Shown here: positions 1-64,000 of the stretch, in pieces
Position numbering within the stretch: position 1 is the first letter of the stretch
How the letters are laid out: the number at the start of each line of letters is the position of its first letter
NCBI GenBank assembly: GCA_004298155.1
Contig: SCRD01000024.1
Location: forward strand, 310,001-374,000
Length of the DNA stretch: 64,000 nucleotides
Origin: Acidobacteriota bacterium
GTDB taxonomy: Bacteria; Acidobacteriota; Terriglobia; UBA7540
Direction of reading: 5' to 3'
The notes under the pieces: model-generated
Database searches by the model: none
Seen by the model: the letters and a program-made list of their open reading frames with translations, nothing else
Told to the model about the DNA's origin: nothing
Translations under genes and position numbers: made by a program

Positions 1-45
1 CTCCGTTGTTCTTGAAGATTCGTCCCGGCAGGATGTCCTGAATCA

Positions 46-621
46 CTACTTTCGGACGGTTCCTGCGACAGCAAGCAGCATCTCCGGCCGGATTCGCACG
101 GTGTAATCGGGATTGGCATAGGTAAATTGAATCACACCGTCCGTTCCCGCTATGAAGACCGCAGGCACCGGAAGCTGGTGGTGATTCTCCCCCGAGGCTT
201 CTTCCAGGTCGATCCCATACACTTCCAACTGCTTCAGGGTGTTCGCATCCACCTGATACGCCACTCGAAACGCCTGCGCGGCCGCCATCCGGCTGTCGGA
301 GAGGAAAATGCCTTGAATCCCATATTTCTCCTTTGTCTCACGGAGTTTGGCGGGCCGGTCAGGGGCAATGGCAATAAGCTGGAAGCCCATTTCGTTGAGC
401 TGTGTTTCGATGCTTCGCAGTTCGCCGAACTGCTTGTTGCAGTGCGGTCACCACCCTCCGCGATAAAAGACCAGAATGGCCGGCTTTTCCTGAACCGCCT
501 CGACCAGGTTCACTTCGCTCCCGTCTATCGAATGGATGGTGACGGAAGGGACGGAAGTTCCCGGCATCAAAGGGCAAACATCTTTGGGTGAAGCTGGCAT
601 CTGGCGAGATTCTTGAACCAT
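46..621 (-). CDS. Peroxiredoxin-like (AhpC/TSA-type) probable selenoprotein, UxxC active site
   Basis: The reading frame runs from ATG at 621 to TAG at 46 (191 residues) if the TGA at 448-450 is read as selenocysteine (residue 58). The start has a strong ribosome site (AAGGGGG, about 8 nt upstream). Upstream of the TGA the frame encodes a thioredoxin-fold strand ending FYRGGW; then come TGA, Pro, His and Cys61, giving UPHC where the family has CxxC. After it the frame continues with QLIAIAPDRP, VFLSDS-like and VPAVFIAG segments typical of AhpC/TSA redoxins. Role inferred: thiol/selenol peroxidase or redoxin in the cytoplasm; no signal peptide is seen. A SECIS-like hairpin follows the TGA. Split annotation of a 114-residue C-terminal piece would miss the active site. 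The alternative is a nonsense mutation, but the position exactly at the catalytic cysteine argues against it. Confidence 0.85.
417..433 (-). promoter_or_regulatory. Candidate bacterial SECIS hairpin of the peroxiredoxin-like gene
   Basis: On the minus strand, a perfect 7-bp stem (GCAGUUC pairing with GAACUGC) closes a GGC loop. The loop starts 21 nt after the UGA at 448-450, within the 16-37 nt range known for bacterial SECIS elements, and it has G at its first two positions, as SelB recognition usually requires. The hairpin lies inside the coding frame, as in other bacterial selenoprotein genes. Confidence 0.75.
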
Positions 622-956
622 TTTATGACCCCCTTATAACTTCCTAACTTTGACAAAAACCATTTGCGTCGGCTGACTTGTAGAAAAAACTTGAGAGATT
701 GGATGCCACCAGAGTATTTAAGGTTCAGATGGTGCACCCTTGTGACGATGGCGCTCCCCTCCGCATAGGAGCTAATACAACCGCACGCGATCAAGTTACC
801 CCGAGTTGTAGAGCCGGTGTCCTCACCGGCGAAATCGGCGGCGATGGGAACACCACCACTCCAGCCAGTGTCATTGACTTCGTGCGCTTGCATTTACATG
901 CGCCCGTTCGCATCGAGATTGCGGAGCCCCGCTCGGGAGCTCTTAGCCGGGTCCGC
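622..956. other. Intergenic region with one strong hairpin
   Basis: I see no convincing gene here. A perfect 7-bp inverted repeat (GCCGGTG, TCCT loop, CACCGGC) occupies 813-830. It lacks a T-tract, so it is not a classical intrinsic terminator, and it may be a REP-like element. The peroxiredoxin ribosome site is at the left end, so a minus-strand promoter for that gene probably lies here, but I could not identify one with confidence. Confidence 0.4.
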
Positions 957-1861
957 TTAGGCGGCAGAGCGCCCATCCCCGCCCAGTTGCTCGCCAAGGC
1001 TCCTTGAAAATGAATAGATGCTGGAGACAGGGATCAACCCTGCCACCTTGTGCCTTCCGATAGCTAAAAGACCGGCGGAAGCCATACAGCCGCACTCCGT
1101 GCAGACGGGATTGCCGCCGAACTGGCATGGTGTGATTCGCGTGGCCAGATCGGCCGAAACACACAGCGTCGTCTGCGCGAAGATACACTCCTCAGGGGAT
1201 GCCGGCGGGCGCAGGTAACTCTCAAGCGCGTTTTGCGGGAGATCAATTTTCTCGAAGCGGGCGCGCAACTGGGAGAGTTCTTCAACTGCTTTCACTCGGT
1301 CCTGGAGAGTCAGCCTTTCTTCGCTTCGCTCGCCCTCCTGCGGAGTGTAAAGACTGAACCAGATTTTCCGAATCTCCTCACGCTCCGACCAAAAGGCGGC
1401 GAAGTCCCCCAGATAGCCCGGTGGTTTCAAAAGCTGCCTGGTAATCGTACAGTGCACATTGAGCCGGTGCCCGGCAATATGTTTCAGGATTCGTTCATAG
1501 GTGGCGGGCGCACGGCGCTCGTGACGAGTTGCACCCCCACGCCCAAGCCGGATAATTGGGGAAGCAAAACGTCCAGTTCGCGGTAGCGAACCAGGGGTTC
1601 TCCTCCGACGATCGAAACAAACACCGGGCGGAAATGGCTGACCAGCTCCAACACTCCTGAGATCAGTGCTTGGCCCTGAAGGTCGCCCAGTTGGCGCAAG
1701 GGCCCCGCCATGCCCAAATGCCCCGGCTCGTATGCATAGCAGCCGGGGCACCGAAGAGGGCACTCTCGAGTGATTTCAACCGACAGCACCGGCCGACGAC
1801 CTTGCAGAATTGCGCCCCCAGCACGCATCAAGACTGAAAGATCCGAACTCTTTCCTTTCAT
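957..1861 (-). pseudogene. Radical SAM protein, broken by an internal deletion and frameshift
   Basis: The N-terminal part starts at ATG 1861 (GGAG ribosome site) and contains the radical SAM cysteine motif ECPLRCPGCYAY (C-x3-C-x2-C), which binds a 4Fe-4S cluster and S-adenosylmethionine, followed by SIVGGEPL. That frame stops near 1484. The C-terminal part continues in another frame from about 1523 (RRAPATYERI, HCTITRQ, KIWFSLYTPQ) to a cysteine-rich end (PCQFGG, CTECGCMAS) and a stop at 957. At the junction the sequence LVTSAV runs directly into RRAPATYER. As I recall the family, about 30 residues normally lie between them, including a substrate-binding strand. The enzyme is therefore probably inactive. 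It is the distal part of the operon that begins with the porin. Confidence 0.75.
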
Positions 1862-2015
1862 TTCTCCATCTCCACGGACAACGATCTCGCGGCTAATCTG
1901 ACAGACTGATCTCTCGCTTCCCGAAATGCGTTTATTCCAGCTATCGCCTTCTCGAACCTTTCTTGCCGGGGCATCCGAAATGATGGGCCACCCGGAACCC
2001 AATTGCCAAAACCTT

Positions 2016-2756
2016 TCATCTCGAAATAACATTGCGCTCCGTCACCGCTGCCATTACGGGCCTCCGGTGTGTGCTCGGACCCTCGTACCAGCGGGCGAGC
2101 CTGAAAGGTGAAATTCCGGCCCAGAAGCCGGCGCGCAGGAAATAGATGAAAAAGACAGTCCTCAAAATGCCGTGCTTCAGATGGCGCCGCGCCGAGACGG
2201 TTACTCGAGAACGAATTACTGCAAACCTGCCCACGCGTTTCATCCGGCTCACGAAATCGACATCCTCAAAAAGGGGCCATTCACGAAACCCGCCTATCTT
2301 TTCAAAGACGCTTCGCCGCACAAAAATCGCCTGGTCTCCTGTGGCGGCGTGAGTAAGAGCGGTTCTCAAATTGATCCCGGCTGCGACGACCCTCAATGAG
2401 CGCGGCCTGTGTGGGACGAATCGCACATGAAAGCACCCCCCTGCAATGCGAGGAAGATCCAAGGCCTTTTTTAGAGATTCATCGGTGTCCGGAGGCAAGC
2501 GGGTGTCGGCATGCAGAAAAATCATCGTATCGCCCGTCGCAGACCTCGCGCCGGCATTCAACTGAATCCCCCTGCCAGCCGGAGCCTCGATCAGGCTGAT
2601 TCCACCCTGCTGCCGGAGCCATCCAAGCGTGCCGTCTGTGCTGCCCCCATCGATCACGATGATCTCGTGAATCCAGTCTGCCTGCTTTAACGCTTTCAGA
2701 TTTCCCGGCAGGCACTCACGCTCATTCAGGACGGGGATGATGACAGATACCTTCAT
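2016..2756 (-). CDS. GT-A family 2 glycosyltransferase, rSAM/selenodomain-associated type (TIGR04283-like)
   Basis: This 246-residue protein opens with the GT2 fold (VSVIIPVLNERECLP), has the nucleotide-sugar site IVIDGGSTDGT near residues 33-43, and the metal-binding HADTRLPPD motif near residues 77-85. GDQAIFVRR and FEDVDFVSRM are typical of the acceptor half of the family TIGR04283. That family was first named for association with radical SAM/selenodomain proteins and was later linked to arsenosugar synthesis. It ends with a hydrophobic, basic tail that may touch the membrane. It follows the flavin oxidoreductase gene by 40 nt and is probably cotranscribed with it. The sugar donor and acceptor cannot be read from the sequence. 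Confidence 0.82.
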   Translation of the reverse strand: MKVSVIIPVLNERECLPGNLKALKQADWIHEIIVIDGGSTDGTLGWLRQQGGISLIEAPAGRGIQLNAGARSATGDTMIFLHADTRLPPDTDESLKKALDLPRIAGGCFHVRFVPHRPRSLRVVAAGINLRTALTHAATGDQAIFVRRSVFEKIGGFREWPLFEDVDFVSRMKRVGRFAVIRSRVTVSARRHLKHGILRTVFFIYFLRAGFWAGISPFRLARWYEGPSTHRRPVMAAVTERNVISR

Positions 2757-2796
2757 CGTTTCTCCTCAAGGCCCGGCTTGACCTCCCATGCGCTCT

Positions 2797-4320
2797 CTAT
2801 CGCCGAAAGCTGAAGTATTTTCCCAGGAGCTGCTTCATCCAGGGTTTCAGTCGGGAGCGCATGGACGCGTCGCCCAGGCGCTTGATCACTTCCGCCTGCG
2901 TGGGATAAGGATGAATGACGCCACTCAAGGCTTCGAGTTTGAGCCCCTGGTTCATCGCCAGGACAAATTCGCCGATGCTCTCACCCGCGTGGCGGCTGAC
3001 CAGCGTCGCTCCCTGGATGCGCCTGGTCTTTGTGTCCATGTGAACCCGTGCAAACCCTTCGGTCTCGCCATCGAGAATCGCGCGGTCAACTTCGGCGAGT
3101 GGCAGAGTAAAGGTCTCGACCTGATAGCCGCGAATCAGCGCCTCTTCTTCGGTGAATCCCACATGAGCGACTTCGGGGTCGGTGTAGGTGGCCCACGGGA
3201 TGACCAGGCTACTGGCCTTCTTCCGCCCGAAGAAGAGCGCGTTCTGCAAGGCAATCCGCGCCATCGCTTCGGCTGCGTGCGTGAACTTAAATGGAGAACA
3301 GACGTCGCCGGCGGCATAGATGTCAGGGTTCGTGGTGCGCAGCCGGTCATCGACTTTCACGCCCTTCGCATCGTATTCCACACCCGCAGCTTCCAGGTTT
3401 AGCCCTTCGGTATTGGGCACGCGGCCGACCGAAAGCAGGATTTCCGCTCCCGCTGCTTTCTCCTCGCACGAGCCCCGCGCGAAGTGAAGGACCTTCTCAT
3501 CATTTTGTTGCTCTACCCTGCGGATATTCGCTCCGAATACAAGCTGCATTCCTTCCCGCAAAAAGCGCTTGGTGAGCAGAGAAGACACATCTGGATCTTC
3601 TCGGGGAAGCATTTGATTGCCCCGAGTAATTATGGTGACCTGGCTTCCCAGACGATGGAACGCCTGCGCCAACTCGCAACCGATGGGGCCTGCGCCAACT
3701 ACGATGAGGCGCGCCGGCAACTCCGCGAGCGAAAATACAGTCTCGTTGGTCAAAAAACCGGCCTCGGCAAGACCGGGGATATCCGGACGGGCCGGGCGTC
3801 CACCCGTGGCTATGATGGCCTTCTTAAACTTGAGGGGAAGTCCATCGACTTCTACCGTGTCACGCGATGTAAACCGCGCGGCGCCCAGGAAAACCTGCGC
3901 GCCCAATGAAGAGAATCGTTGGACCGAATCGTGCGCGGAGATCTCCGCGCGCAATCGTCGCATCCTCTCCATCGTTCGGGAGAAGTCAAAGCCGTTCGTT
4001 CCTGCCGCGGAGCCGCCGTACTCGTGTCCTTCCCTGAGCGCATAGGCGGCGCGCGAAGCTCTGATCAGCGCTTTTGAAGGCACACATCCGAAGTTCAGGC
4101 AATCGCCTCCCATCAGGAGTTCTTCCACGAGGGCGACGCGGGCACCGAGAGCGGCGGCGCCGGCCGTGGCGACCAGTCCCGCCGTGCCTGCTCCGAGCAC
4201 CACAAGGTTATAAACATCGTGCGGTTTCGGATTCACCCAGGCAGGCGGGTGGGCATTTTCGAGAAGCTGGCGGTTGTGGACATCATTCGGAGCAAGGAGT
4301 GTTTCAAGCAGTGTTTTCAT
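2797..4320 (-). CDS. FAD-dependent disulfide oxidoreductase, mercuric reductase-like
   Basis: The protein has 507 residues and belongs to the class I pyridine-nucleotide disulfide oxidoreductases. An FAD-binding GAGTAGL motif lies near residue 44, the redox-active pair CLNFGC (Cys74, Cys79) follows, an NAD(P)-binding VVGAGPIGCELA segment sits mid-protein, and AAGDVCS binds the FAD tail. The C-terminus has HPYPTQAEV, the catalytic His-Glu region of the family. It lacks the C-terminal Cys pair of true MerA, so mercuric reduction is unlikely or at least different. An N-terminal extension of about 35 residues precedes the first motif. It overlaps the TVP38/TMEM64 gene by 17 nt; this pair is often adjacent in bacteria. 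The true substrate is unknown. Confidence 0.85.
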   Translation of the reverse strand: MKTLLETLLAPNDVHNRQLLENAHPPAWVNPKPHDVYNLVVLGAGTAGLVATAGAAALGARVALVEELLMGGDCLNFGCVPSKALIRASRAAYALREGHEYGGSAAGTNGFDFSRTMERMRRLRAEISAHDSVQRFSSLGAQVFLGAARFTSRDTVEVDGLPLKFKKAIIATGGRPARPDIPGLAEAGFLTNETVFSLAELPARLIVVGAGPIGCELAQAFHRLGSQVTIITRGNQMLPREDPDVSSLLTKRFLREGMQLVFGANIRRVEQQNDEKVLHFARGSCEEKAAGAEILLSVGRVPNTEGLNLEAAGVEYDAKGVKVDDRLRTTNPDIYAAGDVCSPFKFTHAAEAMARIALQNALFFGRKKASSLVIPWATYTDPEVAHVGFTEEEALIRGYQVETFTLPLAEVDRAILDGETEGFARVHMDTKTRRIQGATLVSRHAGESIGEFVLAMNQGLKLEALSGVIHPYPTQAEVIKRLGDASMRSRLKPWMKQLLGKYFSFRR

Positions 4321-5095
4321 TCAGATCATCTCCTGGTTGCCCTTTTCGATTTGCGGCGGCCTGACTCTCGCCGATCTCTTCTTCGAGAGCCCGTTTGGCC
4401 AACCGGGTCAGAAAGACAACGAAAATCCCCGTAGCAACCAAACCGCCCCAAAAGAGGAGCCTCTGCCAGGAAGTTGCCCCTGAGAATCCTCCGTGCAGGA
4501 GGCTGGCGACATCCTGAACCACGGACCCGATATACACATATAGGATGGTCGCTGGCAGCATCCCCAGCCAGGATGCCAGGATGTAATCGCTCAAATTGAC
4601 GGACGTCAGACCCAGGGCGTAATTGAGCACCGCAAAGGGCAGATTGACGGGTTGCAGCCGCAGCAGGAGCACAGTCTTGAAGCTATGCTTTCCCACCGCA
4701 CGGTCTATCGCCGCAAACCGCGGATATTTCTGGACTTTCCGGGCGATCCAGCCGCGCGCAAACGTCCGCGACAATACAAACGCCATCGTAGCTCCTGCCA
4801 CGCTGGCGGGCGATACGAGAAGGGTTCCCCAAAACGGGCCGTACAGGAACCCTCCTCCCAGAGTGAGCGCCGTCCCCGGCCACAAGAGGACGGTTCCGGC
4901 AGCATAGAACAGTCCGTAAATGAAGGCCCCAAAAACACCAAAGCCCCGAATCCAGCCAATGAATTCGAGCGTCCATTGCCCCAATGGCAGCAGATAGGCG
5001 ACAGCCGCAATTGCCATAACCGCGATCAATGCAATTGCAATGCGCGTTTTGGTCTTCATGCTTGCTATCAAGCCGGTTTGATCTGTCTTACTCAT
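4304..5095 (-). CDS. TVP38/TMEM64 family membrane protein (DedA superfamily)
   Basis: I chose ATG 5095 because a GGAG site precedes it; this gives 263 residues. A first hydrophobic segment (about residues 18-38) is followed by the VTT/SNARE-associated core: YGLFYAAGTVLLWPGTALTLGGGFLYG, a glycine-rich re-entrant region, then RLQPVNLPFAVLNYALGLTSV and two further membrane segments. The tail is short, charged and cytoplasmic. Family members are inner-membrane proteins linked to lipid scrambling or small-ion transport; the substrate here is unknown. Translational coupling to the following flavoprotein gene (overlap) suggests that they act together. Confidence 0.85.
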   Translation of the reverse strand: MSKTDQTGLIASMKTKTRIAIALIAVMAIAAVAYLLPLGQWTLEFIGWIRGFGVFGAFIYGLFYAAGTVLLWPGTALTLGGGFLYGPFWGTLLVSPASVAGATMAFVLSRTFARGWIARKVQKYPRFAAIDRAVGKHSFKTVLLLRLQPVNLPFAVLNYALGLTSVNLSDYILASWLGMLPATILYVYIGSVVQDVASLLHGGFSGATSWQRLLFWGGLVATGIFVVFLTRLAKRALEEEIGESQAAANRKGQPGDDLNENTA

Positions 5096-5171
5096 GTATT
5101 CTCCAAAAGGCCGCTGAATTCCTTGGTGAGGCGCTTTCACCCAGAATTGGAGGAACCCATTTTCGGGCGAG

Positions 5172-5951
5172 TCAATAACGGCATCGAGCCCGTTCCTTGT
5201 GGGGCAGGACTTCAAGACAGGTGGTCCACCAGCCTGTCCGAATCGTCTCGATGAACTCCTCAGGCAACCGTTCCCGGTGCATCTCCCGAGCGAGCGCCTC
5301 GTGGTCGTACCCGATCGGAACAAACTCCACCGCGACTCCCCTCGAATCAATCGAAAGCATTGTGTACCATACGCGCGTCGTGCCGTCGTTCTCGGGTCTG
5401 CCCAGCACACCCACGTTGATAAAGTGCCGGTTCGAGTTCAGTGAGCGATGCCATTTAATTCCGGTATGAGTCGTACAAATGATGTCCGCTTTCGCTTCGG
5501 CAAACAGGTATTTCAGGAACTGATCCGGCGTGGTTGATTCCCACAGAAATTCGTTCATTTTTCGCGGGGAGCCATGGCAAAGGAGCACGCGGTAGCCTTC
5601 GACCTCAAGGCGCATGGTAGGGGGCAGCGACCGCATCCAGGCCTTGTTCTCTTCAGAGGTATTTTTGAACGTATAGCCGTAGCTAAGCCGCGCAAAGTAA
5701 TTATCGCGTGGATCGGTATACCCGCACTGGCAATCAGCGAGCCCGCCTGCGAGGGAGTTATCGTAGTTTCCCTGAATGCACTGGACCCCAGAAGAACGTA
5801 AGAGTGGAAACACAAGGTCGGGATACGGTCCGAAAGCCCCCAGATCTCCGAGGCAGTAGATCGCCTCGGCGCCGCGCCGCCTGGCATCATCCAGGGCGGT
5901 TTTAAGTGCGTGATGGTTGCTGTAGATTCCTCCAAACAAAGCAATGCGCAT
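5172..5951 (-). CDS. Metallophosphoesterase-fold protein with altered first metal motif
   Basis: A 259-residue calcineurin-like (YfcE/MJ0936-type) protein. Motif II (CLGDLGAFGP) and a GNYD version of motif III are visible, followed by LLCHGSP and TTHTGIKWH in the positions of the late histidine motifs. The first motif, usually DxH, reads FGGIYSN, so two of the normal metal ligands are replaced, and the GNHD histidine is Tyr. It may use one metal, bind rather than cleave a phosphoester, or have a specialised activity. Its start codon overlaps the stop of the radical SAM gene (TAATG), so it is translationally coupled. Confidence 0.75.
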   Translation of the reverse strand: MRIALFGGIYSNHHALKTALDDARRRGAEAIYCLGDLGAFGPYPDLVFPLLRSSGVQCIQGNYDNSLAGGLADCQCGYTDPRDNYFARLSYGYTFKNTSEENKAWMRSLPPTMRLEVEGYRVLLCHGSPRKMNEFLWESTTPDQFLKYLFAEAKADIICTTHTGIKWHRSLNSNRHFINVGVLGRPENDGTTRVWYTMLSIDSRGVAVEFVPIGYDHEALAREMHRERLPEEFIETIRTGWWTTCLEVLPHKERARCRY

Positions 5952-6919
5952 TACAATTCCTCGGGACTCGATTCTCGGAACTGGTGGACCCCTGCAGAGT
6001 GCGGTATTTGACCTCGCAGTGACGGCTTCCTTCCGCTTCCTTCGATCTCCCCACTCACGTTGCTGCAGATGGTCCCATACTGGTAACAGGTGACACAGGC
6101 ATGATGCACGAGCCGATAAGCTGCAGCAGAATACTCAAGCGAACTGCCCAGTCGCGCGTCTGTCTTTTCCACCAGCAGCGGGCACACCCACACGCCGCGG
6201 TCGGTCACCACGCGCGAATTCGAGCACATCAGCAAGTCGCGGTCGAACCCCTCGAGCATGTCTTCCGTCAGAAGGCTTTGGTCTGAAGCAAGCTCCGGTG
6301 ACCGTGCCAACTCCCGCCCCAGCGGCAGGCTCGGAAGAACTTTGATTCGCGGCCGCGAATATCCTGCCTTTTCGAGGAGTTCCCTGAAACCCGCAAGCGT
6401 CCGAAGATCCTCTTCATCACGCCAAGTGTGGACAATCGTCACAAGCGGCAGAAGGCCTCGTCGGCTCAACCGTGCAGTAGCGGCGAGAGCTTGCCGAAAC
6501 ACCCCCTTGCCCCGGATCGCGTCGTTCATCTCTTCGCTATATCCGTCCAGGCTCACTCGAATTTCCAGCGAATAGCGTGCTCCCCGCTCGATCGCGGCCA
6601 GCCGGTCCGCGATCCGGTCGTTGATAAGCATCCCGTTGGTCAGAACCGTTGTCGGCGCAGTCCCGAGGGACATCTCCAACATTTCTGGCAGTTGCGGATG
6701 TAGGAACGGCTCGCCGCCCGTAAAAAACACTTCCTTCACACAGGCTTTCGCTGCAGCCGCTAACTCAGCCCGGACCTTCTCCAGGGAAAGAAAACTGAAG
6801 GTTCGCACGTTCGGCCCGCTGTTGTTGAAACAATGTGCACAGGCGATATTGCACAAGGTTCCCGAAACCTGAAACCACAGGCTATCAAGGTGAGTGAGTT
6901 TAACCGTAGGCACCGTCAT
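5951..6919 (-). CDS. Radical SAM protein with C-terminal cysteine cluster
   Basis: The protein has 322 residues. The radical SAM motif CNIACAHC (Cys23, Cys27, Cys30) binds the 4Fe-4S cluster; FFTGGEPFLHP is the GGE motif that contacts S-adenosylmethionine. Near the C-terminus, CPLLVEK, HACVTCYQYGTIC and further residues form a SPASM-like auxiliary cluster region. Such enzymes modify peptides or small metabolites. No precursor peptide is seen nearby, so the substrate is unknown. ATG overlaps the MFS stop by 4 nt and its stop overlaps the metallophosphoesterase start, so the three genes form one coupled block. Confidence 0.82.
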   Translation of the reverse strand: MTVPTVKLTHLDSLWFQVSGTLCNIACAHCFNNSGPNVRTFSFLSLEKVRAELAAAAKACVKEVFFTGGEPFLHPQLPEMLEMSLGTAPTTVLTNGMLINDRIADRLAAIERGARYSLEIRVSLDGYSEEMNDAIRGKGVFRQALAATARLSRRGLLPLVTIVHTWRDEEDLRTLAGFRELLEKAGYSRPRIKVLPSLPLGRELARSPELASDQSLLTEDMLEGFDRDLLMCSNSRVVTDRGVWVCPLLVEKTDARLGSSLEYSAAAYRLVHHACVTCYQYGTICSNVSGEIEGSGRKPSLRGQIPHSAGVHQFRESSPEEL

Positions 6920-8319
6920 GAACTCTCCTCCGCCAGCGCCTCAAGGGCCTTGCCACGCCCTTCGGGGCCCCAGATGATCCAAGGCACCATCACCAGAACA
7001 CCCAAAGCATAAAAACCTGCCAGCAATCCGAACGATGCCATCACTGAGCTGTGCACCGCGATGGCAACGAGGAGCAGCGGCGCGATGGCTGCTCCGATCC
7101 GCCCAAAAGCGACTGAGAAGCCGATGCCCGTCGATCGGAGTGCGGTGGGGAAGATTTCCGAAAACGTTGGATAAGCCGAAACCCAGCTTCCCGTGGCACA
7201 GAAGTTGACCACAACAAATGCCGCCATCACACCACCGGCTTTCCCTTCCAGCGTGGCGACGCCCATTCCCACCATGGCAATCGCAGCAAGCGCATAAAAG
7301 CAGGTTACCGTTGCTTTCCGCCCGGCCTTGTCAAGCAAAACGGCCGCCAGTGCTCCCCCCAGTACGGCTCCCACGTTGCCGATCAGGAAGAACCAGGGAA
7401 CCCTGTTTTCGGGAATATGAACACGAGGCAGCACAATGAGAGGAAGGAAAGCAAAGATACCGTAATAGCCAGCCGCTTCCGTAAAATCAAGCAACGAGCC
7501 GAGCGCCAGCCGCCAGGGATGGTCTCGCATAAGCAGCACAATCTGCCTAAAAAATCCAGTTACGGCAGCCGAAGGAATTTCTTCCTGCATGGCGGCGACT
7601 TCAAAGCGCGTCGGGCGCGATTCGATCTGCTCCACGATGGCAATGGCTTCCGCTTTGCGGCCCCGGCGAACCAGCCAGCGCGGTGATTCCGGCAAAGTCC
7701 TGCGCGCCCAGATGGTAAAAACAGCAATCACAGCGCCCAGTCCGAAGGCAAAGCGCCAGCCAATTGAGGGTGGCAGGAGGTTAATAAGAAAAAGAGTTAG
7801 AAATGCCGCCAGGATCGCACCGAATGGCCAGAAATTCATCACCGCCGCGTTTGCACGGCCGCGAAAACGGGCCGGAATGATTTCACCGATGGCGGCATTG
7901 ATGGCTGAGTATTCTGCACCCACGCCGATGGCTGTTAAAAACCGGAATACCAGGAAGAAATAATATCCTGGCGAGATCGCCGAAATGACTGTGAAGGAGG
8001 AGTAGATCAGCAGCGTGATAATGAAGAGCTTGCGCCGGCCGTAGCGGTCAGCAAAATAGCCGAACAGCAGCGCGCCGATCATGATCCCCATGAGCCAGAC
8101 CGTCACCAGCGCCGAGGCTTGAACATCCGTAAGGTGCCAGAGATTCTTGAGCACGCCCAGAACGTTCCCGATCACGTTGACCTCGAAAGCATCGAGAAGC
8201 CAGCCGATGCCGAGGGCCAGGGTGACCCGAGTATGAAACCGCGTCCACGGAAGGCGATCGAGACGCTCGCCAATGCCAACTGGTGGAGATACCGAAGATG
8301 AGGAGGACAATGTCGTCAT
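6916..8319 (-). CDS. MFS transporter, sugar-porter-like
   Basis: The protein has 467 residues with about 12 hydrophobic segments. The MFS loop signature GYFADRYGRRK lies between segments 2 and 3, the second-repeat version (LLDKAGRKA) lies after the central loop, and PESPRWLVRRGR before the central cytoplasmic loop is typical of sugar/organic-acid porters. It is an inner-membrane secondary carrier; the substrate is unknown. The gene lies 4 nt after the porin gene and overlaps the following radical SAM gene by 4 nt, so it probably moves the substrate or product of this pathway. Confidence 0.88.
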   Translation of the reverse strand: MTTLSSSSSVSPPVGIGERLDRLPWTRFHTRVTLALGIGWLLDAFEVNVIGNVLGVLKNLWHLTDVQASALVTVWLMGIMIGALLFGYFADRYGRRKLFIITLLIYSSFTVISAISPGYYFFLVFRFLTAIGVGAEYSAINAAIGEIIPARFRGRANAAVMNFWPFGAILAAFLTLFLINLLPPSIGWRFAFGLGAVIAVFTIWARRTLPESPRWLVRRGRKAEAIAIVEQIESRPTRFEVAAMQEEIPSAAVTGFFRQIVLLMRDHPWRLALGSLLDFTEAAGYYGIFAFLPLIVLPRVHIPENRVPWFFLIGNVGAVLGGALAAVLLDKAGRKATVTCFYALAAIAMVGMGVATLEGKAGGVMAAFVVVNFCATGSWVSAYPTFSEIFPTALRSTGIGFSVAFGRIGAAIAPLLLVAIAVHSSVMASFGLLAGFYALGVLVMVPWIIWGPEGRGKALEALAEESS

Positions 8320-8323
8320 AAAG

Positions 8324-9601
8324 TTAAAAGTGATAATGCAAAACGAAATTCAGGCTCCGATCGAGCGTGGTGTTTTTCAGTGGCGAAACTGACCGCCAGA
8401 AGTCGTACTCATAAATGAACGAAAACCCTTCCGCCAGTTTGATCGTAATGCCTGGCTGAATAATGAACTCCCGCCGGCCGTTCAGGGCGTGATAGTTTCC
8501 CTGGCTGAAATTCAGCCGGGGCTCAAACCGGCCTTCTGTCCAGCGCGTGCCCACTAAAGTGTAAGTAGCATCTTCGGGAGGAAGCATTACAACTCCGTTC
8601 ACGGTTTGGCGAAGAACCTCTCCATACGCCATCCACGGCCCGACTTTCAAAGTTGCGTCGGCCGCCACTTGATTGCGCTGGTTGTTCGGCCCGTTGTCTC
8701 GATCAATCGAACCCCGCGCGAAGGACCCGCCCACCGTCAAAGACATCCGGTCGTTGAAGTTCCATACCGGGGCGAAACGTGCCGTCACATCATTCTTGGC
8801 CCTCGCTCCGGGCTCAGAAACGAAGTCCCGGCCTGGCAGCGATCCGTTTATACGCGCGTCGGTCGAAAAATACTGAAGAGAATATTCCGCTCCCAGGCGG
8901 CCATCGAGCCTGTGCGTTCCCTCAAAGCCCACGCCAAATTCGGGATCGAGCTTCAACCCGTCGAAGTATTGGATATTGCCAAAGAAGGAGTCGTCCCAGA
9001 AGAGGCCGACACGCCGGTAGAAACTTCCGGCTTTGATTTCGCCCCACGGGGTCTGGTAGCTCACGTAGCCCTGCTGAAGCCACGTATTGCCTGGGAAGAA
9101 GCTCCGCAGCTTGGTCGTTCGGAACCTGTAATCGGCATGAAAACCCCACGGGCCGTGCTGTCCGTCCACCAGCGCTGAGAAAGCATAGAGCTCGAACTTC
9201 GGCCGAGCGCCCGGGACCCCAACCGGCGCATACTGGTAGAGATATACGTCTCCGCCGAAATGGACTGGCAGGTTGGCCAATCGCTTGCCCTCATCAGGCT
9301 TCTGAGAAGTGGAAACAGAAAGCCGGGTCACAGCGGCTTTCGAGGGAGTAGTGGGAGTGGCGTCTCTTTCTTTTGCAGAGTTCTTGGCCGAGGATTGCTT
9401 CGATGACGCTAGCAGCGCTTTGACCTCGGACTCAAGGACTGAAATGCGCCGATTCTGATCTGCAAGCTGCTTTTTGAGCACCGCGATTTGAGCGCTTTGA
9501 TCAACTTCTTGAGCGGCAGCCCATCGCGGAACCGCCAGGAGACCGGCAAGGAAAGACAGCGCAAGCACGAAATGGGACCAGCGAACGTGGCTAGTTTTCA
9601 T
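8324..9601 (-). CDS. Outer-membrane porin with N-terminal coiled coil (phosphate-selective porin-like)
   Basis: I chose ATG 9601 because it gives a classical signal peptide (about residues 1-31, ending AAAQ); the reading frame extends further upstream without it. The mature N-terminus has a short heptad region (IAVLKKQLADQNRRISVLES), expected to trimerise or anchor to peptidoglycan. The rest is rich in alternating aromatic strands (YVSYQTPWGEIKAGSFY, LNFSQGNYHAL) and ends in YHF with the terminal aromatic residue required for barrel assembly. It probably supplies the outer-membrane pore for the MFS carrier encoded 4 nt downstream. It is the first gene of the leftward operon. Confidence 0.82.
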   Translation of the reverse strand: MKTSHVRWSHFVLALSFLAGLLAVPRWAAAQEVDQSAQIAVLKKQLADQNRRISVLESEVKALLASSKQSSAKNSAKERDATPTTPSKAAVTRLSVSTSQKPDEGKRLANLPVHFGGDVYLYQYAPVGVPGARPKFELYAFSALVDGQHGPWGFHADYRFRTTKLRSFFPGNTWLQQGYVSYQTPWGEIKAGSFYRRVGLFWDDSFFGNIQYFDGLKLDPEFGVGFEGTHRLDGRLGAEYSLQYFSTDARINGSLPGRDFVSEPGARAKNDVTARFAPVWNFNDRMSLTVGGSFARGSIDRDNGPNNQRNQVAADATLKVGPWMAYGEVLRQTVNGVVMLPPEDATYTLVGTRWTEGRFEPRLNFSQGNYHALNGRREFIIQPGITIKLAEGFSFIYEYDFWRSVSPLKNTTLDRSLNFVLHYHF

Positions 9602-9787
9602 GATTGGGATATATGCTGAATGCAAACATCGGCGCGCCACTATACGCGGCGGACCGCTTCTAGTCAACGCACACCTCCCCTCTCGCTGAGTCGTCTGCTT
9701 CTCAGGGGGCGCTGACAAGACGGATTAACGACAAAGAACTCCTGCGTCGTGTTTGGGCAAAAAGTTGTCGCCTTACTTTTCGTGACC

Positions 9788-10186
9788 TTACAAGGCCGCC
9801 TTATGGATTGACTCGACGTGAATCGTCATCGTCGAAGGGTCATAAGTTCCAGCAACCTTGACTTTCTCGCCGGCGAATTCCCTCGGCTTTTCCTGATCAT
9901 CGAGTTTATAGGTGGTCTTGGTCGCATTGTTATAGAGCACGAACTTGCCGCCCATCTTCACGCACGCGAGGGTGCACTTTCGGGCTTCGGGTCCGGTTAG
10001 CGACGAGTTGGCTTTCGTGAACATCTTTGGATGCATCTTCTCCATCTTTTCATGACTGCCCATCATCGCGCACTGGCTGTCCATAATCACTCCTGTAAAG
10101 GTTTTCTGCTTGCCGCCTTGAGGAGCAGCAAGGGAGATCCCACAGAAGAGCAGAAAAGCAAGAAATGTTAGCGAAACTTTTCTCAT
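9788..10186 (-). CDS. Small secreted protein of unknown function (DUF5818-like)
   Basis: ATG 10186 has a GGAGGAAC ribosome site and gives 132 residues with a signal peptide (about 1-22, ending SLAA). The mature part contains GVIMDSQCAMMGSHEKM, then CTLACVKMGGKFVLYN and a short beta-rich end (VKVAGTYDPSTMTIHVESI). Three cysteines occur in a pattern resembling the small secreted protein at 23212-23580. The periplasmic role is not known. Its own promoter probably lies in 10187-10340. Confidence 0.7.
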   Translation of the reverse strand: MRKVSLTFLAFLLFCGISLAAPQGGKQKTFTGVIMDSQCAMMGSHEKMEKMHPKMFTKANSSLTGPEARKCTLACVKMGGKFVLYNNATKTTYKLDDQEKPREFAGEKVKVAGTYDPSTMTIHVESIHKAAL

Positions 10187-10351
10187 AGTTCCTCCAACTC
10201 TTGGTTTTGGGGACACAAAAAGCCATCCCACTTGTGAGTGACAACAGGACGGGACTTATTACAGTATTTTTGAGTGAATGCCGGGAGGTTCCTCGTGGTT
10301 GGTGGCCTTGCCTATACTCAGCAGGTTCTTACGAGGATACTTAGGATGGCC

Positions 10352-10588
10352 CTATTTTTCTGCAAGTCGTTGAAGAATATGTGACTTGGCTTCTTCCAAT
10401 TCGGATGGAGAAGGCGCGACCTCGCTTGCCTTGCGGACAGACTGGGCCAGGACACGCAATTGCCGTACGTATTTTGAGCAGTTTTTGCACATCGCGAGAT
10501 GAAGCCGGATTTGAAGTTTCTTCAAAGGACCGGCAGTCAAGTATTCGTCGCTCGAGATGAGCCGCACGACTTCGGAACAGCGATACAT
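10352..10588 (-). CDS. Putative zinc-finger anti-sigma factor
   Basis: A 78-residue protein with the ZAS motif H-x3-C-x2-C (HLAMCKNC near residues 30-37), preceded by an upstream Cys (MYRCSEV). This is the layout of small cytoplasmic anti-sigma domains. It has no membrane segment, so it would be a soluble, possibly redox- or metal-sensing, regulator. It overlaps the sigma-factor gene by 52 nt, an unusually long overlap that supports coupled synthesis. Confidence 0.75.
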   Translation of the reverse strand: MYRCSEVVRLISSDEYLTAGPLKKLQIRLHLAMCKNCSKYVRQLRVLAQSVRKASEVAPSPSELEEAKSHILQRLAEK

Positions 10589-11181
10589 AGGTTATCCTTT
10601 TTGAGCCCTTTCTTTTCCAGGCACTCGCGCAATCGGTTGCGAGCCCGAAAGAGAAGTACACCCAAGTTAGTGCCGCTAATCGCCATTTTCTTACATATTT
10701 CTTCCGTCGTCATCTCTTCAACTTCCCTCATGTGAAAAACGATGCGTTGCGTCTGGGGGACACTTTGGAGGCAATCCTGAATCATCCCACCGACCTCCCG
10801 GCCGAACACGGCCTGTTCGATATCAGCGGGCGGCTGCCGCCACTTTCCGCTAAGATCGAATTTCGATTCCATAACGTCGTCGATAGGGTCGTTTCCCTCC
10901 ACCTTTTGCTTCTCCCGCAGGTGCTCGGAAACCTTATTATAAAAAATGCCGAAAAGAAACGTGCGAATATGCGACCGCCCTTCAAACCTGCCGATACTTT
11001 CCATCAAGGCGACAAATACGGACTGAGCCAGATCCTGGGCCACGTCGGATGAGAACCCCATCCCGCGTGCGGCGCGTAGCAACTGGGGTAGGTAAGCATC
11101 GACAATCGCTTCCCACCCCGCAGGATCACGCTGCCTCAACCGGTCCAGGAACTCCGGGACTGAAAAATCTATCTTACGCAT
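10537..11181 (-). CDS. ECF-type RNA polymerase sigma factor
   Basis: The protein has 214 residues. Region 2 contains DVAQDLAQSVFVALMESIGRF and FLFGIFYNKVSEHLR, which bind the -10 element and core polymerase. Region 4 contains the helix-turn-helix TTEEICKKMAISGTNLGVLLFRARNRLRECL, which binds the -35 element. The C-terminal 25 residues extend beyond region 4 and are encoded by the stretch that overlaps the anti-sigma gene. Targets are unknown. Confidence 0.85.
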   Translation of the reverse strand: MRKIDFSVPEFLDRLRQRDPAGWEAIVDAYLPQLLRAARGMGFSSDVAQDLAQSVFVALMESIGRFEGRSHIRTFLFGIFYNKVSEHLREKQKVEGNDPIDDVMESKFDLSGKWRQPPADIEQAVFGREVGGMIQDCLQSVPQTQRIVFHMREVEEMTTEEICKKMAISGTNLGVLLFRARNRLRECLEKKGLKKDNLCIAVPKSCGSSRATNT

Positions 11182-11482
11182 CTGTAAAGGCGGTTCTCTC
11201 CAGCACTCATCCGATGAGTGCTGGATCCAGAGGAAACTGCATCATACCAGCCCTCTCAGCATTTGGGCACGGGTTTCTATCGCAAACTGTTGGATGGGCG
11301 AGGAATTAGCGGTACCGATGGAACACCCTGGCGGTGCGATTTGGCAGAAACCGGTGGAGGGGGATTGTACGATGCACATTGCAGAGATCATCCGGGAGGT
11401 TCACCTGTTCGCTTCGCCATAACGCGTACGGAGAAAGCCCCTCAATGCTTTACAACACTTTTACGCCTACCTGACAAATAAT
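11182..11482. other. Divergent intergenic region, no gene seen
   Basis: This stretch separates the leftward sigma-factor gene from the rightward glycosyltransferase gene and must hold both promoters. Directly upstream of the sigma gene, the repeated phrase CACTCATCCGATGAGTG (about 11203-11221) is a near-perfect palindrome and could be a regulator site. I see no RNA gene. Confidence 0.35.
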
Positions 11483-13807
11483 GTGGAGTTATCCAATTAC
11501 GTTGATGAAAGGGCACGCGGTCCAGCATGCACTCTTACGGACATGGGGAAAACAGTGATGGCTCTGGAAAGTCTGCGTGGTGCCGATGAATCTTCGGGTT
11601 CGGATATGGGAGGTAAAATCAGCGTACCGCGCGGAGTTTGTCATCCCAGGGACTGGCTTGCAAGTTGGAGACGGCACAGGGAACCCGTCCTTCTTGCTGT
11701 GATTACGTGCTTCTTTGCAGGGACAACCGTTATCTGGCTTGTTCTGGACAGGCAGCCCCCCTGGTGGGACGATTCGTTCTATTTGGCCAAGAGCCTGGTC
11801 ATGTTCGACGCGCTAATGGACGGCGGCGTGGCGGGGTATGTCAAGAGATTTTTCTCGATCATTCCCAACCGCCCGCCGCTCATTACCGCCCTCCCCACTC
11901 CCTTTTACTTAATCTTTGGGCGCGATCCCAGTTACGCGTTCGGGGTCAACCTCCTGTTCATTCCCGTTTTGCTTGGATCGGTCTATCTGATTGGGAGAAA
12001 ATTCTGGGGCAGTCGAGCGGGACTTATTGCCGCGTACCTCGTTGGGACAATGCCGCTTATTTACGGCCTTGCATGCTGGTATTTGGTTGAATTCAGCCTC
12101 ACCGCCTTGGTCACGCTTGCCGTCTTGTTGCTGATCCAATCACAAGACTTCCGGCGATTTCGTGAAACCCTCTGTTTCGGAATTGTGTGCGCCTTTGGGT
12201 TGCTGCTGAAGGTGACATTCCCCTTATTCTTGCTCTTTCCGTTCCTCCACGCGTTCATTCGATTCCTCGCGTCAAGCAGGTCTGCCAATTCAGTGGGAGA
12301 TCGCCCTTCCACGTCGCGCCTCAAAACGCTTTCCGCGCTTGTAGTCCCTTCATTGGTGCTCGCGCTGCCGTGGTATCTCAGGAATTTCCGAAACATGCTG
12401 CACTTGGTCGAATTCGCAGGGTTCTCCCCGGACGCAGATACTTACGGAACTGGTTATGTTTTCTCGTTCGGTGCCGTTAAGAGGTATCTACTTGAGCTGA
12501 CAGGATCAGGCACATCGTACTACTACGTCCTGCTGGCGATTGTCCTTATAGCTTTGATTATCGGGTCCGGGAAGATCCGCTCTTTCCTGCAGCACTTCGG
12601 CACGGAGCCTTTGGCTATTCTTTTTCTGTGGGGATTGCCTTTCCTGGTCTTTCTTTTTGGACGCAACAAGAACCTGCGCTATGTCGCGCCCCTCCTCCCC
12701 GCCTTTGGCCTTGTTCTGGCGTTCGCCCTTGATTTTGCGCTTCGAATGGTGCGAAGGTGGCAGGCCCCAATGCTTTGCATCGTCCTGGTATTCCCCGCGA
12801 TTTCCGTGTTTCAGAAATCCTTCTTCGTTTTTGGGGATCGCGTGCCCGGACTGAATCATTTCCTGTGTGTTGACGCCTCTCAGGACGTGGCGAGGAAACA
12901 TGAACGGGCCAAATGGCCGCTGGAAGATATCCTCAATTCGCTTTCACTGCGGACAACATTCGAGCCCGGAAGGAAGACAATCGTATTGGTCGGCACAGAC
13001 AGGCCATATTTCAATGTTGACAATCTTGAGCTCGCCGCCGTACATATGAAGCTTCCATTCGAAGTGACGACTTCCGCGCACACCGCCGACCTGAATGACT
13101 TGCTGCGGTCACTCAACTCTGCATCTTTCTTCATCTACAAGGAGGGCGGCGAGCCGGAGTCGCCTTACTATAACACGTATCAGAAGGCGCTCATTCGAGA
13201 AGTGCAGCGGAATGGAAGGTTTGTGGAACTCCCTACCCACTGGTTGCTGCCCGACGGCGGAAAGGTGCGTATTTTCGAGAATTCGACACCTTGGTGGTCA
13301 ATTGTTAGGGAAGGGTTCATCCCGTCCGGAGTCGAGCCCGTTCCAAGTTGTGAGGTCAACTTCGGTAACCAGATTGAATTAACGGGGTTGTCCATCGAGC
13401 AATCCCAGAGGTTTCTCCGGGTCAAGTATCAGTGGCTTTGCCTTGAGCCGCCGGGCCGCGAGTACTGGTGTTTCACGCACGTTCTCGATGAGAAGGGCAA
13501 AATAATTGGCTTCCTGGATCATCCGATCGTTAGCAACCAGCCTCCGATGAGGTTTTGGAAGAAAGGTGACGTGGCTGTCGAAGAGGTCCAATTTCCTATT
13601 CCCCCTTCGCAGTCGCAGAAAAGGGTGCGGTTATTGCTTGGCTTGTATCATGTGCCTTCTGGCCAGCGGCTGCCCATCTGCTCCTTCGCCCTCTCGCGAA
13701 CTAGCCACGCGTCACTAGCCGACAATGACACTGGGCTCCTCATTAGCTCGGTCTACGACCATGGCGGCAGCCAAGCTGAACCAGCGCGATTACCTGCCTC
13801 CCACTGA
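11483..13807 (+). CDS. Membrane glycosyltransferase, GT39/ArnT-like
   Basis: The frame from GTG 11483 gives 774 residues; ATG 11543 or 11558 are alternative starts, and none has a strong ribosome site. After the first membrane segment, PPWWDDSFYLAKS carries the acidic residues expected in the first periplasmic loop of GT-C enzymes (DD). About ten further hydrophobic segments follow up to residue 450, then a soluble domain of about 300 residues with beta-rich character (VKYQWLCLEPPGREYWCF). Family enzymes transfer a sugar from a polyprenyl-phosphate donor to lipid or protein on the outer face of the inner membrane. The acceptor is not evident. Confidence 0.75.
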   Translation: MELSNYVDERARGPACTLTDMGKTVMALESLRGADESSGSDMGGKISVPRGVCHPRDWLASWRRHREPVLLAVITCFFAGTTVIWLVLDRQPPWWDDSFYLAKSLVMFDALMDGGVAGYVKRFFSIIPNRPPLITALPTPFYLIFGRDPSYAFGVNLLFIPVLLGSVYLIGRKFWGSRAGLIAAYLVGTMPLIYGLACWYLVEFSLTALVTLAVLLLIQSQDFRRFRETLCFGIVCAFGLLLKVTFPLFLLFPFLHAFIRFLASSRSANSVGDRPSTSRLKTLSALVVPSLVLALPWYLRNFRNMLHLVEFAGFSPDADTYGTGYVFSFGAVKRYLLELTGSGTSYYYVLLAIVLIALIIGSGKIRSFLQHFGTEPLAILFLWGLPFLVFLFGRNKNLRYVAPLLPAFGLVLAFALDFALRMVRRWQAPMLCIVLVFPAISVFQKSFFVFGDRVPGLNHFLCVDASQDVARKHERAKWPLEDILNSLSLRTTFEPGRKTIVLVGTDRPYFNVDNLELAAVHMKLPFEVTTSAHTADLNDLLRSLNSASFFIYKEGGEPESPYYNTYQKALIREVQRNGRFVELPTHWLLPDGGKVRIFENSTPWWSIVREGFIPSGVEPVPSCEVNFGNQIELTGLSIEQSQRFLRVKYQWLCLEPPGREYWCFTHVLDEKGKIIGFLDHPIVSNQPPMRFWKKGDVAVEEVQFPIPPSQSQKRVRLLLGLYHVPSGQRLPICSFALSRTSHASLADNDTGLLISSVYDHGGSQAEPARLPASH

Positions 13808-14151
13808 TCAGGCCTCAGCGTTGGATAAAACCATGCGAACGGACAAGTCAACGTAAAAGTGGGGCTTGGGAACGATACCTCCCATTATCCGTGAAGAAAG
13901 AATCATTTCGCCCATAAATACACCTATCGTTCGGTGGGAGTCATCGTACATCTTCAATCGTTCTAGGAACTCGGGACCTCATAAACTGGCTTCAGACATC
14001 TGTAAGAATCTCGGCCAAACTGACACTTACTTGGCGGATCGATCGTTGTGGCCAACCGCAGATCACACCAGTGAACCGCGGCTAAACGACCTGAAGGTTG
14101 GCCCAGGGGGACCAACTGACGGTTGATCTATGATGACGCGTCGGGCGCGAA
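13808..14151. other. Intergenic region, nothing recognised
   Basis: I find no coding frame with a ribosome site or family resemblance between the glycosyltransferase and the DedA gene. The start of the DedA gene itself lacks a clear ribosome site, so a short leader or a different start may exist within the last 50 bases. Confidence 0.3.
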
Positions 14152-14817
14152 ATGCATTGGTCATACCCAGCGACGGAACTTTGGCTCGGCGGCAGCATCG
14201 TCTTTGCGGCCACTGTGCTGGAATTCCTGGGTCTGCCCGCGCCGGGAAGGCCGCTGCTCGTAATAGCCGGAGCGGAAGCCGCAATCGGGAACAAAGAGAT
14301 CCTCTTCCTCACACTTGTTGCGGGTGTTGGAGCTGCCGTCGGCGATGCTCCGTGGTATTTTCTGGGACGCTACGGGGGCGCCCGCGTGTTGCACTTTTAT
14401 TGTAAGCTCACATTGGGCTCTCGGTCCTGCGTCGCAAATACGGAACGGTTCTTCCATCGCTTTGGAATTCTGACTTTGCTTTTTTCGAAGTTTTTGCCGG
14501 GCGTGCGTCTGTTCGCGCCACCCTTCGCGGGATCCACTGGCTATCCCCTCTCCAGCTTTTTCTGTCTCGACCTTCTGGGAGGCTTTCTATGGGCAGGCTC
14601 ACTCGTCTTGTCGGGGAGCATTCTTGGACCACACATCTCCTGGGCTCTCAAAGGGCAATGGGTTTGGGTTTTCACTTTTGTTCCTGTCGTGGTCTTCTTC
14701 CTCGGCCGACTTGTCAAACGCATGATCAAAGGGCCTGCTGAGAACGCTTTTCTATTCAAACCGCACCCCCAGCCCTCGGGCCCAAGCGTCACAGGCTCGA
14801 AGGAAACGATGATATGA
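14152..14817 (+). CDS. DedA family membrane protein
   Basis: A 221-residue protein with the DedA layout: an N-terminal membrane segment, a glycine/proline-rich half-helix (EFLGLPAPGRPLLVIAGA), the GAAVGDAPWYFLGRYGG motif typical of the family, then FFHRFGILTLLFSKFLPGVRLFAPPFAGSTGYP, in which the basic and acidic residues needed for transport are visible, and three C-terminal membrane segments. Family members act in polyprenyl-phosphate or lipid recycling in the inner membrane. It is a different branch from the TVP38/TMEM64 protein at 4304-5095. Confidence 0.82.
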   Translation: MHWSYPATELWLGGSIVFAATVLEFLGLPAPGRPLLVIAGAEAAIGNKEILFLTLVAGVGAAVGDAPWYFLGRYGGARVLHFYCKLTLGSRSCVANTERFFHRFGILTLLFSKFLPGVRLFAPPFAGSTGYPLSSFFCLDLLGGFLWAGSLVLSGSILGPHISWALKGQWVWVFTFVPVVVFFLGRLVKRMIKGPAENAFLFKPHPQPSGPSVTGSKETMI

Positions 14818-14984
14818 GGGAAGAATAGATACGGTGAAGTGACAATCGGCTTTCAAAATACACCGCTGATTAAGAAGCCGCCGAAGGTGATGATTGGGAG
14901 GGCTTGGAATCAAGGTGTGCTGCAGGGAAAAGGTCTTGAACTTTGTAGTATTAATGTCCAGTCATGGGGAGGTAAGAAAACATT

Positions 14985-15800
14985 GTGAAGATAATACCGG
15001 CTTTGTTTGTTGTTATCAGTTTAATCACGCCGGCATCCCAGCGTTGGGCTTTCCCCAATGTTGATCAATCCCCATGGGATGCCCTGCTCAAGCAATTCGT
15101 GAACGCGAGGCACCGGGTGGACTATGCGGGCCTCAAGAAAGACGGCTCGCAGCGACTGAACGAATACATTGCCAGTCTCGGCCGCCCCGGAACCCTTCCT
15201 CCGTCGCTAAACGAGAAAAAGGCGCTTTTGATCAATGCTTACAACGCCTTCGCAATCCAATGGGTCGTCAAAAACTATCCGATTAAAAGCATCTGGAGCA
15301 CCAATTCTCCATTCACCGCAGCTCGCCACAGGCTGGGCGGCAAGATGGTTTCGCTCAACGATATCGAATCCGAACTGCGAGCTATGGGAGACCCGCGCAT
15401 CCATGCGGCGCTGGTGTGCGCGGCACGAAGCTGTCCTCCGTTAAGGCGGGAAGCCTACGCGGCAGACCGGTTGGATGAGCAGCTCGATGACAACGTGCGC
15501 GAGTGGCTGGCTAATCCGTCTCTCAATCGGTTTTATCCTTCGCAGGGCCGGGCCGAAATCAGCCCCATCTTCAAGTGGTATCGTAAGGACTTTGATGCCT
15601 ATCCCGGCGGCCTGCAGGGCTTCTTACGGAAATACGCACCGCAGAGGATCAGCGCTGAGCTTGGCCATAAGAAACTCCAGATCAGCTTCCTCAATTACGA
15701 TTGGGGTCTCAATGACCAAGCGGATATAGGGAAGAATTATTCCGGGCTACAATTTGCGCTTGACTGGATTGAGAACTGGTTTCGCAGCCTGATGAACTGA
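14985..15800 (+). CDS. Secreted DUF547 protein
   Basis: The GTG start at 14985 is preceded by GGGGAGG. The 271-residue product has a signal peptide (about 1-22) and the DUF547 core: VDYAGLKKDG, LLINAYNAFAIQWV, RIHAALVCAARSCPPLRREAY and FNW-like FLNYDWGLND. DUF547 resembles papain/transglutaminase-type folds with a conserved Cys (here Cys in CAARSCPP) and His, but no activity has been established. Probably periplasmic; a stand-alone gene. Confidence 0.85.
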   Translation: MKIIPALFVVISLITPASQRWAFPNVDQSPWDALLKQFVNARHRVDYAGLKKDGSQRLNEYIASLGRPGTLPPSLNEKKALLINAYNAFAIQWVVKNYPIKSIWSTNSPFTAARHRLGGKMVSLNDIESELRAMGDPRIHAALVCAARSCPPLRREAYAADRLDEQLDDNVREWLANPSLNRFYPSQGRAEISPIFKWYRKDFDAYPGGLQGFLRKYAPQRISAELGHKKLQISFLNYDWGLNDQADIGKNYSGLQFALDWIENWFRSLMN

Positions 15801-15844
15801 GCTCCGGTACCGGAAACCGCATAGGGCCTCACCACCTTAGGCAT

Positions 15845-16115
15845 GGAAAAGGCCGGACCGGCTGCTTGCTCGATCTCCATCGCGGTCACTGGCCGGTCGA
15901 GAATCGCCTGCATCGGATCCGCGACTTGGGGTTCGATGAAGACCGCTGCCGCATCCGCCAAGCCGCTGGGGCTCGCAGGCTGGCTTCGGATTTAACCCGG
16001 CCATTAGCCTGCTGCGCATGGCCGAGTCGCCAGCATCGCCACGGCCCATCGGGTCTGTTGCGGCAACCGTCTGCGGCCTCTGTGTTTGATCGGCTTGGCG
16101 ATGGCTTAGCCCAAT
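15845..16115 (+). pseudogene. C-terminal remnant of an ISAs1-type transposase
   Basis: HRGHWPVENRLHRIRDLGFDEDR matches the catalytic-glutamate region of ISAs1 transposases (RGHW-IENRLHWVRDV). The frame then shifts: SLLRMAGVASIATA-like and LRPLCLIGLAMA segments appear in other frames, where the family has LLR-AGV-NIA and the LIGI terminus. Only about 90 residues' worth remain, with at least two frameshifts and no visible terminal repeats. It marks an old insertion just upstream of chrB. Confidence 0.6.
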
Positions 16116-16366
16116 CCTGCACCCTCCACCAGGAAGCACGCTCACCGCGACTTTCCGACCGAACAACCTCTCCGCCTGCTGCCCTGCGTGGATCGTCCTC
16201 TCGCTCGAATCGCCCCGCTCAAAGTCCTCCTGGAAGACGTCTCGCTACGGCACGCCTCACCGCACCACCCCTTGCTCAGTCAGGTTGCGTCAACTTCGAT
16301 GGAACCGTGGATGCCCTCTTTGATGCGGTTGACCAATTGCGGATATGATGATATCGTGCGATTGTA

Positions 16367-17305
16367 ATGAGTATAACAAGCACCAGAGAAGCGCCTGCAC
16401 CTTGGCTGGTTTTGATATTTGGTCTTCCAGCTAAGCGCGCCAGTCAACGGGTGAGCGTCTGGCGTCAGCTCCAACACTTCGGAGCAGTGCCGCTCGGCAA
16501 GTCGGGCTATTTCCTCCCTAACGATCCGACCAATCGGGAACGTTTCGAGTGGGTGGCCACAGCGATCCGCAAACATGGGGGAAAGGCGTGGGTCTTCGCA
16601 GTCCAGGAGCTCGATCCTTCTTCGAGCGAGTATCTCACTCAACAATTTGTGGAAGCTCGAAGCCGGGATTACCGCGAGTTGATCCGCGAGTTTAGTCGCA
16701 TCCTTAATCGGCCGGCGAGCGCGTCCATTGCAGGTGAGATCAAGCGGCTCCGGACGCGGTTTCAAGAGGTCGCGGCGATAGATTTCTTTCATAGCCCTCT
16801 TCGAGAGCGGATCGAAGACCTTCTCAAGCGCGTGGAGGCTGAACGCAGTGGCGCATCTTCCGCGACCCCAATCGTAAGTGCGGATCGACGTGCATACAAG
16901 GGACGCCTTTGGGTCACTCGGCCTCGGCCCGGTATTGATCGTTCTGCCTCGGCTTGGCTCATTCGGCGGTTTATTGATGCGAAGGCGCGCTTCGGCTTTA
17001 CAAAGGAGGCGCGTCTGTCTGGCGCTGCTGTGCCGTTTGACATGTATCACGGGGGCTTCGGGCATCGCGGCGAGGACTGTACATTCGAAACGCTCAAGAA
17101 AGTATTTCGTATCCGAAACCGCAAGGTGGACGTAATTGCTCAAATCGTCCATGACGCGGACCTAGCGGACGATAAATTTGGCCGCAAAGAAGGGTTTGGA
17201 ATTGACGAAGTGTTGAAGGGGTGGGCCCGCGAAGCCATTTCCGATAAGGAGCTTTTAGCGCGAGGCATGCAAATGTTTGAGGGATTATACCGGTCGCTGG
17301 CTTGA
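16367..17305 (+). CDS. chrB: Chromate resistance protein ChrB
   Basis: A 312-residue protein of the usual family length. The N-terminal half (WLVLIFGLPAKRASQRVSVWRQLQHFGAVPL) is the PaaX/winged-helix-like region; the C-terminal half, from about residue 178 (GRLWVTRPRPGIDRSASAWLIRRFID), is the ChrB domain ending DEVLKGW. ChrB is a chromate-sensing regulator that usually accompanies the chromate exporter chrA. No chrA is in the window, so its target here is unknown. The gene follows an insertion-sequence remnant. Confidence 0.85.
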   Translation: MSITSTREAPAPWLVLIFGLPAKRASQRVSVWRQLQHFGAVPLGKSGYFLPNDPTNRERFEWVATAIRKHGGKAWVFAVQELDPSSSEYLTQQFVEARSRDYRELIREFSRILNRPASASIAGEIKRLRTRFQEVAAIDFFHSPLRERIEDLLKRVEAERSGASSATPIVSADRRAYKGRLWVTRPRPGIDRSASAWLIRRFIDAKARFGFTKEARLSGAAVPFDMYHGGFGHRGEDCTFETLKKVFRIRNRKVDVIAQIVHDADLADDKFGRKEGFGIDEVLKGWAREAISDKELLARGMQMFEGLYRSLA

Positions 17306-17394
17306 CTTGACAGCCAGCGCCTCGGTCCATCGGGCAAGAAGTTAGACATGAAATGAGATTTAAACACTGCGCAAAAAGGAGGGCCATAGAAATT

Positions 17395-18822
17395 GTGTTG
17401 AGACAGTCAGGATGGATTTTTCGGTTCGCAATACTTTTGCCGGCGGTAGTCGTCGTTTTCTTGCCTTCGCCTAGCGCGAGAGCGCAGAGCACTGGTGGAA
17501 GAACCTTCAACTTGGAAGAGGCGATCCAGTTCGCTCAAAAAAGCTATCCCGCCGTCCGTGCAGCCCTTGAGCGCGTTCAAGCGGCGCGGGCGGGGGTAAG
17601 CCTGGCGCGAACCAGCTACCTGCCCCGAGCGGATACGCTCTGGCAATCGAACCGCGCCACACGGAACAACATTTTCGGGCTCCTTTTGCCGCAACAGGTC
17701 ATCTCGCCGATTTCAGGTCCGGTCCTGGCTTCCACGTCCAATGACAGCGCCTGGGGAAGCGCCGCCGGGCTCCTGTTCTCCTGGGAGCCCTTTGAATTCG
17801 GCTACCGCCGCGCAACCGTGAACGCAGCACGAGCGGCGCAAAACCGCTCGAGCGCCGAAGCCGGCGTGACCCGGCTTGACGTTGCAGTGGCAGCCGCAAA
17901 CGCATTTCTGACGCTCCTTGCTGCGGAGCAAACCGTTCGCGCGGCGCAGGCGGATGTAAAGCGGCGGGAAGTTTTCGCGAAATCTATCCATGTGTTGGTT
18001 GACAACCAGTTGCGGCCCGGGGCCGATGCTTCGCGCGCCGACGCGGAGCTGGCCCGGGCGCGCATAGGCTTGATACGAGCACAGCAGCAGGAGCGAATCA
18101 GCCGGGCGGAGCTAGCCGAAACCCTGGGCATCGCAGGGTCGGCCGTAGAGATCGTTCCTGGTCCACTTCTGGGTCCTGTCCCTAAAACCGCTATGCCTGC
18201 CCCCGCCATCACTGCGCACCCTCTGGCCGTCGCCCAGCAAGCAAGGGTGAATGAGCTGCGCTCCCAGGTCCGCATTCTGGACCGATCCTATTACCCCAAG
18301 CTCGATCTGCAATCAACGATCTACGGGCGAGGCAGCGGCGCAAATACTGACGGCACAGTTGCGACCGGGCTCAACGGCCTCGGGCTCGAGAGGATGAACT
18401 GGGCCGCCGGGGTCACCGTTACCTTCCCCTTATTCGATATCTTCTCGATTCGCGCCCGCAAGCAGATCGAGCTTTCGAACGAGCGCGCTGAGGAAGCCCA
18501 ATACGATCAAACGATTCAGGAATTGACCGGTCTGTACGGTCAAGCCCAGGCATCCCTGGAAGGGGCACGTCAGGTGGCGCAGGAAACCCCTATCGAGCTG
18601 CAATCGGCGCGCGACACAGAAACGCAGGCGATAGCCCGTTACCAAGCAGGACTGGCAACCATCGTGGATGTGAGCGACGCTCAAAGCCTGCTTTTGCAGT
18701 CCGAAATTGACGATGCTCTGGCGCGACTCGCCGTGTGGCAGAACCTAGCTTCGGTAGCCGCCGCGCAGGGAAATCTGGAGCCTTTCATGCAGCTTCTGCG
18801 CATGTCTCCGGGAGGTCCATAG
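17395..18822 (+). CDS. TolC-family outer-membrane efflux channel
   Basis: I prefer GTG 17395, downstream of an AGGAGG site, giving 475 residues with a clean signal peptide (ending ARAQS); ATG 17353 in the same frame is the alternative. Two repeats of the OEP domain are visible: long alpha-helical stretches rich in Ala, Gln and Arg ([34 protein letters not shown]; later [22 protein letters not shown]) and beta strands such as [11 protein letters not shown]. It forms the periplasm-spanning channel for the RND pump encoded 2 nt downstream. Confidence 0.88.
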
Positions 18823-18824
18823 CC

Positions 18825-21800
18825 ATGGGATTGATTCACGCAGCCTTGCGGCGTCCGCTCACCGTCATCGCGTTGGTGATTGCCGTGGCGTTATGTTCGA
18901 TTCTGGCGATTGTGCGGATGCGTGCCGACATCTTCCCGAATCTCAATCTCCCTGTGATTTATGTGGCGCAACCTTACGGCGGGATGAGCCCGGCGCAGAT
19001 GGAAGGGTATCTGGTCTTTTACTATGAGTATCACTTCCTTTATATCAACGGAATTGAAAGCGTCGAGGACAAATCCATTCAAAGCAATGGTCTGTTGAAG
19101 CTCACGTTTCATCCCGGCACTGACATGAGCCAGGCCCTGGCCCAGACGATCTCTTATGTGAACCGGGCACACGCGTTTATGCCTTACGGAACCGTAAACC
19201 CCTTCGTCATCCGTTTTGACGCCGGGACAGTGCCGGTGGGCTATTTGGTGTTTTCGAGCAAAACACGGTCGCTCAGCGAGATTCAGGATTTGGCGTTGAA
19301 CCGAGTGCGGCCGGTCTTTGCCACCCTGCCGGGGGTTTCCGCCCCGCCTCCCTTTGGCGGCAACCAGCGCACCATCGTGGTGACCGTAAACCCGGACCGC
19401 TTAAGAGCCTACAACTTATCACCCGACGAAGTCGTCCGAGCGATCAACGCCGGCAACACGCTCCAACCCGCTGGAAACATCCGAACGGGGTCTCTCTTAC
19501 GCATGGTCACCAGCAACTCGGTCACACCTGACATTTCCGCCCTGTTGAATATCCCGATCCGTACGGGCGCGGGCCCAACCGTCTATCTCCGAGATGTCGG
19601 TACCGTCGCTGACAGCGCGGATATATCTACCGGCTACGCACTTGTGAACGGTCGAGAGGCAGTCTATTTGCCGGTGACCAAACGCCCGGATGCTTCGACC
19701 CTAACGGTCGTCAATGAAGTGAAGGCGAATTTGGCTCGCTTCCACACGCTGGTGCCCCCGGACATTGACATTAGCTACCAATTCGATCAGTCGGGCTATG
19801 TGAGGAGTTCGCTCACTGCGGTGGCTCGAGAAGGGTTATTGGGAGCGCTGCTGACCGGACTGATGGTGCTGTTGTTCCTGGGCGATTGGCGAAGTTCGCT
19901 GATCGTCGTGACCACGATTCCTTTCGCCCTCCTGACCGCCGTGGTAGCGCTCTGGGCCGCAGGCCAGACGATCAACATTATGACGCTGGGCGGATTGGCA
20001 CTCGCCGTAGGAATCCTGGTGGACGAAGGCACCGTGGTGATCGAAAACATCCATACCCACCTGATGCAGGGTGTGCCAAGAGAGCGCGCCGTTTTGGACG
20101 CGAGCAAAGAAGTGGTGGTTCCGCGCCTCCTCGCCATGCTTTCGGTGCTGGCGGTCTTTGTGCCTTCGTTCTTTATGATGGGGGTTACGCGCGCCTTGTT
20201 CGTACCACTCACCCTCGCGGTAGGGTTCGCAATGGCCGCGTCCTATTTCCTATCGGGTTCGCTTGTGCCCGTCATGTCGGCCTGGATTCTGAGGGAGCAC
20301 CACTCGGAAACGAAAGAGCGTAAGGGTCTGTTTGACCGAGGGCGCGAGAAATGGATTTCCATCCTGCAAAGGTTCGCGCCGTTCCGCCTGGGAGTCCTGG
20401 TGACCTACGGCGCAATCGCGGCGCTAATTATTGTCTTTCTTGGGCCTCGCGTGGGACAGGAGCTCTTCCCGCGCGTTGCGTCGGGCCAGTTCCGGCTCCG
20501 GTTCGATGCTCCCACCGGAACCCGGGCGGAGGAGACCGAACGCTTGGTCTCCGAAGTTCTGGCTGATATTCAAGCCGCTTCGGGCGGCAATGTAGCAACC
20601 AGCCTCGCTTATGTCGGTACCCAACCGCCGCAGTATCCGATCAACACCGTCTTTCTATGGACCAGTGGCCCGCAAGAGGCAGTGATCAACGTGGCCTTGA
20701 AGCCGGAAGCCCATATGGACGTTGCAGCTTTTGAGGAACGGTTGCGGCGGGGGTTGCCGCCGAAATTTCCCGGCAGCTCCTTCTCGTTCGAGCCGGGCGA
20801 TATTGTGAGCCAGATCATGAGCTTCGGCTCGCCCACGCCCGTCCAGGTCGCGGTGGAAGGGCCGGATTTTTCGGCTACACGCGCCTATGCACGAACCGTC
20901 GAGTCCCAGCTACGCCACGTCGGTGGCCTGCGGGATTTGAGCATGGATCAGCCGCAGGACTATCCGATCGTCAACGTCAACGTGAACCGCGAACTGGCTG
21001 GCCAACTCGGCGTCACCACCAACCAGGTGGCGAGCTCGCTCGCCGAGGCCACTTACTCCAGCCGGTTCACGACGCCCAATTACTGGGCGGACCCCAAATC
21101 AGGAGTCGGCTATCAGGTACAAGTCCAATATCCGCAACCACGCATCATCTCGCCCGCGGACGTGGCGAACATCCCGGTCATGCCCGGCGACGCGCAGCAT
21201 CCGCTCATCGGTGACCTTGCTTCGGTGACCGAAGGGACCGCCGTGGGCGAGTACGATCGCGAGAATGGCCTCTGGCTGTTTACGCTTTCGGCGAACACAG
21301 CTTCTGAAAACTTGGGACCGGTGGCGCGCAACATTGACAGCGCCATCGCACGCGCGGGCGTGCCCCCGCGAGGTGTGAACGTCCGGCTCCGGGGTCAAAT
21401 TGCCCCGATGCGGGAGACTTTCACGAACCTCGGAATCGGCCTTCTGGTTGCGGTGGTAGTGATTTTTCTGCTGCTGGCCGCGAATTTCGAATCCATGCGG
21501 CTGTCGATTGTGGTTTTGGCGGTTAGCCCGGCGGTGGTGTGCGGCGTAATTTTGATGCTGCTCATCACGGGTACCGCGCTCAGCATGGAGTCATTTATGG
21601 GGGCCATCATGGCCGTCGGGATCGGGACGGCCAATGCCATTCTGCTGACGACTTTCGCCGAGCAATACCGGCGGGGAGGGGCCGACGCTTTGTCAGCGTG
21701 CTTTCAGGGCACGCGCAGCCGCATGCGCCCGATTTTGATGACCAGCCTGGCAATGATCGCCGGCACGGTGCCAATGGCGCTGGCCACGGGACAGGCCACC

Positions 21801-21959
21801 GCCCCGCTCGGCCGGGCGGTCATTGGGGGTTTGGCCGCAGCGACCGTCGCAAATCTGACCGTTCTGCCGTATATCTTTGCGATGGTTCAGAAGCGCGCCA
21901 GCGTCATTTCTCCCTCACTTGACCCGGATGACCCCGAGAGCCGCTTTGCGGCACGGTGA
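18825..21959 (+). CDS. RND-type efflux permease
   Basis: ATG 18825 follows GGGAGG at ideal spacing, giving 1044 residues, the usual length for AcrB/MexB-like permeases. The typical features are present: one N-terminal membrane helix ([16 protein letters not shown]), a large periplasmic porter domain, six helices, then a second periplasmic domain and six more helices. The proton-relay segment in helix 4 reads [12 protein letters not shown], where AcrB has VDDA; the second acidic residue is Glu. It couples proton influx to export of hydrophobic compounds or metals. It is preceded by tolC and followed by the adaptor in one operon. Confidence 0.9.
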
Positions 21960-21990
21960 GCAGAAGGCACGCCGCTTGGAAGGAGACCTC

Positions 21991-23163
21991 ATGAAGTGGA
22001 GGGCAGCCGTAAGTTGCGCAATCCTCTCGGCAGTCGGGCTCTTGTCAAGCTCGTGCAGTCATCCGTCCGACGCGACCGCGCCGTCCGCCGCCGCTGGGCC
22101 GTCTCAGCCCGTTCCCGAAGTGGCCGTAACTCGCGTAATCGCGCAGAAGCTGAATACGACGGCAAGGCTTCCAGCACAATTGATGCCGTACGAAGTGGTT
22201 GATGTCTATCCCAAGGTGACCGGCTTTGTGAAGTGGATCAAAGTGGACCGCGGGTCGAAGGTGAAGAAAGGAGAGCTCATCGCACGACTGGAGGCGCCGG
22301 AGCTCGTGGCCCAGCGCGCAGAGGCCGATTCCAAGTTCCAGAGCGCCGAATCTCAGCTTGCCGCAGGCGAGGCCAAGCTCGAAGCCGACCAGGCCACTTA
22401 TCAGAGGATGAAGGCGGCGGCGAAGACGCCCGGCGTGGTGGCGCTGAACGACCTTGAGGTGGCGCAGAAGGCTGCTGAATCAGATCAGGCGAACGTCGCG
22501 GCACTCGAGAAAAGCGCCAAGGCAGCCCAGGACGCGCTGCGCGCGGTCTCCCAGCTCGAAGCGTATCTCAACATTACGGCTCCATTCGACGGCCAGGTTA
22601 CGACGCGATACGTTCATCCCGGCGCGCTCGTCGGTCCCGCCGGCGGACCCGGGGCCATGACGCCCATCGTTCAAGTTCAGACGCTCACCCGTGATCGCCT
22701 GGTGGTTCCGGTGCCAGAGTACGACGCGGCGGGAATCCCCGAAGGAACAGAAGTGAGTTTTACGGTCCCATCGTTTCCCGGAAGAATCTTCAAGGCTCCC
22801 ATCGCCAGGATTTCAGGCGCTGTGGATATTAAGACGCGCACCATGCCTGTCGAACTCGACGTGAGAGACCCGCAAGGGGAATTGAGTCCGGGCACCTTTT
22901 GCGAAGTGGAGTGGCCGGTGCGCCGCGCTTATCCGACTTTCTTCGTCCCGGCCTCCGCCGTTGCCAGCGATCTCGAGCGAACATTCGTGATTCGTGTCCG
23001 TAGCAACCGGACTGAATGGGTGGATGTGAAGACGGGAGTGGGGTCCGGAAAGCTCGTTGAGGTCTTTGGAGACCTTAAAGAGGGGGACGAAGTCGCGGTG
23101 CACGGGACGGATACACTCAATCCGGACGCTCATGTGACGCCAAAGCTGATTTCGTCCAATTGA
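21991..23163 (+). CDS. RND periplasmic adaptor (membrane fusion) lipoprotein
   Basis: ATG 21991 follows AAGGAGA and gives 390 residues. The N-terminus has a lipobox-like end (LLSSSC, Cys near residue 20), so the protein is probably lipid-anchored. It has the HlyD layout: lipoyl half-motif (VDVYPKVTGFVKWIKVDRGSKVKKGELIARLEAPEL), a coiled-coil hairpin of about 100 residues, the second lipoyl half (LNITAPFDGQVTTRYVHPGALV), then a beta-barrel domain. It links the permease to the TolC channel. The gene order channel-permease-adaptor is less common than adaptor-first. Confidence 0.9.
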   Translation: MKWRAAVSCAILSAVGLLSSSCSHPSDATAPSAAAGPSQPVPEVAVTRVIAQKLNTTARLPAQLMPYEVVDVYPKVTGFVKWIKVDRGSKVKKGELIARLEAPELVAQRAEADSKFQSAESQLAAGEAKLEADQATYQRMKAAAKTPGVVALNDLEVAQKAAESDQANVAALEKSAKAAQDALRAVSQLEAYLNITAPFDGQVTTRYVHPGALVGPAGGPGAMTPIVQVQTLTRDRLVVPVPEYDAAGIPEGTEVSFTVPSFPGRIFKAPIARISGAVDIKTRTMPVELDVRDPQGELSPGTFCEVEWPVRRAYPTFFVPASAVASDLERTFVIRVRSNRTEWVDVKTGVGSGKLVEVFGDLKEGDEVAVHGTDTLNPDAHVTPKLISSN

Positions 23164-23211
23164 TATTTGAACGGAAAGACAACACCTGATCTCTGAGAAA
23201 GGAGAGAAGAA

Positions 23212-23580
23212 ATGAAACAACGAACCATCAAGGTCCTACCTATGATGTTGGGAGCGATCTTTCTTGCCGCCTTCCCGGTGTTCGGCAACCCGCAAGGATC
23301 CAAAATGAGCGTCAAGGGAGAAGTGGTCGATTTGTGGTGTTACTCCCAGGAGGGCGCGCACGGACCTGCGCACAGGCAATGTGGCATGACCTGCGCAAGG
23401 TTAGGAAATCCCATCGGGATAGTCGATGCTGAAGGTAACATCTACGTCGCCATGGGAGCGAAAGACCACCAGCCGGGACGTGCGCTTTTGCTGGATAAAA
23501 TGTCTCAAACCGTCACGGTTACCGGCACGCTGGTGGAGAAAGGTGGCTTGAAGCTTCTCTACATTAGCACTGTCAAGTAA
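23212..23580 (+). CDS. Small secreted cysteine-containing protein
   Basis: A 122-residue protein with a strong ribosome site (AAAGGAGAG) and a signal peptide (about 1-25). The mature part shows VKGEVVDLWCYSQEGAHGPAHRQCGMTCARLGNPIGIVD followed by a beta-rich tail (VTVTGTLVEKGGLKLLYIS). The WCY and CGMTC cysteines and histidines suggest metal or haem binding, but I do not recognise a characterised family. It probably belongs to the transcription unit of the RND pump. Confidence 0.7.
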   Translation: MKQRTIKVLPMMLGAIFLAAFPVFGNPQGSKMSVKGEVVDLWCYSQEGAHGPAHRQCGMTCARLGNPIGIVDAEGNIYVAMGAKDHQPGRALLLDKMSQTVTVTGTLVEKGGLKLLYISTVK

Positions 23581-23724
23581 TTGCCAAACTGCGCGTGGGC
23601 AATATTGCGCGATTCAATGCGTGGATTCGAGGGCCGCAATTCCGGCACCAACGATTTGCGGCCTGGAATTCGCGGGGTGCTGGGGCTCGTATCGAGAGGG
23701 ACCTGATTTCCCAAGGAGGTCGTG

Positions 23725-24720
23725 ATGAAACGAAAACTGTTTTTGTCCGCTGTTGTTTTTGGGCTTTGTTGCATTGCGCCGCGATATGCAGCCGCGGCAC
23801 AGCCATTACGTTTGGTAGCGACGATCCCGCTCAATAACGTCAAAGGCCGCATCGACCATTTTGGTATCGATTTGAAAGGCAAACGCCTCTTTATGTCGGC
23901 CCTGGGCAACGACACCGTCGAGGTTTTCGACCTGCGGGCGAACAAACGGCTGCACACCATCATCGGACTTCATGAGCCGCAGGGGACCACCTACGCCCCG
24001 GATGTAAACAAGCTCTATGTGGCGAACGCGGATGACGGCACGGTACGCATCTTCGACGGAACGACGTACAGACTGCTTCGCGTGCTCCATTTCTCGTCTG
24101 ACGCGGACGATACTCGCTACGACGCCGAGAGCCGCCGCGTGTATGTGGGCTACGGCGACGGCGCGGTCGCCGCCATAGATACCACGGACGACAAAGTGCT
24201 TGGCGAATTCAAGGTTGCGGCCCATCCCGAAGCCTATGAAGTGGAAAAAGGTGGCGAAAAGATATTCATCAACGTTCCGAACGCGCATGAAATTGCCGTC
24301 GCCGACTGGAGCCGGAAGGAAGTCGTGGCGCGCTGGCGGCTCGGGCAATATTCGGCGAACTTCCCGATGGCTTTGGACCCTGGAGACCATCGGCTGTTTG
24401 TGGTCACCCGGCGGCCCGCGCAATTTCTTGTTTTTGACAGCAACTCAGGGAAAATGATCGCCCATGTCGCCGCAGTAGGCGACGCGGATGACATTTGGTA
24501 CGACACCCAATACCACCGCATTTATATCACTGTTGGCGAGGGTTTCATCAGCGTCCTCGCGCAACGCGACGCCGATCATTACGAGCCCATCGCAAAAATT
24601 CCCACGGCTTCCGGTGCTCGCACGTCGTTCTTCTCGCCGGAGCTTGGCCGGCTGTACGTCGCCGTGCCGCGTCGCGGCAATCAGCGAGCCGAACTACGCG
24701 TCTGTGCAACAGCGCCATGA
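23725..24720 (+). CDS. Secreted YncE-like beta-propeller protein
   Basis: ATG 23725 sits behind AAGGAGG; 331 residues with a signal peptide ending AAAAQ. Six or seven repeats of about 42 residues are visible, each with a KRLFMSALGNDTVEVFDLRA- or NKLYVANADDGTVRIFDG-like strand pattern typical of seven-bladed YVTN/YncE propellers. Such proteins act in the periplasm as ligand-binding scaffolds; the ligand is unknown. It sits between the small Cys protein and two DUF1259 genes. Confidence 0.8.
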   Translation: MKRKLFLSAVVFGLCCIAPRYAAAAQPLRLVATIPLNNVKGRIDHFGIDLKGKRLFMSALGNDTVEVFDLRANKRLHTIIGLHEPQGTTYAPDVNKLYVANADDGTVRIFDGTTYRLLRVLHFSSDADDTRYDAESRRVYVGYGDGAVAAIDTTDDKVLGEFKVAAHPEAYEVEKGGEKIFINVPNAHEIAVADWSRKEVVARWRLGQYSANFPMALDPGDHRLFVVTRRPAQFLVFDSNSGKMIAHVAAVGDADDIWYDTQYHRIYITVGEGFISVLAQRDADHYEPIAKIPTASGARTSFFSPELGRLYVAVPRRGNQRAELRVCATAP

Positions 24721-24760
24721 GGTTTCGAATGTGAACCAAACACTCATAAGGAGGAATTCC

Positions 24761-25636
24761 ATGAAAGCACCACAAATCGCTTTACTCGCCATCGCTCTGC
24801 TCATTCCGGCGGTGGTTCATGCTCAAGGGATTGATGCGACAAAACTCGAGATGGTCCTCGGCAGGCCTGGCCAGAAAATCGGCGAGATCGTCAAATTTGG
24901 CTTCCCGCGTACCGATCTTCACGTGTCCGTCCACGGCGTGGTCGTCAAGCCCGGGCTGGCGTTAGGCTCATGGGCTGCCTTTTCTGGAACCGACGACAAC
25001 GCCAGAGTCATGGGAGACCTTGTCTTACTGCAAGACGAAGTGAACCCAGTAATGATGCGCCTTAGATCCAGCGGCTTTGAAATCACCGCAGTCCACAATC
25101 ACCTTCTCGATGAGACTCCGCGCGTCATGTATATGCACTATATGGGGAAAGGCCGGGCGGAAGACCTGGCCAAATCCCTCAAGAATGCGTTATCAGCCTC
25201 AGAGACCCCGCTCGGGAGGCCGGCTCCGGCCGCCAAGGTCACTTCCCCGCCAGCATTTGTGGAGGAGGTGGAAGGCGTTCTGGGACGCAAGGGTAGCTTC
25301 AGCGGCGGCGTTCTTGCCTTTGGGATTCCCAGGCGGGATCCCGTAACCATGGGAGGCATGACGATACCCCCAGCGATGGGAGTGGCGGAAGCCATCAATT
25401 TTCAAGCGGCAGGCCCTAGCCGAGTCGCGACGACGGGTGATTTTGTTCTGAATTCAGAAGAAGTCAATCCTGTGATTTCAGCCCTCCAGGATCACAACAT
25501 TCTGGTGACCGCCCTTCACACCCATATGCTCGACGAGCAACCGCGATTGTTTTTTATGCATTTCTGGGCAGTTGGAAGTCCTCAATCGGTATCCAACGGA
25601 ATCAAAGCTGCATTACAGAGGATCTCGATCAAGTGA
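24761..25636 (+). CDS. Secreted DUF1259 protein (LppY/LpqO family), copy 1
   Basis: ATG 24761 follows AAGGAGG and gives 291 residues with a signal peptide ending VVHAQ. The protein contains two tandem DUF1259 units: residues about 25-145 and 160-291. Each has a LGSWAAFSGTDDNARVMGDLVLLQDEVNPVM-type core and a later TAVHNHLLDETPRVMYMHYMGKG-type His-rich motif (second copy TALHTHMLDEQPRLFFMHFW). The repeated H-x-H and H-F/Y motifs look like metal-binding sites, but the family has no established function. Confidence 0.82.
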   Translation: MKAPQIALLAIALLIPAVVHAQGIDATKLEMVLGRPGQKIGEIVKFGFPRTDLHVSVHGVVVKPGLALGSWAAFSGTDDNARVMGDLVLLQDEVNPVMMRLRSSGFEITAVHNHLLDETPRVMYMHYMGKGRAEDLAKSLKNALSASETPLGRPAPAAKVTSPPAFVEEVEGVLGRKGSFSGGVLAFGIPRRDPVTMGGMTIPPAMGVAEAINFQAAGPSRVATTGDFVLNSEEVNPVISALQDHNILVTALHTHMLDEQPRLFFMHFWAVGSPQSVSNGIKAALQRISIK

Positions 25637-25797
25637 CGGCTGAACGGCTGTCAATCCTTGGCAACCATGATGGCATTAAGAATCTGAGTGCCGAAGTGAA
25701 CTTAGTTCGCAGCGCTTGCCGTCCGCCCTTTCACGAAGTCAAATGCCGGGCGAGCGAGGCGCGCCAGGGTCGGCCAAATACCAGACCGTAACGGTAG

Positions 25798-26712
25798 ATG
25801 GATGAAAAAATGAAATTAACGAGCTTCACACTCCTATTCGTCATGGTTTGCATCCCCTCTTCCCTTAAGGCGATGATCACACCGACCGAGCGGCACAAAA
25901 TCGATACTGAACTCGGAATTACGGGGACGTATGTTCAGACTGAAGACACATACAAGTTCAGCTTTCTTGGTATTGCCGCGAAGCTTATGGTCCACGGGCG
26001 GGAGGTCGGCCAGCTTGGAAGCGTTGAGTCCTCGGCAGCCTTCATTGGCGATCCGCATCACGGAGGTTGCCTACTGGTAGCAGAGCTTGCCCTTTTAGAG
26101 GATGAGGTGAATCCGGTTCTTTCAACAGCTCTCGATAACGGGCTCACGATTACAAGCCTTGGGAACGACTATCTCTTCGAGCAGCCCAGGATTCTGTTCA
26201 TGGAGGTTTCCGGATTGGGGGAGCCGACTGACCTTGCGAAAAAACTCAGCCAAGTTCGGGAAATCATTGGTGCGATTCGTGTGGCTCATTCCTCCCGCAG
26301 AAATGAACTTCGGAGCAGAACAGTTCCACGCCAGAATCATCTCAACGCTTCTGATCTGGATTCGATCCTAATGACTCAGGGGAGAGTTGTGCACGGCGTC
26401 TACCAGGCGTCGATGGGGATGGCTGGGACGATATTTGGAGTACCTGCCGGAAAACAGATGGGCCTTAGAACTTGGGTCATGTTCGCTGGAACTGATGAGA
26501 ATGCGATCGTCAAAGGCCAAATCATCATGACTGCGAACCAAGTTCGCAACGTACTTCGGGCACTGCGCAAGGGGGGCATCTACGTCACCGCGCTGCACAA
26601 TCACTTCATTGATTCGAATCCTGATTTTTACTTTGTCCATTTCTGGGGGAAGGGGCCGGCGCGAGATCTGGCGCTGACCGTTCGGAATGCAATGGAAACG
26701 CAAATGAGGTGA
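25798..26712 (+). CDS. Secreted DUF1259 protein, copy 2
   Basis: A paralogue of the preceding gene: 304 residues from ATG 25798, or 300 from ATG 25810. It has a signal peptide (FTLLFVMVCIPSSLKA) and two DUF1259 units. The second is well conserved (RTWVMFAGTDENAIVKGQIIMTANQV, then TALHNHFIDSNPDFYFVHFWGKGPA). The first is more divergent and lost the H-x-H pair (TSLGNDYLFEQPRILFMEVSG), so it may have lost binding. The pair probably arose by tandem duplication with later divergence. Confidence 0.8.
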   Translation: MDEKMKLTSFTLLFVMVCIPSSLKAMITPTERHKIDTELGITGTYVQTEDTYKFSFLGIAAKLMVHGREVGQLGSVESSAAFIGDPHHGGCLLVAELALLEDEVNPVLSTALDNGLTITSLGNDYLFEQPRILFMEVSGLGEPTDLAKKLSQVREIIGAIRVAHSSRRNELRSRTVPRQNHLNASDLDSILMTQGRVVHGVYQASMGMAGTIFGVPAGKQMGLRTWVMFAGTDENAIVKGQIIMTANQVRNVLRALRKGGIYVTALHNHFIDSNPDFYFVHFWGKGPARDLALTVRNAMETQMR

Positions 26713-26715
26713 TAG

Positions 26716-26889
26716 TGCGGGCTTGCCTCGGTGCGATTGCTGCGCAAGGTGAGTACCGAACGGGGCGCCACGATTCTGGTCGTGACCCATGACACCCGCA
26801 TGATCGGCGAAGTGGACCGAGTGACCCATCTCATGGACGGACGCATTGTAGGGGCCGAAGAACTTGCGAGCAATCAGGGCGAGAACTGA
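26716..26889 (+). pseudogene. C-terminal fragment of an ABC-transporter ATPase
   Basis: The frame following the DUF1259 stop encodes about 55 residues (LASVRLLRKVSTERGATILVVTHDTRMIG...DRVTHLMDGRIVG) to a TGA at 26887. These are the D-loop-distal part, H-loop (VTHD) and C-terminus of a LolD/MacB-type ATPase. No Walker A or signature motif is upstream; the fragment abuts the DUF1259 gene. It is a remnant left by deletion or recombination. Confidence 0.7.
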
Positions 26890-26965
26890 GTTCTTCGGTT
26901 CGATTGCCGAAGTACGATCCTACCGTGTATTATTCGCGAAAGGTGATGCGGCCACGGGGCGTCGC

Positions 26966-27487
26966 TTAATTCAACGGCAGGGATGTTTCGACCGTCAAAG
27001 TTGGATGGGATCCGCCGTGACCCTCGATGACTTTGCCCGTCACTTGGATTTTCTTGCCTACAAGGTTGACTTGCTTTTTCAGCGAGGCTTCTTCCGGTCC
27101 TCCGGCAAGAACGAAGGGGCGCTTCAAACCCGGCACGTCCAATTCCAAAGTTCCGTTGCTGGCCGCAAGCGTTCCGTCCACAACAACCTCGACTTCCGTC
27201 GCTGTAAAACCCGCATCGTGAATTGCTTTGGGAATCAGGGCTGGATCGAACGATCTTCCAGCCTTCGGGAAAACCGTTCCCTCACCCTTCACCAGATTCA
27301 CATCAGCATGACGAACGCCATCCAGGCGTTCGAGGGCCTTCTGGGCCCCTTTCGCTCAAAGCCCTCATATCATGCCGTTGATCTTGACAGTCGCCTTCAC
27401 AACTTGTGCCGAAGAAGGCACCGTCGCAACAAGGCTTGCCAATCCAAGTAAAATCAAAATCCCATGTTTTGCAATCGTCACACGCAT
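26966..27487 (-). CDS. MerP-like heavy-metal-associated protein, probable selenoprotein with UxxU metal site
   Basis: From ATG 27487 (GGAGG site) to TAA 26966 the frame is open except for two TGA codons at 27365-27367 and 27356-27358. Reading both as selenocysteine gives 173 residues: a signal peptide (about 1-28, ending SSAQ), then an HMA domain KINGM-I-U-G-L-U with Sec41 and Sec44, followed by AKGAQKALERLDGVRHADVN, DPALIPKAIHDAGF and a second beta-rich domain of about 75 residues. The cysteine paralogue in the window, merTP, reads QGMDCTAC at the same place. Role inferred: periplasmic capture of Hg(II) or another soft metal by two selenols. Two strong hairpins follow the TGAs. The second domain after the HMA fold is unusual for MerP. 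Annotation pipelines would call only a truncated 111-residue piece. Confidence 0.87.
27312..27332 (-). promoter_or_regulatory. Candidate SECIS hairpin of the UxxU metal-binding gene
   Basis: On the minus strand, an uninterrupted 8-bp stem (CGAACGCC with GGCGUUCG) closes the loop UGGAU, with G at the second and third loop positions. The loop lies 31 nt after the second UGA. A second GC-rich hairpin (GGGGCC, CAGAA loop, GGCCCU; 27333-27349) lies between and puts its loop 21 nt after the first UGA. Together they could serve both codons. Confidence 0.72.
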
Positions 27488-27558
27488 TTCAATGCCTCCA
27501 GTCGATATATTTCTTCTCCATTCTTCATATCATTTGGAACGTTCGTCGCCCCGAAACA

Positions 27559-28527
27559 TTAAAACAGCCATCGAAAACCGAGCAGAAACCGCGAATCTGG
27601 CCGTGGCTGGATTCCATTCAAATCCTTCGCCACCGGGATCGGCGCCGAAAACTCGACGAGAAACTCCCGGTTCACAAAATATTGAATGCCCGGCGAAACG
27701 TAGAGTGTCGTCCCCCCGCTGTTGGGAACATCACCGCTCCCGCGTACGAACGCATGAGCCTGGGATGTACCGTTGAGTTCAACCATGGCAAAAGCGCCAT
27801 TCCGGAAAACGCGATCAAAAGTCCGCCGCAACCAGCTAGCGTTCGCCGGCGTCTGCTCCCGTGGAATGATGAAGTAAGCCGGCGCCACGTCATAGCTGGC
27901 TGAGTTTCCCTGCGATATTCCCACTTCATTTTCACTGGCTACCATATATTCAAAATCAGCGATCAACGAGTACCTGAGCTTTGACATTTTTTGAAACACT
28001 AGCCCTCCCGTATACGCGAAAGCATCGGTTGAAAATCGCTCCGCTCCGGTTGGGGCTTGAACACCAAAAAGCCCCGAGAGCCGCGTCAGGCCCCCGGGCG
28101 CATTCCGGCTGTACAGGCCGTCGTACTGAATAATGAATTGCGAATCTCCCAAGCCATTCAAATCCGTCCGCATGCTTTGACTTCCCGTGTGAGTCGTATT
28201 GTCCACCGTGACGTAAGGCTGGACAGCAATCACCTGCCACTTGGGGGCGAAGGCGTAAACGAACGCCAGCGGCGTAATGTACTGGGAAATACCCACCGTC
28301 CTGCCATCCGGCGTTCGCAGCGTCAGATGGCGGGCCTCAACAAAGGAACGAATCAGGCTCGCCCGATTGAAGAGTGTACGGCCGCCGGGCGCAATGATCG
28401 CCTGCGCACGCAAGGGGAGAGGCGCCAGAACAACTAAGGTCAGAAGGGACAATGCGAAGAGCAAGCTCCGCTTTAGTTGCCCTCGGTGGAGCGCACTTCG
28501 TGGAGTTTCAATCAGTTTTAGCGCCAC
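27559..28527 (-). CDS. Outer-membrane beta-barrel protein (MetA-pathway-type transporter-like)
   Basis: The frame is open to 28635, but I prefer GTG 28527: GGAAGG precedes it and it lies 4 nt after the stop of the CU membrane-protein gene. This gives 322 residues with a signal peptide ending PLRAQA. The mature part alternates hydrophobic strands (FVYAFAPKWQVIAVQPYVTV, SQFIIQYDGLYSRN, RYSLIADFEYMVAS) and ends RFLLGFRWLF with a terminal Phe, as in the phenol-degradation MetA-type outer-membrane family. It may provide outer-membrane passage for the metal handled by this operon; direction and substrate are unknown. Confidence 0.78.
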   Translation of the reverse strand: MALKLIETPRSALHRGQLKRSLLFALSLLTLVVLAPLPLRAQAIIAPGGRTLFNRASLIRSFVEARHLTLRTPDGRTVGISQYITPLAFVYAFAPKWQVIAVQPYVTVDNTTHTGSQSMRTDLNGLGDSQFIIQYDGLYSRNAPGGLTRLSGLFGVQAPTGAERFSTDAFAYTGGLVFQKMSKLRYSLIADFEYMVASENEVGISQGNSASYDVAPAYFIIPREQTPANASWLRRTFDRVFRNGAFAMVELNGTSQAHAFVRGSGDVPNSGGTTLYVSPGIQYFVNREFLVEFSAPIPVAKDLNGIQPRPDSRFLLGFRWLF

Positions 28528-28531
28528 CAAA

Positions 28532-28804
28532 TTACAACCCTTCCGTACCATAACGAGACCACCAGTCCCGTATTGATAAGAAGAATCCATTTCGATAGGG
28601 GGCCGCATGATGCCACCAAGCGCGATAATGGGCATAAAGGAGCAGCCCCGCCGAGAACAGAAAGAGGGCCGGCATCAACCAGCCGACGACCCACCGGGCC
28701 GTTGCCGCCCCGCCGACAGAAAGCGTGGACAGCACTGCCGGTAGTATTCAACACCAAGGGAGCGATAACAAAAGAGATCCGAAGCCAATTCTACGGAACT
28801 GCAT
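28532..28804 (-). CDS. MerT-like small membrane protein, probable selenoprotein with Cys-Sec pair
   Basis: ATG 28804 follows GAGGTGAGAG, 42 nt after the upstream MerT-like gene. The frame to TAA 28532 has one TGA at 28748-28750; read as Sec it gives 90 residues with Cys18-Sec19: SLPWC-U-ILPAVLSTLSVGG. The cysteine protein encoded by merTP reads ASLCCILPAAAAALG at the same position, so the TGA replaces the second Cys of the MerT CC motif. Two membrane segments (about 5-27 and 38-58) and a basic, Trp-rich tail follow. Role inferred: inner-membrane passage of Hg(II) or a soft metal received from the UxxU protein. It has fewer membrane segments than classical MerT (three). The alternative, a pseudogene, is disfavoured by the SECIS-like fold and intact operon spacing. 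Confidence 0.85.
28713..28741 (-). promoter_or_regulatory. Candidate SECIS of the CU membrane-protein gene
   Basis: On the minus strand, 6 nt after the UGA, CCGGCAG pairs with CUGUCGG (7 bp including one G-U). An internal bulge (U against UUU) is followed by a 2-3 bp upper stem and an apical loop beginning UG, about 16-17 nt after the UGA. A bulged U below a small G-containing loop resembles the fdhF-type element. It is weaker than the other two candidates. Confidence 0.6.
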
Positions 28805-28846
28805 TTCTGCTCTCACCTCTTTACCGGTTGCCCGGCTTTCGCATGC

Positions 28847-29332
28847 CTAATGGTTGAAATACCCATGGACTTTCATCCATCCGATTCCCCAGAAGTTCAT
28901 GACCAGCGCGAGTCCGTAAAGAGACAAGGAAAGCCAAAGGATCCGGCGATTCCAGCGCGTTGCGGTCGAGCAGGCGCTTTCCCGGCCGCTCGCTGGAATT
29001 TCACAGGCTTCCCCCTGGAGTCTGGTTTGGCGGAAATAGGCGAAGTAAAACCCCAGTGCGAGTAGCGCTCCGCACAGCGGGAAAAGCCAGATGTCATATG
29101 CGCCGAAGTTCTGCCATCCGGGAATCGCAGTAAAAAACGCGAGAACGCTTGTCAGGCTGAGTCCGAGCAGCACCAGCAAAGCGGGAAGAGCGCAGCAAAA
29201 CAGCGTGGCCAGCGCTGTAAAAAGGGTGGCGTACGCCGAGAACATTTCTCTCGCCGAGCTACGCGGAGGCCCAGCCGGGGCGCCTGGCGCCTGTTGTCGG
29301 GATACGTTATCCTCCGTTTGCAGTTGGTTCAT
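28847..29332 (-). CDS. MerT-like mercuric transport membrane protein
   Basis: I chose ATG 29332 because GGAGGT lies just upstream; 161 residues. After a hydrophilic N-terminus of about 25 residues, ALATLFCCALPALLVLLGLS carries the CC motif in the first membrane segment, as in MerT. A second segment precedes the loop RLQGEACEIPASGRESAC, which has the cytoplasmic cysteine pair typical of MerT, then RWNRRILWLSLSLYG starts the last segment. It passes Hg(II) through the inner membrane. It is the second gene of the operon driven from 29582-29613 and precedes the CU protein, so cysteine and selenocysteine versions are made together. Confidence 0.75.
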   Translation of the reverse strand: MNQLQTEDNVSRQQAPGAPAGPPRSSAREMFSAYATLFTALATLFCCALPALLVLLGLSLTSVLAFFTAIPGWQNFGAYDIWLFPLCGALLALGFYFAYFRQTRLQGEACEIPASGRESACSTATRWNRRILWLSLSLYGLALVMNFWGIGWMKVHGYFNH

Positions 29333-29417
29333 ATCCACCTCCGTTCCATGGGGTGCAACCGGGAGATCTGTAGCGGGAAACGCAGGGGCGGTTTGAAGGA
29401 CCGCCCCCGCCCGTTGA

Positions 29418-29561
29418 TTACTTTTTCACCATTTCCTTGCCGCAGCAACAGCGTGGATTCTGGTTGCCACCCTTGCCCGGTGCGGCGCTCTTCGTCACCG
29501 CGACTTCGCAACCGCATTCCGGATCAGGGCAGCGGTAAACTTCACCTTGTTGAAATGCCAT
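29418..29561 (-). CDS. Small cysteine-rich metal-binding protein
   Basis: A 47-residue protein from ATG 29561 with a GGAGG site. Cysteines are arranged C-x4-C-x-C (YRCPDPECGC) and CCC (NPRCCCGKEM), six in all, a zinc-ribbon or metallothionein-like pattern. It is the first gene after the MerR-type promoter and so is probably metal-induced; a cytoplasmic metal buffer is the likely role. Too short for most gene callers. I do not recognise a named family. Confidence 0.7.
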   Translation of the reverse strand: MAFQQGEVYRCPDPECGCEVAVTKSAAPGKGGNQNPRCCCGKEMVKK

Positions 29562-29581
29562 GTTTGCCTCCTTTCAAAACC

Positions 29582-29613
29582 AACTTACACCCTATACTCA
29601 GGCATAGAGTCAA
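29582..29613 (-). promoter_or_regulatory. MerR-type promoter/operator of the selenoprotein mercury operon
   Basis: On the minus strand: -35 TTGACT, a 20-bp spacer, and -10 TAAGTT. The spacer carries the dyad CTAT-n8-ATAG. Over-long spacers of 19-20 bp with a central dyad are the hallmark of MerR-family activated promoters. Transcription would start about 14 nt upstream of the small Cys-rich gene. Confidence 0.72.
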
Positions 29614-29883
29614 CAGGTTTTTATGGAGGCGCTTTGCATCGCGGAGCCCGGACGTCAAAACAGCGGCCAGCATCTTAGGAGCAAGAGCAAGCAGCCCTGA
29701 ACACGAAAGCTATCCGGGAGAGAGGGCATACCAGTCACAGTTGAGGGCAAATGGCATTGAGGCAGGAGGGTTCGATTAAACCGCCCGGAAAAAGCGCTCC
29801 GACGCAACCGCAATTGAAGTGGAGCCTGGATTGAGAACCTGCAATAGCCGGCACGTCCCAGCCGGAGCTGGATCGAAGCCCGG

Positions 29884-30357
29884 TCACAACGGCAGCCGTC
29901 GGCGGTACGCTTTCTCTTGCGGCTGGCGTTTCTGTTTATCCTTCGTCCCGCCATCGCGCATAGTGTTTTCGATTAAGGAGCAGAAAGCGTTTGCGGAAAG
30001 CTGTTGTTGGCCCGACCGCTTCCATTGCCTAATCGCACGACGAAGCTCATCGCGAAACCTGGAGAGTTGCTGGATCTGTCGCTCGACGGCCTCCAAATGT
30101 TGCTCGGCAAGAACGAGCACGCTGCCGCACGGGCACTGGCCCCGTTCCCGCATTCGGAGGATTTCCCGGATTTCCTCGAGCGAGAAACCGAGGCCCTTGG
30201 CATGTCGGATAAAAAGCAGTCGCTTCAAATCTCGTTCGCCATAGACTCGGTAGCCGGACTCCTTGCGGCCCGGCTCGGGAAGAAGGCCTTGGCGCTCATA
30301 GAAGCGGACGGTCTGAACAGAAACGCCGCCCTTCTTTGCTACCTCTCCAATCTGCAT
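29884..30357 (-). CDS. MerR family metal-responsive regulator 1
   Basis: A 157-residue regulator: the winged-helix DNA-binding part is MQIGEVAKKGGVSVQTVRFYERQGLL, followed by the wing (ESGYRVYGERDLKRLLFIRHAKGLGFSLEEI), a long dimerisation helix, and cysteines at 75, 77 (GQCPCG) and 126 (FC). MerR uses Cys82, Cys117 and Cys126 for Hg(II); here the middle ligand is missing and an extra Cys77 is present, so the metal site differs. It lies upstream of the selenoprotein operon and probably controls 29582-29613 and its own promoter. Confidence 0.85.
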   Translation of the reverse strand: MQIGEVAKKGGVSVQTVRFYERQGLLPEPGRKESGYRVYGERDLKRLLFIRHAKGLGFSLEEIREILRMRERGQCPCGSVLVLAEQHLEAVERQIQQLSRFRDELRRAIRQWKRSGQQQLSANAFCSLIENTMRDGGTKDKQKRQPQEKAYRRRLPL

Positions 30358-30364
30358 AGGTCAG

Positions 30365-30396
30365 AAGGTACACCTTGCATGCAAGTATAGAGTCAA
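30365..30396 (-). promoter_or_regulatory. MerR-type promoter/operator upstream of regulator 1
   Basis: On the minus strand: -35 TTGACT, a 20-bp spacer containing the perfect 12-bp palindrome CTTGCATGCAAG (30374-30385), and -10 TACCTT. The -10 ends 8 nt before the regulator's ATG, so the transcript would be leaderless or almost so. The first 10 bases (TTGACTCTAT) are identical to the operon promoter at 29582-29613, supporting a shared regulator. Confidence 0.65.
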
Positions 30397-30479
30397 GAAT
30401 GGTGTTCCGGGTACGCTAAACGGGGAAGATCGCGGATCTTCTTACCTCCGGCGAAGGCCGCTGGGGCGCTCAGACACTC

Positions 30480-30824
30480 TTAGCGTGGCCAATACATCAT
30501 CACTGCGACGCCCAGCAGACAAATCAGCCCCCCGATGAGGTCGAACCGATCGGGTCTGACGCGATCAATGCCCCAGCCCCATATAATCGATAGCACGACG
30601 AAGATCCCTCCATACGCGGCATAAACCCGCCCGAAGTTGGCCGGTTGGTAGGTGGGCACAATGCCATAAAGGAACAGAACCAGACCACCCAATAGTCCGA
30701 TGAGCAAAGGAGCGTCTTTCCGCCACCACTGCCAGACCAGATAGCCTCCTCCAATTTCACATAATCCCGCGATCAGAAATAAGGCTAACGACTCTGCAAG
30801 GTCGAAAGACACTTCTCTCTCCAT
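30480..30824 (-). CDS. YnfA/UPF0060 family small membrane protein
   Basis: A 114-residue protein with four hydrophobic segments; [47 protein letters not shown] and [22 protein letters not shown] are characteristic of YnfA. Length is as usual. It resembles small multidrug/metal exporters but its substrate is undefined. GTG 30812 with its own GGAGAG is an alternative start. It lies between the two mercury modules, in line with both. Confidence 0.85.
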
Positions 30825-30879
30825 CTCCGAGACGCCTGCCTCTGCTAAGCTCGGCTGTAAACCCCACGCGTGTATGTCA

Positions 30880-31326
30880 TCATGCTGTCTTCAGAGCATC
30901 AACCTTTCTGGTTCCCAGCCATCCCAGCGTCCCACCGTAAATCATGTGCAGGACAAAGGTTGCGACTGCGATTTTGGGAGTGATTGCAACGCCGAAAACT
31001 CCCCAGCCGAGGAACGGCAAGACGATGATCTGCATGATAAGCCACATGATGCCTCCCAAGGCTAACGCGTTCCAAAGCGTCACTCGCTTCGTCACTCGCC
31101 AGAGCACCCAACCCCAGAAACCTCCGTACGCCAGATGGCTTATCACGGCCATGAGCATCAAGAAAGGTTTCGGCAGGCCGGCCCCAAAAATCTTACCGAT
31201 GATTGCGACAGGTATGGGCGCGGGCATCGGAGCCATGCCAGTAACCCGTCCCAGGATCATCACGACCGCCATGACGACGGCGGCTGTAACACCCCATCCA
31301 AATCCCCTAAGAATATCTTTGCTCAT
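30880..31326 (-). CDS. Membrane protein of unknown function
   Basis: A 148-residue protein with a good ribosome site (AAAGGAG) and four hydrophobic segments: about 8-28, 45-66, 78-104 and 110-135. It is rich in Met and Trp ([34 protein letters not shown]). It follows merA by 43 nt and precedes the YnfA gene, so it is likely part of the mer transcription unit. I do not recognise the family. Confidence 0.68.
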
Positions 31327-31369
31327 AGTTCTCCTTTCGTTTTCCTCATTTCCCTTCGTCGTGTATAAT

Positions 31370-32800
31370 TCATTCTGCGCAGCAGGAAAGCTTCTCTGGG
31401 TCCTTATGTCTTGAAATCGCAGCGATCTTCAGGGCTTCTGCCATTGTGGGGTAGACGTGCAAGAGGTCGATGAAGTCCTGAATCTTGGCGCGGAAGCGCA
31501 GCGCCATGGCAGCCTCGTGTATGACTTCGCCCGCGTTTGCGCCAACCATGGAGACGCCCAACACCTCTTCGGTTTTGTCGTCAGCCACCATTTTGATGAT
31601 GCCGCGCGTATCGCGTATAGCTCCGGCACGCGGTACCAGCGACATCGGAATCGTGTTGCACCAGCAAGGGTGACCAGTTTTCAAGGCCTGCTCCTCAGTG
31701 AGGCCCACGATCCCGATTTGAGGGTCGGTGAAAATCGCGCGGGGAATGACATGATGATTCACGCGCCGCGGCGAATCCCCGGATAAGGCGTTGTGTGCGG
31801 CAATCCCTCCGTCTTGGCTGCCCACAGGCGTGGCCATCTGACTGTCGGTTTCGAGGCCGATGACATCGCCGGCGGCAAGAATATGCGGGACATTTGTGCG
31901 CAGGTGTTCATCCACTTTGATTTCGCCGTTTGGGCCTCTTTGCACACCAGCGCGCTCAATGGCGATGTGATCCGAGTTTGGGCGACGGCCTGTGGCAACC
32001 AGCAGCTTTTCAGCTCGAAACTCGCGTTCTGAATCACTGACCGAGGCAGTAACTACGGCTTGTCCATTTGTTTGGCGGACCCGCTGTATCGACGCTCGCG
32101 TCACCACGTTGATCCCTTCGGACTCGAATATTTTTCCGATCTCTTGTCCCACTTCGGGCTCGTAGCCACGGGCGAGTAACTGTTCATTGCGCTCCAGAAT
32201 GGTGACTTTACTTCCAAAGCGCCGGAACATCTGCCCCAACTCCAATGCGATGTATCCGCCGCCAATGATAACCAACGATTCTGGCAACTCAGTTAGCTCC
32301 ACCACCTCATCGGCGGTGAGCAGATCGCTGGTGATGTATGGCACCTCATCCAGGCCTTCGATTTCGGGTGTAAGAGGGCGCGAGCCGGTGGCGATAAGGA
32401 CTTTTTCGCCGGTGAGCCGTTTCCCGTCGACCTCTACAGTATGTGCATCGACAAATTGAACGTGCCCTTTTTTTATGCTGATCCGGCCTTCAACCAAGCT
32501 CTCGTACTTTTTCTTTCGATAGCTGTGGATGACTTCATCTTTCTGTTGGACTAGGGCTCGAAAGTCTACGCCCATCTTTGCAGGCGTAAGGCCCGGGTAG
32601 CGAGGATGAGCGGTCTCATAAACGATCCGCGCAGCTTCGATGAGATTCTTGGAAGGAAGGCAGCCGCGATTCGCACAGGTTCCGCCGACGATCCGTGCTT
32701 CAGTCATCACGGCCGTCTTGCCCAACTCTGCTGCGCGTAAGGCCGCCGCAAATGCGGTCGAACCAGACCCTAAGATGAGAAGATCAAATTGTTCTGCCAA
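31370..32800 (-). CDS. merA: Mercuric reductase
   Basis: The frame is open to 32917 but FAD-domain similarity starts at [20 protein letters not shown] therefore prefer the TTG at 32800 behind GGGAG, giving 476 residues. The redox pair is [14 protein letters not shown] (as in MerA GTCVNVGCVPSK), with an NADPH domain ([17 protein letters not shown]), AAGDVIG, and the C-terminal Cys pair KLSCCAE that hands Hg(II) to the active site. It reduces Hg(II) to Hg(0) in the cytoplasm. The N-terminal MerP-like domain of many MerAs is absent; merTP may supply it. TGA stop. Confidence 0.9.
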
Positions 32801-32926
32801 GTGTGTTCTCCCAGTCCGAATTTTCGAGAAGGTACAGCGCTGGATTTGTATAACCAGCGGCCAGATACCACAAGACCTACCGTCACTCTCTACCGAGCCG
32901 ATCTCAAAACGCCGCACCGCGCCGGT

Positions 32927-33301
32927 TTACCTTGAAAGGGTTGGAGCAGATTTTCGACTCAGGAGGACATTGAGCACTCCGGCAAGGACGAGCCCTACGA
33001 TTGCAATATACGCGGCGAGCTTCACTGTGTGGACAAAAATAAAGAAAAAGGTGGCTATGGAGCTGATGCCACCCAGCAATAGCGCCCACGGTTGCCGGTG
33101 AACCCGGTATCCCAAAAACAGGCCGATCAAAGTCACGGCCAGGAAGACGATCATCAAGGGCAGCAAGATCGCGTCTTTGATGAGGAATCCCAGCCCGACG
33201 GCTGCGATGATCGACACTATGGCCGGTAATCCCAAACAGCACGCGGCAGCAACAAATGATCCGACGATACCAACCTTGTCGAGATGGTCTTTCCAGGGCA
33301 C
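32927..33301 (-). CDS. merC: MerC-like mercuric transport membrane protein
   Basis: A GTG start at 33301 behind GGGAGG gives 124 residues with four membrane segments. The first carries the vicinal cysteines FVAAACCLGLPAIVSIIAAVGLGFL, in the MerC position. It resembles the MerC family in length and topology; a MerF/MerT-like label is possible. It would move Hg(II) into the cytoplasm for MerA, encoded just downstream. Confidence 0.72.
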   Translation of the reverse strand: MPWKDHLDKVGIVGSFVAAACCLGLPAIVSIIAAVGLGFLIKDAILLPLMIVFLAVTLIGLFLGYRVHRQPWALLLGGISSIATFFFIFVHTVKLAAYIAIVGLVLAGVLNVLLSRKSAPTLSR

Positions 33302-33373
33302 AACTCACCTCCCGCCTATGGCCAATCTTTGCTGTGGGTGCTAACCCAGGCATTCTACCAAGAGGGTCCAACA

Positions 33374-33484
33374 CTATTTCTTGTCCGCCGCCGCGCAACG
33401 ACTGCAGCAGTACTTCTTTCCATCTTGTATTACCGGCGTGCCTTTGATCTCGGCGCCACACTTGGCACAACGTTCTGCCTTCAT
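33374..33484 (-). CDS. Tiny cysteine-rich (zinc-ribbon-like) protein
   Basis: A 36-residue protein: CAKCGAEIKGTPVIQDGKK then YCCSRCA. Two C-x2-C pairs plus an extra Cys form a minimal zinc-ribbon or treble-clef-like metal site. The AAGGAGG ribosome site lies within the end of the preceding gene and the start codon overlaps that gene's stop (ATGA). Probable metal buffer of the mer operon; no named family assigned. Confidence 0.65.
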   Translation of the reverse strand: MKAERCAKCGAEIKGTPVIQDGKKYCCSRCAAADKK

Positions 33485-33678
33485 GGATTACGACCTCCTT
33501 CGCGGTCGGGACTTGATCCGAATTTCTCCCCGCACTCGGTCTCGGCCAGGTCTTCCGCACACTTCAATTTATTAACCTTCAGTATGTCCACCTTTTTCGA
33601 GCGTGTTCCGCTGACCGGACAGCTCATGACCGCTGGCGCGGCAGCCGGCGGTTGATTCACGGTGCAGCATTCAGCCAT
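33481..33678 (-). CDS. Small cysteine-rich protein, CopZ-metallochaperone-like N-terminus
   Basis: A 65-residue protein from ATG 33678 behind AGGAGG. MAECCTVNQ and SCPVSGTRSKKVDIL resemble the N-terminus of iron-sulphur/CopZ-type metallochaperones, but the second half (KCAEDLAETECGEKF) does not continue that family. Five cysteines in all. The TGA at its end is a true stop: it overlaps the next start codon, and the frame beyond it does not continue a recognisable protein. Confidence 0.62.
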   Translation of the reverse strand: MAECCTVNQPPAAAPAVMSCPVSGTRSKKVDILKVNKLKCAEDLAETECGEKFGSSPDREGGRNP

Positions 33679-33687
33679 TGGTCCTCC

Positions 33688-34314
33688 TCAGTCTTTACCC
33701 TGGCGTGAGGTGACTTCCGCCTTATAGCCATCTTTCTCGATTGCTTTGACGAACGCCTGCGGTGTGACCTCGCGGGGATCGTAGTTAATGGTGGCTTCTT
33801 TCCTCTCGAAGCTGACCTTCGCTGTGCGAGCACCCGCTATCTGCGTCAGGTTCTTTTCGATCAGCGCGGCACAGGCTGTGCAGTCCATGCCTTGAATGGT
33901 TAGCACGGCGCGGGCCGCTGGCGCGTTGACCGGTTCCGCGGCGCTTGGCTCCCGGCCGAACGCGCGCACCAGAGCTCCGGAATAGTACGGAAACCCCGCA
34001 AGAACGATTACAAGACCTGCAACGAGCCATAGCGCTGCGCGGCTTGAACGCACAAACCGAGGCCGTTTGCACACGCTGTCGGAGTCGCATGCTTCGGCAT
34101 GGGGCCGGTACGTGAAGTAGTAGCCTACCCCGAGTAAGACAACCGTCAGCGCAAGCAAATACGGCCGCCAAGCGGCGAAAAACGCCGATGCCGCGAATCC
34201 AGCCACACCCAACGCGGCCGCCGCGGCCGGAAGAATGCAGCAGAGCGATGCTGCCACTGCCGCGCCGATTGCCCCCACCATCGTCCATCGAGACGTATTG
34301 TTTCCCCGGCTCAT
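33688..34314 (-). CDS. merTP: MerT-MerP fusion protein (mercuric ion transport)
   Basis: A 208-residue protein with a GGAGGATT site. The MerT half has three membrane segments, the CC motif ASLCCILPAAAAALG near residue 24, and a loop with further cysteines (CDSDSVC). The C-terminal half, from about residue 137, is an HMA domain (LTIQGMDCTACAALIEKNL, then DPREVTPQAFVKAIEKDGY). It captures Hg(II) and passes it through the inner membrane. It is the first gene of the conventional mer operon and the cysteine reference for the two probable selenoproteins at 28.8 and 27.5 kb. Confidence 0.88.
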   Translation of the reverse strand: MSRGNNTSRWTMVGAIGAAVAASLCCILPAAAAALGVAGFAASAFFAAWRPYLLALTVVLLGVGYYFTYRPHAEACDSDSVCKRPRFVRSSRAALWLVAGLVIVLAGFPYYSGALVRAFGREPSAAEPVNAPAARAVLTIQGMDCTACAALIEKNLTQIAGARTAKVSFERKEATINYDPREVTPQAFVKAIEKDGYKAEVTSRQGKD

Positions 34315-34404
34315 TACGCAATCCTCCCTCCTCCCCCGACATTCCTATATGTGAGTGGCGTTTCTGGCTGAGCTATTACACTCTTGTTCTCGCCTCACCC
34401 GCCC

Positions 34405-34436
34405 ATGCTAAAGCTTCGAGTGCGCTCTAGAGTCAA
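34405..34436 (-). promoter_or_regulatory. MerR-type promoter of the merTP operon
   Basis: On the minus strand: -35 TTGACT, 20-bp spacer (CTAGAGCGCACTCGAAGCTT), -10 TAGCAT. The long spacer marks a MerR-activated promoter. ACTCGA in the spacer is shared with the promoter of regulator 2. The predicted start is about 85 nt upstream of merTP. Confidence 0.62.
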
Positions 34437-34585
34437 GAGTAATTTTTGCTCTCAGCCGGCACTTCCACGTCTCGCTCAGTCATCCCCTAATTGGACTGTT
34501 CGTGCTTTCCGCCAGAGCGGCAATTCAGGGTCGGTCGGCTTCGATGGCTTGAAGGCTTTGCGGAGAGGGGTTCAACCCGGAGGTC

Positions 34586-35017
34586 TTAGCTCGAGCGGCC
34601 TAGCCTCACGAGCACGGGACAGCGTTCCTCACGGCTTCGTGAATGCCGCTTCAACTGCCGCTTGCATTGGGCGAGAACAGCCTTTAGGTCTTTCTCTATG
34701 GCTTCAAGCTCGCGGAGCTTGGCGCTCACGCTCGCGAGCTTCTCTTCGACGAGAGACTTGACGTGAGAGCAGACGCCCATGCGACGGTCTCTTAGAATCA
34801 GCAAATCCCGGATCTCTTTGAGCGAGAAGCCAAGTTCCTGAGCTTTCCGGATGAAGTGGAGTTGCTCGACAATTTCAGGCGAGTAGATGCGGTAGCCGGC
34901 ATTCGTCCGAGCCGCCCCCTGCAGCAGTCCTTCGGCTTCGTAAAATCGGATGGTGTGGACGCTCAAGCCTGTTTGTCTCGAAACCTCGCCAATGAATGCG
35001 CCTTGTATTGTTGCCAT
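34586..35017 (-). CDS. merR: Mercury-type MerR family regulator 2
   Basis: I chose ATG 35017 (AAAGGG site); the frame upstream runs through the promoter. 143 residues: DNA-binding head IGEVSRQTGLSVHTIRFYEAEGLL, then RKAQELGFSLKEIRDLL, a dimer helix, and cysteines at 83 (GVCSHV), 118 (LAQCKRQ) and 133 (EERCPV). These match the Hg(II) ligands Cys82, Cys117 and Cys126 of MerR in order, but the last spacing is longer (14 residues between, against 8). It probably activates the merTP operon and its own promoter. Confidence 0.83.
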   Translation of the reverse strand: MATIQGAFIGEVSRQTGLSVHTIRFYEAEGLLQGAARTNAGYRIYSPEIVEQLHFIRKAQELGFSLKEIRDLLILRDRRMGVCSHVKSLVEEKLASVSAKLRELEAIEKDLKAVLAQCKRQLKRHSRSREERCPVLVRLGRSS

Positions 35018-35041
35018 ACCCTTTCCCTCGCTCACACTGCA

Positions 35042-35073
35042 AGGATACACCCTCGAGTAAACTCAAAGGTCAA
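35042..35073 (-). promoter_or_regulatory. MerR-type promoter of regulator 2
   Basis: On the minus strand: -35 TTGACC, 20-bp spacer with the imperfect dyad CTTTGAG/CTCGAGG, -10 TATCCT. The layout closely resembles that of the ZntR-controlled zntA promoter (20-bp spacer, -10 TATCCT). Predicted start about 18 nt upstream of ATG 35017. Confidence 0.62.
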
Positions 35074-35290
35074 GGCTTACCCTCTATGCCAGGTCCGCTA
35101 GTCCCCTGGAGTTGAGACAATCAGTAAAAGACTTGGATTCGCCTGGACACATCTTTTCCTGTTAAACAACGAATTAATTTCCCCAATAGTCTGTTCGGAA
35201 GTCCCGCAGAGGCGTTGTGGCCGATTCATCGTCGAAGCGAATTTTGGAGCTTTTGTGTGTGCTACCTTGCGTAATCACCAGATGGCTTCC

Positions 35291-37462
35291 TCAACCGCCG
35301 TTCTCGCGCAGGACCCGGAAGATGTCTCTCCCGTATCTCTTGACGGAGCTCAGCCCCATCCCCGTGATGGCCAGCAGCTCCTGGGTTGTTGCCGGGTGAT
35401 TAGCGGCCAGAGCCCGCAGGGTGCGGTCGTTGAAGATTCGGAACGCCGGCAGTCCGCGCCGCCGGGCCTCGACCAGGCGCCAGGCTCGCAGCGCCGCTTC
35501 AAGGCGGGAGTCCATGCCGGCTTCTGATCCTCCCGCATTCCCCGCGGGCATGGCCGCGGTTGCGGCCTTCGGGGCTCTCTTCGGGCCTTCGGAAGCAATG
35601 GACTTCTTCCTCTTGCGCTTTTCTGGCGGAGGCTCTGTTTCCTTCATGACGAAGTTGACCGAGGTCTTTTCGTTCACGGCGTAGCCGGCGGGCGTTAGTC
35701 TTGCGGTACGGTAAGGGATCTGCTTGCCGTTTTTCTCGAAGACCTCGTCGGTAAGCTGCACCAGCCCCGCCCGCGCCATCGCGCCGAGCACTTGTTCGAA
35801 AGCATTGCGAGTCATCTCACCGTCGGGACAGACCTCCATGTGCAGCTTGCCTGTTGATTTCGAGCCGGCCCTGCGCAAGGCGGCGACCACCTGCAGGAGC
35901 GCCGCGCGTTCCGCTTCAGTCGCGGTCCGGAACCGCTGCGCGGCGCAATGCCTGGGAGCGCAGAAATCGCAAACCCCGCACGGCTTCTCGCTGTCTTCCA
36001 GGTCGCCGAAGTGGCGCACCAGAGAGGCCATGCGGCACTGCTGACTCTCGGCGTAACGGATCATCCGTTCGATCTGCGCCCGCTTCTGCTCGCCCTGGGC
36101 AATATAGGTCTCGCGCCACCGGCCGGTTCCACGGCTCACGTTCTCGGCGAAGTCCACCACGGCGCCGCCGTGCGCCCAAAGCTTCTCCAGGGCCCTGTCG
36201 AACACCTCTTCATCGACGCGCACCTGGCGCTGGAGCGCCGCTTTTCCTTGGTGCTCGGTCTCAAGATGCGCGAAGATTCCCTCCAGCACGCTGACGTCCG
36301 GATAGTCGCGCTCGAAAAAGAAGTCATGGGTGTAACGGTCGGCGTAAGAGTGCATCAGGATCGCCCGGCTGGGTCTCCCGTCGCGCCCCGCCCGTCCGAG
36401 CTCCTGGTAGTACGCTTCCAGGCTGCCTGGCAGCGCGGTGTGGATCACGGTGCGGATGTCTGCCTTGTCGATTCCCATGCCAAAAGCAATCGTCGCCACC
36501 ATGACCTCAATCCGGCCCTCCTGGAACTTCGCCTGAACCCGGTGCCGGAGGTGGGCATCGAGACCGGCGTGGTAGGCCGCGGCGGGGAAGAAAGCGCCGA
36601 GTTCGAGGGCCAGCGCTTCAGCCTGCTTGCGCGTGGGCGTGTAGACGATGGCCGGCCTGTGCTCCGCGGCCTGTAGCAGTTGGCTGGCAAGCTCGGGCCG
36701 TTGGGACGGCGCAATCTCGACGACCTCAATCGCAATGTTGGCGCGCCGGAAACCGTGAACCAGGCGTGCCGGCCGCACCAGCCCCAGTTGCTCGGCGATG
36801 TCATCCTGGACGATGGGCGTGGCCGTAGCGGTCAGCGCCACCGCCGGTGCGGGACGCAGGCGCGGCAGATGCTGCCCCAGCATGCGGTAATCCGGCCTGA
36901 AATCGTGTCCCCATTGTGAAATGCAGTGCGCCTCGTCCACGGCGATCAGGGACAGAGGCCGTTTGGCCAGCATGTCTGGGAAACCGGCCACGCGCAGCCG
37001 CTCCGGCGCGATGAAAAGGAACTGCAACTTGCCGTTGAGATAATCCTGGCAGGTTCGGCGCAGCTCCGCCCGAGGACGGCCGGAATGGATGCGATCGACA
37101 ATGAAGCCCCGCTCCTTGAGCTTGGCCACCTGGTCTTCCATCAAGGCAATCAATGGGCTGATCACGAGGGTAGTTCCGCCGCGCGCAATTCCCGGCAGTT
37201 GGTAGCACAGGGACTTGCCGGACCCGGTCGGCATCACCAGCAAAACGTCCCGCCCCTCGATGGCCGCGCGGCAGACGGCTTCCTGGTTCGGCCGAAAAGA
37301 GGAGAAGCCGAAGGCGCTGTGCAGAAGGCTTTTGAGGTCCGAGGCCGGCACGGAGTCGATCCTGTGCGCTTTTATCTGGGCAGGGACTGTGTGGCGGCTT
37401 GTGAGTATCGCCGCCCCTTCGACCCCGGCAGCCTGCTTCGTCCCTTCCACCTTATCTTGCAT
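35291..37462 (-). CDS. recQ: ATP-dependent DNA helicase RecQ
   Basis: The protein has 723 residues. An N-terminal extension of about 45 residues precedes the helicase core: FRPNQEAVCRA, Walker A MPTGSGKSLCYQLP, DEAH box AVDEAHCISQWGHDFRPDY, TATA motif III, then FGMGIDKADIRTVIH and YYQELGRAGRDG (motifs V and VI). The RQC zinc site CGVCDFC follows, then a winged helix, a Lys/Pro-rich linker (about 590-640) and an HRDC domain (LVEARRRGLPAFRIFNDRTLRALAANHP). It unwinds recombination intermediates. Placed between the mer region and the tRNA remnant, it may be chromosomal or belong to an older element. Confidence 0.92.
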   Translation of the reverse strand: MQDKVEGTKQAAGVEGAAILTSRHTVPAQIKAHRIDSVPASDLKSLLHSAFGFSSFRPNQEAVCRAAIEGRDVLLVMPTGSGKSLCYQLPGIARGGTTLVISPLIALMEDQVAKLKERGFIVDRIHSGRPRAELRRTCQDYLNGKLQFLFIAPERLRVAGFPDMLAKRPLSLIAVDEAHCISQWGHDFRPDYRMLGQHLPRLRPAPAVALTATATPIVQDDIAEQLGLVRPARLVHGFRRANIAIEVVEIAPSQRPELASQLLQAAEHRPAIVYTPTRKQAEALALELGAFFPAAAYHAGLDAHLRHRVQAKFQEGRIEVMVATIAFGMGIDKADIRTVIHTALPGSLEAYYQELGRAGRDGRPSRAILMHSYADRYTHDFFFERDYPDVSVLEGIFAHLETEHQGKAALQRQVRVDEEVFDRALEKLWAHGGAVVDFAENVSRGTGRWRETYIAQGEQKRAQIERMIRYAESQQCRMASLVRHFGDLEDSEKPCGVCDFCAPRHCAAQRFRTATEAERAALLQVVAALRRAGSKSTGKLHMEVCPDGEMTRNAFEQVLGAMARAGLVQLTDEVFEKNGKQIPYRTARLTPAGYAVNEKTSVNFVMKETEPPPEKRKRKKSIASEGPKRAPKAATAAMPAGNAGGSEAGMDSRLEAALRAWRLVEARRRGLPAFRIFNDRTLRALAANHPATTQELLAITGMGLSSVKRYGRDIFRVLRENGG

Positions 37463-38093
37463 TTCCCTTTGCGTGGCCCTTAACTCCCTTCAGGAACGAG
37501 TCTAGCTTAGCTGCACCTTGTGGTCGAGGTTAAGATACGTCTTTGCGGGTCATGGGCGGATCTTCCACTCAAGGGATCGATCACACCGCCCAGCCGAATG
37601 CCAATTTTCCAGCTTCGACGTTCTTGCGCTGCCGCACGATGTAATCGCGCTTGAGCAGCAGCTCGACGATGACTGTCTGAGCCTGGGCCCATCGAGGCCA
37701 TGCGATCAGCCACAGCATGCCGATACCGGACCGAGCTCACCGGGAATGGCTGTGGCGAATTCGGGTCCTTATGCTGACGCAGCCGAATTTCTGTTAATGA
37801 TAGAGAATTTGCTACAGGTTTCAGAGAACGAATATGTGGAGGTGGCCAGCGCTGCAGACTCCAGGACTGCAAGGACTGTGCCAACCCATAGAGTTCGTTG
37901 CAGATTTGCTTACACGTCCTTACGCCGACCCTTCCCGAATTACTCCCGTTTAATCGGTTTGGGACGGGCCTGTTCGGCTGATTGGAGTACAATATCGGTA
38001 CAACTTGAGCGTTCCGAGGGTGTTTTTCAGTAACTTAGCGTTGCCAACCGTGCCGCAAAATCAATGAGATACCTTTACTTAGTCAGACTGGCA
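37463..38093. other. Long intergenic stretch, no gene confirmed
   Basis: About 630 bases separate recQ from the tRNA fragment. A minus-strand frame around 37585-37735 (LWLIAWPRWAQAQTVIVELLLKRDYIVRQRKN) looks protein-like but has no start or family I recognise; it may be a gene remnant. Nothing else is evident. Such decayed DNA is typical at the edge of an integrated element. Confidence 0.35.
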
Positions 38094-38132
38094 GTCATGA
38101 GGTCGAGGGTTCGAACCCCTCCAGGTCCACCA
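38094..38132 (+). other. 3' fragment of a tRNA gene: attachment-site core
   Basis: The stretch contains a complete T-arm (GAGGG stem, TTCGAAC loop, CCCTC), the 3' acceptor strand CAGGTCC, discriminator A and an encoded CCA. The matching 5' acceptor strand (GGACCTG) and D/anticodon arms are absent upstream, so this is not a functional tRNA. It lies 10 nt from the integrase stop, as expected of a tyrosine-integrase att core. A 7-bp inverted repeat (ACTTAGT at 38077-38083, ACTAAGT at 38133-38139) flanks it. I found no second copy in the window. Confidence 0.75.
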
Positions 38133-38142
38133 ACTAAGTCCT

Positions 38143-39312
38143 TTAATTCAAACGAGTTGCCTTATCACTTCGATCCTCTCCATTTCCAGTAGGGAACATT
38201 AAGGGAACAATTGGAAAAAGGAGCGAGGACACGCGCTCCATCGCCTCGCGTTTCACGTCTTCTAAGGGGTGGGTGTAAGCCATTGTGACTCGCGCCGTTG
38301 TGTGCCCGAGCAAAGATTGCAGAACGGGCAACGGCGCGCCCTGATTCCCTTGGAGAGTCGAAAACGTGTGGCGAAGTGAGTGCCAGGAAAATCGCAGGCC
38401 GAGGCGATCGCAGACGGGCTTGACGGAACGATTGAACAGATTGCGATCGTCCCACGGAGTCCCAGAGGAATTGGAAAACAACCACGATGAGGCGCTTTGT
38501 CTCAGACCCAGAAAGTTACGGAGATAGGCAAGCACTTCTTGTGGCAGAGGAATACGTCTGGCGCTTCCCTGCGTCTTGGGTGAACCAACCTCACCGCGAG
38601 AAACGGTCCTCCGAACGTGAAGGGTTGCAGAATCGAAGTCAACATCTCCGACCTGCAATCCCAGGAGCTCTCCAATGCGTAACCCTGTCGTCGCCCCGAG
38701 TAGGACAATCGTGCTAGCCTGCTCGGACAAAGCGCCGACTAGGGTTTTGATCTGCTCAGGCGATAACAAGTTTGGAGTGCGAACTCGCTGCATTGGAGGG
38801 AGCATCACTCCACGGGCTGGATTCGCCTCGACCCAACCCCACTGGAGTGCCACGCCGAACATCTTTCCTAGCGTGCTCCGAATGTGGCGAAGGGTTTGAG
38901 TCGAGTAATTCTCCTGCTGTTTGGCCGCGATCAATCGTTGGATATGATGGCGGCCGAGGTCGCGAAGCATCAATTGGCCGAGAGAGGGTTCGATGTGTTT
39001 TGTGAACATGAGCTTATACAGTCGAACGGTATTTGGCTTAAGCATCGGCAGAATGTCGGTCTGAAAATGCGATTCCCAGAATTGCTTCAAGGTCATATAG
39101 ACACGGGTTGAACCCGTGCCGTTGTTGACCTTCCGCAAATGGGCTTCTGCCGCGCGCCGTGCTTCGCGTGCGCTTGAAAATCCGCCCAACGTTAACGCGC
39201 GATTGGCTGTCCGCAATTGGTGATCCGCGGAAAGCACTTTCTCGCGGTAACGAAGGACCCATACTTTCCCTTTCTTGAAAACACAACCTTTTTGGTAACG
39301 ACGTCGAGCCAT
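38143..39312 (-). CDS. Tyrosine recombinase (integrase)
   Basis: ATG 39312 follows AAGGAGA; 389 residues. An N-terminal AP2-like/arm-binding part (RRYQKGCVFKKGKVWVLRYREK) is followed by the SAM-like core-binding domain (about 85-185) and the catalytic domain, with Arg in GATTGLRIGELLGL, His-x-x-Arg in SWHSLRHTFSTLQ and the nucleophilic Tyr in RVTMAYTHP. It catalyses integration and excision at the tRNA 3' end located 10 nt beyond its stop codon. Confidence 0.92.
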   Translation of the reverse strand: MARRRYQKGCVFKKGKVWVLRYREKVLSADHQLRTANRALTLGGFSSAREARRAAEAHLRKVNNGTGSTRVYMTLKQFWESHFQTDILPMLKPNTVRLYKLMFTKHIEPSLGQLMLRDLGRHHIQRLIAAKQQENYSTQTLRHIRSTLGKMFGVALQWGWVEANPARGVMLPPMQRVRTPNLLSPEQIKTLVGALSEQASTIVLLGATTGLRIGELLGLQVGDVDFDSATLHVRRTVSRGEVGSPKTQGSARRIPLPQEVLAYLRNFLGLRQSASSWLFSNSSGTPWDDRNLFNRSVKPVCDRLGLRFSWHSLRHTFSTLQGNQGAPLPVLQSLLGHTTARVTMAYTHPLEDVKREAMERVSSLLFPIVPLMFPTGNGEDRSDKATRLN

Positions 39313-39382
39313 ACGAGAAATCTCCTTTCTCTCGTTGGCTCGCTCGCCATGTCTTCGGTCGGCGATTAGTTTAACCGCTTGC

Positions 39383-39634
39383 TTAGGCACGGCGCAATGT
39401 CTCCAGATAGGCTTGGACATCGGAATAGCGGAAACGGACGTACTTCCCCATCTTCAAGTGGGGTATGCGGCTGATACCGCGCCGTCGGGTTCTCTCGTAA
39501 ATCCAAGACGCAGGCACGCTCAACCGGTCCGCCAGTTCACGAACTGTAAGAAGCTTCTCGGGTTCGGTACGCACATCGCTCGTGTGTGCTGGGACTTCGA
39601 CGCTGTCCTCGGTCATGAAAAAAGGTGATGGCAT
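39383..39634 (-). CDS. Excisionase-like helix-turn-helix protein
   Basis: An 83-residue protein whose C-terminal 55 residues are an HTH_17/MerR-like winged helix: LLTVRELADRLSVPASWIYERTRRRGISRIPHLKMGKYVRFRYSDVQAYLE. ATG 39634 has a GGGGG site; Met7 is an alternative start. Placed 70 nt upstream of the integrase gene and transcribed with it, it is probably the recombination directionality factor. Confidence 0.8.
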   Translation of the reverse strand: MPSPFFMTEDSVEVPAHTSDVRTEPEKLLTVRELADRLSVPASWIYERTRRRGISRIPHLKMGKYVRFRYSDVQAYLETLRRA

Positions 39635-39704
39635 CTACTTACCCCCGATGAGGACGTATCAATAATTTCTGTTCGAACCGCGGCTATTCGAACCGTGGCC
39701 ATTC

Positions 39705-40169
39705 CTAAGGTTGGAAAATCTCGCCGCAGTGTTGGCACATGAAGGAGTTGTTCCAGAGTTCGCATCGGCGTGGAAGGACCATGTGGTTGAATCTCCAGAG
39801 GACAGCGAGTATGAGAACGAGGAGGGCGGAGAATCCGTAAGTAAACCAGTGAGTTTGACTCAAAGTGTGAGGATCGAGTCGGGCAGTCGGCGCATTGATG
39901 ACGAGGATGAACCAATTGCCTATGGCCAGCCCAATGAACCAGGCAATAATCACGTGCCGATATCGTTTCTTGTGGGTCGGTGCAGCTAGCTTTGAAAGCT
40001 GAGTCTGCGAAGTCCCGGCGGCCTTTGAGCTGCCGAAACCCAAAAGCAGCCCGCCATCGCCGAGCGCCAATCCATGACCTCGCGAGCGGGTTTTGACATC
40101 CGACAATCCTGCTGCATGGACAAGCGAGAGTTTGACTGCATCTTCTGACTTGCATTTTGGGCATTGCAT
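39705..40169 (-). CDS. Zinc-ribbon membrane protein of unknown function
   Basis: ATG 40169 has an AAAGGAGG site; 154 residues. MQCPKCKSEDAVKLS starts with a C-x2-C knuckle, and the C-terminus has CQHCGEIF with a second one, so both ends could close a zinc ribbon. Two membrane segments (about 75-95 and 112-132) lie between. The N-terminal part is rich in Gly/Leu (GLALGDGGLLLGFG). Element cargo; function unknown. Confidence 0.65.
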   Translation of the reverse strand: MQCPKCKSEDAVKLSLVHAAGLSDVKTRSRGHGLALGDGGLLLGFGSSKAAGTSQTQLSKLAAPTHKKRYRHVIIAWFIGLAIGNWFILVINAPTARLDPHTLSQTHWFTYGFSALLVLILAVLWRFNHMVLPRRCELWNNSFMCQHCGEIFQP

Positions 40170-40183
40170 TTTGCTTGCCTCCT

Positions 40184-40846
40184 TTACCAAAGGCCCGGAA
40201 AGAGCCGATAGCGAACCCTCATCATGTAGGCGGGATATCCGGGCAGTTCTTCTCTGAGGAACCGGTCTTCGCGGAAGGTGCGCCTCAGAATAATGATAGA
40301 GCAAAGAACACCAGGGACTAGCGCGGCGTAGGAGCCAAGCGCAATCGCACTGCCAGGCACGCTGAAGAACATGGCGGCGTAACCCGGATGGCGCACGAAG
40401 CGGTATGGGCCATGACTTATGACGTGATGCCCGCGCTCGCTTTGCAGCCGTACAGCGCTTGAAAAGTAAGGGTTAACTGCCATCGCCCATGTTATAAGGC
40501 CCAATAAAACCGCCACGACAGTAAGAGCTGTGACCTGGGTCGCGCCTTCTATGCCCTGCGTCCAGTGGGACCTGCCAATATCGAGGGTGGCGGCGGCTAC
40601 GGTTGCAAAGAAGAGGATGCCAATTCCCTTACCGCCGATCGGGTCTAAGCCGGACTCACCGGGGATAGCCCGTTCTTGCAGGAGTTCGGGGTCAACAACG
40701 ATGCTGGCAACAAGCGTGATCGCTGCGTACATCGCAAGATAAGCCCGGAGCATCGGAAGCTCAATTCTCCCGGCGCAGAGGAATGCCAAGACTGCAAGTG
40801 CGATATTCACAAAAAGCCATCGTAGTAACGGTTTTGTGCGAGTCAT
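40184..40846 (-). CDS. Isoprenylcysteine carboxyl methyltransferase-family membrane protein
   Basis: The protein has 220 residues with five hydrophobic segments. The conserved C-terminal block HGPYRFVRHPGYAAMFF and EDRFLREELPGYPAYMMRVRYRLFPGLW is the ICMT/PEMT S-adenosylmethionine-binding signature. In bacteria such proteins methylate lipids or small molecules; the substrate is unknown. It overlaps the primase gene by 4 nt. It is unusual cargo inside a conjugation operon. Confidence 0.82.
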   Translation of the reverse strand: MTRTKPLLRWLFVNIALAVLAFLCAGRIELPMLRAYLAMYAAITLVASIVVDPELLQERAIPGESGLDPIGGKGIGILFFATVAAATLDIGRSHWTQGIEGATQVTALTVVAVLLGLITWAMAVNPYFSSAVRLQSERGHHVISHGPYRFVRHPGYAAMFFSVPGSAIALGSYAALVPGVLCSIIILRRTFREDRFLREELPGYPAYMMRVRYRLFPGLW

Positions 40847-41886
40847 GGTGTTATCCTAAGCCCCAGTTTCTGGGAAGCCTGCCCCTGAGAAGGCGCTTCC
40901 GAATTCTGGTGTTGCCTTGATCTGGCAACTTGCTCAATGGCACGCTGGACTGTCCTTTTCGCATATTCCTCTCCATTTTCTGAAGAATGGGGAGGATACG
41001 CACTTATGGCGCGCGCAACCTCTTGAGGGTTCTCGCCATGCGAGATTTTGAAGAAGGCGTAAGCCCGCGTCACTGTGAGTCGTGCGTAATATTGCGGATT
41101 TGGTTTGTCGTCGCGATAATCGGCAACCTTCTGTATGAGAACCGGAAGGGTTTCGCCGCGCTCAAGCCTGCGCATTACCCACGCCCAATCGTTCTCCGAG
41201 GGGGTGCGTTGATGAGTTGCGCCGCGTTCCGCATTTGCCTTCTGCGATGAAGCGGGGTTCAATTCCTGTCCGGTCCCAAGCGCAACCTTGAAATCCGATT
41301 GCTGGTAGGTTTGACAGCTATGTTGCCAAGCATCGATCCGATGACCCTTCTCGTATTTCTTGTTGAAGAAGCCGGGAAGCCGGAGAACTCGGGTTGAGTC
41401 AGTTGCGGCGTGATCACCGCCAAATTCCCGAACCATCGCCCGCATCAGGTTCTCGGATTCCGCCTGCTTCATCCCTTGAACTTTCCAAATCACCTGGTAT
41501 TTGCCGGGCGACGTGTTGATTACAAAATTGGGCGTGGGCACGTTGGGGCTTGCTTTGATCTTTGCAAGGGCTTGTTCACCATCGCGGTCGAGGTCGAGAT
41601 AAACGTGGCGGATCGTTTTTATGTCCGCCTTCGTCCGTCCGTCTGCGTCCTGGTTTAAGACATTTTGCGAAATGTAGATGTCGGACCCTTGGGCATTTTT
41701 GTGGCGAAGCCACCCCTGAAATCTTGTAGCGATAGCCTCAGCCGTGGCGATTCGTTGGATGGTTTCAGCTTGTTGACGGTTAAGAACGACGAGTGCCAGG
41801 CGGTCGGTGGGTTCGTAGTTCGCCTTGATGTATTGCTCGGGTGTCAAGGCGTAAGGGTCTGCGGGATTTTGTTCTAGTTGTGGCAT
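40843..41886 (-). CDS. RepB-like DNA primase
   Basis: A 347-residue protein. The region about 85-185 (DIKTIRHVYLDLDRDGEQALAKIKAS, NFVINTSPGKYQVIWKV, GGDHAATDSTRVLRLPGFFNKK) has the acidic catalytic pair and lariat-like fold of archaeo-eukaryotic RepB/PrimPol-type primases. The C-terminal part (NDWAWVMRRLERGE...) is helical and resembles the primase C-terminal accessory region. It could prime the complementary strand after transfer. It overlaps virB11 by 13 nt and the methyltransferase gene by 4 nt. Confidence 0.8.
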   Translation of the reverse strand: MPQLEQNPADPYALTPEQYIKANYEPTDRLALVVLNRQQAETIQRIATAEAIATRFQGWLRHKNAQGSDIYISQNVLNQDADGRTKADIKTIRHVYLDLDRDGEQALAKIKASPNVPTPNFVINTSPGKYQVIWKVQGMKQAESENLMRAMVREFGGDHAATDSTRVLRLPGFFNKKYEKGHRIDAWQHSCQTYQQSDFKVALGTGQELNPASSQKANAERGATHQRTPSENDWAWVMRRLERGETLPVLIQKVADYRDDKPNPQYYARLTVTRAYAFFKISHGENPQEVARAISAYPPHSSENGEEYAKRTVQRAIEQVARSRQHQNSEAPSQGQASQKLGLRITP

Positions 41887-42851
41887 GGTTGCTCCTCGCG
41901 TATGTAAATTGGCTTAAGGTCATAACGGTCGGCGTCGGGGTCATAGCCTCGAAGTTCCAAAACTTCGGAAACGAATCGCTGCCCTGGCCGGCGTTCGATC
42001 TGGACGATCACGTTCAACGAGTCGGCGATATTTGCTTTGATCGCGTGATAGGGAAGCTCGATTCCGCTTTGCAACACGCAGCTCGTGAAGCGCGAGAGAC
42101 CCCGTTGAGCGGAAGTCGCATGGACCGTGGAGAGCGTTCCCGAATGCCCTGTGTTCAAAAGCTGCAGCAGATCGAAAGCTTCGCCGCCGCGAATTTCCCC
42201 CAGTATGATTCGGTCGGGCCGGTGGCGAAGCGTAGCTTTCAGCAAGTCGCGAATGGTCACGGCAGGAATGCCCAACTGTTTGCGCCGCGCTTCGAACCGA
42301 ACCAAATTCGGTTTTTGAATCTGAATCTCAGACGTGTCTTCGATGATAACCAAGCGCTGGTCATCGGGGATGTAACTCGCAAGCGCATTCAAGAGAGTCG
42401 TCTTCCCCGTTCCCGTCCCACCGCTGATGAGGATATTTTCCCGTTCAAGCACATGGCGAATGAGTTCGGAGGCCAAGCTTTCGGGGAGGGTGGCGGTGCG
42501 GATGAGGTCGGCGAGTGCAAAGTGCCGGGAGTTGAATTTTCGGATCGTGAGCGTGACACCGTTAACGCTGCAAGGGGGGATGACGGCCGCGACGCGGCTG
42601 CCATCGGGAAGGCGGGAGTCGAGGACGGGCTTGGCCTCCGAAATATCGTCTCCAAGCCGGCGTGCGATGTTCTTGACGGCAATCATTAAGGATTTTTCTG
42701 TCAGCTTCACGCCTGGAACGGGCTTGAGGTAGCCGTTCTGCTCAATGAAGACACTCTCCGACCCGTTGAGCATGATTTCGCTGATGTCGGGATCAAGAAT
42801 CAGGTGCTCGATGGGGCGCAAAAACGGAAGTATGAGTTCGAATCCTGTCAT
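41874..42851 (-). CDS. virB11: Type IV secretion ATPase VirB11
   Basis: A 325-residue hexameric AAA+ ATPase. N-terminal domain DPDISEIMLNGSESVFIEQNGYL; Walker A SGGTGTGKTTLLNAL; Asp box IIEDTSEIQI; Walker B region RHRPDRIILGEIRGGEAFDLL; His box GTLSTVHATSA. It powers pilus assembly and DNA transfer with VirB4 and VirD4 at the inner membrane. It lies downstream of the relaxase (4-nt overlap), away from the other virB genes. Confidence 0.9.
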   Translation of the reverse strand: MTGFELILPFLRPIEHLILDPDISEIMLNGSESVFIEQNGYLKPVPGVKLTEKSLMIAVKNIARRLGDDISEAKPVLDSRLPDGSRVAAVIPPCSVNGVTLTIRKFNSRHFALADLIRTATLPESLASELIRHVLERENILISGGTGTGKTTLLNALASYIPDDQRLVIIEDTSEIQIQKPNLVRFEARRKQLGIPAVTIRDLLKATLRHRPDRIILGEIRGGEAFDLLQLLNTGHSGTLSTVHATSAQRGLSRFTSCVLQSGIELPYHAIKANIADSLNVIVQIERRPGQRFVSEVLELRGYDPDADRYDLKPIYIREEQPCHN

Positions 42852-45613
42852 ACGAGTAATTGCTCCTGTCCCGCTTTCTGACCCTCGTGGAGAGCCACGT
42901 GGCCCGATTGGCGGAAAGGCTGAATTTCGATTGCCGCCGTTTTTGAAACGTCGCGGCTGAGGCGGTCCGCAAGCGTCGCCGCGTCATTTGTGTAAATCTG
43001 GGCATCGTGCCGGGCGCGCGAAATAGCCACGTACCCAAATCGCTGGTTGATTAGCTCCTTCGTGTCGCGGGTCTCTTCGGGAACGTGAATGATGACGCGG
43101 TCCACGGTCTGCCCTTGGCTGGTATAACTGGTCATGGCGTAGCCGTAATCAAGGTGCGCGTGCTCGCGCAGATTGAAGCGAACGGTTTTGTCCGAATCGA
43201 GGCGAAGCTCGATGTTTCCATCAGGGCTGACCTTCTCGACGCGGGCTAGCGTTCGATTGGCAATTTGTTGCTCCTTGAAAGGCGCGGTGAATTGAACTCG
43301 ATCTCCTTTGGCAAAGTGCCGTTCTTCTCGTTTGTAAACGTTGACGCCTTGGAGTCGCTTTGGGTCATAGGTAATTTCCTGGCCGTTCTTGCGCTGGACA
43401 GTTAGCAAGTTCGCATGGGTGTCAACTTGGGTCACGTATGCATACTCTTCAGCCTTGAGGCGGAAGCGCGTGCTTCCTCGCGTATACCGGATTACGTCGC
43501 CAGGCTCGTACTTTGCCGCCCACTGGCGGTCGGCACCTGTTAATTCGTGCCGGTTGGTTAGAACGGAAACGCGGATTTCCTCTTTCGCAATATTCCCCAG
43601 GGCTTGAAGGCCGAGATGAATCTGCCTATTGATTTCGAGTCGGCTGTCGTTATCTGGTGAAACCACCAGTGTCTTCTCAGGTACGCGCAAGTAATCAGCG
43701 GTGATCGCTCGAAAACGGGATTCTTTGTCGGGAAATTGGTGTATGCGTCCGTGATCTTTCAATTGTTGGATTGCCGATTCCACATCGCCAGAGGCGAACG
43801 ACCCAATGGCTGCCTTGAGTCCAGGGTCTCTGGGGCGGACGAGTTCTTCAAGGCGAGCCGTACGCATTCCGGCCTGCTGAAACTGCTCGAATGGCTTGCC
43901 GGCGTCAACGGCCTGGTGCTGTCGAATGTCACCGACAAGTAGAACGCGGTCGTCGGGCCGAAGGCGTTTGAAGAATTGGTTCACTTGAACCGTACTTGCC
44001 AGGCTCGATTCATCGAGCACATAGAGGCGACGAGATTCCGACTGACGCGGGCCACCCTTTACCAAAAATTGCTGGAGAGTGCTCGATGCGATGCCCGCTT
44101 TTTCTAGGCCGTGGGCGGCGCGGGAAGTTGGGGCGAAGCCGCGGACACTGTAACCTTCCTCTTCGGCAGCTCGGCGGACGGCGCTGAGGGTCGTTGTCTT
44201 GCCGCTCCCGGCAACCCCTTGGAAACCTGTAATCTTGTCCCTGCTTTCCAGAATGCTTGTGACAGCCCGGCGCTGGGCGTCGCTCAAGTGCCGAAACTCT
44301 GACGAAAGCATGTTGGAACTATTTCTTTCTTGTACCAGCCGCCCATTGGCCCCCTGCCCGGAAGTCATAATCGCAATGTTCTGTTTCTCGTGGGCAAGCA
44401 TCTGGCGCGTGGTGAACGAACGGTGCACAGTGTCCGCAGTTGTTCTCTTGACCTCGACGAACTCGCCGGTCTGGATACGCTTGTCGAGGTTGCCTCTAAT
44501 TTGGTCAAGGGTGGCGTCACCCATTGCTCGCTTCAAGGCATCCCGGACTAAAAGCCGTTCCTCAACTACAGCCTCGCGCTCCGTGTTGCGGTCGCGGGCA
44601 TACGTCACGCCGGCCTGCGCGCTGGCGAGCGCCTTCGCATTGTCAACGCGCTGATGTACTTGGTGGCGCCTCGCCTGTGCCTGCCGGACGACACTCACGG
44701 GATCATTCCTGTGCTCGGCGGCAAGCGCAAGGTTGACGGCTTTCATTTCAGCCGGAGTGAGATGGATCTTCTTGTCTCGCGTCTTGTGCGCGCCTATCTC
44801 AGCGGCTTCTGCCCCTGTGATTTGGTGAGCCTGAAGGTATTCCTGAATCTGTTTCCGGCGAGGGCTGCTTGCTGCGATGTATTCCTGCGTGTAGCCCTTG
44901 ATGTGAAACTCGCCTTCCTTCCCCCTGTCTAGTTCATAGCCGAGATTGCGCAGTCGATGCGCCAGATCGGAGCGATAAATCGCCGTGGCGTATGCCTGCG
45001 ACTTGTACAGCTCGCGGGGTTGAAGAGCATGAGTTTTGCCGTCGGGGCTTTGGGTGATGTTAAAGATTACGACGTGGGTATGAAGCTGGGGCGCTGAGTA
45101 ACCACTGACGGGCCGAGAGCTGTCGTGCTCGAACTTCGCGGCAATCATCCTGCCTGTAGTTTCAGCGGGGCGATTACCTCCCATGCGGGCCTGGATGTAC
45201 CTTTCAAGCTCGTTGAGAGCGGCGTTGACCGCCTCGCGGTGGGCCTCTCGCACGCGCTTGTCGCCGCCGACAAGAGCCGTGATGGAGACGCTTTTGGGAG
45301 CGCTGAAGGTAGCATCCCAACCCGCGCGGTGCTCCGCCGTTTTTTTCTTTTTCCTTTTATCGGTCGTTTGCTCAGAGGGGAACCGATGCCGGACCAATTG
45401 TTCGCCGGTGATCGGGTGCTGGCCCTCCGCGAGGCGGTGGAACTGTTCGGAAGAGACTTTCGCCGCAAGCTCCCATTCGCCGGCCAGCCTTCCGTGCCAC
45501 TCACCTAGGGCGCGGTCTCCTTGCGTGTAATAGTTCTGCTCGGTATTGGCAAACTCCTCTTGGTGGTAGGAGTGGGCTTGGCCGGTAGTCAGCGGTTTTG
45601 AGATCGTCAGCAT
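42848..45613 (-). CDS. MobF (TrwC/TraI-type) relaxase-helicase
   Basis: The protein has 921 residues. The relaxase domain has the catalytic tyrosines in TEQNYYTQGD near residue 27, and the three-His metal site includes LHTHVVIFN and FEHD. The helicase domain starts near residue 460: Walker A GVAGSGKTTTLSAVR, YVLDESSL motif II, and a late MTSYTSQGQTVDRVIIH and YVAISRAR (motifs V/VI). It nicks oriT, stays bound to the 5' end and unwinds DNA in the recipient or donor. It is 5 nt downstream of virD4. Confidence 0.92.
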   Translation of the reverse strand: MLTISKPLTTGQAHSYHQEEFANTEQNYYTQGDRALGEWHGRLAGEWELAAKVSSEQFHRLAEGQHPITGEQLVRHRFPSEQTTDKRKKKKTAEHRAGWDATFSAPKSVSITALVGGDKRVREAHREAVNAALNELERYIQARMGGNRPAETTGRMIAAKFEHDSSRPVSGYSAPQLHTHVVIFNITQSPDGKTHALQPRELYKSQAYATAIYRSDLAHRLRNLGYELDRGKEGEFHIKGYTQEYIAASSPRRKQIQEYLQAHQITGAEAAEIGAHKTRDKKIHLTPAEMKAVNLALAAEHRNDPVSVVRQAQARRHQVHQRVDNAKALASAQAGVTYARDRNTEREAVVEERLLVRDALKRAMGDATLDQIRGNLDKRIQTGEFVEVKRTTADTVHRSFTTRQMLAHEKQNIAIMTSGQGANGRLVQERNSSNMLSSEFRHLSDAQRRAVTSILESRDKITGFQGVAGSGKTTTLSAVRRAAEEEGYSVRGFAPTSRAAHGLEKAGIASSTLQQFLVKGGPRQSESRRLYVLDESSLASTVQVNQFFKRLRPDDRVLLVGDIRQHQAVDAGKPFEQFQQAGMRTARLEELVRPRDPGLKAAIGSFASGDVESAIQQLKDHGRIHQFPDKESRFRAITADYLRVPEKTLVVSPDNDSRLEINRQIHLGLQALGNIAKEEIRVSVLTNRHELTGADRQWAAKYEPGDVIRYTRGSTRFRLKAEEYAYVTQVDTHANLLTVQRKNGQEITYDPKRLQGVNVYKREERHFAKGDRVQFTAPFKEQQIANRTLARVEKVSPDGNIELRLDSDKTVRFNLREHAHLDYGYAMTSYTSQGQTVDRVIIHVPEETRDTKELINQRFGYVAISRARHDAQIYTNDAATLADRLSRDVSKTAAIEIQPFRQSGHVALHEGQKAGQEQLLV

Positions 45614-45617
45614 AGCT

Positions 45618-47666
45618 TTAACTCACATTCACCATGGCTTCGCTCTCGCCTGAACGACTCTCCTTGTCGTTATGCTTCAACTGAGGGTGGTAGACGACGC
45701 CGGAATCCTGTTGTTCAGTGTTATCCGTAAGAGTCAGCGAGTCTTGTTCCGAACCATCGCCGGGTTTTTCACCTGTCAGATAAACGTCCTGCACCTTGCC
45801 CCGAATAAAAGCAGGCTGATTATTGATCGCTGGCGTGTATGGAAACCGAAGCTTCAGCGTGCAACCGGGAGTCTGGAAATAACCCTGCAAATCCTCAAGG
45901 TTGCTAATTTCCGAAGTCAGGATCGCTGCCTCGATACGGCTGTCCAGGCTGGCATTTTTCGAATAATAGAAGCCCCATTCACCGCTACTTCGTCCCTCGC
46001 GCAAGTGCTCCATTTCGACTTCGCCGATACATTTACTGATCCACTCCGCCCCTCGCGGCTCGCTCGTTCGCAGGAAGACTTTGGTCCGGGGCTGCGAAAG
46101 CATCGCCTCTGCCTCGCGGCCATAGCGCATTTCGATCTGGCTGCGCCCTTGAAGCCCAAGAACGATTCGGGTATTGGACTTTCTTGACTCAGCGAGGGCC
46201 AAAGGTAGATTGGGCAAGACTTCCAGGCTCGCGACTTCGTCCACAATCACCCAGACTGGCGCGAATGTGTTTTTTGTCTGCGCGGTCAAGCGAAGAATCA
46301 TGAAATCGAGCCAAAGGCTAATGAGTGGGCGAAGTGTTTCCCTGGTCTCAGGCGTGCTACTCAGGAAGACCCATCCCGCACGGCGCTGGACCCAATCGGT
46401 AGCCGTCCATTGCTTGCGGCCCTCGGGCGAAGGCAAGAGGCGGAAAGCATTGCTCGCCCGTTCGAGAACTCCCAGCACGCCGCTCCGCTGCTGTGGGGCA
46501 TGTCTGTCAACGATTGCTTCAAGCGGCGTTCCCCTGACTCGCTTATCTATCTCCGGGTCGGCGTTGGCAATCCAATGGCAAAGGTCTTGTGGCGTGGGAT
46601 GAAGTCTGAGCAAGTGAGCGAGGATCTTTCGTGGGCTTTCAATGAAGAATCGGTTTTCGTGATCGCGATCAGGGAAAATGGATTTGGCCATGGCGTCTGC
46701 CTCAGACGGATCAACCAGTTCGTCGGCGGGTCCCCAGTAAGGCATTCGGGCGTCGAGCGGATTAAGAATCACGTCGCCACGATCTTTATTGAAGAACTGA
46801 GGCAAATATTCCCTGGCAGGGTCGTAAACAACGGCGGCTTCCTTTCGTTCCTGGATTTGCGTAAGGAGCTGGCGAATGAGGGATGACTTTCCCGTTCCCG
46901 TATCCCCGACGAACAGGAAGTGCTGGGACTCATTCTGCCTGGCGACGCGCACCATTGGTCGCTCGGCTTTCGACATGAAAATATGTTCCCAAGTGCTTGG
47001 GGATCCAATGGTGCGCCAGCCTACGCCCTTGTGATGACGAGTACGCTGGTGGAATTGGGTGCGGGTCAAAAGATTCGCGCCCTTAAGGACAGAACCAAGA
47101 CGCCGCTTGCGCGCGTCACTCGTGTCCTTACGAACTGAAAATGGCAGGGTGATGGCAAGAAAGATTAGGCACGTGTACCAAGTGTTGCGGCAAAGCTCCC
47201 AGAGCGAGCGGCCCCCGTAAATTGAATTGGCAAGCCATTCGTGAAGAGCCGCGTCGTCGAATTTCAGGCTTTGCCATGCGAGCGCATGCGCCCCGGCTTG
47301 AATGGCATTTTTTGAAAGGACAAGCCGCGTGGCATGGCCTGGCCGTGTGGCGGTTGACGAGGCTAAGGCCACGTCGCCGTTGGTGGCAAGACGGGCCCCA
47401 CGAGTATTGACCACAACCAGCACGCGGTAGTGTCGTGGCGGTCGCAAGTATCGGTTGTGGGTCGCGACGAGATGGACCGTCTGAAAGTAGGTCGAAAGAT
47501 AAACCCGCTGTAACGGAGTCAAAGAATGTCTGTATTGGTAGGCAAACGCTGCTGCTCCCGCCATGAGAGCGAGAGCCAGGGCGAGTACAGTAAATACCGG
47601 TTTTAATCGCGGCCATTGGCGGGCTTGCCCGTCGTACCGAACTGGGACATGAAGATCATCTGTCAT
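45618..47666 (-). CDS. virD4: Type IV coupling protein VirD4/TraD
   Basis: ATG 47666 (AAGGAAA site) gives 682 residues. Membrane segments lie near residues 24-44 and 158-176; Walker A FVGDTGTGKSSLI is at about 252-264; Walker B is in APVWVIVDEVASLEVLP; RKSNTRIVLGLQGRSQIEMRYG is the family Gln motif. It docks the relaxosome on the secretion channel and pumps DNA. The N-terminal periplasmic portion between the two membrane segments is unusually long (about 110 residues). It overlaps the upstream RHH gene by 11 nt. Confidence 0.88.
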   Translation of the reverse strand: MTDDLHVPVRYDGQARQWPRLKPVFTVLALALALMAGAAAFAYQYRHSLTPLQRVYLSTYFQTVHLVATHNRYLRPPRHYRVLVVVNTRGARLATNGDVALASSTATRPGHATRLVLSKNAIQAGAHALAWQSLKFDDAALHEWLANSIYGGRSLWELCRNTWYTCLIFLAITLPFSVRKDTSDARKRRLGSVLKGANLLTRTQFHQRTRHHKGVGWRTIGSPSTWEHIFMSKAERPMVRVARQNESQHFLFVGDTGTGKSSLIRQLLTQIQERKEAAVVYDPAREYLPQFFNKDRGDVILNPLDARMPYWGPADELVDPSEADAMAKSIFPDRDHENRFFIESPRKILAHLLRLHPTPQDLCHWIANADPEIDKRVRGTPLEAIVDRHAPQQRSGVLGVLERASNAFRLLPSPEGRKQWTATDWVQRRAGWVFLSSTPETRETLRPLISLWLDFMILRLTAQTKNTFAPVWVIVDEVASLEVLPNLPLALAESRKSNTRIVLGLQGRSQIEMRYGREAEAMLSQPRTKVFLRTSEPRGAEWISKCIGEVEMEHLREGRSSGEWGFYYSKNASLDSRIEAAILTSEISNLEDLQGYFQTPGCTLKLRFPYTPAINNQPAFIRGKVQDVYLTGEKPGDGSEQDSLTLTDNTEQQDSGVVYHPQLKHNDKESRSGESEAMVNVS

Positions 47667-48054
47667 GTTCAATTTCCTTTCTGGGGTGATCCCCGGAAGC
47701 CGCCTCGTCGAGGCGCAACTTTGCGGCCCTGGAGTAGGCATACCGAAGAAGCTCGATGGCCTCTTTGTACTTAGCGTTCTGTGCGCGGTCCACGATCTCC
47801 TGGGCTTTTTGCGTGGTGATTCTGCCGTCGCGCCCGAGAATACAAAGGAGGTCAATGAGGATGGCCTGGGTCGCTGTAATCTCCGCCATGATTCCAAACT
47901 GGAAAGGCGACGGCGTAGCCCCGGAAATCAGTGCGAGCAAGGCATCGCGGCACCAAGTCGCGATTGGCTTTCCAGCGCGGGCGGCGATTGATTCAAGTCG
48001 CTCGTAATCGGATTCGGTGAACTTTGAAGTGACGCCTCGTGTCAGCTTGCGCAT
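47656..48054 (-). CDS. MobC-like relaxosome accessory protein
   Basis: A 132-residue protein beginning MRKLTRGVTSKFTESDYERLESIAARAGKPIATWCRDALLAL, the ribbon-helix-helix pattern of MobC/TraY-type accessory factors. A second helical part (ILIDLLCILGRDGRITTQKAQEIVDRAQNAKYKEAIELL) may be a dimer or coupling-protein contact. It directly precedes virD4 and follows the repeated dyads at 48104-48211, a probable binding region. Confidence 0.75.
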   Translation of the reverse strand: MRKLTRGVTSKFTESDYERLESIAARAGKPIATWCRDALLALISGATPSPFQFGIMAEITATQAILIDLLCILGRDGRITTQKAQEIVDRAQNAKYKEAIELLRYAYSRAAKLRLDEAASGDHPRKEIEHDR

Positions 48055-48103
48055 GGTTTCACCTGCTGCTTTGCCCCCCGTCTAACCGATTGGTGCGACA
48101 ACA

Positions 48104-48211
48104 GTTCTCTGGAGAATCCGAAGGATTCTCGCGGGAATCCGGACGCAGCGATTATTAGGGTAATTGCCGCGTGTTGATGGGGTTCCCCTGGGAATCCGCA
48201 GGATTCCCCGC
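48104..48211. repeat. Two related 30-bp dyad elements, candidate oriT or RHH operator
   Basis: Copy 1 (48104-48133) and copy 2 (48182-48211) are direct repeats 78 bp apart. Each contains three alternating half-sites, TTCYC - GRGAATCC - GGATTCYC, forming perfect hairpins: GAGAATCC/GGATTCTC (48112-48130) and GGGAATCC/GGATTCCC (48190-48208). The variable base changes together in all three half-sites (T/A/T in copy 1, C/G/C in copy 2), which preserves the symmetry. A further lone half-site GGGAATCC lies at 48133-48140. Location between two RHH-protein genes and near the relaxase suits oriT or an autoregulatory operator. Confidence 0.65.
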
Positions 48212-48298
48212 AGAACCCTTCCCAGGGGTGGCGTGTCCGGCGCGGTTCTGTCGCGCCGCTGATCTGCCGCTGCGAAGCAGCGCTGACACCACAACTCA

Positions 48299-48640
48299 TC
48301 ACTCACCTCCAACCGAATTACGAGGCTCAACCTGGCGTTCGGTCGCTGCGGAATTGCTGGTGGATGGTGGATTTGAACGAGAGGTCTTGTGCTTAGAAGA
48401 GGCGGCGCCGTCGCGGCGGGTTTTTGTTGTAGCCAGCAATTCGGGATGTGAATCACGCCAAGTCTTGTAGTCGCCATCATCATTGAAGAGCCGTTGGAGA
48501 GCCCCTGCAATAATGTGTGAGAGGTTCTTTGTTGGTACGCACGAGGCGTAACGGCGAAGCTCTTCAAGGATCTGGGCATCAAGCCGAATTGCAATGGTCT
48601 CTTTCTTGGGCGGTGCTGGCGGTGGTTGGATAATCGGCAT
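48299..48640 (-). CDS. Ribbon-helix-helix DNA-binding protein
   Basis: A 113-residue protein. KETIAIRLDAQILEELRRYASCVPTKNLSHIIAGALQRLF (about 13-52) is a ribbon-helix-helix domain; the C-terminal half is Ser/Thr/Arg-rich and probably disordered. It may be the TrwA/TraY-like nicking accessory factor or the repressor of the transfer operon. It is located between virB8 and the dyad elements. Confidence 0.72.
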   Translation of the reverse strand: MPIIQPPPAPPKKETIAIRLDAQILEELRRYASCVPTKNLSHIIAGALQRLFNDDGDYKTWRDSHPELLATTKTRRDGAASSKHKTSRSNPPSTSNSAATERQVEPRNSVGGE

Positions 48641-48651
48641 AAATGATTCTC

Positions 48652-49341
48652 CTATTGGGCTGGATGAACCGGCGTAAAGGCTTCGTCGGCCCGGAAGTCG
48701 GTGATCGTGAGACCCAGCGGGTTAATGGGGATCAGGTGGTTTGGAACGCTGCTCTTGAACACAAAGACAAAGCTTGCTGTATAGAGGGTCTTGCTTAAAA
48801 CCGAGTGGTCAACCGGCGAATATTCGATCTGGTAAAAGTCCACGCTCGCCTTGTAGGGCGGCTTGTCCATCGGCTGAAGGGCGACTTGTTCGACCTCGAT
48901 GCCGACTTCGGGCGCTGAAGGGTTGTCGAGAAAGTTTTCGATGGTCTTGTCCTTCTTGGAACTTGCGATGGTATCGTTCGCCAGATTCCCGTCGAGGAAG
49001 TAAAGAGCCTTGGTGAAGTCGTCGTTGATCGTGTAGCGGTTGCGGCGATAGAAAAGTTCGCAGAATTGCGTCAGGAAGTACTTGGCCTCGACTGCGTGCG
49101 GCTTGTACGCGAAGGCATCGTAGTTGACAGCCTCGGCGCGGCCCAGCTTGTCAATGCGAATCACAAGCGGCTTGACGTTGCGGAAGGTGTTGATGGTTTT
49201 CACATTCATGACGACAAGCCCGACAACTGCGAGTGCGAGAAGAGCGATAGCAACCTTGAGGTAATTGTTCATTACAATGGCCTGGCCAAACTGCTCCATG
49301 TAGACCTGCTTCGCCTCGTTGAAATTCATGTCTTTGGACAT
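48652..49341 (-). CDS. virB8: T4SS inner-membrane protein VirB8/TrbF
   Basis: A 229-residue bitopic protein: a cytoplasmic N-terminus of about 28 residues, one membrane segment (YLKVAIALLALAVVGLVVMN), then an NTF2-like periplasmic domain with VDFYQIEYSPVDHSVLSKTLYTASFVFVF and a Pro-rich end INPLGLTITDFRADEAF, the NPxG motif of the VirB8 family. It nucleates assembly of the core complex. Confidence 0.85.
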   Translation of the reverse strand: MSKDMNFNEAKQVYMEQFGQAIVMNNYLKVAIALLALAVVGLVVMNVKTINTFRNVKPLVIRIDKLGRAEAVNYDAFAYKPHAVEAKYFLTQFCELFYRRNRYTINDDFTKALYFLDGNLANDTIASSKKDKTIENFLDNPSAPEVGIEVEQVALQPMDKPPYKASVDFYQIEYSPVDHSVLSKTLYTASFVFVFKSSVPNHLIPINPLGLTITDFRADEAFTPVHPAQ

Positions 49342-49356
49342 TTCATGCTCCCGGTG

Positions 49357-50208
49357 TTAAGCCTTCCGCGTGCCCAAGAAGTTGAGCATGTCGGACGCGC
49401 CTGCGCCTGCGGCACCGCTGAAGATATTGCTCGTCAGAGTCGGGACCTTGATCAGCACGTAAATTGAGGCCACGATCACGATAAAGAGGGGCGGCAATAG
49501 AGCTCCCTGTTGGCCAACCGGGATAGGCTGGCCGTGATAAAGGTTCATGAAGCCTGTGAGAGCGTTGCCGATGATGTAGACCACGGCAGCAGCAATGACC
49601 TGATAGAAGGCGTATTGGATGAAAGCCCTGAACCATCCCCAGAAAAGCCAGTCGAGTTGCGGGACGATAAAAAACGGAATGAAAATCGGCCCCACCAGTA
49701 CACAGACGGCTGCGGCGATAACGCCGAATAGCGCGACTACCATGGCGACGCCCTGTGCGAGTGAAAGCAGGAGGATGATGGCCCAGTAATCGAAGTAGGT
49801 CCAAAACTCAAGCGTCGCGCCAGGCGGCTCGATGGTCCCCTCGAAAGCTGATACACGACTCGCAATCGTGTCGAGCATGTCGTGCGAAATGGTATTCGAA
49901 AGGTATTCGGCTTGGTTGACGACAAGGTGGCGGAAATCCGTCCCGATGCCCGGAATAGGAGTGTTGTAATAATTGATCATTGCGAAGCCGAAGGCGATCA
50001 TGATAACGAGGCTGGCGAAGCGGGAGAACTGCATCCCAGCGTAGAACTCGCCGGCGCCAAGCGCGATCTTTATGCCGAACCAGGCAAGCATGATGGTGGC
50101 GAGCGCACGGAAGATGTTTTCGCCCATGCTGACGAAGATCCCCGTATGTGCGGTCAGCATGCTGTCGATCGCAGTGAACACCCAAGCGTAGTAGTTCGAA
50201 CCCCACAT
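49357..50208 (-). CDS. virB6: T4SS polytopic inner-membrane protein VirB6/TrbL
   Basis: A 283-residue protein with about six hydrophobic segments, including ALATIMLAWFGIKIALG, FASLVIMIAFGFAMINYY and VLVGPIFIPFFIVPQLDWLFWGWFRAFIQYAFYQV. The last block is the conserved VirB6/TrbL core, near the inner-membrane pore. It lies 15 nt upstream of virB8. Confidence 0.85.
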   Translation of the reverse strand: MWGSNYYAWVFTAIDSMLTAHTGIFVSMGENIFRALATIMLAWFGIKIALGAGEFYAGMQFSRFASLVIMIAFGFAMINYYNTPIPGIGTDFRHLVVNQAEYLSNTISHDMLDTIASRVSAFEGTIEPPGATLEFWTYFDYWAIILLLSLAQGVAMVVALFGVIAAAVCVLVGPIFIPFFIVPQLDWLFWGWFRAFIQYAFYQVIAAAVVYIIGNALTGFMNLYHGQPIPVGQQGALLPPLFIVIVASIYVLIKVPTLTSNIFSGAAGAGASDMLNFLGTRKA

Positions 50209-50239
50209 GGTGAAAACCCTCCGCGCGCTCGTTTATTGG

Positions 50240-51061
50240 TTAAGGGAGCCGATAATTCGCCAGAGACGATCCCAGACCGTTGGTCACGCTATTAACGGCA
50301 GGAACCATGTTCTGGCGTTGGTAAATGTCAGAGTTGATCGCAGTTGTCATCGCATCGCGCCTTTCCTGCGAGGCGAGGACTTGTTGTTCAAGTTGCGAAA
50401 GACCAAGGTTGTTAGCGTCCTGAAGCGTGCGAAGCGTCAGGACGTTTGCGGCGTTGATCTTGTTTAAGACGGCGACTTGAGAATTGAGCTGCGGGTTGTT
50501 GGAGAGAGAATCTGATTGGAGGTTTTCAATCTGGCGTTGAATCTCGGGTGAATCGGCCCGTAGGGTGCCAATCGTAGCCAGACTGTTAGTGTTGACGCCA
50601 TCGGCCAATTCGACGTTCGCGTAATTGGCAAGAACGCGCTGGCGCTCGTCTGAGGGCATCGAGGACAGTTGATCGGAATTGTAGCGTTCAAGTTGGTTGG
50701 TGGTTTGGTTATAACCCGCTTGGACAGTTGAAAGATTGCCGGAGTTTGCGCCCTGAACCCAGCCGCTTGTGTTCTGGTAAGCGTCGGGCACGGTGAGGTT
50801 ACGCCAGTTTGAAAACTGCGCCCTATACCGTGCCGGCATGTTCTGGATACTGCGTGCCATTTGGACAGCCAAGTTGTACTGGCTGACAGCGTTTTGATAA
50901 GTTGAGCGAAGTTGGTCGAACTGAAGGCGAAGTTGGTAATAGCGGAGAACCGCATTGTGGAAGTTCGTTGGGTCGTAAACAATTCCACCGAAGAATTGCG
51001 CGCGGCCCATTGTTGGAGTGAGGAAAACAAGTAGCGCGACAATGACAAAAAGTTTCTTCAT
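50240..51061 (-). CDS. virB5: T4SS periplasmic protein VirB5/TrbJ
   Basis: A 273-residue protein with a signal peptide (1-21, ending GRAQF) and long amphipathic helices (YYQLRLQFDQLRSTYQNAVSQYNLAVQMA; later LNKINAANVLTLRTLQDANNLGLSQLEQQVLASQERR), the TrbJ/VirB5 three-helix pattern. It is a minor pilus subunit or adhesin tip. The central region is Asn/Ser-rich and variable. Confidence 0.75.
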   Translation of the reverse strand: MKKLFVIVALLVFLTPTMGRAQFFGGIVYDPTNFHNAVLRYYQLRLQFDQLRSTYQNAVSQYNLAVQMARSIQNMPARYRAQFSNWRNLTVPDAYQNTSGWVQGANSGNLSTVQAGYNQTTNQLERYNSDQLSSMPSDERQRVLANYANVELADGVNTNSLATIGTLRADSPEIQRQIENLQSDSLSNNPQLNSQVAVLNKINAANVLTLRTLQDANNLGLSQLEQQVLASQERRDAMTTAINSDIYQRQNMVPAVNSVTNGLGSSLANYRLP

Positions 51062-51119
51062 TGGTTTTTTCTCCCGTTTCTAAATTGTGGTCGTTGGTGT
51101 TTTGCTCCCACCTTTCAAA

Positions 51120-52520
51120 TCAAAGGTCAGGTGGCATGGTATGGTCGTCGTAGTCGGACAAGAGCAAATCGTTCGATAGATAGACGTTGACTCGTGTTCC
51201 TTCGCGGATTGTAATCGTGGGCATGATGTTGAGGAAGCGGTCAAGGATGCGCTCGCCTGATTCGGCCATGTTTTCGCCAAAGCCAGCACGGGCGCGGTCG
51301 AGGGCGGATTGGGTATAAATGTTGCCAGTCCCGGTCTCGCCGATCCCTCCGAGAATTCCCACCGCAAGCGATGCGCCGAAAATGCGCACGTAGTGGTTGT
51401 TAACCTTATCGTGAAGCGCCGTCGCCCCTTCCTGGTCGAGCCCTTTGAATTGGTCGAGGCTTACAGAATAGCCATCCGGCATGATGAGCCGGTGGAAGAA
51501 CACGGCGAGCCGCTCCTGGCCGAAGGCGCTGACTTTTTGCGCTTCTCCGAGCGCCTTGGTTCCAGCGGGAATCAGCACGTGTGCGCGGTCGTGGGAATAA
51601 ATGTTCTCCGTGACAAGGCAATTCACCGGGCCGGAGAACGAACCGTTGAGGCGGTTCATTAGCATAGCCGGAATAATTGTTCCTTCAAATAAAACGTGCT
51701 TCTTACCCGTTGAGGAATTGAATTCACCCGGAGACGCAATATTGGGGTTCTCCGCTCTGCCTTCGTGGGTGGTGCTGGGTTGCCAAGGGCCGGGGATTGG
51801 ATGAGGCGCATCGCCTTGTCCTTGATTACCTGGTTTTCCCCATTGGGGCGGAGGTCCCATAGCGGCGAGCGCCTGGGCGTCCCGCAAAGCTTGCGCCTCG
51901 GCGTCAGGCGAAGATGGCCGGCCGAATTCACGAAAGTTCGGTAATGCAGGGCCGCCCGACGCGGCAAGCGGCGAAGCGCCCAGCTTTTGGGCTGCTGCCC
52001 CTTTTCGGTAAGTCAGCGCGACATTGGAGGCGAAGAGCGAAAGATATTCGCGCCTAACAAGATCGGCCTTTGTTGGATTGGACTGCGGTGCTGGTATTGG
52101 CGCTTGTCCGGGATACGAAACATCGGCAGGAGGCGCTGGGTGGTGCTCTTCAGTTTGCGCAAAGCCGGCGTCTGATTCCCAGTCAGCATGAGATCCCGCC
52201 CCTTGTTGCGGGGTGTTTTCCGCAACGGGCCATGAATAATGCCGCTGGTCTTTCGTTGCGGCCTGCTGCTCGGTTTGGATTCTTTGCTTGAATTGCTCAA
52301 GCTGAGATGTATCGGTGGGCGTCACGGGCGGCACAGGATTGGGGGTCGGGTTTGTATTTGTAGGGGCCTTCTTGCCACCTGTCAGCCACATAATAACGAT
52401 CATCAGAACTGCGACGCCCATGATGACGAGCGATTGCGTGTTCTTGGGGATCACGCCCTTTGGCTTCGGGGCTTTGTCCTCAATTCGGTTTGCAGTGGCT
52501 TGCGTGGTCTTTTCGTCCAT
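51120..52520 (-). CDS. virB10: T4SS core-complex protein VirB10/TrbI
   Basis: A 466-residue protein with a cytoplasmic N-terminus, one membrane segment (LVIMGVAVLMIVIMWLTGG, about 30-48), a Pro-rich periplasmic linker, and a C-terminal TrbI domain beginning near residue 285 (LFEGTIIPAMLMNRLNGSFSGPVNCLVTENIYS). The latter has RLIMPDGYSVSL and the antenna region before ILDRFLNIMPTITIREGTRVNVYLSNDLLL. It bridges both membranes and gates the channel. Confidence 0.9.
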   Translation of the reverse strand: MDEKTTQATANRIEDKAPKPKGVIPKNTQSLVIMGVAVLMIVIMWLTGGKKAPTNTNPTPNPVPPVTPTDTSQLEQFKQRIQTEQQAATKDQRHYSWPVAENTPQQGAGSHADWESDAGFAQTEEHHPAPPADVSYPGQAPIPAPQSNPTKADLVRREYLSLFASNVALTYRKGAAAQKLGASPLAASGGPALPNFREFGRPSSPDAEAQALRDAQALAAMGPPPQWGKPGNQGQGDAPHPIPGPWQPSTTHEGRAENPNIASPGEFNSSTGKKHVLFEGTIIPAMLMNRLNGSFSGPVNCLVTENIYSHDRAHVLIPAGTKALGEAQKVSAFGQERLAVFFHRLIMPDGYSVSLDQFKGLDQEGATALHDKVNNHYVRIFGASLAVGILGGIGETGTGNIYTQSALDRARAGFGENMAESGERILDRFLNIMPTITIREGTRVNVYLSNDLLLSDYDDHTMPPDL

Positions 52521-52522
52521 GG

Positions 52523-52708
52523 TCAGTGCTCCTTGAAGCTTTTATCTTTCGGGCTTCGCTTGACAGCCGGTCCGGCCTTGAGGCGCCGGGCAAGCATCTG
52601 TGCGAAGCTCTTTGCTCGTTCCCGCCCGCAAGGGCGCGAGATGATCTGTTCAGCAATTGCGCGCTCTAGCGAACGCCACGTCACTGGTTGAACCAAACGT
52701 CGGAGCAT
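52523..52708 (-). CDS. Small basic protein between virB9 and virB10
   Basis: A 61-residue protein whose ATG lies 4 nt after the virB9 stop and whose stop lies 2 nt before the virB10 start, so it fills the gap exactly. It is rich in Arg/Lys (SRPCGRERAKSFAQMLARRLK) with no membrane segment or lipobox, so it is not a VirB7 equivalent. I do not recognise it. Confidence 0.55.
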   Translation of the reverse strand: MLRRLVQPVTWRSLERAIAEQIISRPCGRERAKSFAQMLARRLKAGPAVKRSPKDKSFKEH

Positions 52709-52710
52709 AG

Positions 52711-53532
52711 TTATCTCTCGGGCGTAGCAGTACGAAGTTGGAAGCGGGCTTTCTTCTTGCCGATGGCAAGATAGCCGTTGTCCACGATCTCAGGAACGAT
52801 GTAAACACCATTTGCCAAGTCGAAATTCACGAGGCTCGGCTTGCCATCCTTAACTTCATAAATTGTTGGCTTTTCTTGGGCGTCGCACTTGATGTAGGTG
52901 AAATTGTTGTCGTGATAGATCGCGGCCACTGAAAACGGCGGACGCTTGGCCTTGGACTTGTACGCGTAATCGAAATGGAGTTGCGCGGGGTAATTTTCGC
53001 GGAACCGCGTCGTTGCCGTTCGGATGCTGGTCTGTGCCTTCTGTACCGCTTGGGCCGCCTCGGCCTGCGCGTCTTGGGCTTCGCGGCGGTAAACGGCTAC
53101 TTCCGAGGCCCGAACATAACTGACCTGGCCTTCGATGCCGGAAAGGTTCGTTCCGGCCTTTGCCGTTACGAAAACCTTCAGGTCAGGTTGCCCGTTCGGG
53201 TCGGCGCTGATCTCCTTGAGAAGGAAGGAATAAATATGGCCGCTCGCTGTCACCAGATTCAAATTGGTTTCGGTACCGGTTTGGGCAGGGTGAACATAGC
53301 AGAGATTATGAACCCCATTGATGACCCAAAAATCCTTATCGCCGGTTGTGAAGTCGAGAATTTCTTCGTTCGCTGGCAGCACGATGAGCGTTGAAAACCG
53401 GATCTTGGTATGGATGGTGATGATGTCCGATTCCGAATAGTGGACGATGCGCGCAGTTTCCGCCGCGCGGAGGGCGGAGTTCGTCAAAAGGAAAAGCGAA
53501 AAGACGGTGGCGAGATGAATCGCTTTTTTCAT
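52711..53532 (-). CDS. virB9: T4SS outer-membrane-complex protein VirB9/TrbG
   Basis: A 273-residue protein with a signal peptide (1-23). The N-terminal beta domain contains TLIVLPANEEILDFTTGDKDFWVINGVHNLCYVHPAQTGTETNLNLVTASGHIYSFLL, a strong TrbG/VirB9 signature; after a helical linker, the C-terminal domain FSVAAIYHDNNFTYIKCDAQEKPTIYEV and NGYLAIGKKKARFQLR follows. It forms the outer-membrane ring with VirB10. Confidence 0.88.
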   Translation of the reverse strand: MKKAIHLATVFSLFLLTNSALRAAETARIVHYSESDIITIHTKIRFSTLIVLPANEEILDFTTGDKDFWVINGVHNLCYVHPAQTGTETNLNLVTASGHIYSFLLKEISADPNGQPDLKVFVTAKAGTNLSGIEGQVSYVRASEVAVYRREAQDAQAEAAQAVQKAQTSIRTATTRFRENYPAQLHFDYAYKSKAKRPPFSVAAIYHDNNFTYIKCDAQEKPTIYEVKDGKPSLVNFDLANGVYIVPEIVDNGYLAIGKKKARFQLRTATPER

Positions 53533-53738
53533 TTATGTTCTCCTGGTGAGGTTGAAATTGCAGAAACAGTACCTGCCACGGCGAAGGCGAGGCTAAAAGC
53601 GAAGGCAGGCATGAAGGCTCTAGCTGGATATTGCAAGAGCCACTGAGTAAACGCTGGCCATACGCCGTAGAAGCCAACAAGCGGCGGAAATGTAGCAAAA
53701 CAGAAAGTCGCGGTCGCGAAAAGCTGGCGCTCGTTCAT
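53529..53738 (-). CDS. Small membrane protein between virB4 and virB9
   Basis: A 69-residue protein with 4-nt overlaps at both ends (start with the virB4 stop, stop with the virB9 start), which strongly supports expression. Two hydrophobic segments (about 6-28 and 38-60). No lipobox. Possibly an element-specific assembly factor. Confidence 0.6.
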   Translation of the reverse strand: MNERQLFATATFCFATFPPLVGFYGVWPAFTQWLLQYPARAFMPAFAFSLAFAVAGTVSAISTSPGEHK

Positions 53739-56191
53739 ACACGGCCCTCCGCAAGCCTTTTCAGCCCTTCCTCGAATCCGTACCGCTTAAAGGCTTCCCG
53801 GCGTTTCTGGTTATCAAAGGGATCGTTCGTATAGAGCCAATAGCTTTTCGGGTCCACTTCAAGGTTGGCTACCTTAGCGATATCGGGCTTTTTGATGAGC
53901 ATTTGCCGCTTCGGAATGTGCGTCGAAATCAGCTCCACCTCGCGGTCATTCAGGTGGAATTGCCGCTGGTAAAGGTCGCGATCCATGTCGGGGTTGGCGA
54001 GGAAAATCTTGGTCACGCAACTTTCGATGATAACGTCGAGGATTTCCGACTTCCGCAGCTCGTCGAGCGATTGCGTCGAAAGGATCATGGCGGCGTTCGA
54101 TTTCCGCCACGTTTTGAGGGCTTCGACGATGTAGATATTGATGCTGGGATTTCGGAAGAAGACCCACGCCTCGTCAATGAAGAAGGCTTTGAAAACATGC
54201 GAGCTGGCACTGTCGGTGATTACGCTGTTCGCCCGGTGGAGGATGTAGAAGAGAAGCGGCTCCAGGATGTCGGGATAGCCGCTCATGCCTTGAAAATCAA
54301 AGCATTGGAACCTGGCGAAGGTGAGAGTGTCCTTGGGATTGTCGAAAACGGACCCGAACTGGCCGCCTGTTGTCCACTTATCAAGCCGCCTCGCAAGGTG
54401 GCGGTCGAGCGTGTTTGCCAGCGTGGTGAGTGTTCTCAGTTCCGGTTCGATCTCGTAAAGATTCTCGACCTGGTGGTAGAGGTCTTGGGCTTCGCCGGTG
54501 GTGAGGCGCTCTTCGCCCTTGCCTTCCATGAGGACCCTTGCGAAGAGTGCCAGGAAATCAATGTTTTGTTTTGTGGCCGGTAGTGAGAACGGGTTGATCT
54601 GGAAAGCCGATGAATTCAGGCCCACACGAACGTATGCGCCGCCGAAAAGTTCAGTGAGAGTTTCAAAGCTGCCGCCTAGGTCGAAAATGAATGTTGCGGG
54701 TTCGTATTTCTGGAGATTTGTTATCAGGAAGTTGAGAAGGAACGATTTCCCTGCGCCAGTCCGCCCCAAGATCACGGTATGGGCAACGTCCTGATAATGG
54801 AGGTTCAAGTAGTAGGGCGTCTTGTGGTTCGTTTCCAGGACGGCCAGATACTCACGGTTCAAGTGCCTATTGGTCTGGTCGCCGGAATGGAGGGTGAATA
54901 GAAACGAGTAGTCAGCATAATTGGTGTTCAGAATTAACATCCGGCGCAGGTTAAAGGCATAGTTGCCGGGAATGGTGGCAAGATAGGTGTTCAGGAGGTT
55001 GTACCGCTCTTCGTAAATCGTGGCATCGTGAACGCTGAAGACTTTGTAGAAGCCACTGCAGGCCGCTTCGACCTTTGCCAAGTCAAGGTCGTAAACCACG
55101 ATTGTGAGAGAGAATTCGCCGAAGTAATTCCCCGTGAGTTCAAGCTCCTCAAGCGCCCTGCCAAGGTCGCGCACCTGGGCTTCCTTTGAATCATCCACCA
55201 AAATGTCACGCGGATTCTCCGGCTGGTTCGACATGCTGAGGTGGCTCATAAATGACCGCTTGGTATTGTGGTAGTGCCGCCGTCGCGAATGGATCATGTT
55301 TCGGCTTTTGTCCGGCGACTGCTTTTCCCATTCGGTCGCGACGTAAAAGTTGGCCGGGATTTCGAGGAGCCTCTTGAAGATGAGTGGGAAGCTTTGGGCG
55401 GGAGGCTCTTTCAGCGTCATGACCTTCAAAAAATAATCGTCAAGCCGGAGATGTCCGCGATGGCATTCAAGGTGCGATTCGCACAGGGAGCAATCGAGAA
55501 ACGCGTCGCCGTTGACCCGCGCACCCTCAGTCTTCTCCGGTGAGAAATTGAGTGGTGACTTGAGGACGCGGAAAGCTTCCTGTCTCCCCAGAATATCGAC
55601 GCACATGAAGTCGCTGACCTGGCCGATGAAATTGCGGACCTTGGCCAATAGCGTTGCCCTCGCCTTTTCGATTTCGGATTCGATCAGGACAACTTGTTTC
55701 CTGGTGGAAGCAAGTGCGGCGATCTCCCGGAATGCTTGGGCCGGTTCGGAGGCCAGCTTCCCGAGAGTTGGAAACAGCCGCTGCTGGTAGCGGAAGCCTT
55801 CAAACAGGATGACGTAATAGATTTTGAGGGAATAAATCTCGTCTGCTTTGCTGTGCAGGTACTCGACGCGATTGCGAATTGCAGCGTCCACCACCGCGTC
55901 GCAGGAGGTTTGAAATGGAATTTCGGCCCGGTTCCGCTTAAAGAGGTACTGATAGACGCGGCATGTTTCATCGAAGATTTTGAGCGCGGATTCGAGGCGC
56001 TTCGTCAGGTTATCAAGCGTCGCTATGTCGAGGCATTCGTAATCAACCCCTTCGACGGCGACGACGACGCCGACATCCCCGCTCTTGGTCAGGAAAGCCT
56101 GGTCGTCAATGAAGCCGAACAGGTTCACCTGCTCATTGAACGAGCCTGCTTCGCGGTAAGCCTTGTCAACGCGATCAAGCCTAAGCATCAT
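53735..56191 (-). CDS. virB4: Type IV secretion ATPase VirB4/TrbE
   Basis: An 818-residue protein. The N-terminal CagE/TrbE domain (SGDVGVVVAVEGVDYECLD) is followed from about residue 450 by the ATPase: Walker A VILGRTGAGKSFLLNF, Walker B KAFFIDEAWVFFRNPSI, and MILSTQSLDELRKSEI. It energises pilus biogenesis at the base of the channel. The C-terminus ends normally; length is typical. Confidence 0.92.
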   Translation of the reverse strand: MMLRLDRVDKAYREAGSFNEQVNLFGFIDDQAFLTKSGDVGVVVAVEGVDYECLDIATLDNLTKRLESALKIFDETCRVYQYLFKRNRAEIPFQTSCDAVVDAAIRNRVEYLHSKADEIYSLKIYYVILFEGFRYQQRLFPTLGKLASEPAQAFREIAALASTRKQVVLIESEIEKARATLLAKVRNFIGQVSDFMCVDILGRQEAFRVLKSPLNFSPEKTEGARVNGDAFLDCSLCESHLECHRGHLRLDDYFLKVMTLKEPPAQSFPLIFKRLLEIPANFYVATEWEKQSPDKSRNMIHSRRRHYHNTKRSFMSHLSMSNQPENPRDILVDDSKEAQVRDLGRALEELELTGNYFGEFSLTIVVYDLDLAKVEAACSGFYKVFSVHDATIYEERYNLLNTYLATIPGNYAFNLRRMLILNTNYADYSFLFTLHSGDQTNRHLNREYLAVLETNHKTPYYLNLHYQDVAHTVILGRTGAGKSFLLNFLITNLQKYEPATFIFDLGGSFETLTELFGGAYVRVGLNSSAFQINPFSLPATKQNIDFLALFARVLMEGKGEERLTTGEAQDLYHQVENLYEIEPELRTLTTLANTLDRHLARRLDKWTTGGQFGSVFDNPKDTLTFARFQCFDFQGMSGYPDILEPLLFYILHRANSVITDSASSHVFKAFFIDEAWVFFRNPSINIYIVEALKTWRKSNAAMILSTQSLDELRKSEILDVIIESCVTKIFLANPDMDRDLYQRQFHLNDREVELISTHIPKRQMLIKKPDIAKVANLEVDPKSYWLYTNDPFDNQKRREAFKRYGFEEGLKRLAEGRV

Positions 56192-56477
56192 TGAGCCTCT
56201 TTACCTCGACGGGCGCAATCTTCATCGGGTCGTACTGAGTCCGCGTTTTGGCGGAGTTCAATAGAAACCGGATAATCTGCGGGTCGGTTCTCGTCGCCCA
56301 GCGGGCCAGCATATACAGGGCAAAGAACATGAAAATCCCGCCAATGAACGTCTTCAGTAGGTTGAACATGCCCGCGCCCATCATCAGGGCGAAGAAAAAG
56401 AGTTTTCGCTCCGCTCCCAGGATCGTGAGCGGGCGGTTGAGCGTGCGGAATACCGGATTGATGCGTTGGTGCGCCAT
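56181..56477 (-). CDS. virB3: T4SS protein VirB3/TrbD
   Basis: ATG 56477 gives 98 residues: NPVFRTLNRPLTILGAERKLFFF then two membrane segments (about 26-60) and a soluble tail, matching VirB3/TrbD. It starts 2 nt after virB2 and overlaps virB4 by 11 nt, the standard virB2-virB3-virB4 order. Confidence 0.85.
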   Translation of the reverse strand: MAHQRINPVFRTLNRPLTILGAERKLFFFALMMGAGMFNLLKTFIGGIFMFFALYMLARWATRTDPQIIRFLLNSAKTRTQYDPMKIAPVEVKRLNDA

Positions 56478-56478
56478 G

Positions 56479-56802
56479 TTAGGAAGCGGGAAAGAGCCAA
56501 GACATGAAGTTGACGGCGCCGATCGCCATGCCGACACCGAAGATAATCCCTGCAAGGGTTCGTTTTCCGCTGCCCTCGCCGAAAGCGAAAACCAAGCCGC
56601 CCACCACAATGGCAACGAGCGAGAGTCCGGTAGCAATTGGCCCGGTGAATGAATTTTGCAAGACTTGAACAGCGTTCTCCCAAGGAGAAACGCCGGATTG
56701 CTGGGCGAGCGCGTTTTCGGCAATCGCAAGGCAAGCGGCGAACGTCAGCAGTCCTCTGCGCCAGTGCTTAGGCCGTGAAGTCTTCGTCGGTTTCGTTTCC
56801 AT
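56479..56802 (-). CDS. virB2: Major pilin VirB2/TrbC
   Basis: ATG 56802 follows AAGGAGA; 107 residues. Signal peptide to about residue 33 (ENALAQQ), then two membrane helices (GPIATGLSLVAIVVGGLVFAFGEG and TLAGIIFGVGMAIGAVNFMSWLF), the TrbC/VirB2 layout. It is the first gene of the transfer operon. Confidence 0.85.
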   Translation of the reverse strand: METKPTKTSRPKHWRRGLLTFAACLAIAENALAQQSGVSPWENAVQVLQNSFTGPIATGLSLVAIVVGGLVFAFGEGSGKRTLAGIIFGVGMAIGAVNFMSWLFPAS

Positions 56803-57135
56803 CGGTATTGGTCTCCTTTTCCGCGAGGTCTGAGGAAGTTTAAATTGGGGGCGGCGGTCGTCGTGGAACCGACCGCTTATTTGATCTCGATTGCCCCCAA
56901 TTAGTAGAAGCCCGAAAAATCGCAAAATATTACTGACTTTATTTTTGTTGAAACCTGTAACATCGCGAACTTCGTGGGATCAAATGAGTTGGGAAAAAGT
57001 GATGAAAGGCGAAAATATTTTGTAACATTTTACCGGTTTTTGGGCTTCGTATAGATAGAGGGGGAAATTAAGGCGTGAGACAGTATCCCGGTAGGGTCAC
57101 GTGCATCATCGGCCTCGTCCGGGGCTTCAAAGGCG
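56803..57135. other. AT-rich divergent control region of the transfer operon and sigma gene
   Basis: The stretch 56930-57060 is notably AT-rich against its surroundings. TGTAACAT occurs twice (about 56957 and 57022). This region must hold the leftward promoter of virB2-virB11 and the rightward promoter of the sigma-factor gene. I see no RNA gene and no second tRNA core. Confidence 0.45.
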
Positions 57136-57735
57136 ATGATGGGCGGAATCGAGGACAATCCAACCCTGTGGGTTGAGCCACGCGACAAGCTTGGGAGACC
57201 GATTGATGCGGAGATTCTGTCGGTCGCCCGCCGAAGCTGGAAGCGCGTCTTGATTTTTGCTCGACAACATGGCGTGGACGAGGCAATTGCAGCGGGAGTG
57301 CTGGAAACGGCAGTCCACGCGCTGTCCTCGGCGCTGAGTCGCCGTCCGCAATCGCGGGAACAAATCAAAAATCTGGATGATTATTTCTTCTGGGTAGTCG
57401 CCCACAGGCTTTATAGGCGGACCGCCAAGGAGCCGCCCATTGAGTACATAGGTTCGGTAGATGAATTGGATTTGGTCCGCTCGTCAAATAATTCAGATTG
57501 GGTCGCGCGCTTTGAAAACCAATTGCTCCTCAATGAACTTTCAACCAGGTTAAATGCGCAGGAGAGATCCATATGCGATCTTCGGGCAATCGGTCGCTCG
57601 TGGAAAGAGATCGGGAGGACCCTCGGCATAAAGCCAAATACCGCACAGGTTCAATTCTTGCGGGCAATTGAAAGGGCGCGAAAATCTCTGATGCGGGGCC
57701 TTCGCCTCACTCCCAAACAGGGGAGGCCAAAGTGA
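57136..57735 (+). CDS. ECF-type sigma-70 factor, divergent to the transfer operon
   Basis: The protein has 199 residues from ATG 57136 (a second ATG follows directly). The N-terminal half is a divergent region 2 (ILSVARRSWKRVLIFARQHG, NLDDYFFWVVAHRLYRR). Region 4 is clear: LLNELSTRLNAQERSICDLRAIGRSWKEIGRTLGIKPNTAQVQFLRAIERARKSL. It overlaps the next gene by 4 nt. It may control the conjugation operon or the TonB receptor downstream. Confidence 0.78.
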   Translation: MMGGIEDNPTLWVEPRDKLGRPIDAEILSVARRSWKRVLIFARQHGVDEAIAAGVLETAVHALSSALSRRPQSREQIKNLDDYFFWVVAHRLYRRTAKEPPIEYIGSVDELDLVRSSNNSDWVARFENQLLLNELSTRLNAQERSICDLRAIGRSWKEIGRTLGIKPNTAQVQFLRAIERARKSLMRGLRLTPKQGRPK

Positions 57736-58451
57736 TGGCAGAATCGCGGCGCACCAATGCGGTTACCATGCGCGACGCGGAACGTCTCGTGAAGGCGACG
57801 CGGCGTATGTTGTTGGGCGGAGGGTATCCGAACCCGGAGCGCGTTGGGTGCCCTAGATCAAGGGTCTTGGAGGATTTCGCCCGCGACAGGATAGATTTGC
57901 GCGACGCGAAAGACTGGATTCTACATCTGGGCTGCTGTTCGCCTTGCTTCATCGAATACACGACATTTCGTCGACAGGCCACGAGGCGGAAAAGACTGGA
58001 GTATGCACTTGCGATAGCAGCGATGGTCGCTCTTTTTGTGGTCGGCGGATGGTTGTGGCGAACACATCGTTTCCCCGGAAGCGGTGGAACGCCGAATGTG
58101 CCCACAGTCGCCGCATATCAGCCTATCACTTTGGACTTGAGGAATTGGATTGTCCTGCGCGGGGAGCAACTGCCGTCTACGCCCGCTGGTCCGATTCAGC
58201 TTCCTCGCGGCCGTCTTGACCTCACGATTTTCCTGCCGGTCGGAAGCGAGGCCGGGGAATACGAAGTCCAGGTGTCCGCCAAGCTGGGGGAAGCCGTCGT
58301 CACCGCAACCGGCTCCGCCGTGATTCAGAACGGCATCACGGTCCTGAAGGTCAAGCTCGACACCTCGCGCCTAAATCCGGGCAATTACGTGCTTGGCATC
58401 AGGCAGCCGGGCGAAGCGACCAATTTCTACCCTTTGTTGGTGAAGAAGTAG
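57732..58451 (+). CDS. Membrane-bound anti-sigma-like protein
   Basis: A 239-residue protein: cytoplasmic N-terminus with a possible zinc cluster (HLGCCSPCF near residue 67), one membrane segment (ALAIAAMVALFVVGGWLW, about 96-113), and a periplasmic beta-sandwich-like domain (LDLTIFLPVGSEAGEYEVQVSAKLGEAVVTATGSAV). Overlap with the sigma gene (ATGA) and topology indicate a sigma-sequestering receptor. Confidence 0.68.
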   Translation: MMAESRRTNAVTMRDAERLVKATRRMLLGGGYPNPERVGCPRSRVLEDFARDRIDLRDAKDWILHLGCCSPCFIEYTTFRRQATRRKRLEYALAIAAMVALFVVGGWLWRTHRFPGSGGTPNVPTVAAYQPITLDLRNWIVLRGEQLPSTPAGPIQLPRGRLDLTIFLPVGSEAGEYEVQVSAKLGEAVVTATGSAVIQNGITVLKVKLDTSRLNPGNYVLGIRQPGEATNFYPLLVKK

Positions 58452-58694
58452 TCGTTTTGACAGGAGAGGGGCGTCGGCGGTGTTGAAAGTTTGGAGGTCA
58501 AATGCGGCAAGCGAGCACTGAGGGCGGCTCCATGCCTTGCCGCTGGGCTGATAACAAACGCTCATGATACCGCGGCGCTTTCAGTATGTATTAGTACTGC
58601 CGTAACACCATCGTAACAGTAAGCATTTACGCTAGGATCGTAGGGCTGAGAGCTCTGGGCTTTTCCAAAAAATTCACTGGAGGTAAGGATCGAT

Positions 58695-61600
58695 ATGCGG
58701 ACTGATCCGAACGTTGGAGTATCTCGTTTACTGCATAGGGCTGCGTGGATAGCTGGTTTGTTTCTATTGGGAGCAAGCCTTGGGTGGTCACAAATCCAAA
58801 ATGCCAGCGCCGGTGGGCGGATTACCGACCCGAGCGGCGCCGTTGTGCCCAATGCACAATTAACGGCCCGGAACGCCACAACCGGGATGAAATATTCCAC
58901 GACTTCCGACAGTGCGGGTTATTACGCATTTCCGACCATACCCATCGGGACTTACACGGTTACCGTTGACGCGAATGGATTCGCGAGAACAGTCAGAAGC
59001 AATATCACGCTGGAAGTGGGACAGAGCGCGAGGGTTGATTTTAAGCTGCAACTTGGTTCGCACGTGCAGACTGTGCAGATTACTTCCGCCACGCCGATGT
59101 TACAGACCCAATCCGCCATGCCGCAAACAACAGTGAGCAACCGTCTAGTGAGGAACCTGCCTCTCAGCACGCGGAATTGGGATGACCTGATGGGCCTGGT
59201 GGCCGGGGTGCAAGGATACCGATACACGAATCAATCCGGCAGTACGGCGCCAGGGCGCTTTGGCGGAATCAATGTCAACGGGGTGCGGTCCTTGCAGAAC
59301 AACTTCATTCTGGACGGCGTCGATGACAATACGATCTCCGAAAACGTCCAGGAGTTGAGCACGGAGGTTATCCGCCCCTCCGTGGATGCGGTTCGAGAAT
59401 TCAAGATCATCACGGATCCCTATTCGGCTGAGTATGGACGCAGCCCAGGGGCCGCCATCATTGTGGCGACGAAGAGCGGGACGAATCACTTCCACAGCGA
59501 GGTCTGGGAATTCAATCGCACCTCCGCGACCGATGCAACGGACTTTTTCACGAATCGGGCAGGTGTGAAGAAATCTGGCCTTACGCAGAATCAGTTCGGG
59601 GGAAACTTCGGTGGCCCAATCGTCAAAAACCACGCTTTCTTCTTTTTCAATTACGAAGGAACACGAATCGTTCAAGGAGTACCACGGCTTTCCAATGTGC
59701 CGCTTCCGAACGAGCGAGCCGGGAATTTTTCGCCGGCGGCGGGTACGGCAAATGACGTCAGTTACAGTCCGATCTTCGATCCGACGACGGGATTGCCCTT
59801 TCCGGGCAACGTCATTCCGCCGGACCGCATTTCTCCTGTGGCGGCAAAAATCATGAGTATGATACCGCTTCCAAACGTAACGCCTCCGCCCGGCCCGCAG
59901 AATCGCGAGAATTACCTCATCAATCCCAAGCTGACCAACAACGCAGACAATTACATTGCTCGGGTCGATTGGCAAATCACTCCGCGCAACAGCGTGTTCG
60001 TGCGCTACTCCAACATTCCCTGGACACGCTTCGTACCCGGCCCCTTCGGCAACAACATTATTGACGGCACGGAAATTTCCTCCTGGGGGCGCTTGACCCA
60101 GAACTCTCAGGGCGCGGCGCTTGGCTGGACCGCCATGATTTCCCCGAGGCTGGTCAACTCGTTTCGCCTGGGTTGGGGCCGAAACTGGTCTCAGGGTGTA
60201 CAGACGCCTTTTGGGCAAAACACACTGGCATCAGTTGGCATCCTCGGTATCCCCGATAACCCTCTTTACGACGGAGGCATTCCAGGCATGGACTTCGCCA
60301 ATGTGGGCGGGGTCAACATGCCGTATCTCGGCTCGCCTGACTTTCTCCCGAAATGGCAGTTCACCAACCAGTTCGAAGAGGCGGACACATTGGACTACTC
60401 CTATGGAGCCCATGAACTCAAGTTCGGAGTCGATTACCACCTTCCGATGCGCAACATATACCTGGACGAACCCGCCTTGCGCGGTCACCTGTACTTTGAC
60501 GGCCAGTTTACAGGGAACGCGCTGGCAGATTTCTTGATCGGATATCCCTTTGGCGCCCAAGAATCAGTTTTTCACCAGGTGGATATGCGGATGTGGATGC
60601 AGTCCTACTTTGCTGAGGACATTTGGAAGGTCATGCCGCATCTGACCCTCGATCTCGGTCTCCGTTACGATTACGCCACCTGGCCGTACGACGCTGGCAA
60701 CCAAATGACCAACCTTGACCCCGCTACGGGCCAGCTTGTTTACGCGAAGTCCGGCTCCGGCTTCTCGCAGCAACTCATCCATCCGGACAAAGACAACCTT
60801 GGGCCTCGATTCGGGGTTGCCTATCAAGTGACGCACAACACCGTGCTGCGCGCCGGCTATGGACGCTTCTACCAGCAATTTGAACGGATCGGAAGTGAAG
60901 ACCAGATGTCGTTGAACCCGCCGTGGTTTCTGAACGTTCTGCCGACCGCCCCGTTCACCGATCACACAACGCCTGTCTTCTTTCTTGACCAGGGTTTCCC
61001 TGCGTCTTACCGTGACGCGGCCAGCGTTCCCCTGGCGGCGGTGCGGCTGCGGGCCGTCGATCCCAATTCGCAACAGCCGACCATCGACCAGTGGAGCGCT
61101 GGTTTTCAGCGCAGATTCCCATTCGGCATCGTTACCACGGTTGATTACGTGGGCACGAAGGGGACGCATCTGTCATACCTGATGAACCTGAACCAGCCGA
61201 ATCCGCCCGGAACATTCAACCTCCCGTATCCGAACCTCGGCATCGTCGAGTACCGGGAAAACGGGAGTAATTCAACCTACCACGGACTCGAAGCCTCGGC
61301 GGAAAAGCGCTTCGGTCGCGGGCTCACGTTCCACATCGCGTACACTTACTCCAAATCGATTGATGATGCCAGAGACAATCTATCGGGATTCGGGTCTTCC
61401 TTCCCGGAAGACTCTTATAACGTCTTCGCTTATGATCGCGGGCTGAGCAACTTTGATTTCCGGAACCGGTTTGTCTTTGCCTACGATTATGATTTCCCGC
61501 TTGGGCACGGACACCAGTGGGCAACGAGTGGGGTTCCGGCTGCGATTCTGGGGAATTGGCAGATGAACGGAATCTTCACGCGGAATTCAGGCTTTCCCTT

Positions 61601-62009
61601 TACGGTGACAGCCTCAGCGCTCAGCAGCTTTGTCGGGCCGCTTGCTGATACGCGGCCCAACCGGATCTGCAATGGAAGCCTTCCGAGTGGACAGCGGAGC
61701 GTCAACGAGTGGTTCAATCCGGCCTGCTTTCCGGTGCCGAGTCCCGCGGCCTTTGGGAATTCCGGGCGCGACATTCTGATTGGGCCGCCTTTCACCAACC
61801 TGGACTTCAGCCTCGACCGGTCGTTTCCGTTCAGGCTGGGCGGCGAAGGTCGGCAACTCGAATTCCGGTGGGAAGTGTTCAACCTGTTCAACACGCCGCA
61901 GTTCAGCATTCCGAATTCGGATGTTTCGAGCCCGGGAACGGTGGGGCGCATTACAAGTCTTGCCGGTGATCCCCGCGTCATGCAGTTCGCGCTAAAACTC
62001 ATTTTCTGA
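58695..62009 (+). CDS. TonB-dependent receptor, Oar-like, with carboxypeptidase-regulatory domain
   Basis: ATG 58695 follows GGAGGTAAGG; 1104 residues. Signal peptide to about residue 33; then a CarboxypepD_reg-like domain (AGGRITDPSGAVVPNAQLTARN to about residue 115); a plug domain (NGVRSLQNNFILDGVDDNTISE); and a large barrel ending VMQFALKLIF with a terminal Phe. This architecture is abundant in Acidobacteriota and is thought to take up large substrates or glycans using TonB energy. It lies 243 nt after the anti-sigma gene. Confidence 0.88.
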   Translation: MRTDPNVGVSRLLHRAAWIAGLFLLGASLGWSQIQNASAGGRITDPSGAVVPNAQLTARNATTGMKYSTTSDSAGYYAFPTIPIGTYTVTVDANGFARTVRSNITLEVGQSARVDFKLQLGSHVQTVQITSATPMLQTQSAMPQTTVSNRLVRNLPLSTRNWDDLMGLVAGVQGYRYTNQSGSTAPGRFGGINVNGVRSLQNNFILDGVDDNTISENVQELSTEVIRPSVDAVREFKIITDPYSAEYGRSPGAAIIVATKSGTNHFHSEVWEFNRTSATDATDFFTNRAGVKKSGLTQNQFGGNFGGPIVKNHAFFFFNYEGTRIVQGVPRLSNVPLPNERAGNFSPAAGTANDVSYSPIFDPTTGLPFPGNVIPPDRISPVAAKIMSMIPLPNVTPPPGPQNRENYLINPKLTNNADNYIARVDWQITPRNSVFVRYSNIPWTRFVPGPFGNNIIDGTEISSWGRLTQNSQGAALGWTAMISPRLVNSFRLGWGRNWSQGVQTPFGQNTLASVGILGIPDNPLYDGGIPGMDFANVGGVNMPYLGSPDFLPKWQFTNQFEEADTLDYSYGAHELKFGVDYHLPMRNIYLDEPALRGHLYFDGQFTGNALADFLIGYPFGAQESVFHQVDMRMWMQSYFAEDIWKVMPHLTLDLGLRYDYATWPYDAGNQMTNLDPATGQLVYAKSGSGFSQQLIHPDKDNLGPRFGVAYQVTHNTVLRAGYGRFYQQFERIGSEDQMSLNPPWFLNVLPTAPFTDHTTPVFFLDQGFPASYRDAASVPLAAVRLRAVDPNSQQPTIDQWSAGFQRRFPFGIVTTVDYVGTKGTHLSYLMNLNQPNPPGTFNLPYPNLGIVEYRENGSNSTYHGLEASAEKRFGRGLTFHIAYTYSKSIDDARDNLSGFGSSFPEDSYNVFAYDRGLSNFDFRNRFVFAYDYDFPLGHGHQWATSGVPAAILGNWQMNGIFTRNSGFPFTVTASALSSFVGPLADTRPNRICNGSLPSGQRSVNEWFNPACFPVPSPAAFGNSGRDILIGPPFTNLDFSLDRSFPFRLGGEGRQLEFRWEVFNLFNTPQFSIPNSDVSSPGTVGRITSLAGDPRVMQFALKLIF

Positions 62010-62480
62010 TGGAAAGGTCACACTAAGAGTGGGAGTGTCCGCCGAAAGTGAATTTCCGGGTAAAATCGCGGTCGCCATGTTTAGTTGACGTTCTGAGCGG
62101 ATTTCATAGCCCTCGAGTTGGTGGTCACATCAACCCCATTGATCCTGACGTAGGTAAAAAGACAGGTTGAGGCGAGGTTGCGAGTTGCAGTCCAGCAACA
62201 GGAACGTCAAAGGACATTTTCCATTATTCCCGCGCACTTTAAAACGTAGAAATCTAAACGGAAAGCCGGTAGGAGAGTACATCAGCATCATCGCCGCAGG
62301 TGCGTTCGGGAACCGCAAGATTTGGTAGGATGAGTGCGCAGAGGCGTATAAAGCGGATTCCCGGTTGTTGGCGCAACCGGGGTTTTCATTGGTGGCCTCG
62401 ATCAAAACCGAGAACCTCCAACCCAAACAGCGAGTCAAAGTCCGTCTCAGTAACACCCATGCACTTACGAGAACTCCCGA
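62010..62480. other. Intergenic region, nothing recognised
   Basis: Between the TonB receptor and the small zinc-ribbon gene I see no supported coding frame or RNA gene, and no T-rich terminator hairpin. Confidence 0.3.
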
Positions 62481-62729
62481 CTAGTCATTGTACAAGCGCA
62501 GATCGTCGGCTGTGTACGTATGAGTCGCTCGACAACTCGGATTTTCGCAAGTCAACGTCTCCCGCCACGGTCCAACCCCAGAGTTCACGACCATCTCCAC
62601 AACCGGTTTGGAGAAATGTCCGTAGAGACTTGCTGCAGTTTCTGCACCGCAGATTCCCGGAAGATAAACTTCATCGATTTCTATCCCCCTTCCGCAACTC
62701 TTGCAATGCACACCAAGCTTATTAGCCAT
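62481..62729 (-). CDS. Small zinc-ribbon-like protein of unknown function
   Basis: An 82-residue protein from ATG 62729: KLGVHCKSCGRGIEIDEVYL has a first C-x2-C pair, and LTCENPSCRATHTYTADDLRLY a C-x4-C second pair, typical of a stand-alone zinc ribbon. It is convergent to nothing and divergent from the methyltransferase. No named family assigned. Confidence 0.6.
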   Translation of the reverse strand: MANKLGVHCKSCGRGIEIDEVYLPGICGAETAASLYGHFSKPVVEMVVNSGVGPWRETLTCENPSCRATHTYTADDLRLYND

Positions 62730-62821
62730 CGCCACATTTTACATCCGCCTGCGGTATTCCCCGCAGCTATATCCCCGCTCCGTTGCCATGCTCCTGCCAT
62801 GGTGAGATACTGAAAAGCATC

Positions 62822-63718
62822 ATGACACTTGACGATGCCCGTCAGTTCTACGCGGATGAAGTCAGAATCGCGGCCAACGTACGGTCAGCGGCGTTAGTTG
62901 CGGCTTACGCTCGTGTCCCACGAGAGAACTTTATGGGTATGCCGCCCTGGCAGATTATCTCGCAGGATACGATCGCGATGGCGTTCATGGGGCTGGCGGG
63001 AATGGCATACCTCGCGACGGAGAATCCCCTCGACCTATATCACAATGTCCTGGTTGCGCTTGACCCTGCCCGCTATATTAACAACGGCCAGCCGAGTGCG
63101 TTGGGGCGGTGGATCGACGAACTTGATCTCGCGCCGGGCGACCGCGTTTACCACCTGGGTTGCGGTGTCGGTTATTACACCGCGATTATGGCCGAAGTGG
63201 TGGGGAGCTCAGGGCAGGTGGTAGCCAGTGAAGTGGATCCCGCATTGGCGGCTCGGGCTCAAGAGAATCTCACCAGTTTCACGAACGTTTTGGTGCACGC
63301 GGGAGATGGTACCGCATTTGATCCGGGCCCGTGTGACGCAATATTTATCAATGCTGGCGTCACCCATCCGCTCCCGCTTTGGCTCGAGCGTCTCTCCGCC
63401 CACGGCCGCCTAGTTTTGCCCCTCACCGCCACCATGGACTCCACGAACCTCGCCGGCACCGGCATCATTGCAAGAATCACCCGCCAAGAGAACGGCTTCG
63501 CCTGCCGCCCTGTCACCACTGCTGGAATCTTTTCGTGCACAAGCGGGCGGGACCCTGAAATGAATGCGGCACTTGCAAAGGCTTGGGCAAGTAAGGCCCT
63601 CTTGAAGCTTAAGTCGGTGAGAATAGATCCGCACGAACAAGACGAAACCTGCCTCGCCCACCGCCCCGACGTCTGCCTAAGCACCGCCAACCTACTGGCG
63701 AGAGCCATCCTTCCATGA
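62822..63718 (+). CDS. PCMT-like SAM-dependent methyltransferase
   Basis: ATG 62822 gives 298 residues. An N-terminal helical part (ARVPRENFMGMPPW resembles protein-isoaspartate methyltransferase) is followed by the SAM-binding motif VYHLGCGVGYYTAIMAEVVG, the acidic end of strand 2 (VVASEVDP) and CDAIFINAGVTHPLPLWLERLSAHGRLVLPL. The target may be isoaspartyl residues or another substrate. The C-terminus carries extra cysteines (CLAHRPDVC). Confidence 0.75.
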   Translation: MTLDDARQFYADEVRIAANVRSAALVAAYARVPRENFMGMPPWQIISQDTIAMAFMGLAGMAYLATENPLDLYHNVLVALDPARYINNGQPSALGRWIDELDLAPGDRVYHLGCGVGYYTAIMAEVVGSSGQVVASEVDPALAARAQENLTSFTNVLVHAGDGTAFDPGPCDAIFINAGVTHPLPLWLERLSAHGRLVLPLTATMDSTNLAGTGIIARITRQENGFACRPVTTAGIFSCTSGRDPEMNAALAKAWASKALLKLKSVRIDPHEQDETCLAHRPDVCLSTANLLARAILP

Positions 63719-63857
63719 TCGGCGCCGCGAGTGGCGCATCTTGCCTTAAGAAAGAAAAGTAATGCTCAGGCCCTTCTAGAATTCCTGATTGGATGTGTGT
63801 CTTTATGGTAGCTACCTCGATAAGCGCAATTGGTTTCAACAGTCTCCGGTGCTGAAC

Positions 63858-64000
63858 TTATCGGGAGTGTAGCGCCATAAAAGAGTCGCCCACAAGAGTA
63901 AGTCCGGCCCAATAAAATGGCACTGCCTGGCCCTTGAATTGTTTGAGCAGATCGAGCTTGGCATGGCGCAAAGCTTCACCCTCATCCTGGCCGGCTCGAA
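63858..64000 (-). CDS. CHAT-domain protein, C-terminal end (partial)
   Basis: The minus-strand frame entering from the right edge reads AGQDEGEALRHAKLDLLKQFKGQAVPFYWAGLTLVGD to a TAA at 63858. This is the characteristic C-terminus of CHAT (caspase-like) peptidase domains. The rest lies outside the window. Confidence 0.65.
   Translation of the reverse strand, partial: RAGQDEGEALRHAKLDLLKQFKGQAVPFYWAGLTLVGDSFMALHSR

Follow-up and report, generated by a model that had tools for sequence, protein, structure and literature searches.

A predicted selenocysteine-based operon with a MerP-like protein and an outer-membrane-type barrel beside a mer operon in an acidobacterium

Results

Our analysis leads us to lean towards the view that a five-gene operon of an Acidobacteriota bacterium (Terriglobia; UBA7540) is a selenocysteine (Sec)-based cell-envelope module whose task is to handle a soft metal, with Hg(II) the likeliest candidate. 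This reading draws on the conserved in-frame TGAs, the Sec machinery of distant genomes, an HMA fold carrying UxxU (U, Sec), the linkage to a barrel gene, a MerR-type promoter and the complete-looking mer operon next door. The window, by which we mean the whole 64,000-nt stretch analysed, is positions 310,001-374,000 of contig SCRD01000024.1 (assembly GCA_004298155.1). The operon occupies 26966-29613 on the minus strand, and all positions are in window numbering. The features are as follows.

29583..29613, minus: MerR-type promoter (TTGACT at 29613-29608, 19-nt spacer, GTAAGT at 29588-29583)
29418..29561, minus: Cys-rich, metallothionein-like mini-protein of 47 aa (open reading frame; NCBIfam MymT, E 6.5e-6, below cut-off; 72% copy on contig C8)
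28847..29332, minus: CC protein, MerT-like membrane protein (weak MerT matches)
28532..28804, minus: CU protein, predicted MerT/MerC-like selenoprotein, motif PWCU (TGA at 28750-28748; frameshifted C-terminus)
27559..28527, minus: outer-membrane-type beta-barrel protein of a PF13557-like family (3 of 6 members of the family match Pfam PF13557; the window member gives no match)
26966..27487, minus: two-domain HMA (MerP-like) protein, predicted selenoprotein, motif GMIUGLUAKG (TGAs at 27367-27365 and 27358-27356)
27333..27349, minus: candidate SECIS-like hairpin of 5 bp with a 7-nt loop, 6 nt after the second MerP-like TGA
29884..30357, minus: MerR-family regulator, nearest CadR
30366..30396, minus: TTGACT-N19-GTACCT element directly upstream of the MerR gene, possible autoregulation
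31370..32839, minus: MerA of the conventional operon, start uncertain (TIGR02053, 507 bits, cut-off 454)
32927..33301, minus: MerC of the conventional operon (PF03203, 59.5 bits, gathering score 27.6)
33688..34314, minus: MerT-MerP fusion (CxxC) of the conventional operon (PF02411 and PF00403 above gathering scores)
34586..35050, minus: MerR-family regulator of the conventional operon

The genes of the operon are real. The promoter and the five same-strand genes named in the original prediction (mini-protein, CC, CU, barrel and UxxU MerP-like protein) are all present on the minus strand, and the conventional Cys-based mer operon said to adjoin them is likewise genuine, with its MerA, MerC, MerT-MerP fusion and MerR. 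Scans of the window gave no Rfam match at gathering scores and no tRNA. A plasmid origin was rejected because neither the MerP-like nor the barrel protein had a match at 1e-5 in the plasmid collection.

The reading of TGA as Sec at the three sites is strongly supported by sequence comparison, as had been proposed, through conservation at distant loci, interchange of Sec and Cys, and the presence of Sec machinery. In the phylum sample, MerP-like genes with both TGAs in a UxxU motif were found in eight genomes (the window and the C8a copy of its own genome, G331, G361, G314, G490, G272, G344 and G492). At the same columns a UxxC motif is found in the C8b copy of the own genome (G000) and in G566, and a CxxC motif in six genomes (G566, G462, G370, G461, G553 and G455), the CxxC copy of G566 lying beside its UxxC copy at the same locus. 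Cys versions occur in SelB-positive genomes in five of the six cases, so Sec is not obligatory. In the HMA-family tree only 2 of the 14 inner branches have good support, too few to count the switches between Sec and Cys.

Rates of substitution indicate purifying selection on both sides of the MerP-like TGAs. Twelve comparisons were made (six pairs, before and after the TGAs), and dN was below dS in all eight with a finite dS, dS being saturated in the remaining four; for the window and C8a copies, dN/dS was 0.24/0.76 upstream and 0.23/1.48 downstream. Other in-frame stops in the eight aligned carrier genes fall only at the C-terminal end: the G490 stretch has two TGAs there, and the third TGA of the G361 match is its terminator. 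It is therefore very improbable that the TGAs are ordinary stops, whether through pseudogene formation, sequencing error or use of a downstream start at 27301. The frameshifted C-terminus of the window CU gene and the broken barrel of C8a would suit such an explanation, but the same TGAs recur in independent genomes, the eight carrier genes are otherwise open up to their ends, and selection appears to act on either side; we rejected it on the recurrence and on dN < dS.

Both SelB and tRNA-Sec(UCA) were found in the window's own genome. SelB was found in eight of the nine Sec-bearing genomes, and the ninth (G344) has SelA, so that no genome was seen to keep the TGAs without Sec machinery. A tRNA-Sec with the UCA anticodon was found in five of six genomes tested; a search for it in G272, and one for SelA in G492, found neither. 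Genome-wide reassignment of TGA was also considered and rejected, since, across five loci of the own genome, TGA terminates 40 of the 69 open reading frames that reach 200 aa. The earlier observation that none of the operon's genes terminates in TGA is correct for the window, where all five end in TAA or TAG, but it is only local: the C8 copies of the mini-protein, CC and MerP-like genes end in TGA, as do the MerP-like genes of G331, G361, G490 and G272, and we rejected it as a signature.

The hairpin after the MerP-like TGAs keeps at least four of its five pairs in each of eight carrier copies, with 95% of cells paired, and its covariation was not above that of shuffled alignments (114 of 500 shuffles were equally high). 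When folding was compared with shuffles in ten stretches, only that of G331 was much better (z -3.4; window, -1.9). We were unable to see a shared fold after the TGA in two CU copies.

The first domain of the MerP-like protein has the HMA/MerP fold, with UxxU in place of CxxC. With U read as C it scores 41.8 bits against PF00403 (gathering score 24.8), an HMA site of the GMxCxxC type is present, and the motif falls exactly on the HMA metal-binding CxxC. Foldseek matched the protein to MerP (1afi) and CopZ, and a PDB profile search returned HMA proteins. Scores against narrower families are all below cut-off: 34.3 bits for MerP TIGR02052 (cut-off 92.55), 48.5 bits for a CopZ model, the best-scoring NCBIfam model for the domain, and 44 bits for NF041115 (cut-off 95), against which five other two-domain copies gave 31-53 bits. 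For the C-terminal domain, the best Foldseek matches cover the HMA domain instead, and the alignments that extend further, to the SOD1 copper chaperone and ATP7B, have an rmsd of 5-9. A contig scan that reaches only close relatives returned a single HMA match (35%), from a Desulfovibrio MAG.

The two-domain MerP-like protein forms a conserved core with the outer-membrane-type barrel, often joined by an NHL propeller. Each of the 11 Sec-bearing loci seen has a barrel-type gene adjacent to, or within 2 kb of, the Sec-bearing HMA gene; the barrel itself led to three of these loci. Conversely, of the 20 barrel genomes, 14 have an HMA gene next to the barrel, and 8 of those 14 have the NHL gene as well. 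Among the matches of the barrel family to PF13557 (Phenol_MetA_deg) the best is 2.5e-13; the window member has none, and its structure model failed (pLDDT 35). The proposal that an outer-membrane-type partner belongs with the UxxU protein thus stands, and of the co-conservation expected for the operon the barrel-HMA core is retained. The setting among mercury genes that was proposed is supported too. The five-gene order as a conserved unit had to be rejected: the mini-protein is confined to the two full own-genome copies among 24 stretches, CU is present in 2 of 396 genomes, and CC and the MerR gene come and go. CU and the mini-protein are rare.

The CC and CU proteins match MerT/MerC models only below curated cut-offs. 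Against MerT PF02411 (gathering score 32.9 bits), CC scores 12.6 and the CU of G566 19.1, and the window CU has no match. Relatives of CC are found in C8a (86%), G331 (68%), the third C8 set (39%), G566 (38%) and G370 (34%). The TGA of the CU gene is kept in all three copies found in the 396 genomes searched. The entire operon recurs on contig C8 of the own genome, there with its barrel broken, and the same contig holds a third, partial set. Comparison with the C8 copy shows a 4-nt deletion after 28597 in the window CU gene, and the final ~20 codons of the gene are shifted out of frame as a result. Because of this frameshift and the broken C8a barrel, part of each operon copy may be decaying or misassembled.

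The TTGACT-N19 arrangement of the promoter is also present in the aligned C8 copy and in the element heading the G331 locus, although the pattern that found the G331 and 30366..30396 elements does not match the window promoter itself. The regulator is nearest to CadR (5.7e-26, against 2.8e-20 for the mercuric MerR 5crl), the solved structures closest to it being those of CadR, and it scores 111.3 bits against the mercury-specific MerR model TIGR02051, below the cut-off of 150.85. Mercury-specific MerR proteins have a set of metal-binding Cys; here one Cys, towards the end of the alignment with CadR, is not matched by a Cys, and a further one lies beyond the aligned part.

Discussion

Families of Sec-containing MerP- and MerT-like proteins are already in print, and the operon described here is a new variant of them; our search of the literature for a Sec mer operon found table entries only, which do not describe the operon itself. 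The MerP-like protein shares with MerP (TIGR02052; PDB 1afi, 1osd) the HMA fold, a signal-like N-terminus and a mer neighborhood, and differs in having UxxU instead of CxxC and an extra C-terminal beta domain. NF041115 (UxxU_metal_bind) is like it in having an HMA-type domain with two Sec in UxxU, and the portions of PMC13188914 consulted list proteins of this type as 'Metal-binding protein (putative mercuric reductase)', UxxU, with 2 Sec. The 74 positions of that model, however, leave out the C-terminal domain, and those portions do not mention a barrel partner. NF045683, the MerT/CopZ fusion-like heavy metal transport selenoprotein, shares Sec in a MerT/HMA context but is a fused protein, against which ours scores 29 bits (cut-off 375). 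The same portions of PMC13188914 give PF02411 proteins with C/SxxU, whereas in the window CU the C and U are adjacent. Predicted selenoproteins named 'Mercuric transport protein MerP' and 'Putative mercuric transport protein' are listed in the part of the GOS survey (PMC2398784) that we draw on; for these and the PF02411 selenoproteins, neither an operon nor an outer-membrane partner is mentioned in the excerpts of the two papers.

If the operon is a Sec-based module for Hg(II), TGA would be read as Sec and the MerP-like protein exported to the periplasm, where its UxxU domain would grip the metal more tightly than thiols do. Ligand exchange, from one selenol to another or to a thiol, could then hand the metal on to CU and CC in the inner membrane and from these to the neighboring MerA, with the mini-protein as a possible cytosolic buffer. 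The barrel may be the route through the outer membrane, for the metal itself or for a complex of it, and a metal-responsive MerR-family protein would switch the operon on. The hairpin's lack of significant covariation and the proximity of the regulator to CadR were counted against this reading, as were the Cys versions in SelB-positive genomes, the efflux genes near the G566 module, the rarity of CU and the mini-protein, and the damage to the window CU gene and the C8a barrel.

Other readings of the locus have to be weighed. The UxxU protein and barrel might bar a soft metal from the cytoplasm by periplasmic sequestration or outer-membrane efflux, with no part for MerA. We regard such Sec-based export or trapping as rather unlikely, even though the constant partners are the barrel and the NHL propeller (14 of 20 and 8 of 14), not MerT or MerA, and the HMA-barrel pair of G461, G553 and G462 lies in 8-11 kb stretches in which our queries found no mer gene. 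The G566 module is near CusB-type and RND efflux genes, which suit export and also point to other metals. Against export, five carriers (G000, G331, G361, G344 and G492) have mer-type genes within the stretches retrieved, and MerT-like CC or CU proteins occur in several. The proximity of mer-type genes in several genomes and the MerT/MerC-type partners also argue against a metal other than mercury, be it another soft ion (Cu(I), Ag(I), Cd(II)) or a selenium or tellurium species. This too we hold to be a rather unlikely alternative, in spite of the CopZ model's lead among NCBIfam matches to the HMA domain, the CadR-like regulator and the resemblance of the mini-protein to the copper metallothionein MymT, the CopZ and MymT matches both being below cut-off. 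That the UxxU protein is a redox enzyme working by diselenide or selenenylsulfide exchange, and not a metal carrier, seems improbable: according to the part of PMC9312934 consulted, a redox function is presumed for the majority of prokaryotic selenoprotein families, but the fold is HMA and not thioredoxin-like, and the motif sits exactly on the HMA CxxC.

A bolder form of the module reading, which we put forward tentatively and think somewhat doubtful, is a dedicated Sec-based trans-envelope metal system distinct from mer. Its core would be the barrel, the NHL propeller and the two-domain UxxU carrier, with MerT-like C-U proteins as inner-membrane acceptors and a selenol-to-selenol relay.

The strong affinity of selenium for mercury lies at the heart of mercury toxicology, and here two predicted selenoproteins, a barrel, a regulator and a mer operon come together at a single locus. 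In the portions of it consulted, the 2026 review PMC13188914 states that what Sec-containing transporters do in metal detoxification still needs investigation. Relatives have the one carrier in naturally occurring UxxU, UxxC and CxxC forms, which makes the contribution of Sec to metal binding directly testable. In a dedicated system of the kind proposed, the Sec and Cys versions, present together even at the G566 locus, would allow a direct comparison of how Sec affects metal handling.

Operon genes and promoter

The five genes and the promoter of the original prediction were all found in the window sequence, in the following arrangement.

29613, minus strand: promoter, with TTGACT at 29613, GTAAGT at 29588 and a spacer of 19 nt
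26966-29613, minus strand: operon for a Cys-rich 47-aa mini-protein, the MerT-like CC and CU proteins, a barrel and a MerP-like carrier (a two-domain HMA protein)
27487-26966, minus strand: carrier frame, open to the TAA at 26966 with both TGAs read through

The readthrough product of the carrier gene contains GMIUGLUAKGAQKAL (U, predicted selenocysteine, Sec), and the CU gene has a single TGA, within PWCUILP. A 19-nt spacing is typical of MerR-type promoters, and the TTGACT-N19 arrangement also precedes the second full operon copy of this genome (C8a, on contig C8) and heads the locus of the relative G331. The claim that none of the genes ends in TGA is true of the five window genes but is no rule: several sister copies do end in TGA, and of 69 ORFs 200 aa or longer in five loci of the own genome, 40 stop at TGA.

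Apparent translation through the carrier TGAs

With X placed at the TGA positions of the query, the MerP-like protein was found in one of the 39 genomes of the GTDB family, namely our own (G000), in three copies, and in 6 of 396 genomes of the phylum sample (nine matches, E 1e-12). Eight matches cover the motif, seven with TGA at both positions and one C8 copy with TGA and TGC. In G272 the ninth match, a fragment cut off at a contig end, lacks the motif region. Other in-frame stops in the eight aligned genes are C-terminal only (two TGAs in G490, a terminator TGA in G361). A profile of the eight copies matched 9 of 396 genomes at E 1e-22, adding G566, with two carriers in one locus (GLAUPFC and GLSCPFC, 60% identity), and G462 and G461, whose carriers are CxxC. 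Two further UxxU carriers were found adjoining barrel genes in G344 and G492.

Six carrier pairs, each split before and after the TGAs, gave 12 codon comparisons. dN was below dS in all eight with finite dS, and dS was saturated in the remaining four. Between the window and C8a, dN and dS were 0.24 and 0.76 before the TGAs and 0.23 and 1.48 after them; between the window and G331 they were 0.36 and 1.48 before and 0.38 and 1.46 after. Because dN is below dS on both sides, translation appears, from these sequence comparisons, to continue through the TGAs. A separate HMA gene in the C8 island (extracted stretch L009:17239-17450) has a TGA near its start (MLKU...) that faces Ser in a paralog by eye and is probably not Sec.

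A 5-bp hairpin lies 6 nt past the second carrier TGA, with 95% of cells pairing and one compensatory pair; 114 of 500 shuffled alignments reached covariation as high. Among ten stretches folded singly, G331 alone fell well below its shuffles (z -3.4), the window scoring -1.9 and the others from -1.5 to +1.1, and folding of the CU copies gave no common structure. The hairpin is compatible with a SECIS element and is no evidence for one.

Selenocysteine machinery

The G000 genome (5.2 Mb, 29 contigs) encodes tRNA-Sec with anticodon UCA (68.4 bits) and SelB (368 bits). SelB was above cut-off in 179 of 250 genomes of the class sample and by itself therefore discriminates little here. At least one Sec form occurs in nine genomes (G000, G331, G361, G314, G490, G272, G344, G492 and G566). 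In line with the expectation that it would be confined to sel-positive genomes, eight of the nine have SelB above cut-off, and G344, with no SelB match, has SelA (523 bits). SelA was present in five of six genomes searched, the search in G492 giving no match. tRNA-Sec UCA was found in five of the six Sec-bearing genomes scanned (G000, G331, G361, G314, G490 and G272); in G272 the search matched serine tRNAs only. G370, with a CxxC carrier, is the sole SelB-negative genome with a Cys-only pair. The five other genomes carrying CxxC copies have SelB, so Sec in the carrier is an option and no necessity.

The conserved core and its partners

Searched with a profile built from six barrel sequences (E 1e-15), 20 of 376 genomes gave a match, and at least one neighbourhood was inspected for each of the 20. 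An HMA gene adjoins the barrel in 14 of the 20 (G000, G331, G361, G314, G490, G272, G344, G566, G462, G492, G370, G461, G553 and G455, the last with a barrel detected by profile alone). In G483 the contig ends at the barrel neighbourhood, and with the queries used no HMA gene was found near the barrel in G517, G476, G171, G254 or G439. Conversely, all eight full carrier copies found independently of the barrel have one adjacent or within 2 kb; the third C8 copy has its closest barrel of the same family 1.6 kb downstream. Eight of the 14 genomes (G361, G314, G490, G272, G344, G566, G461 and G553) also encode an NHL-repeat protein within the cluster. CC proteins lie near the barrel-HMA pair in G000, G331, G566 and G370, MerR relatives within the inspected stretches of G331, G361 (a short match), G314, G566 and G370, and the mini-protein, across 24 stretches, in the two full G000 copies only. 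The five genes do not, therefore, form a conserved unit as predicted: the conserved part is the barrel with the two-domain HMA protein, and CC, MerR and the mini-protein are optional.

Three of the six barrel members match PF13557, the window barrel giving no match to it, and the C-terminal residue is aromatic in four of five complete members (alignment A4). Family, signal-like N-terminus and C-terminal residue would place the barrel in the outer membrane.

CU was found in three copies (window, C8a and G566), all with PWCU and its TGA; a three-copy profile at 1e-7 recovered the same three alone from 396 genomes. Identity is 66% between window and C8a (alignment A5) and 40% between G566 and C8a, and the G566 protein matches the MerT model NF033560 at 3.8e-9, under the model cut-off. 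Against C8a, the window gene lacks 4 nt after 28597, which leaves the final ~20 residues out of frame and the hydrophobic end INTGLVVSLWYGR in a different frame. The C8a barrel has 193 nt missing in the alignment and a frame change. Therefore either each own-genome copy carries one lesion, different in the two, or the assembly contains errors.

Carrier structure and regulator

The AlphaFold model of the carrier, made with no alignment (mean pLDDT 67.5), has an HMA fold at residues 31-98 and a second, beta-rich domain. The top Foldseek matches, to the first domain, were CopZ, copper ATPase domains and MerP 1afi; the few longer alignments were to the SOD1 copper chaperone and ATP7B (rmsd 5-9), and a PDB profile search returned HMA proteins. 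The two predicted Sec residues occupy exactly the positions of the metal-binding CxxC.

The closest solved structure to the MerR regulator is CadR (5.7e-26), followed by 4ua1 (2.1e-21) and mercuric MerR 5crl (2.8e-20), and none of the 25 NCBIfam models listed for this protein is matched above its cut-off. It retains a Cys at the first aligned Cys of CadR, has none opposite the CadR Cys near the alignment end, and has another past the aligned region. The C8 island holds three MerR relatives (66%, 63% and 42%) and six raw matches to a TTGACT-type promoter pattern.

Neighbouring DNA and mobility

38143-56191: conjugative element (tyrosine integrase, VirB4-type ATPase of the T4SS ATPases, TrwC relaxase, TrwB coupling protein, TrbI)
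24488-26712: two tandem DUF1259-type proteins, convergent with the operon
23212-23577: protein of 122 aa, conserved in its Cys/His pattern, without a Pfam match

The conjugation genes and the patchy distribution (1 of 39 family genomes) suggest that the operon spread horizontally. PF07485 is matched by the second DUF1259-type protein, to which the first is 27% similar. Relatives of the 122-aa protein occur in barrel loci of G490, G462 and G314, with weaker ones in G272 (L060) and G254. The C8 metal island (L009 and L010, ~35 kb) holds the second operon copy and a partial third set, whose carrier is UxxC. It also has two further MerA relatives (43%), MerC copies and, by sequence reading, P-type ATPases.

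Relation to known selenoproteins and to mercury

Sec-containing mercury-type proteins already appear in published lists. The GOS survey lists the selenoproteins 'Mercuric transport protein MerP' and 'Putative mercuric transport protein' (PMC2398784), and a 2026 review lists PF02411 with C/SxxU and NF041115 with UxxU (PMC13188914; also PMC9312934). NCBIfam also includes a MerT/CopZ fusion selenoprotein model. The window proteins score under the cut-offs of NF041115, PF02411 and the fusion models, and in the open-access literature, as far as its searchable text extends, we found no description of a two-domain UxxU carrier that is linked to a barrel and has a C-U MerT-like protein beside it.

The predicted standard mer operon beside the Sec operon is present in full in G000, and mer-type genes occur with four other carriers: relatives of MerC, MerT-MerP and MerA in G331, of MerT-MerP and MerC in G361, MerT (PF02411, 82 bits) and an HMA protein in G344, and MerT and MerC relatives with a distant MerA-type flavoprotein (29%) in G492. 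A further HMA gene of G331, of the ordinary MerP type and with GMTUDSC, a UxxC form, lies ~2 kb from the CC-barrel-UxxU operon (L031:6017-6289). The G566 locus adjoins CusB-type and RND efflux genes, a better fit to export or sequestration in place of a relay to MerA, and to other soft metals in place of Hg(II); both readings are likely rivals of the mercury relay.

Selenolates hold Hg(II) tighter than thiolates do. Placed in the periplasm, a UxxU carrier would bind Hg(II) at lower concentrations than a CxxC MerP, but release from UxxU would be slow unless the acceptor too had a selenol. A natural selenol acceptor would be the CU protein of the same operon; all three loci with CU encode a Sec-bearing carrier. 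MerA next door would then complete a chain that may run from the UxxU carrier through CU to MerA.
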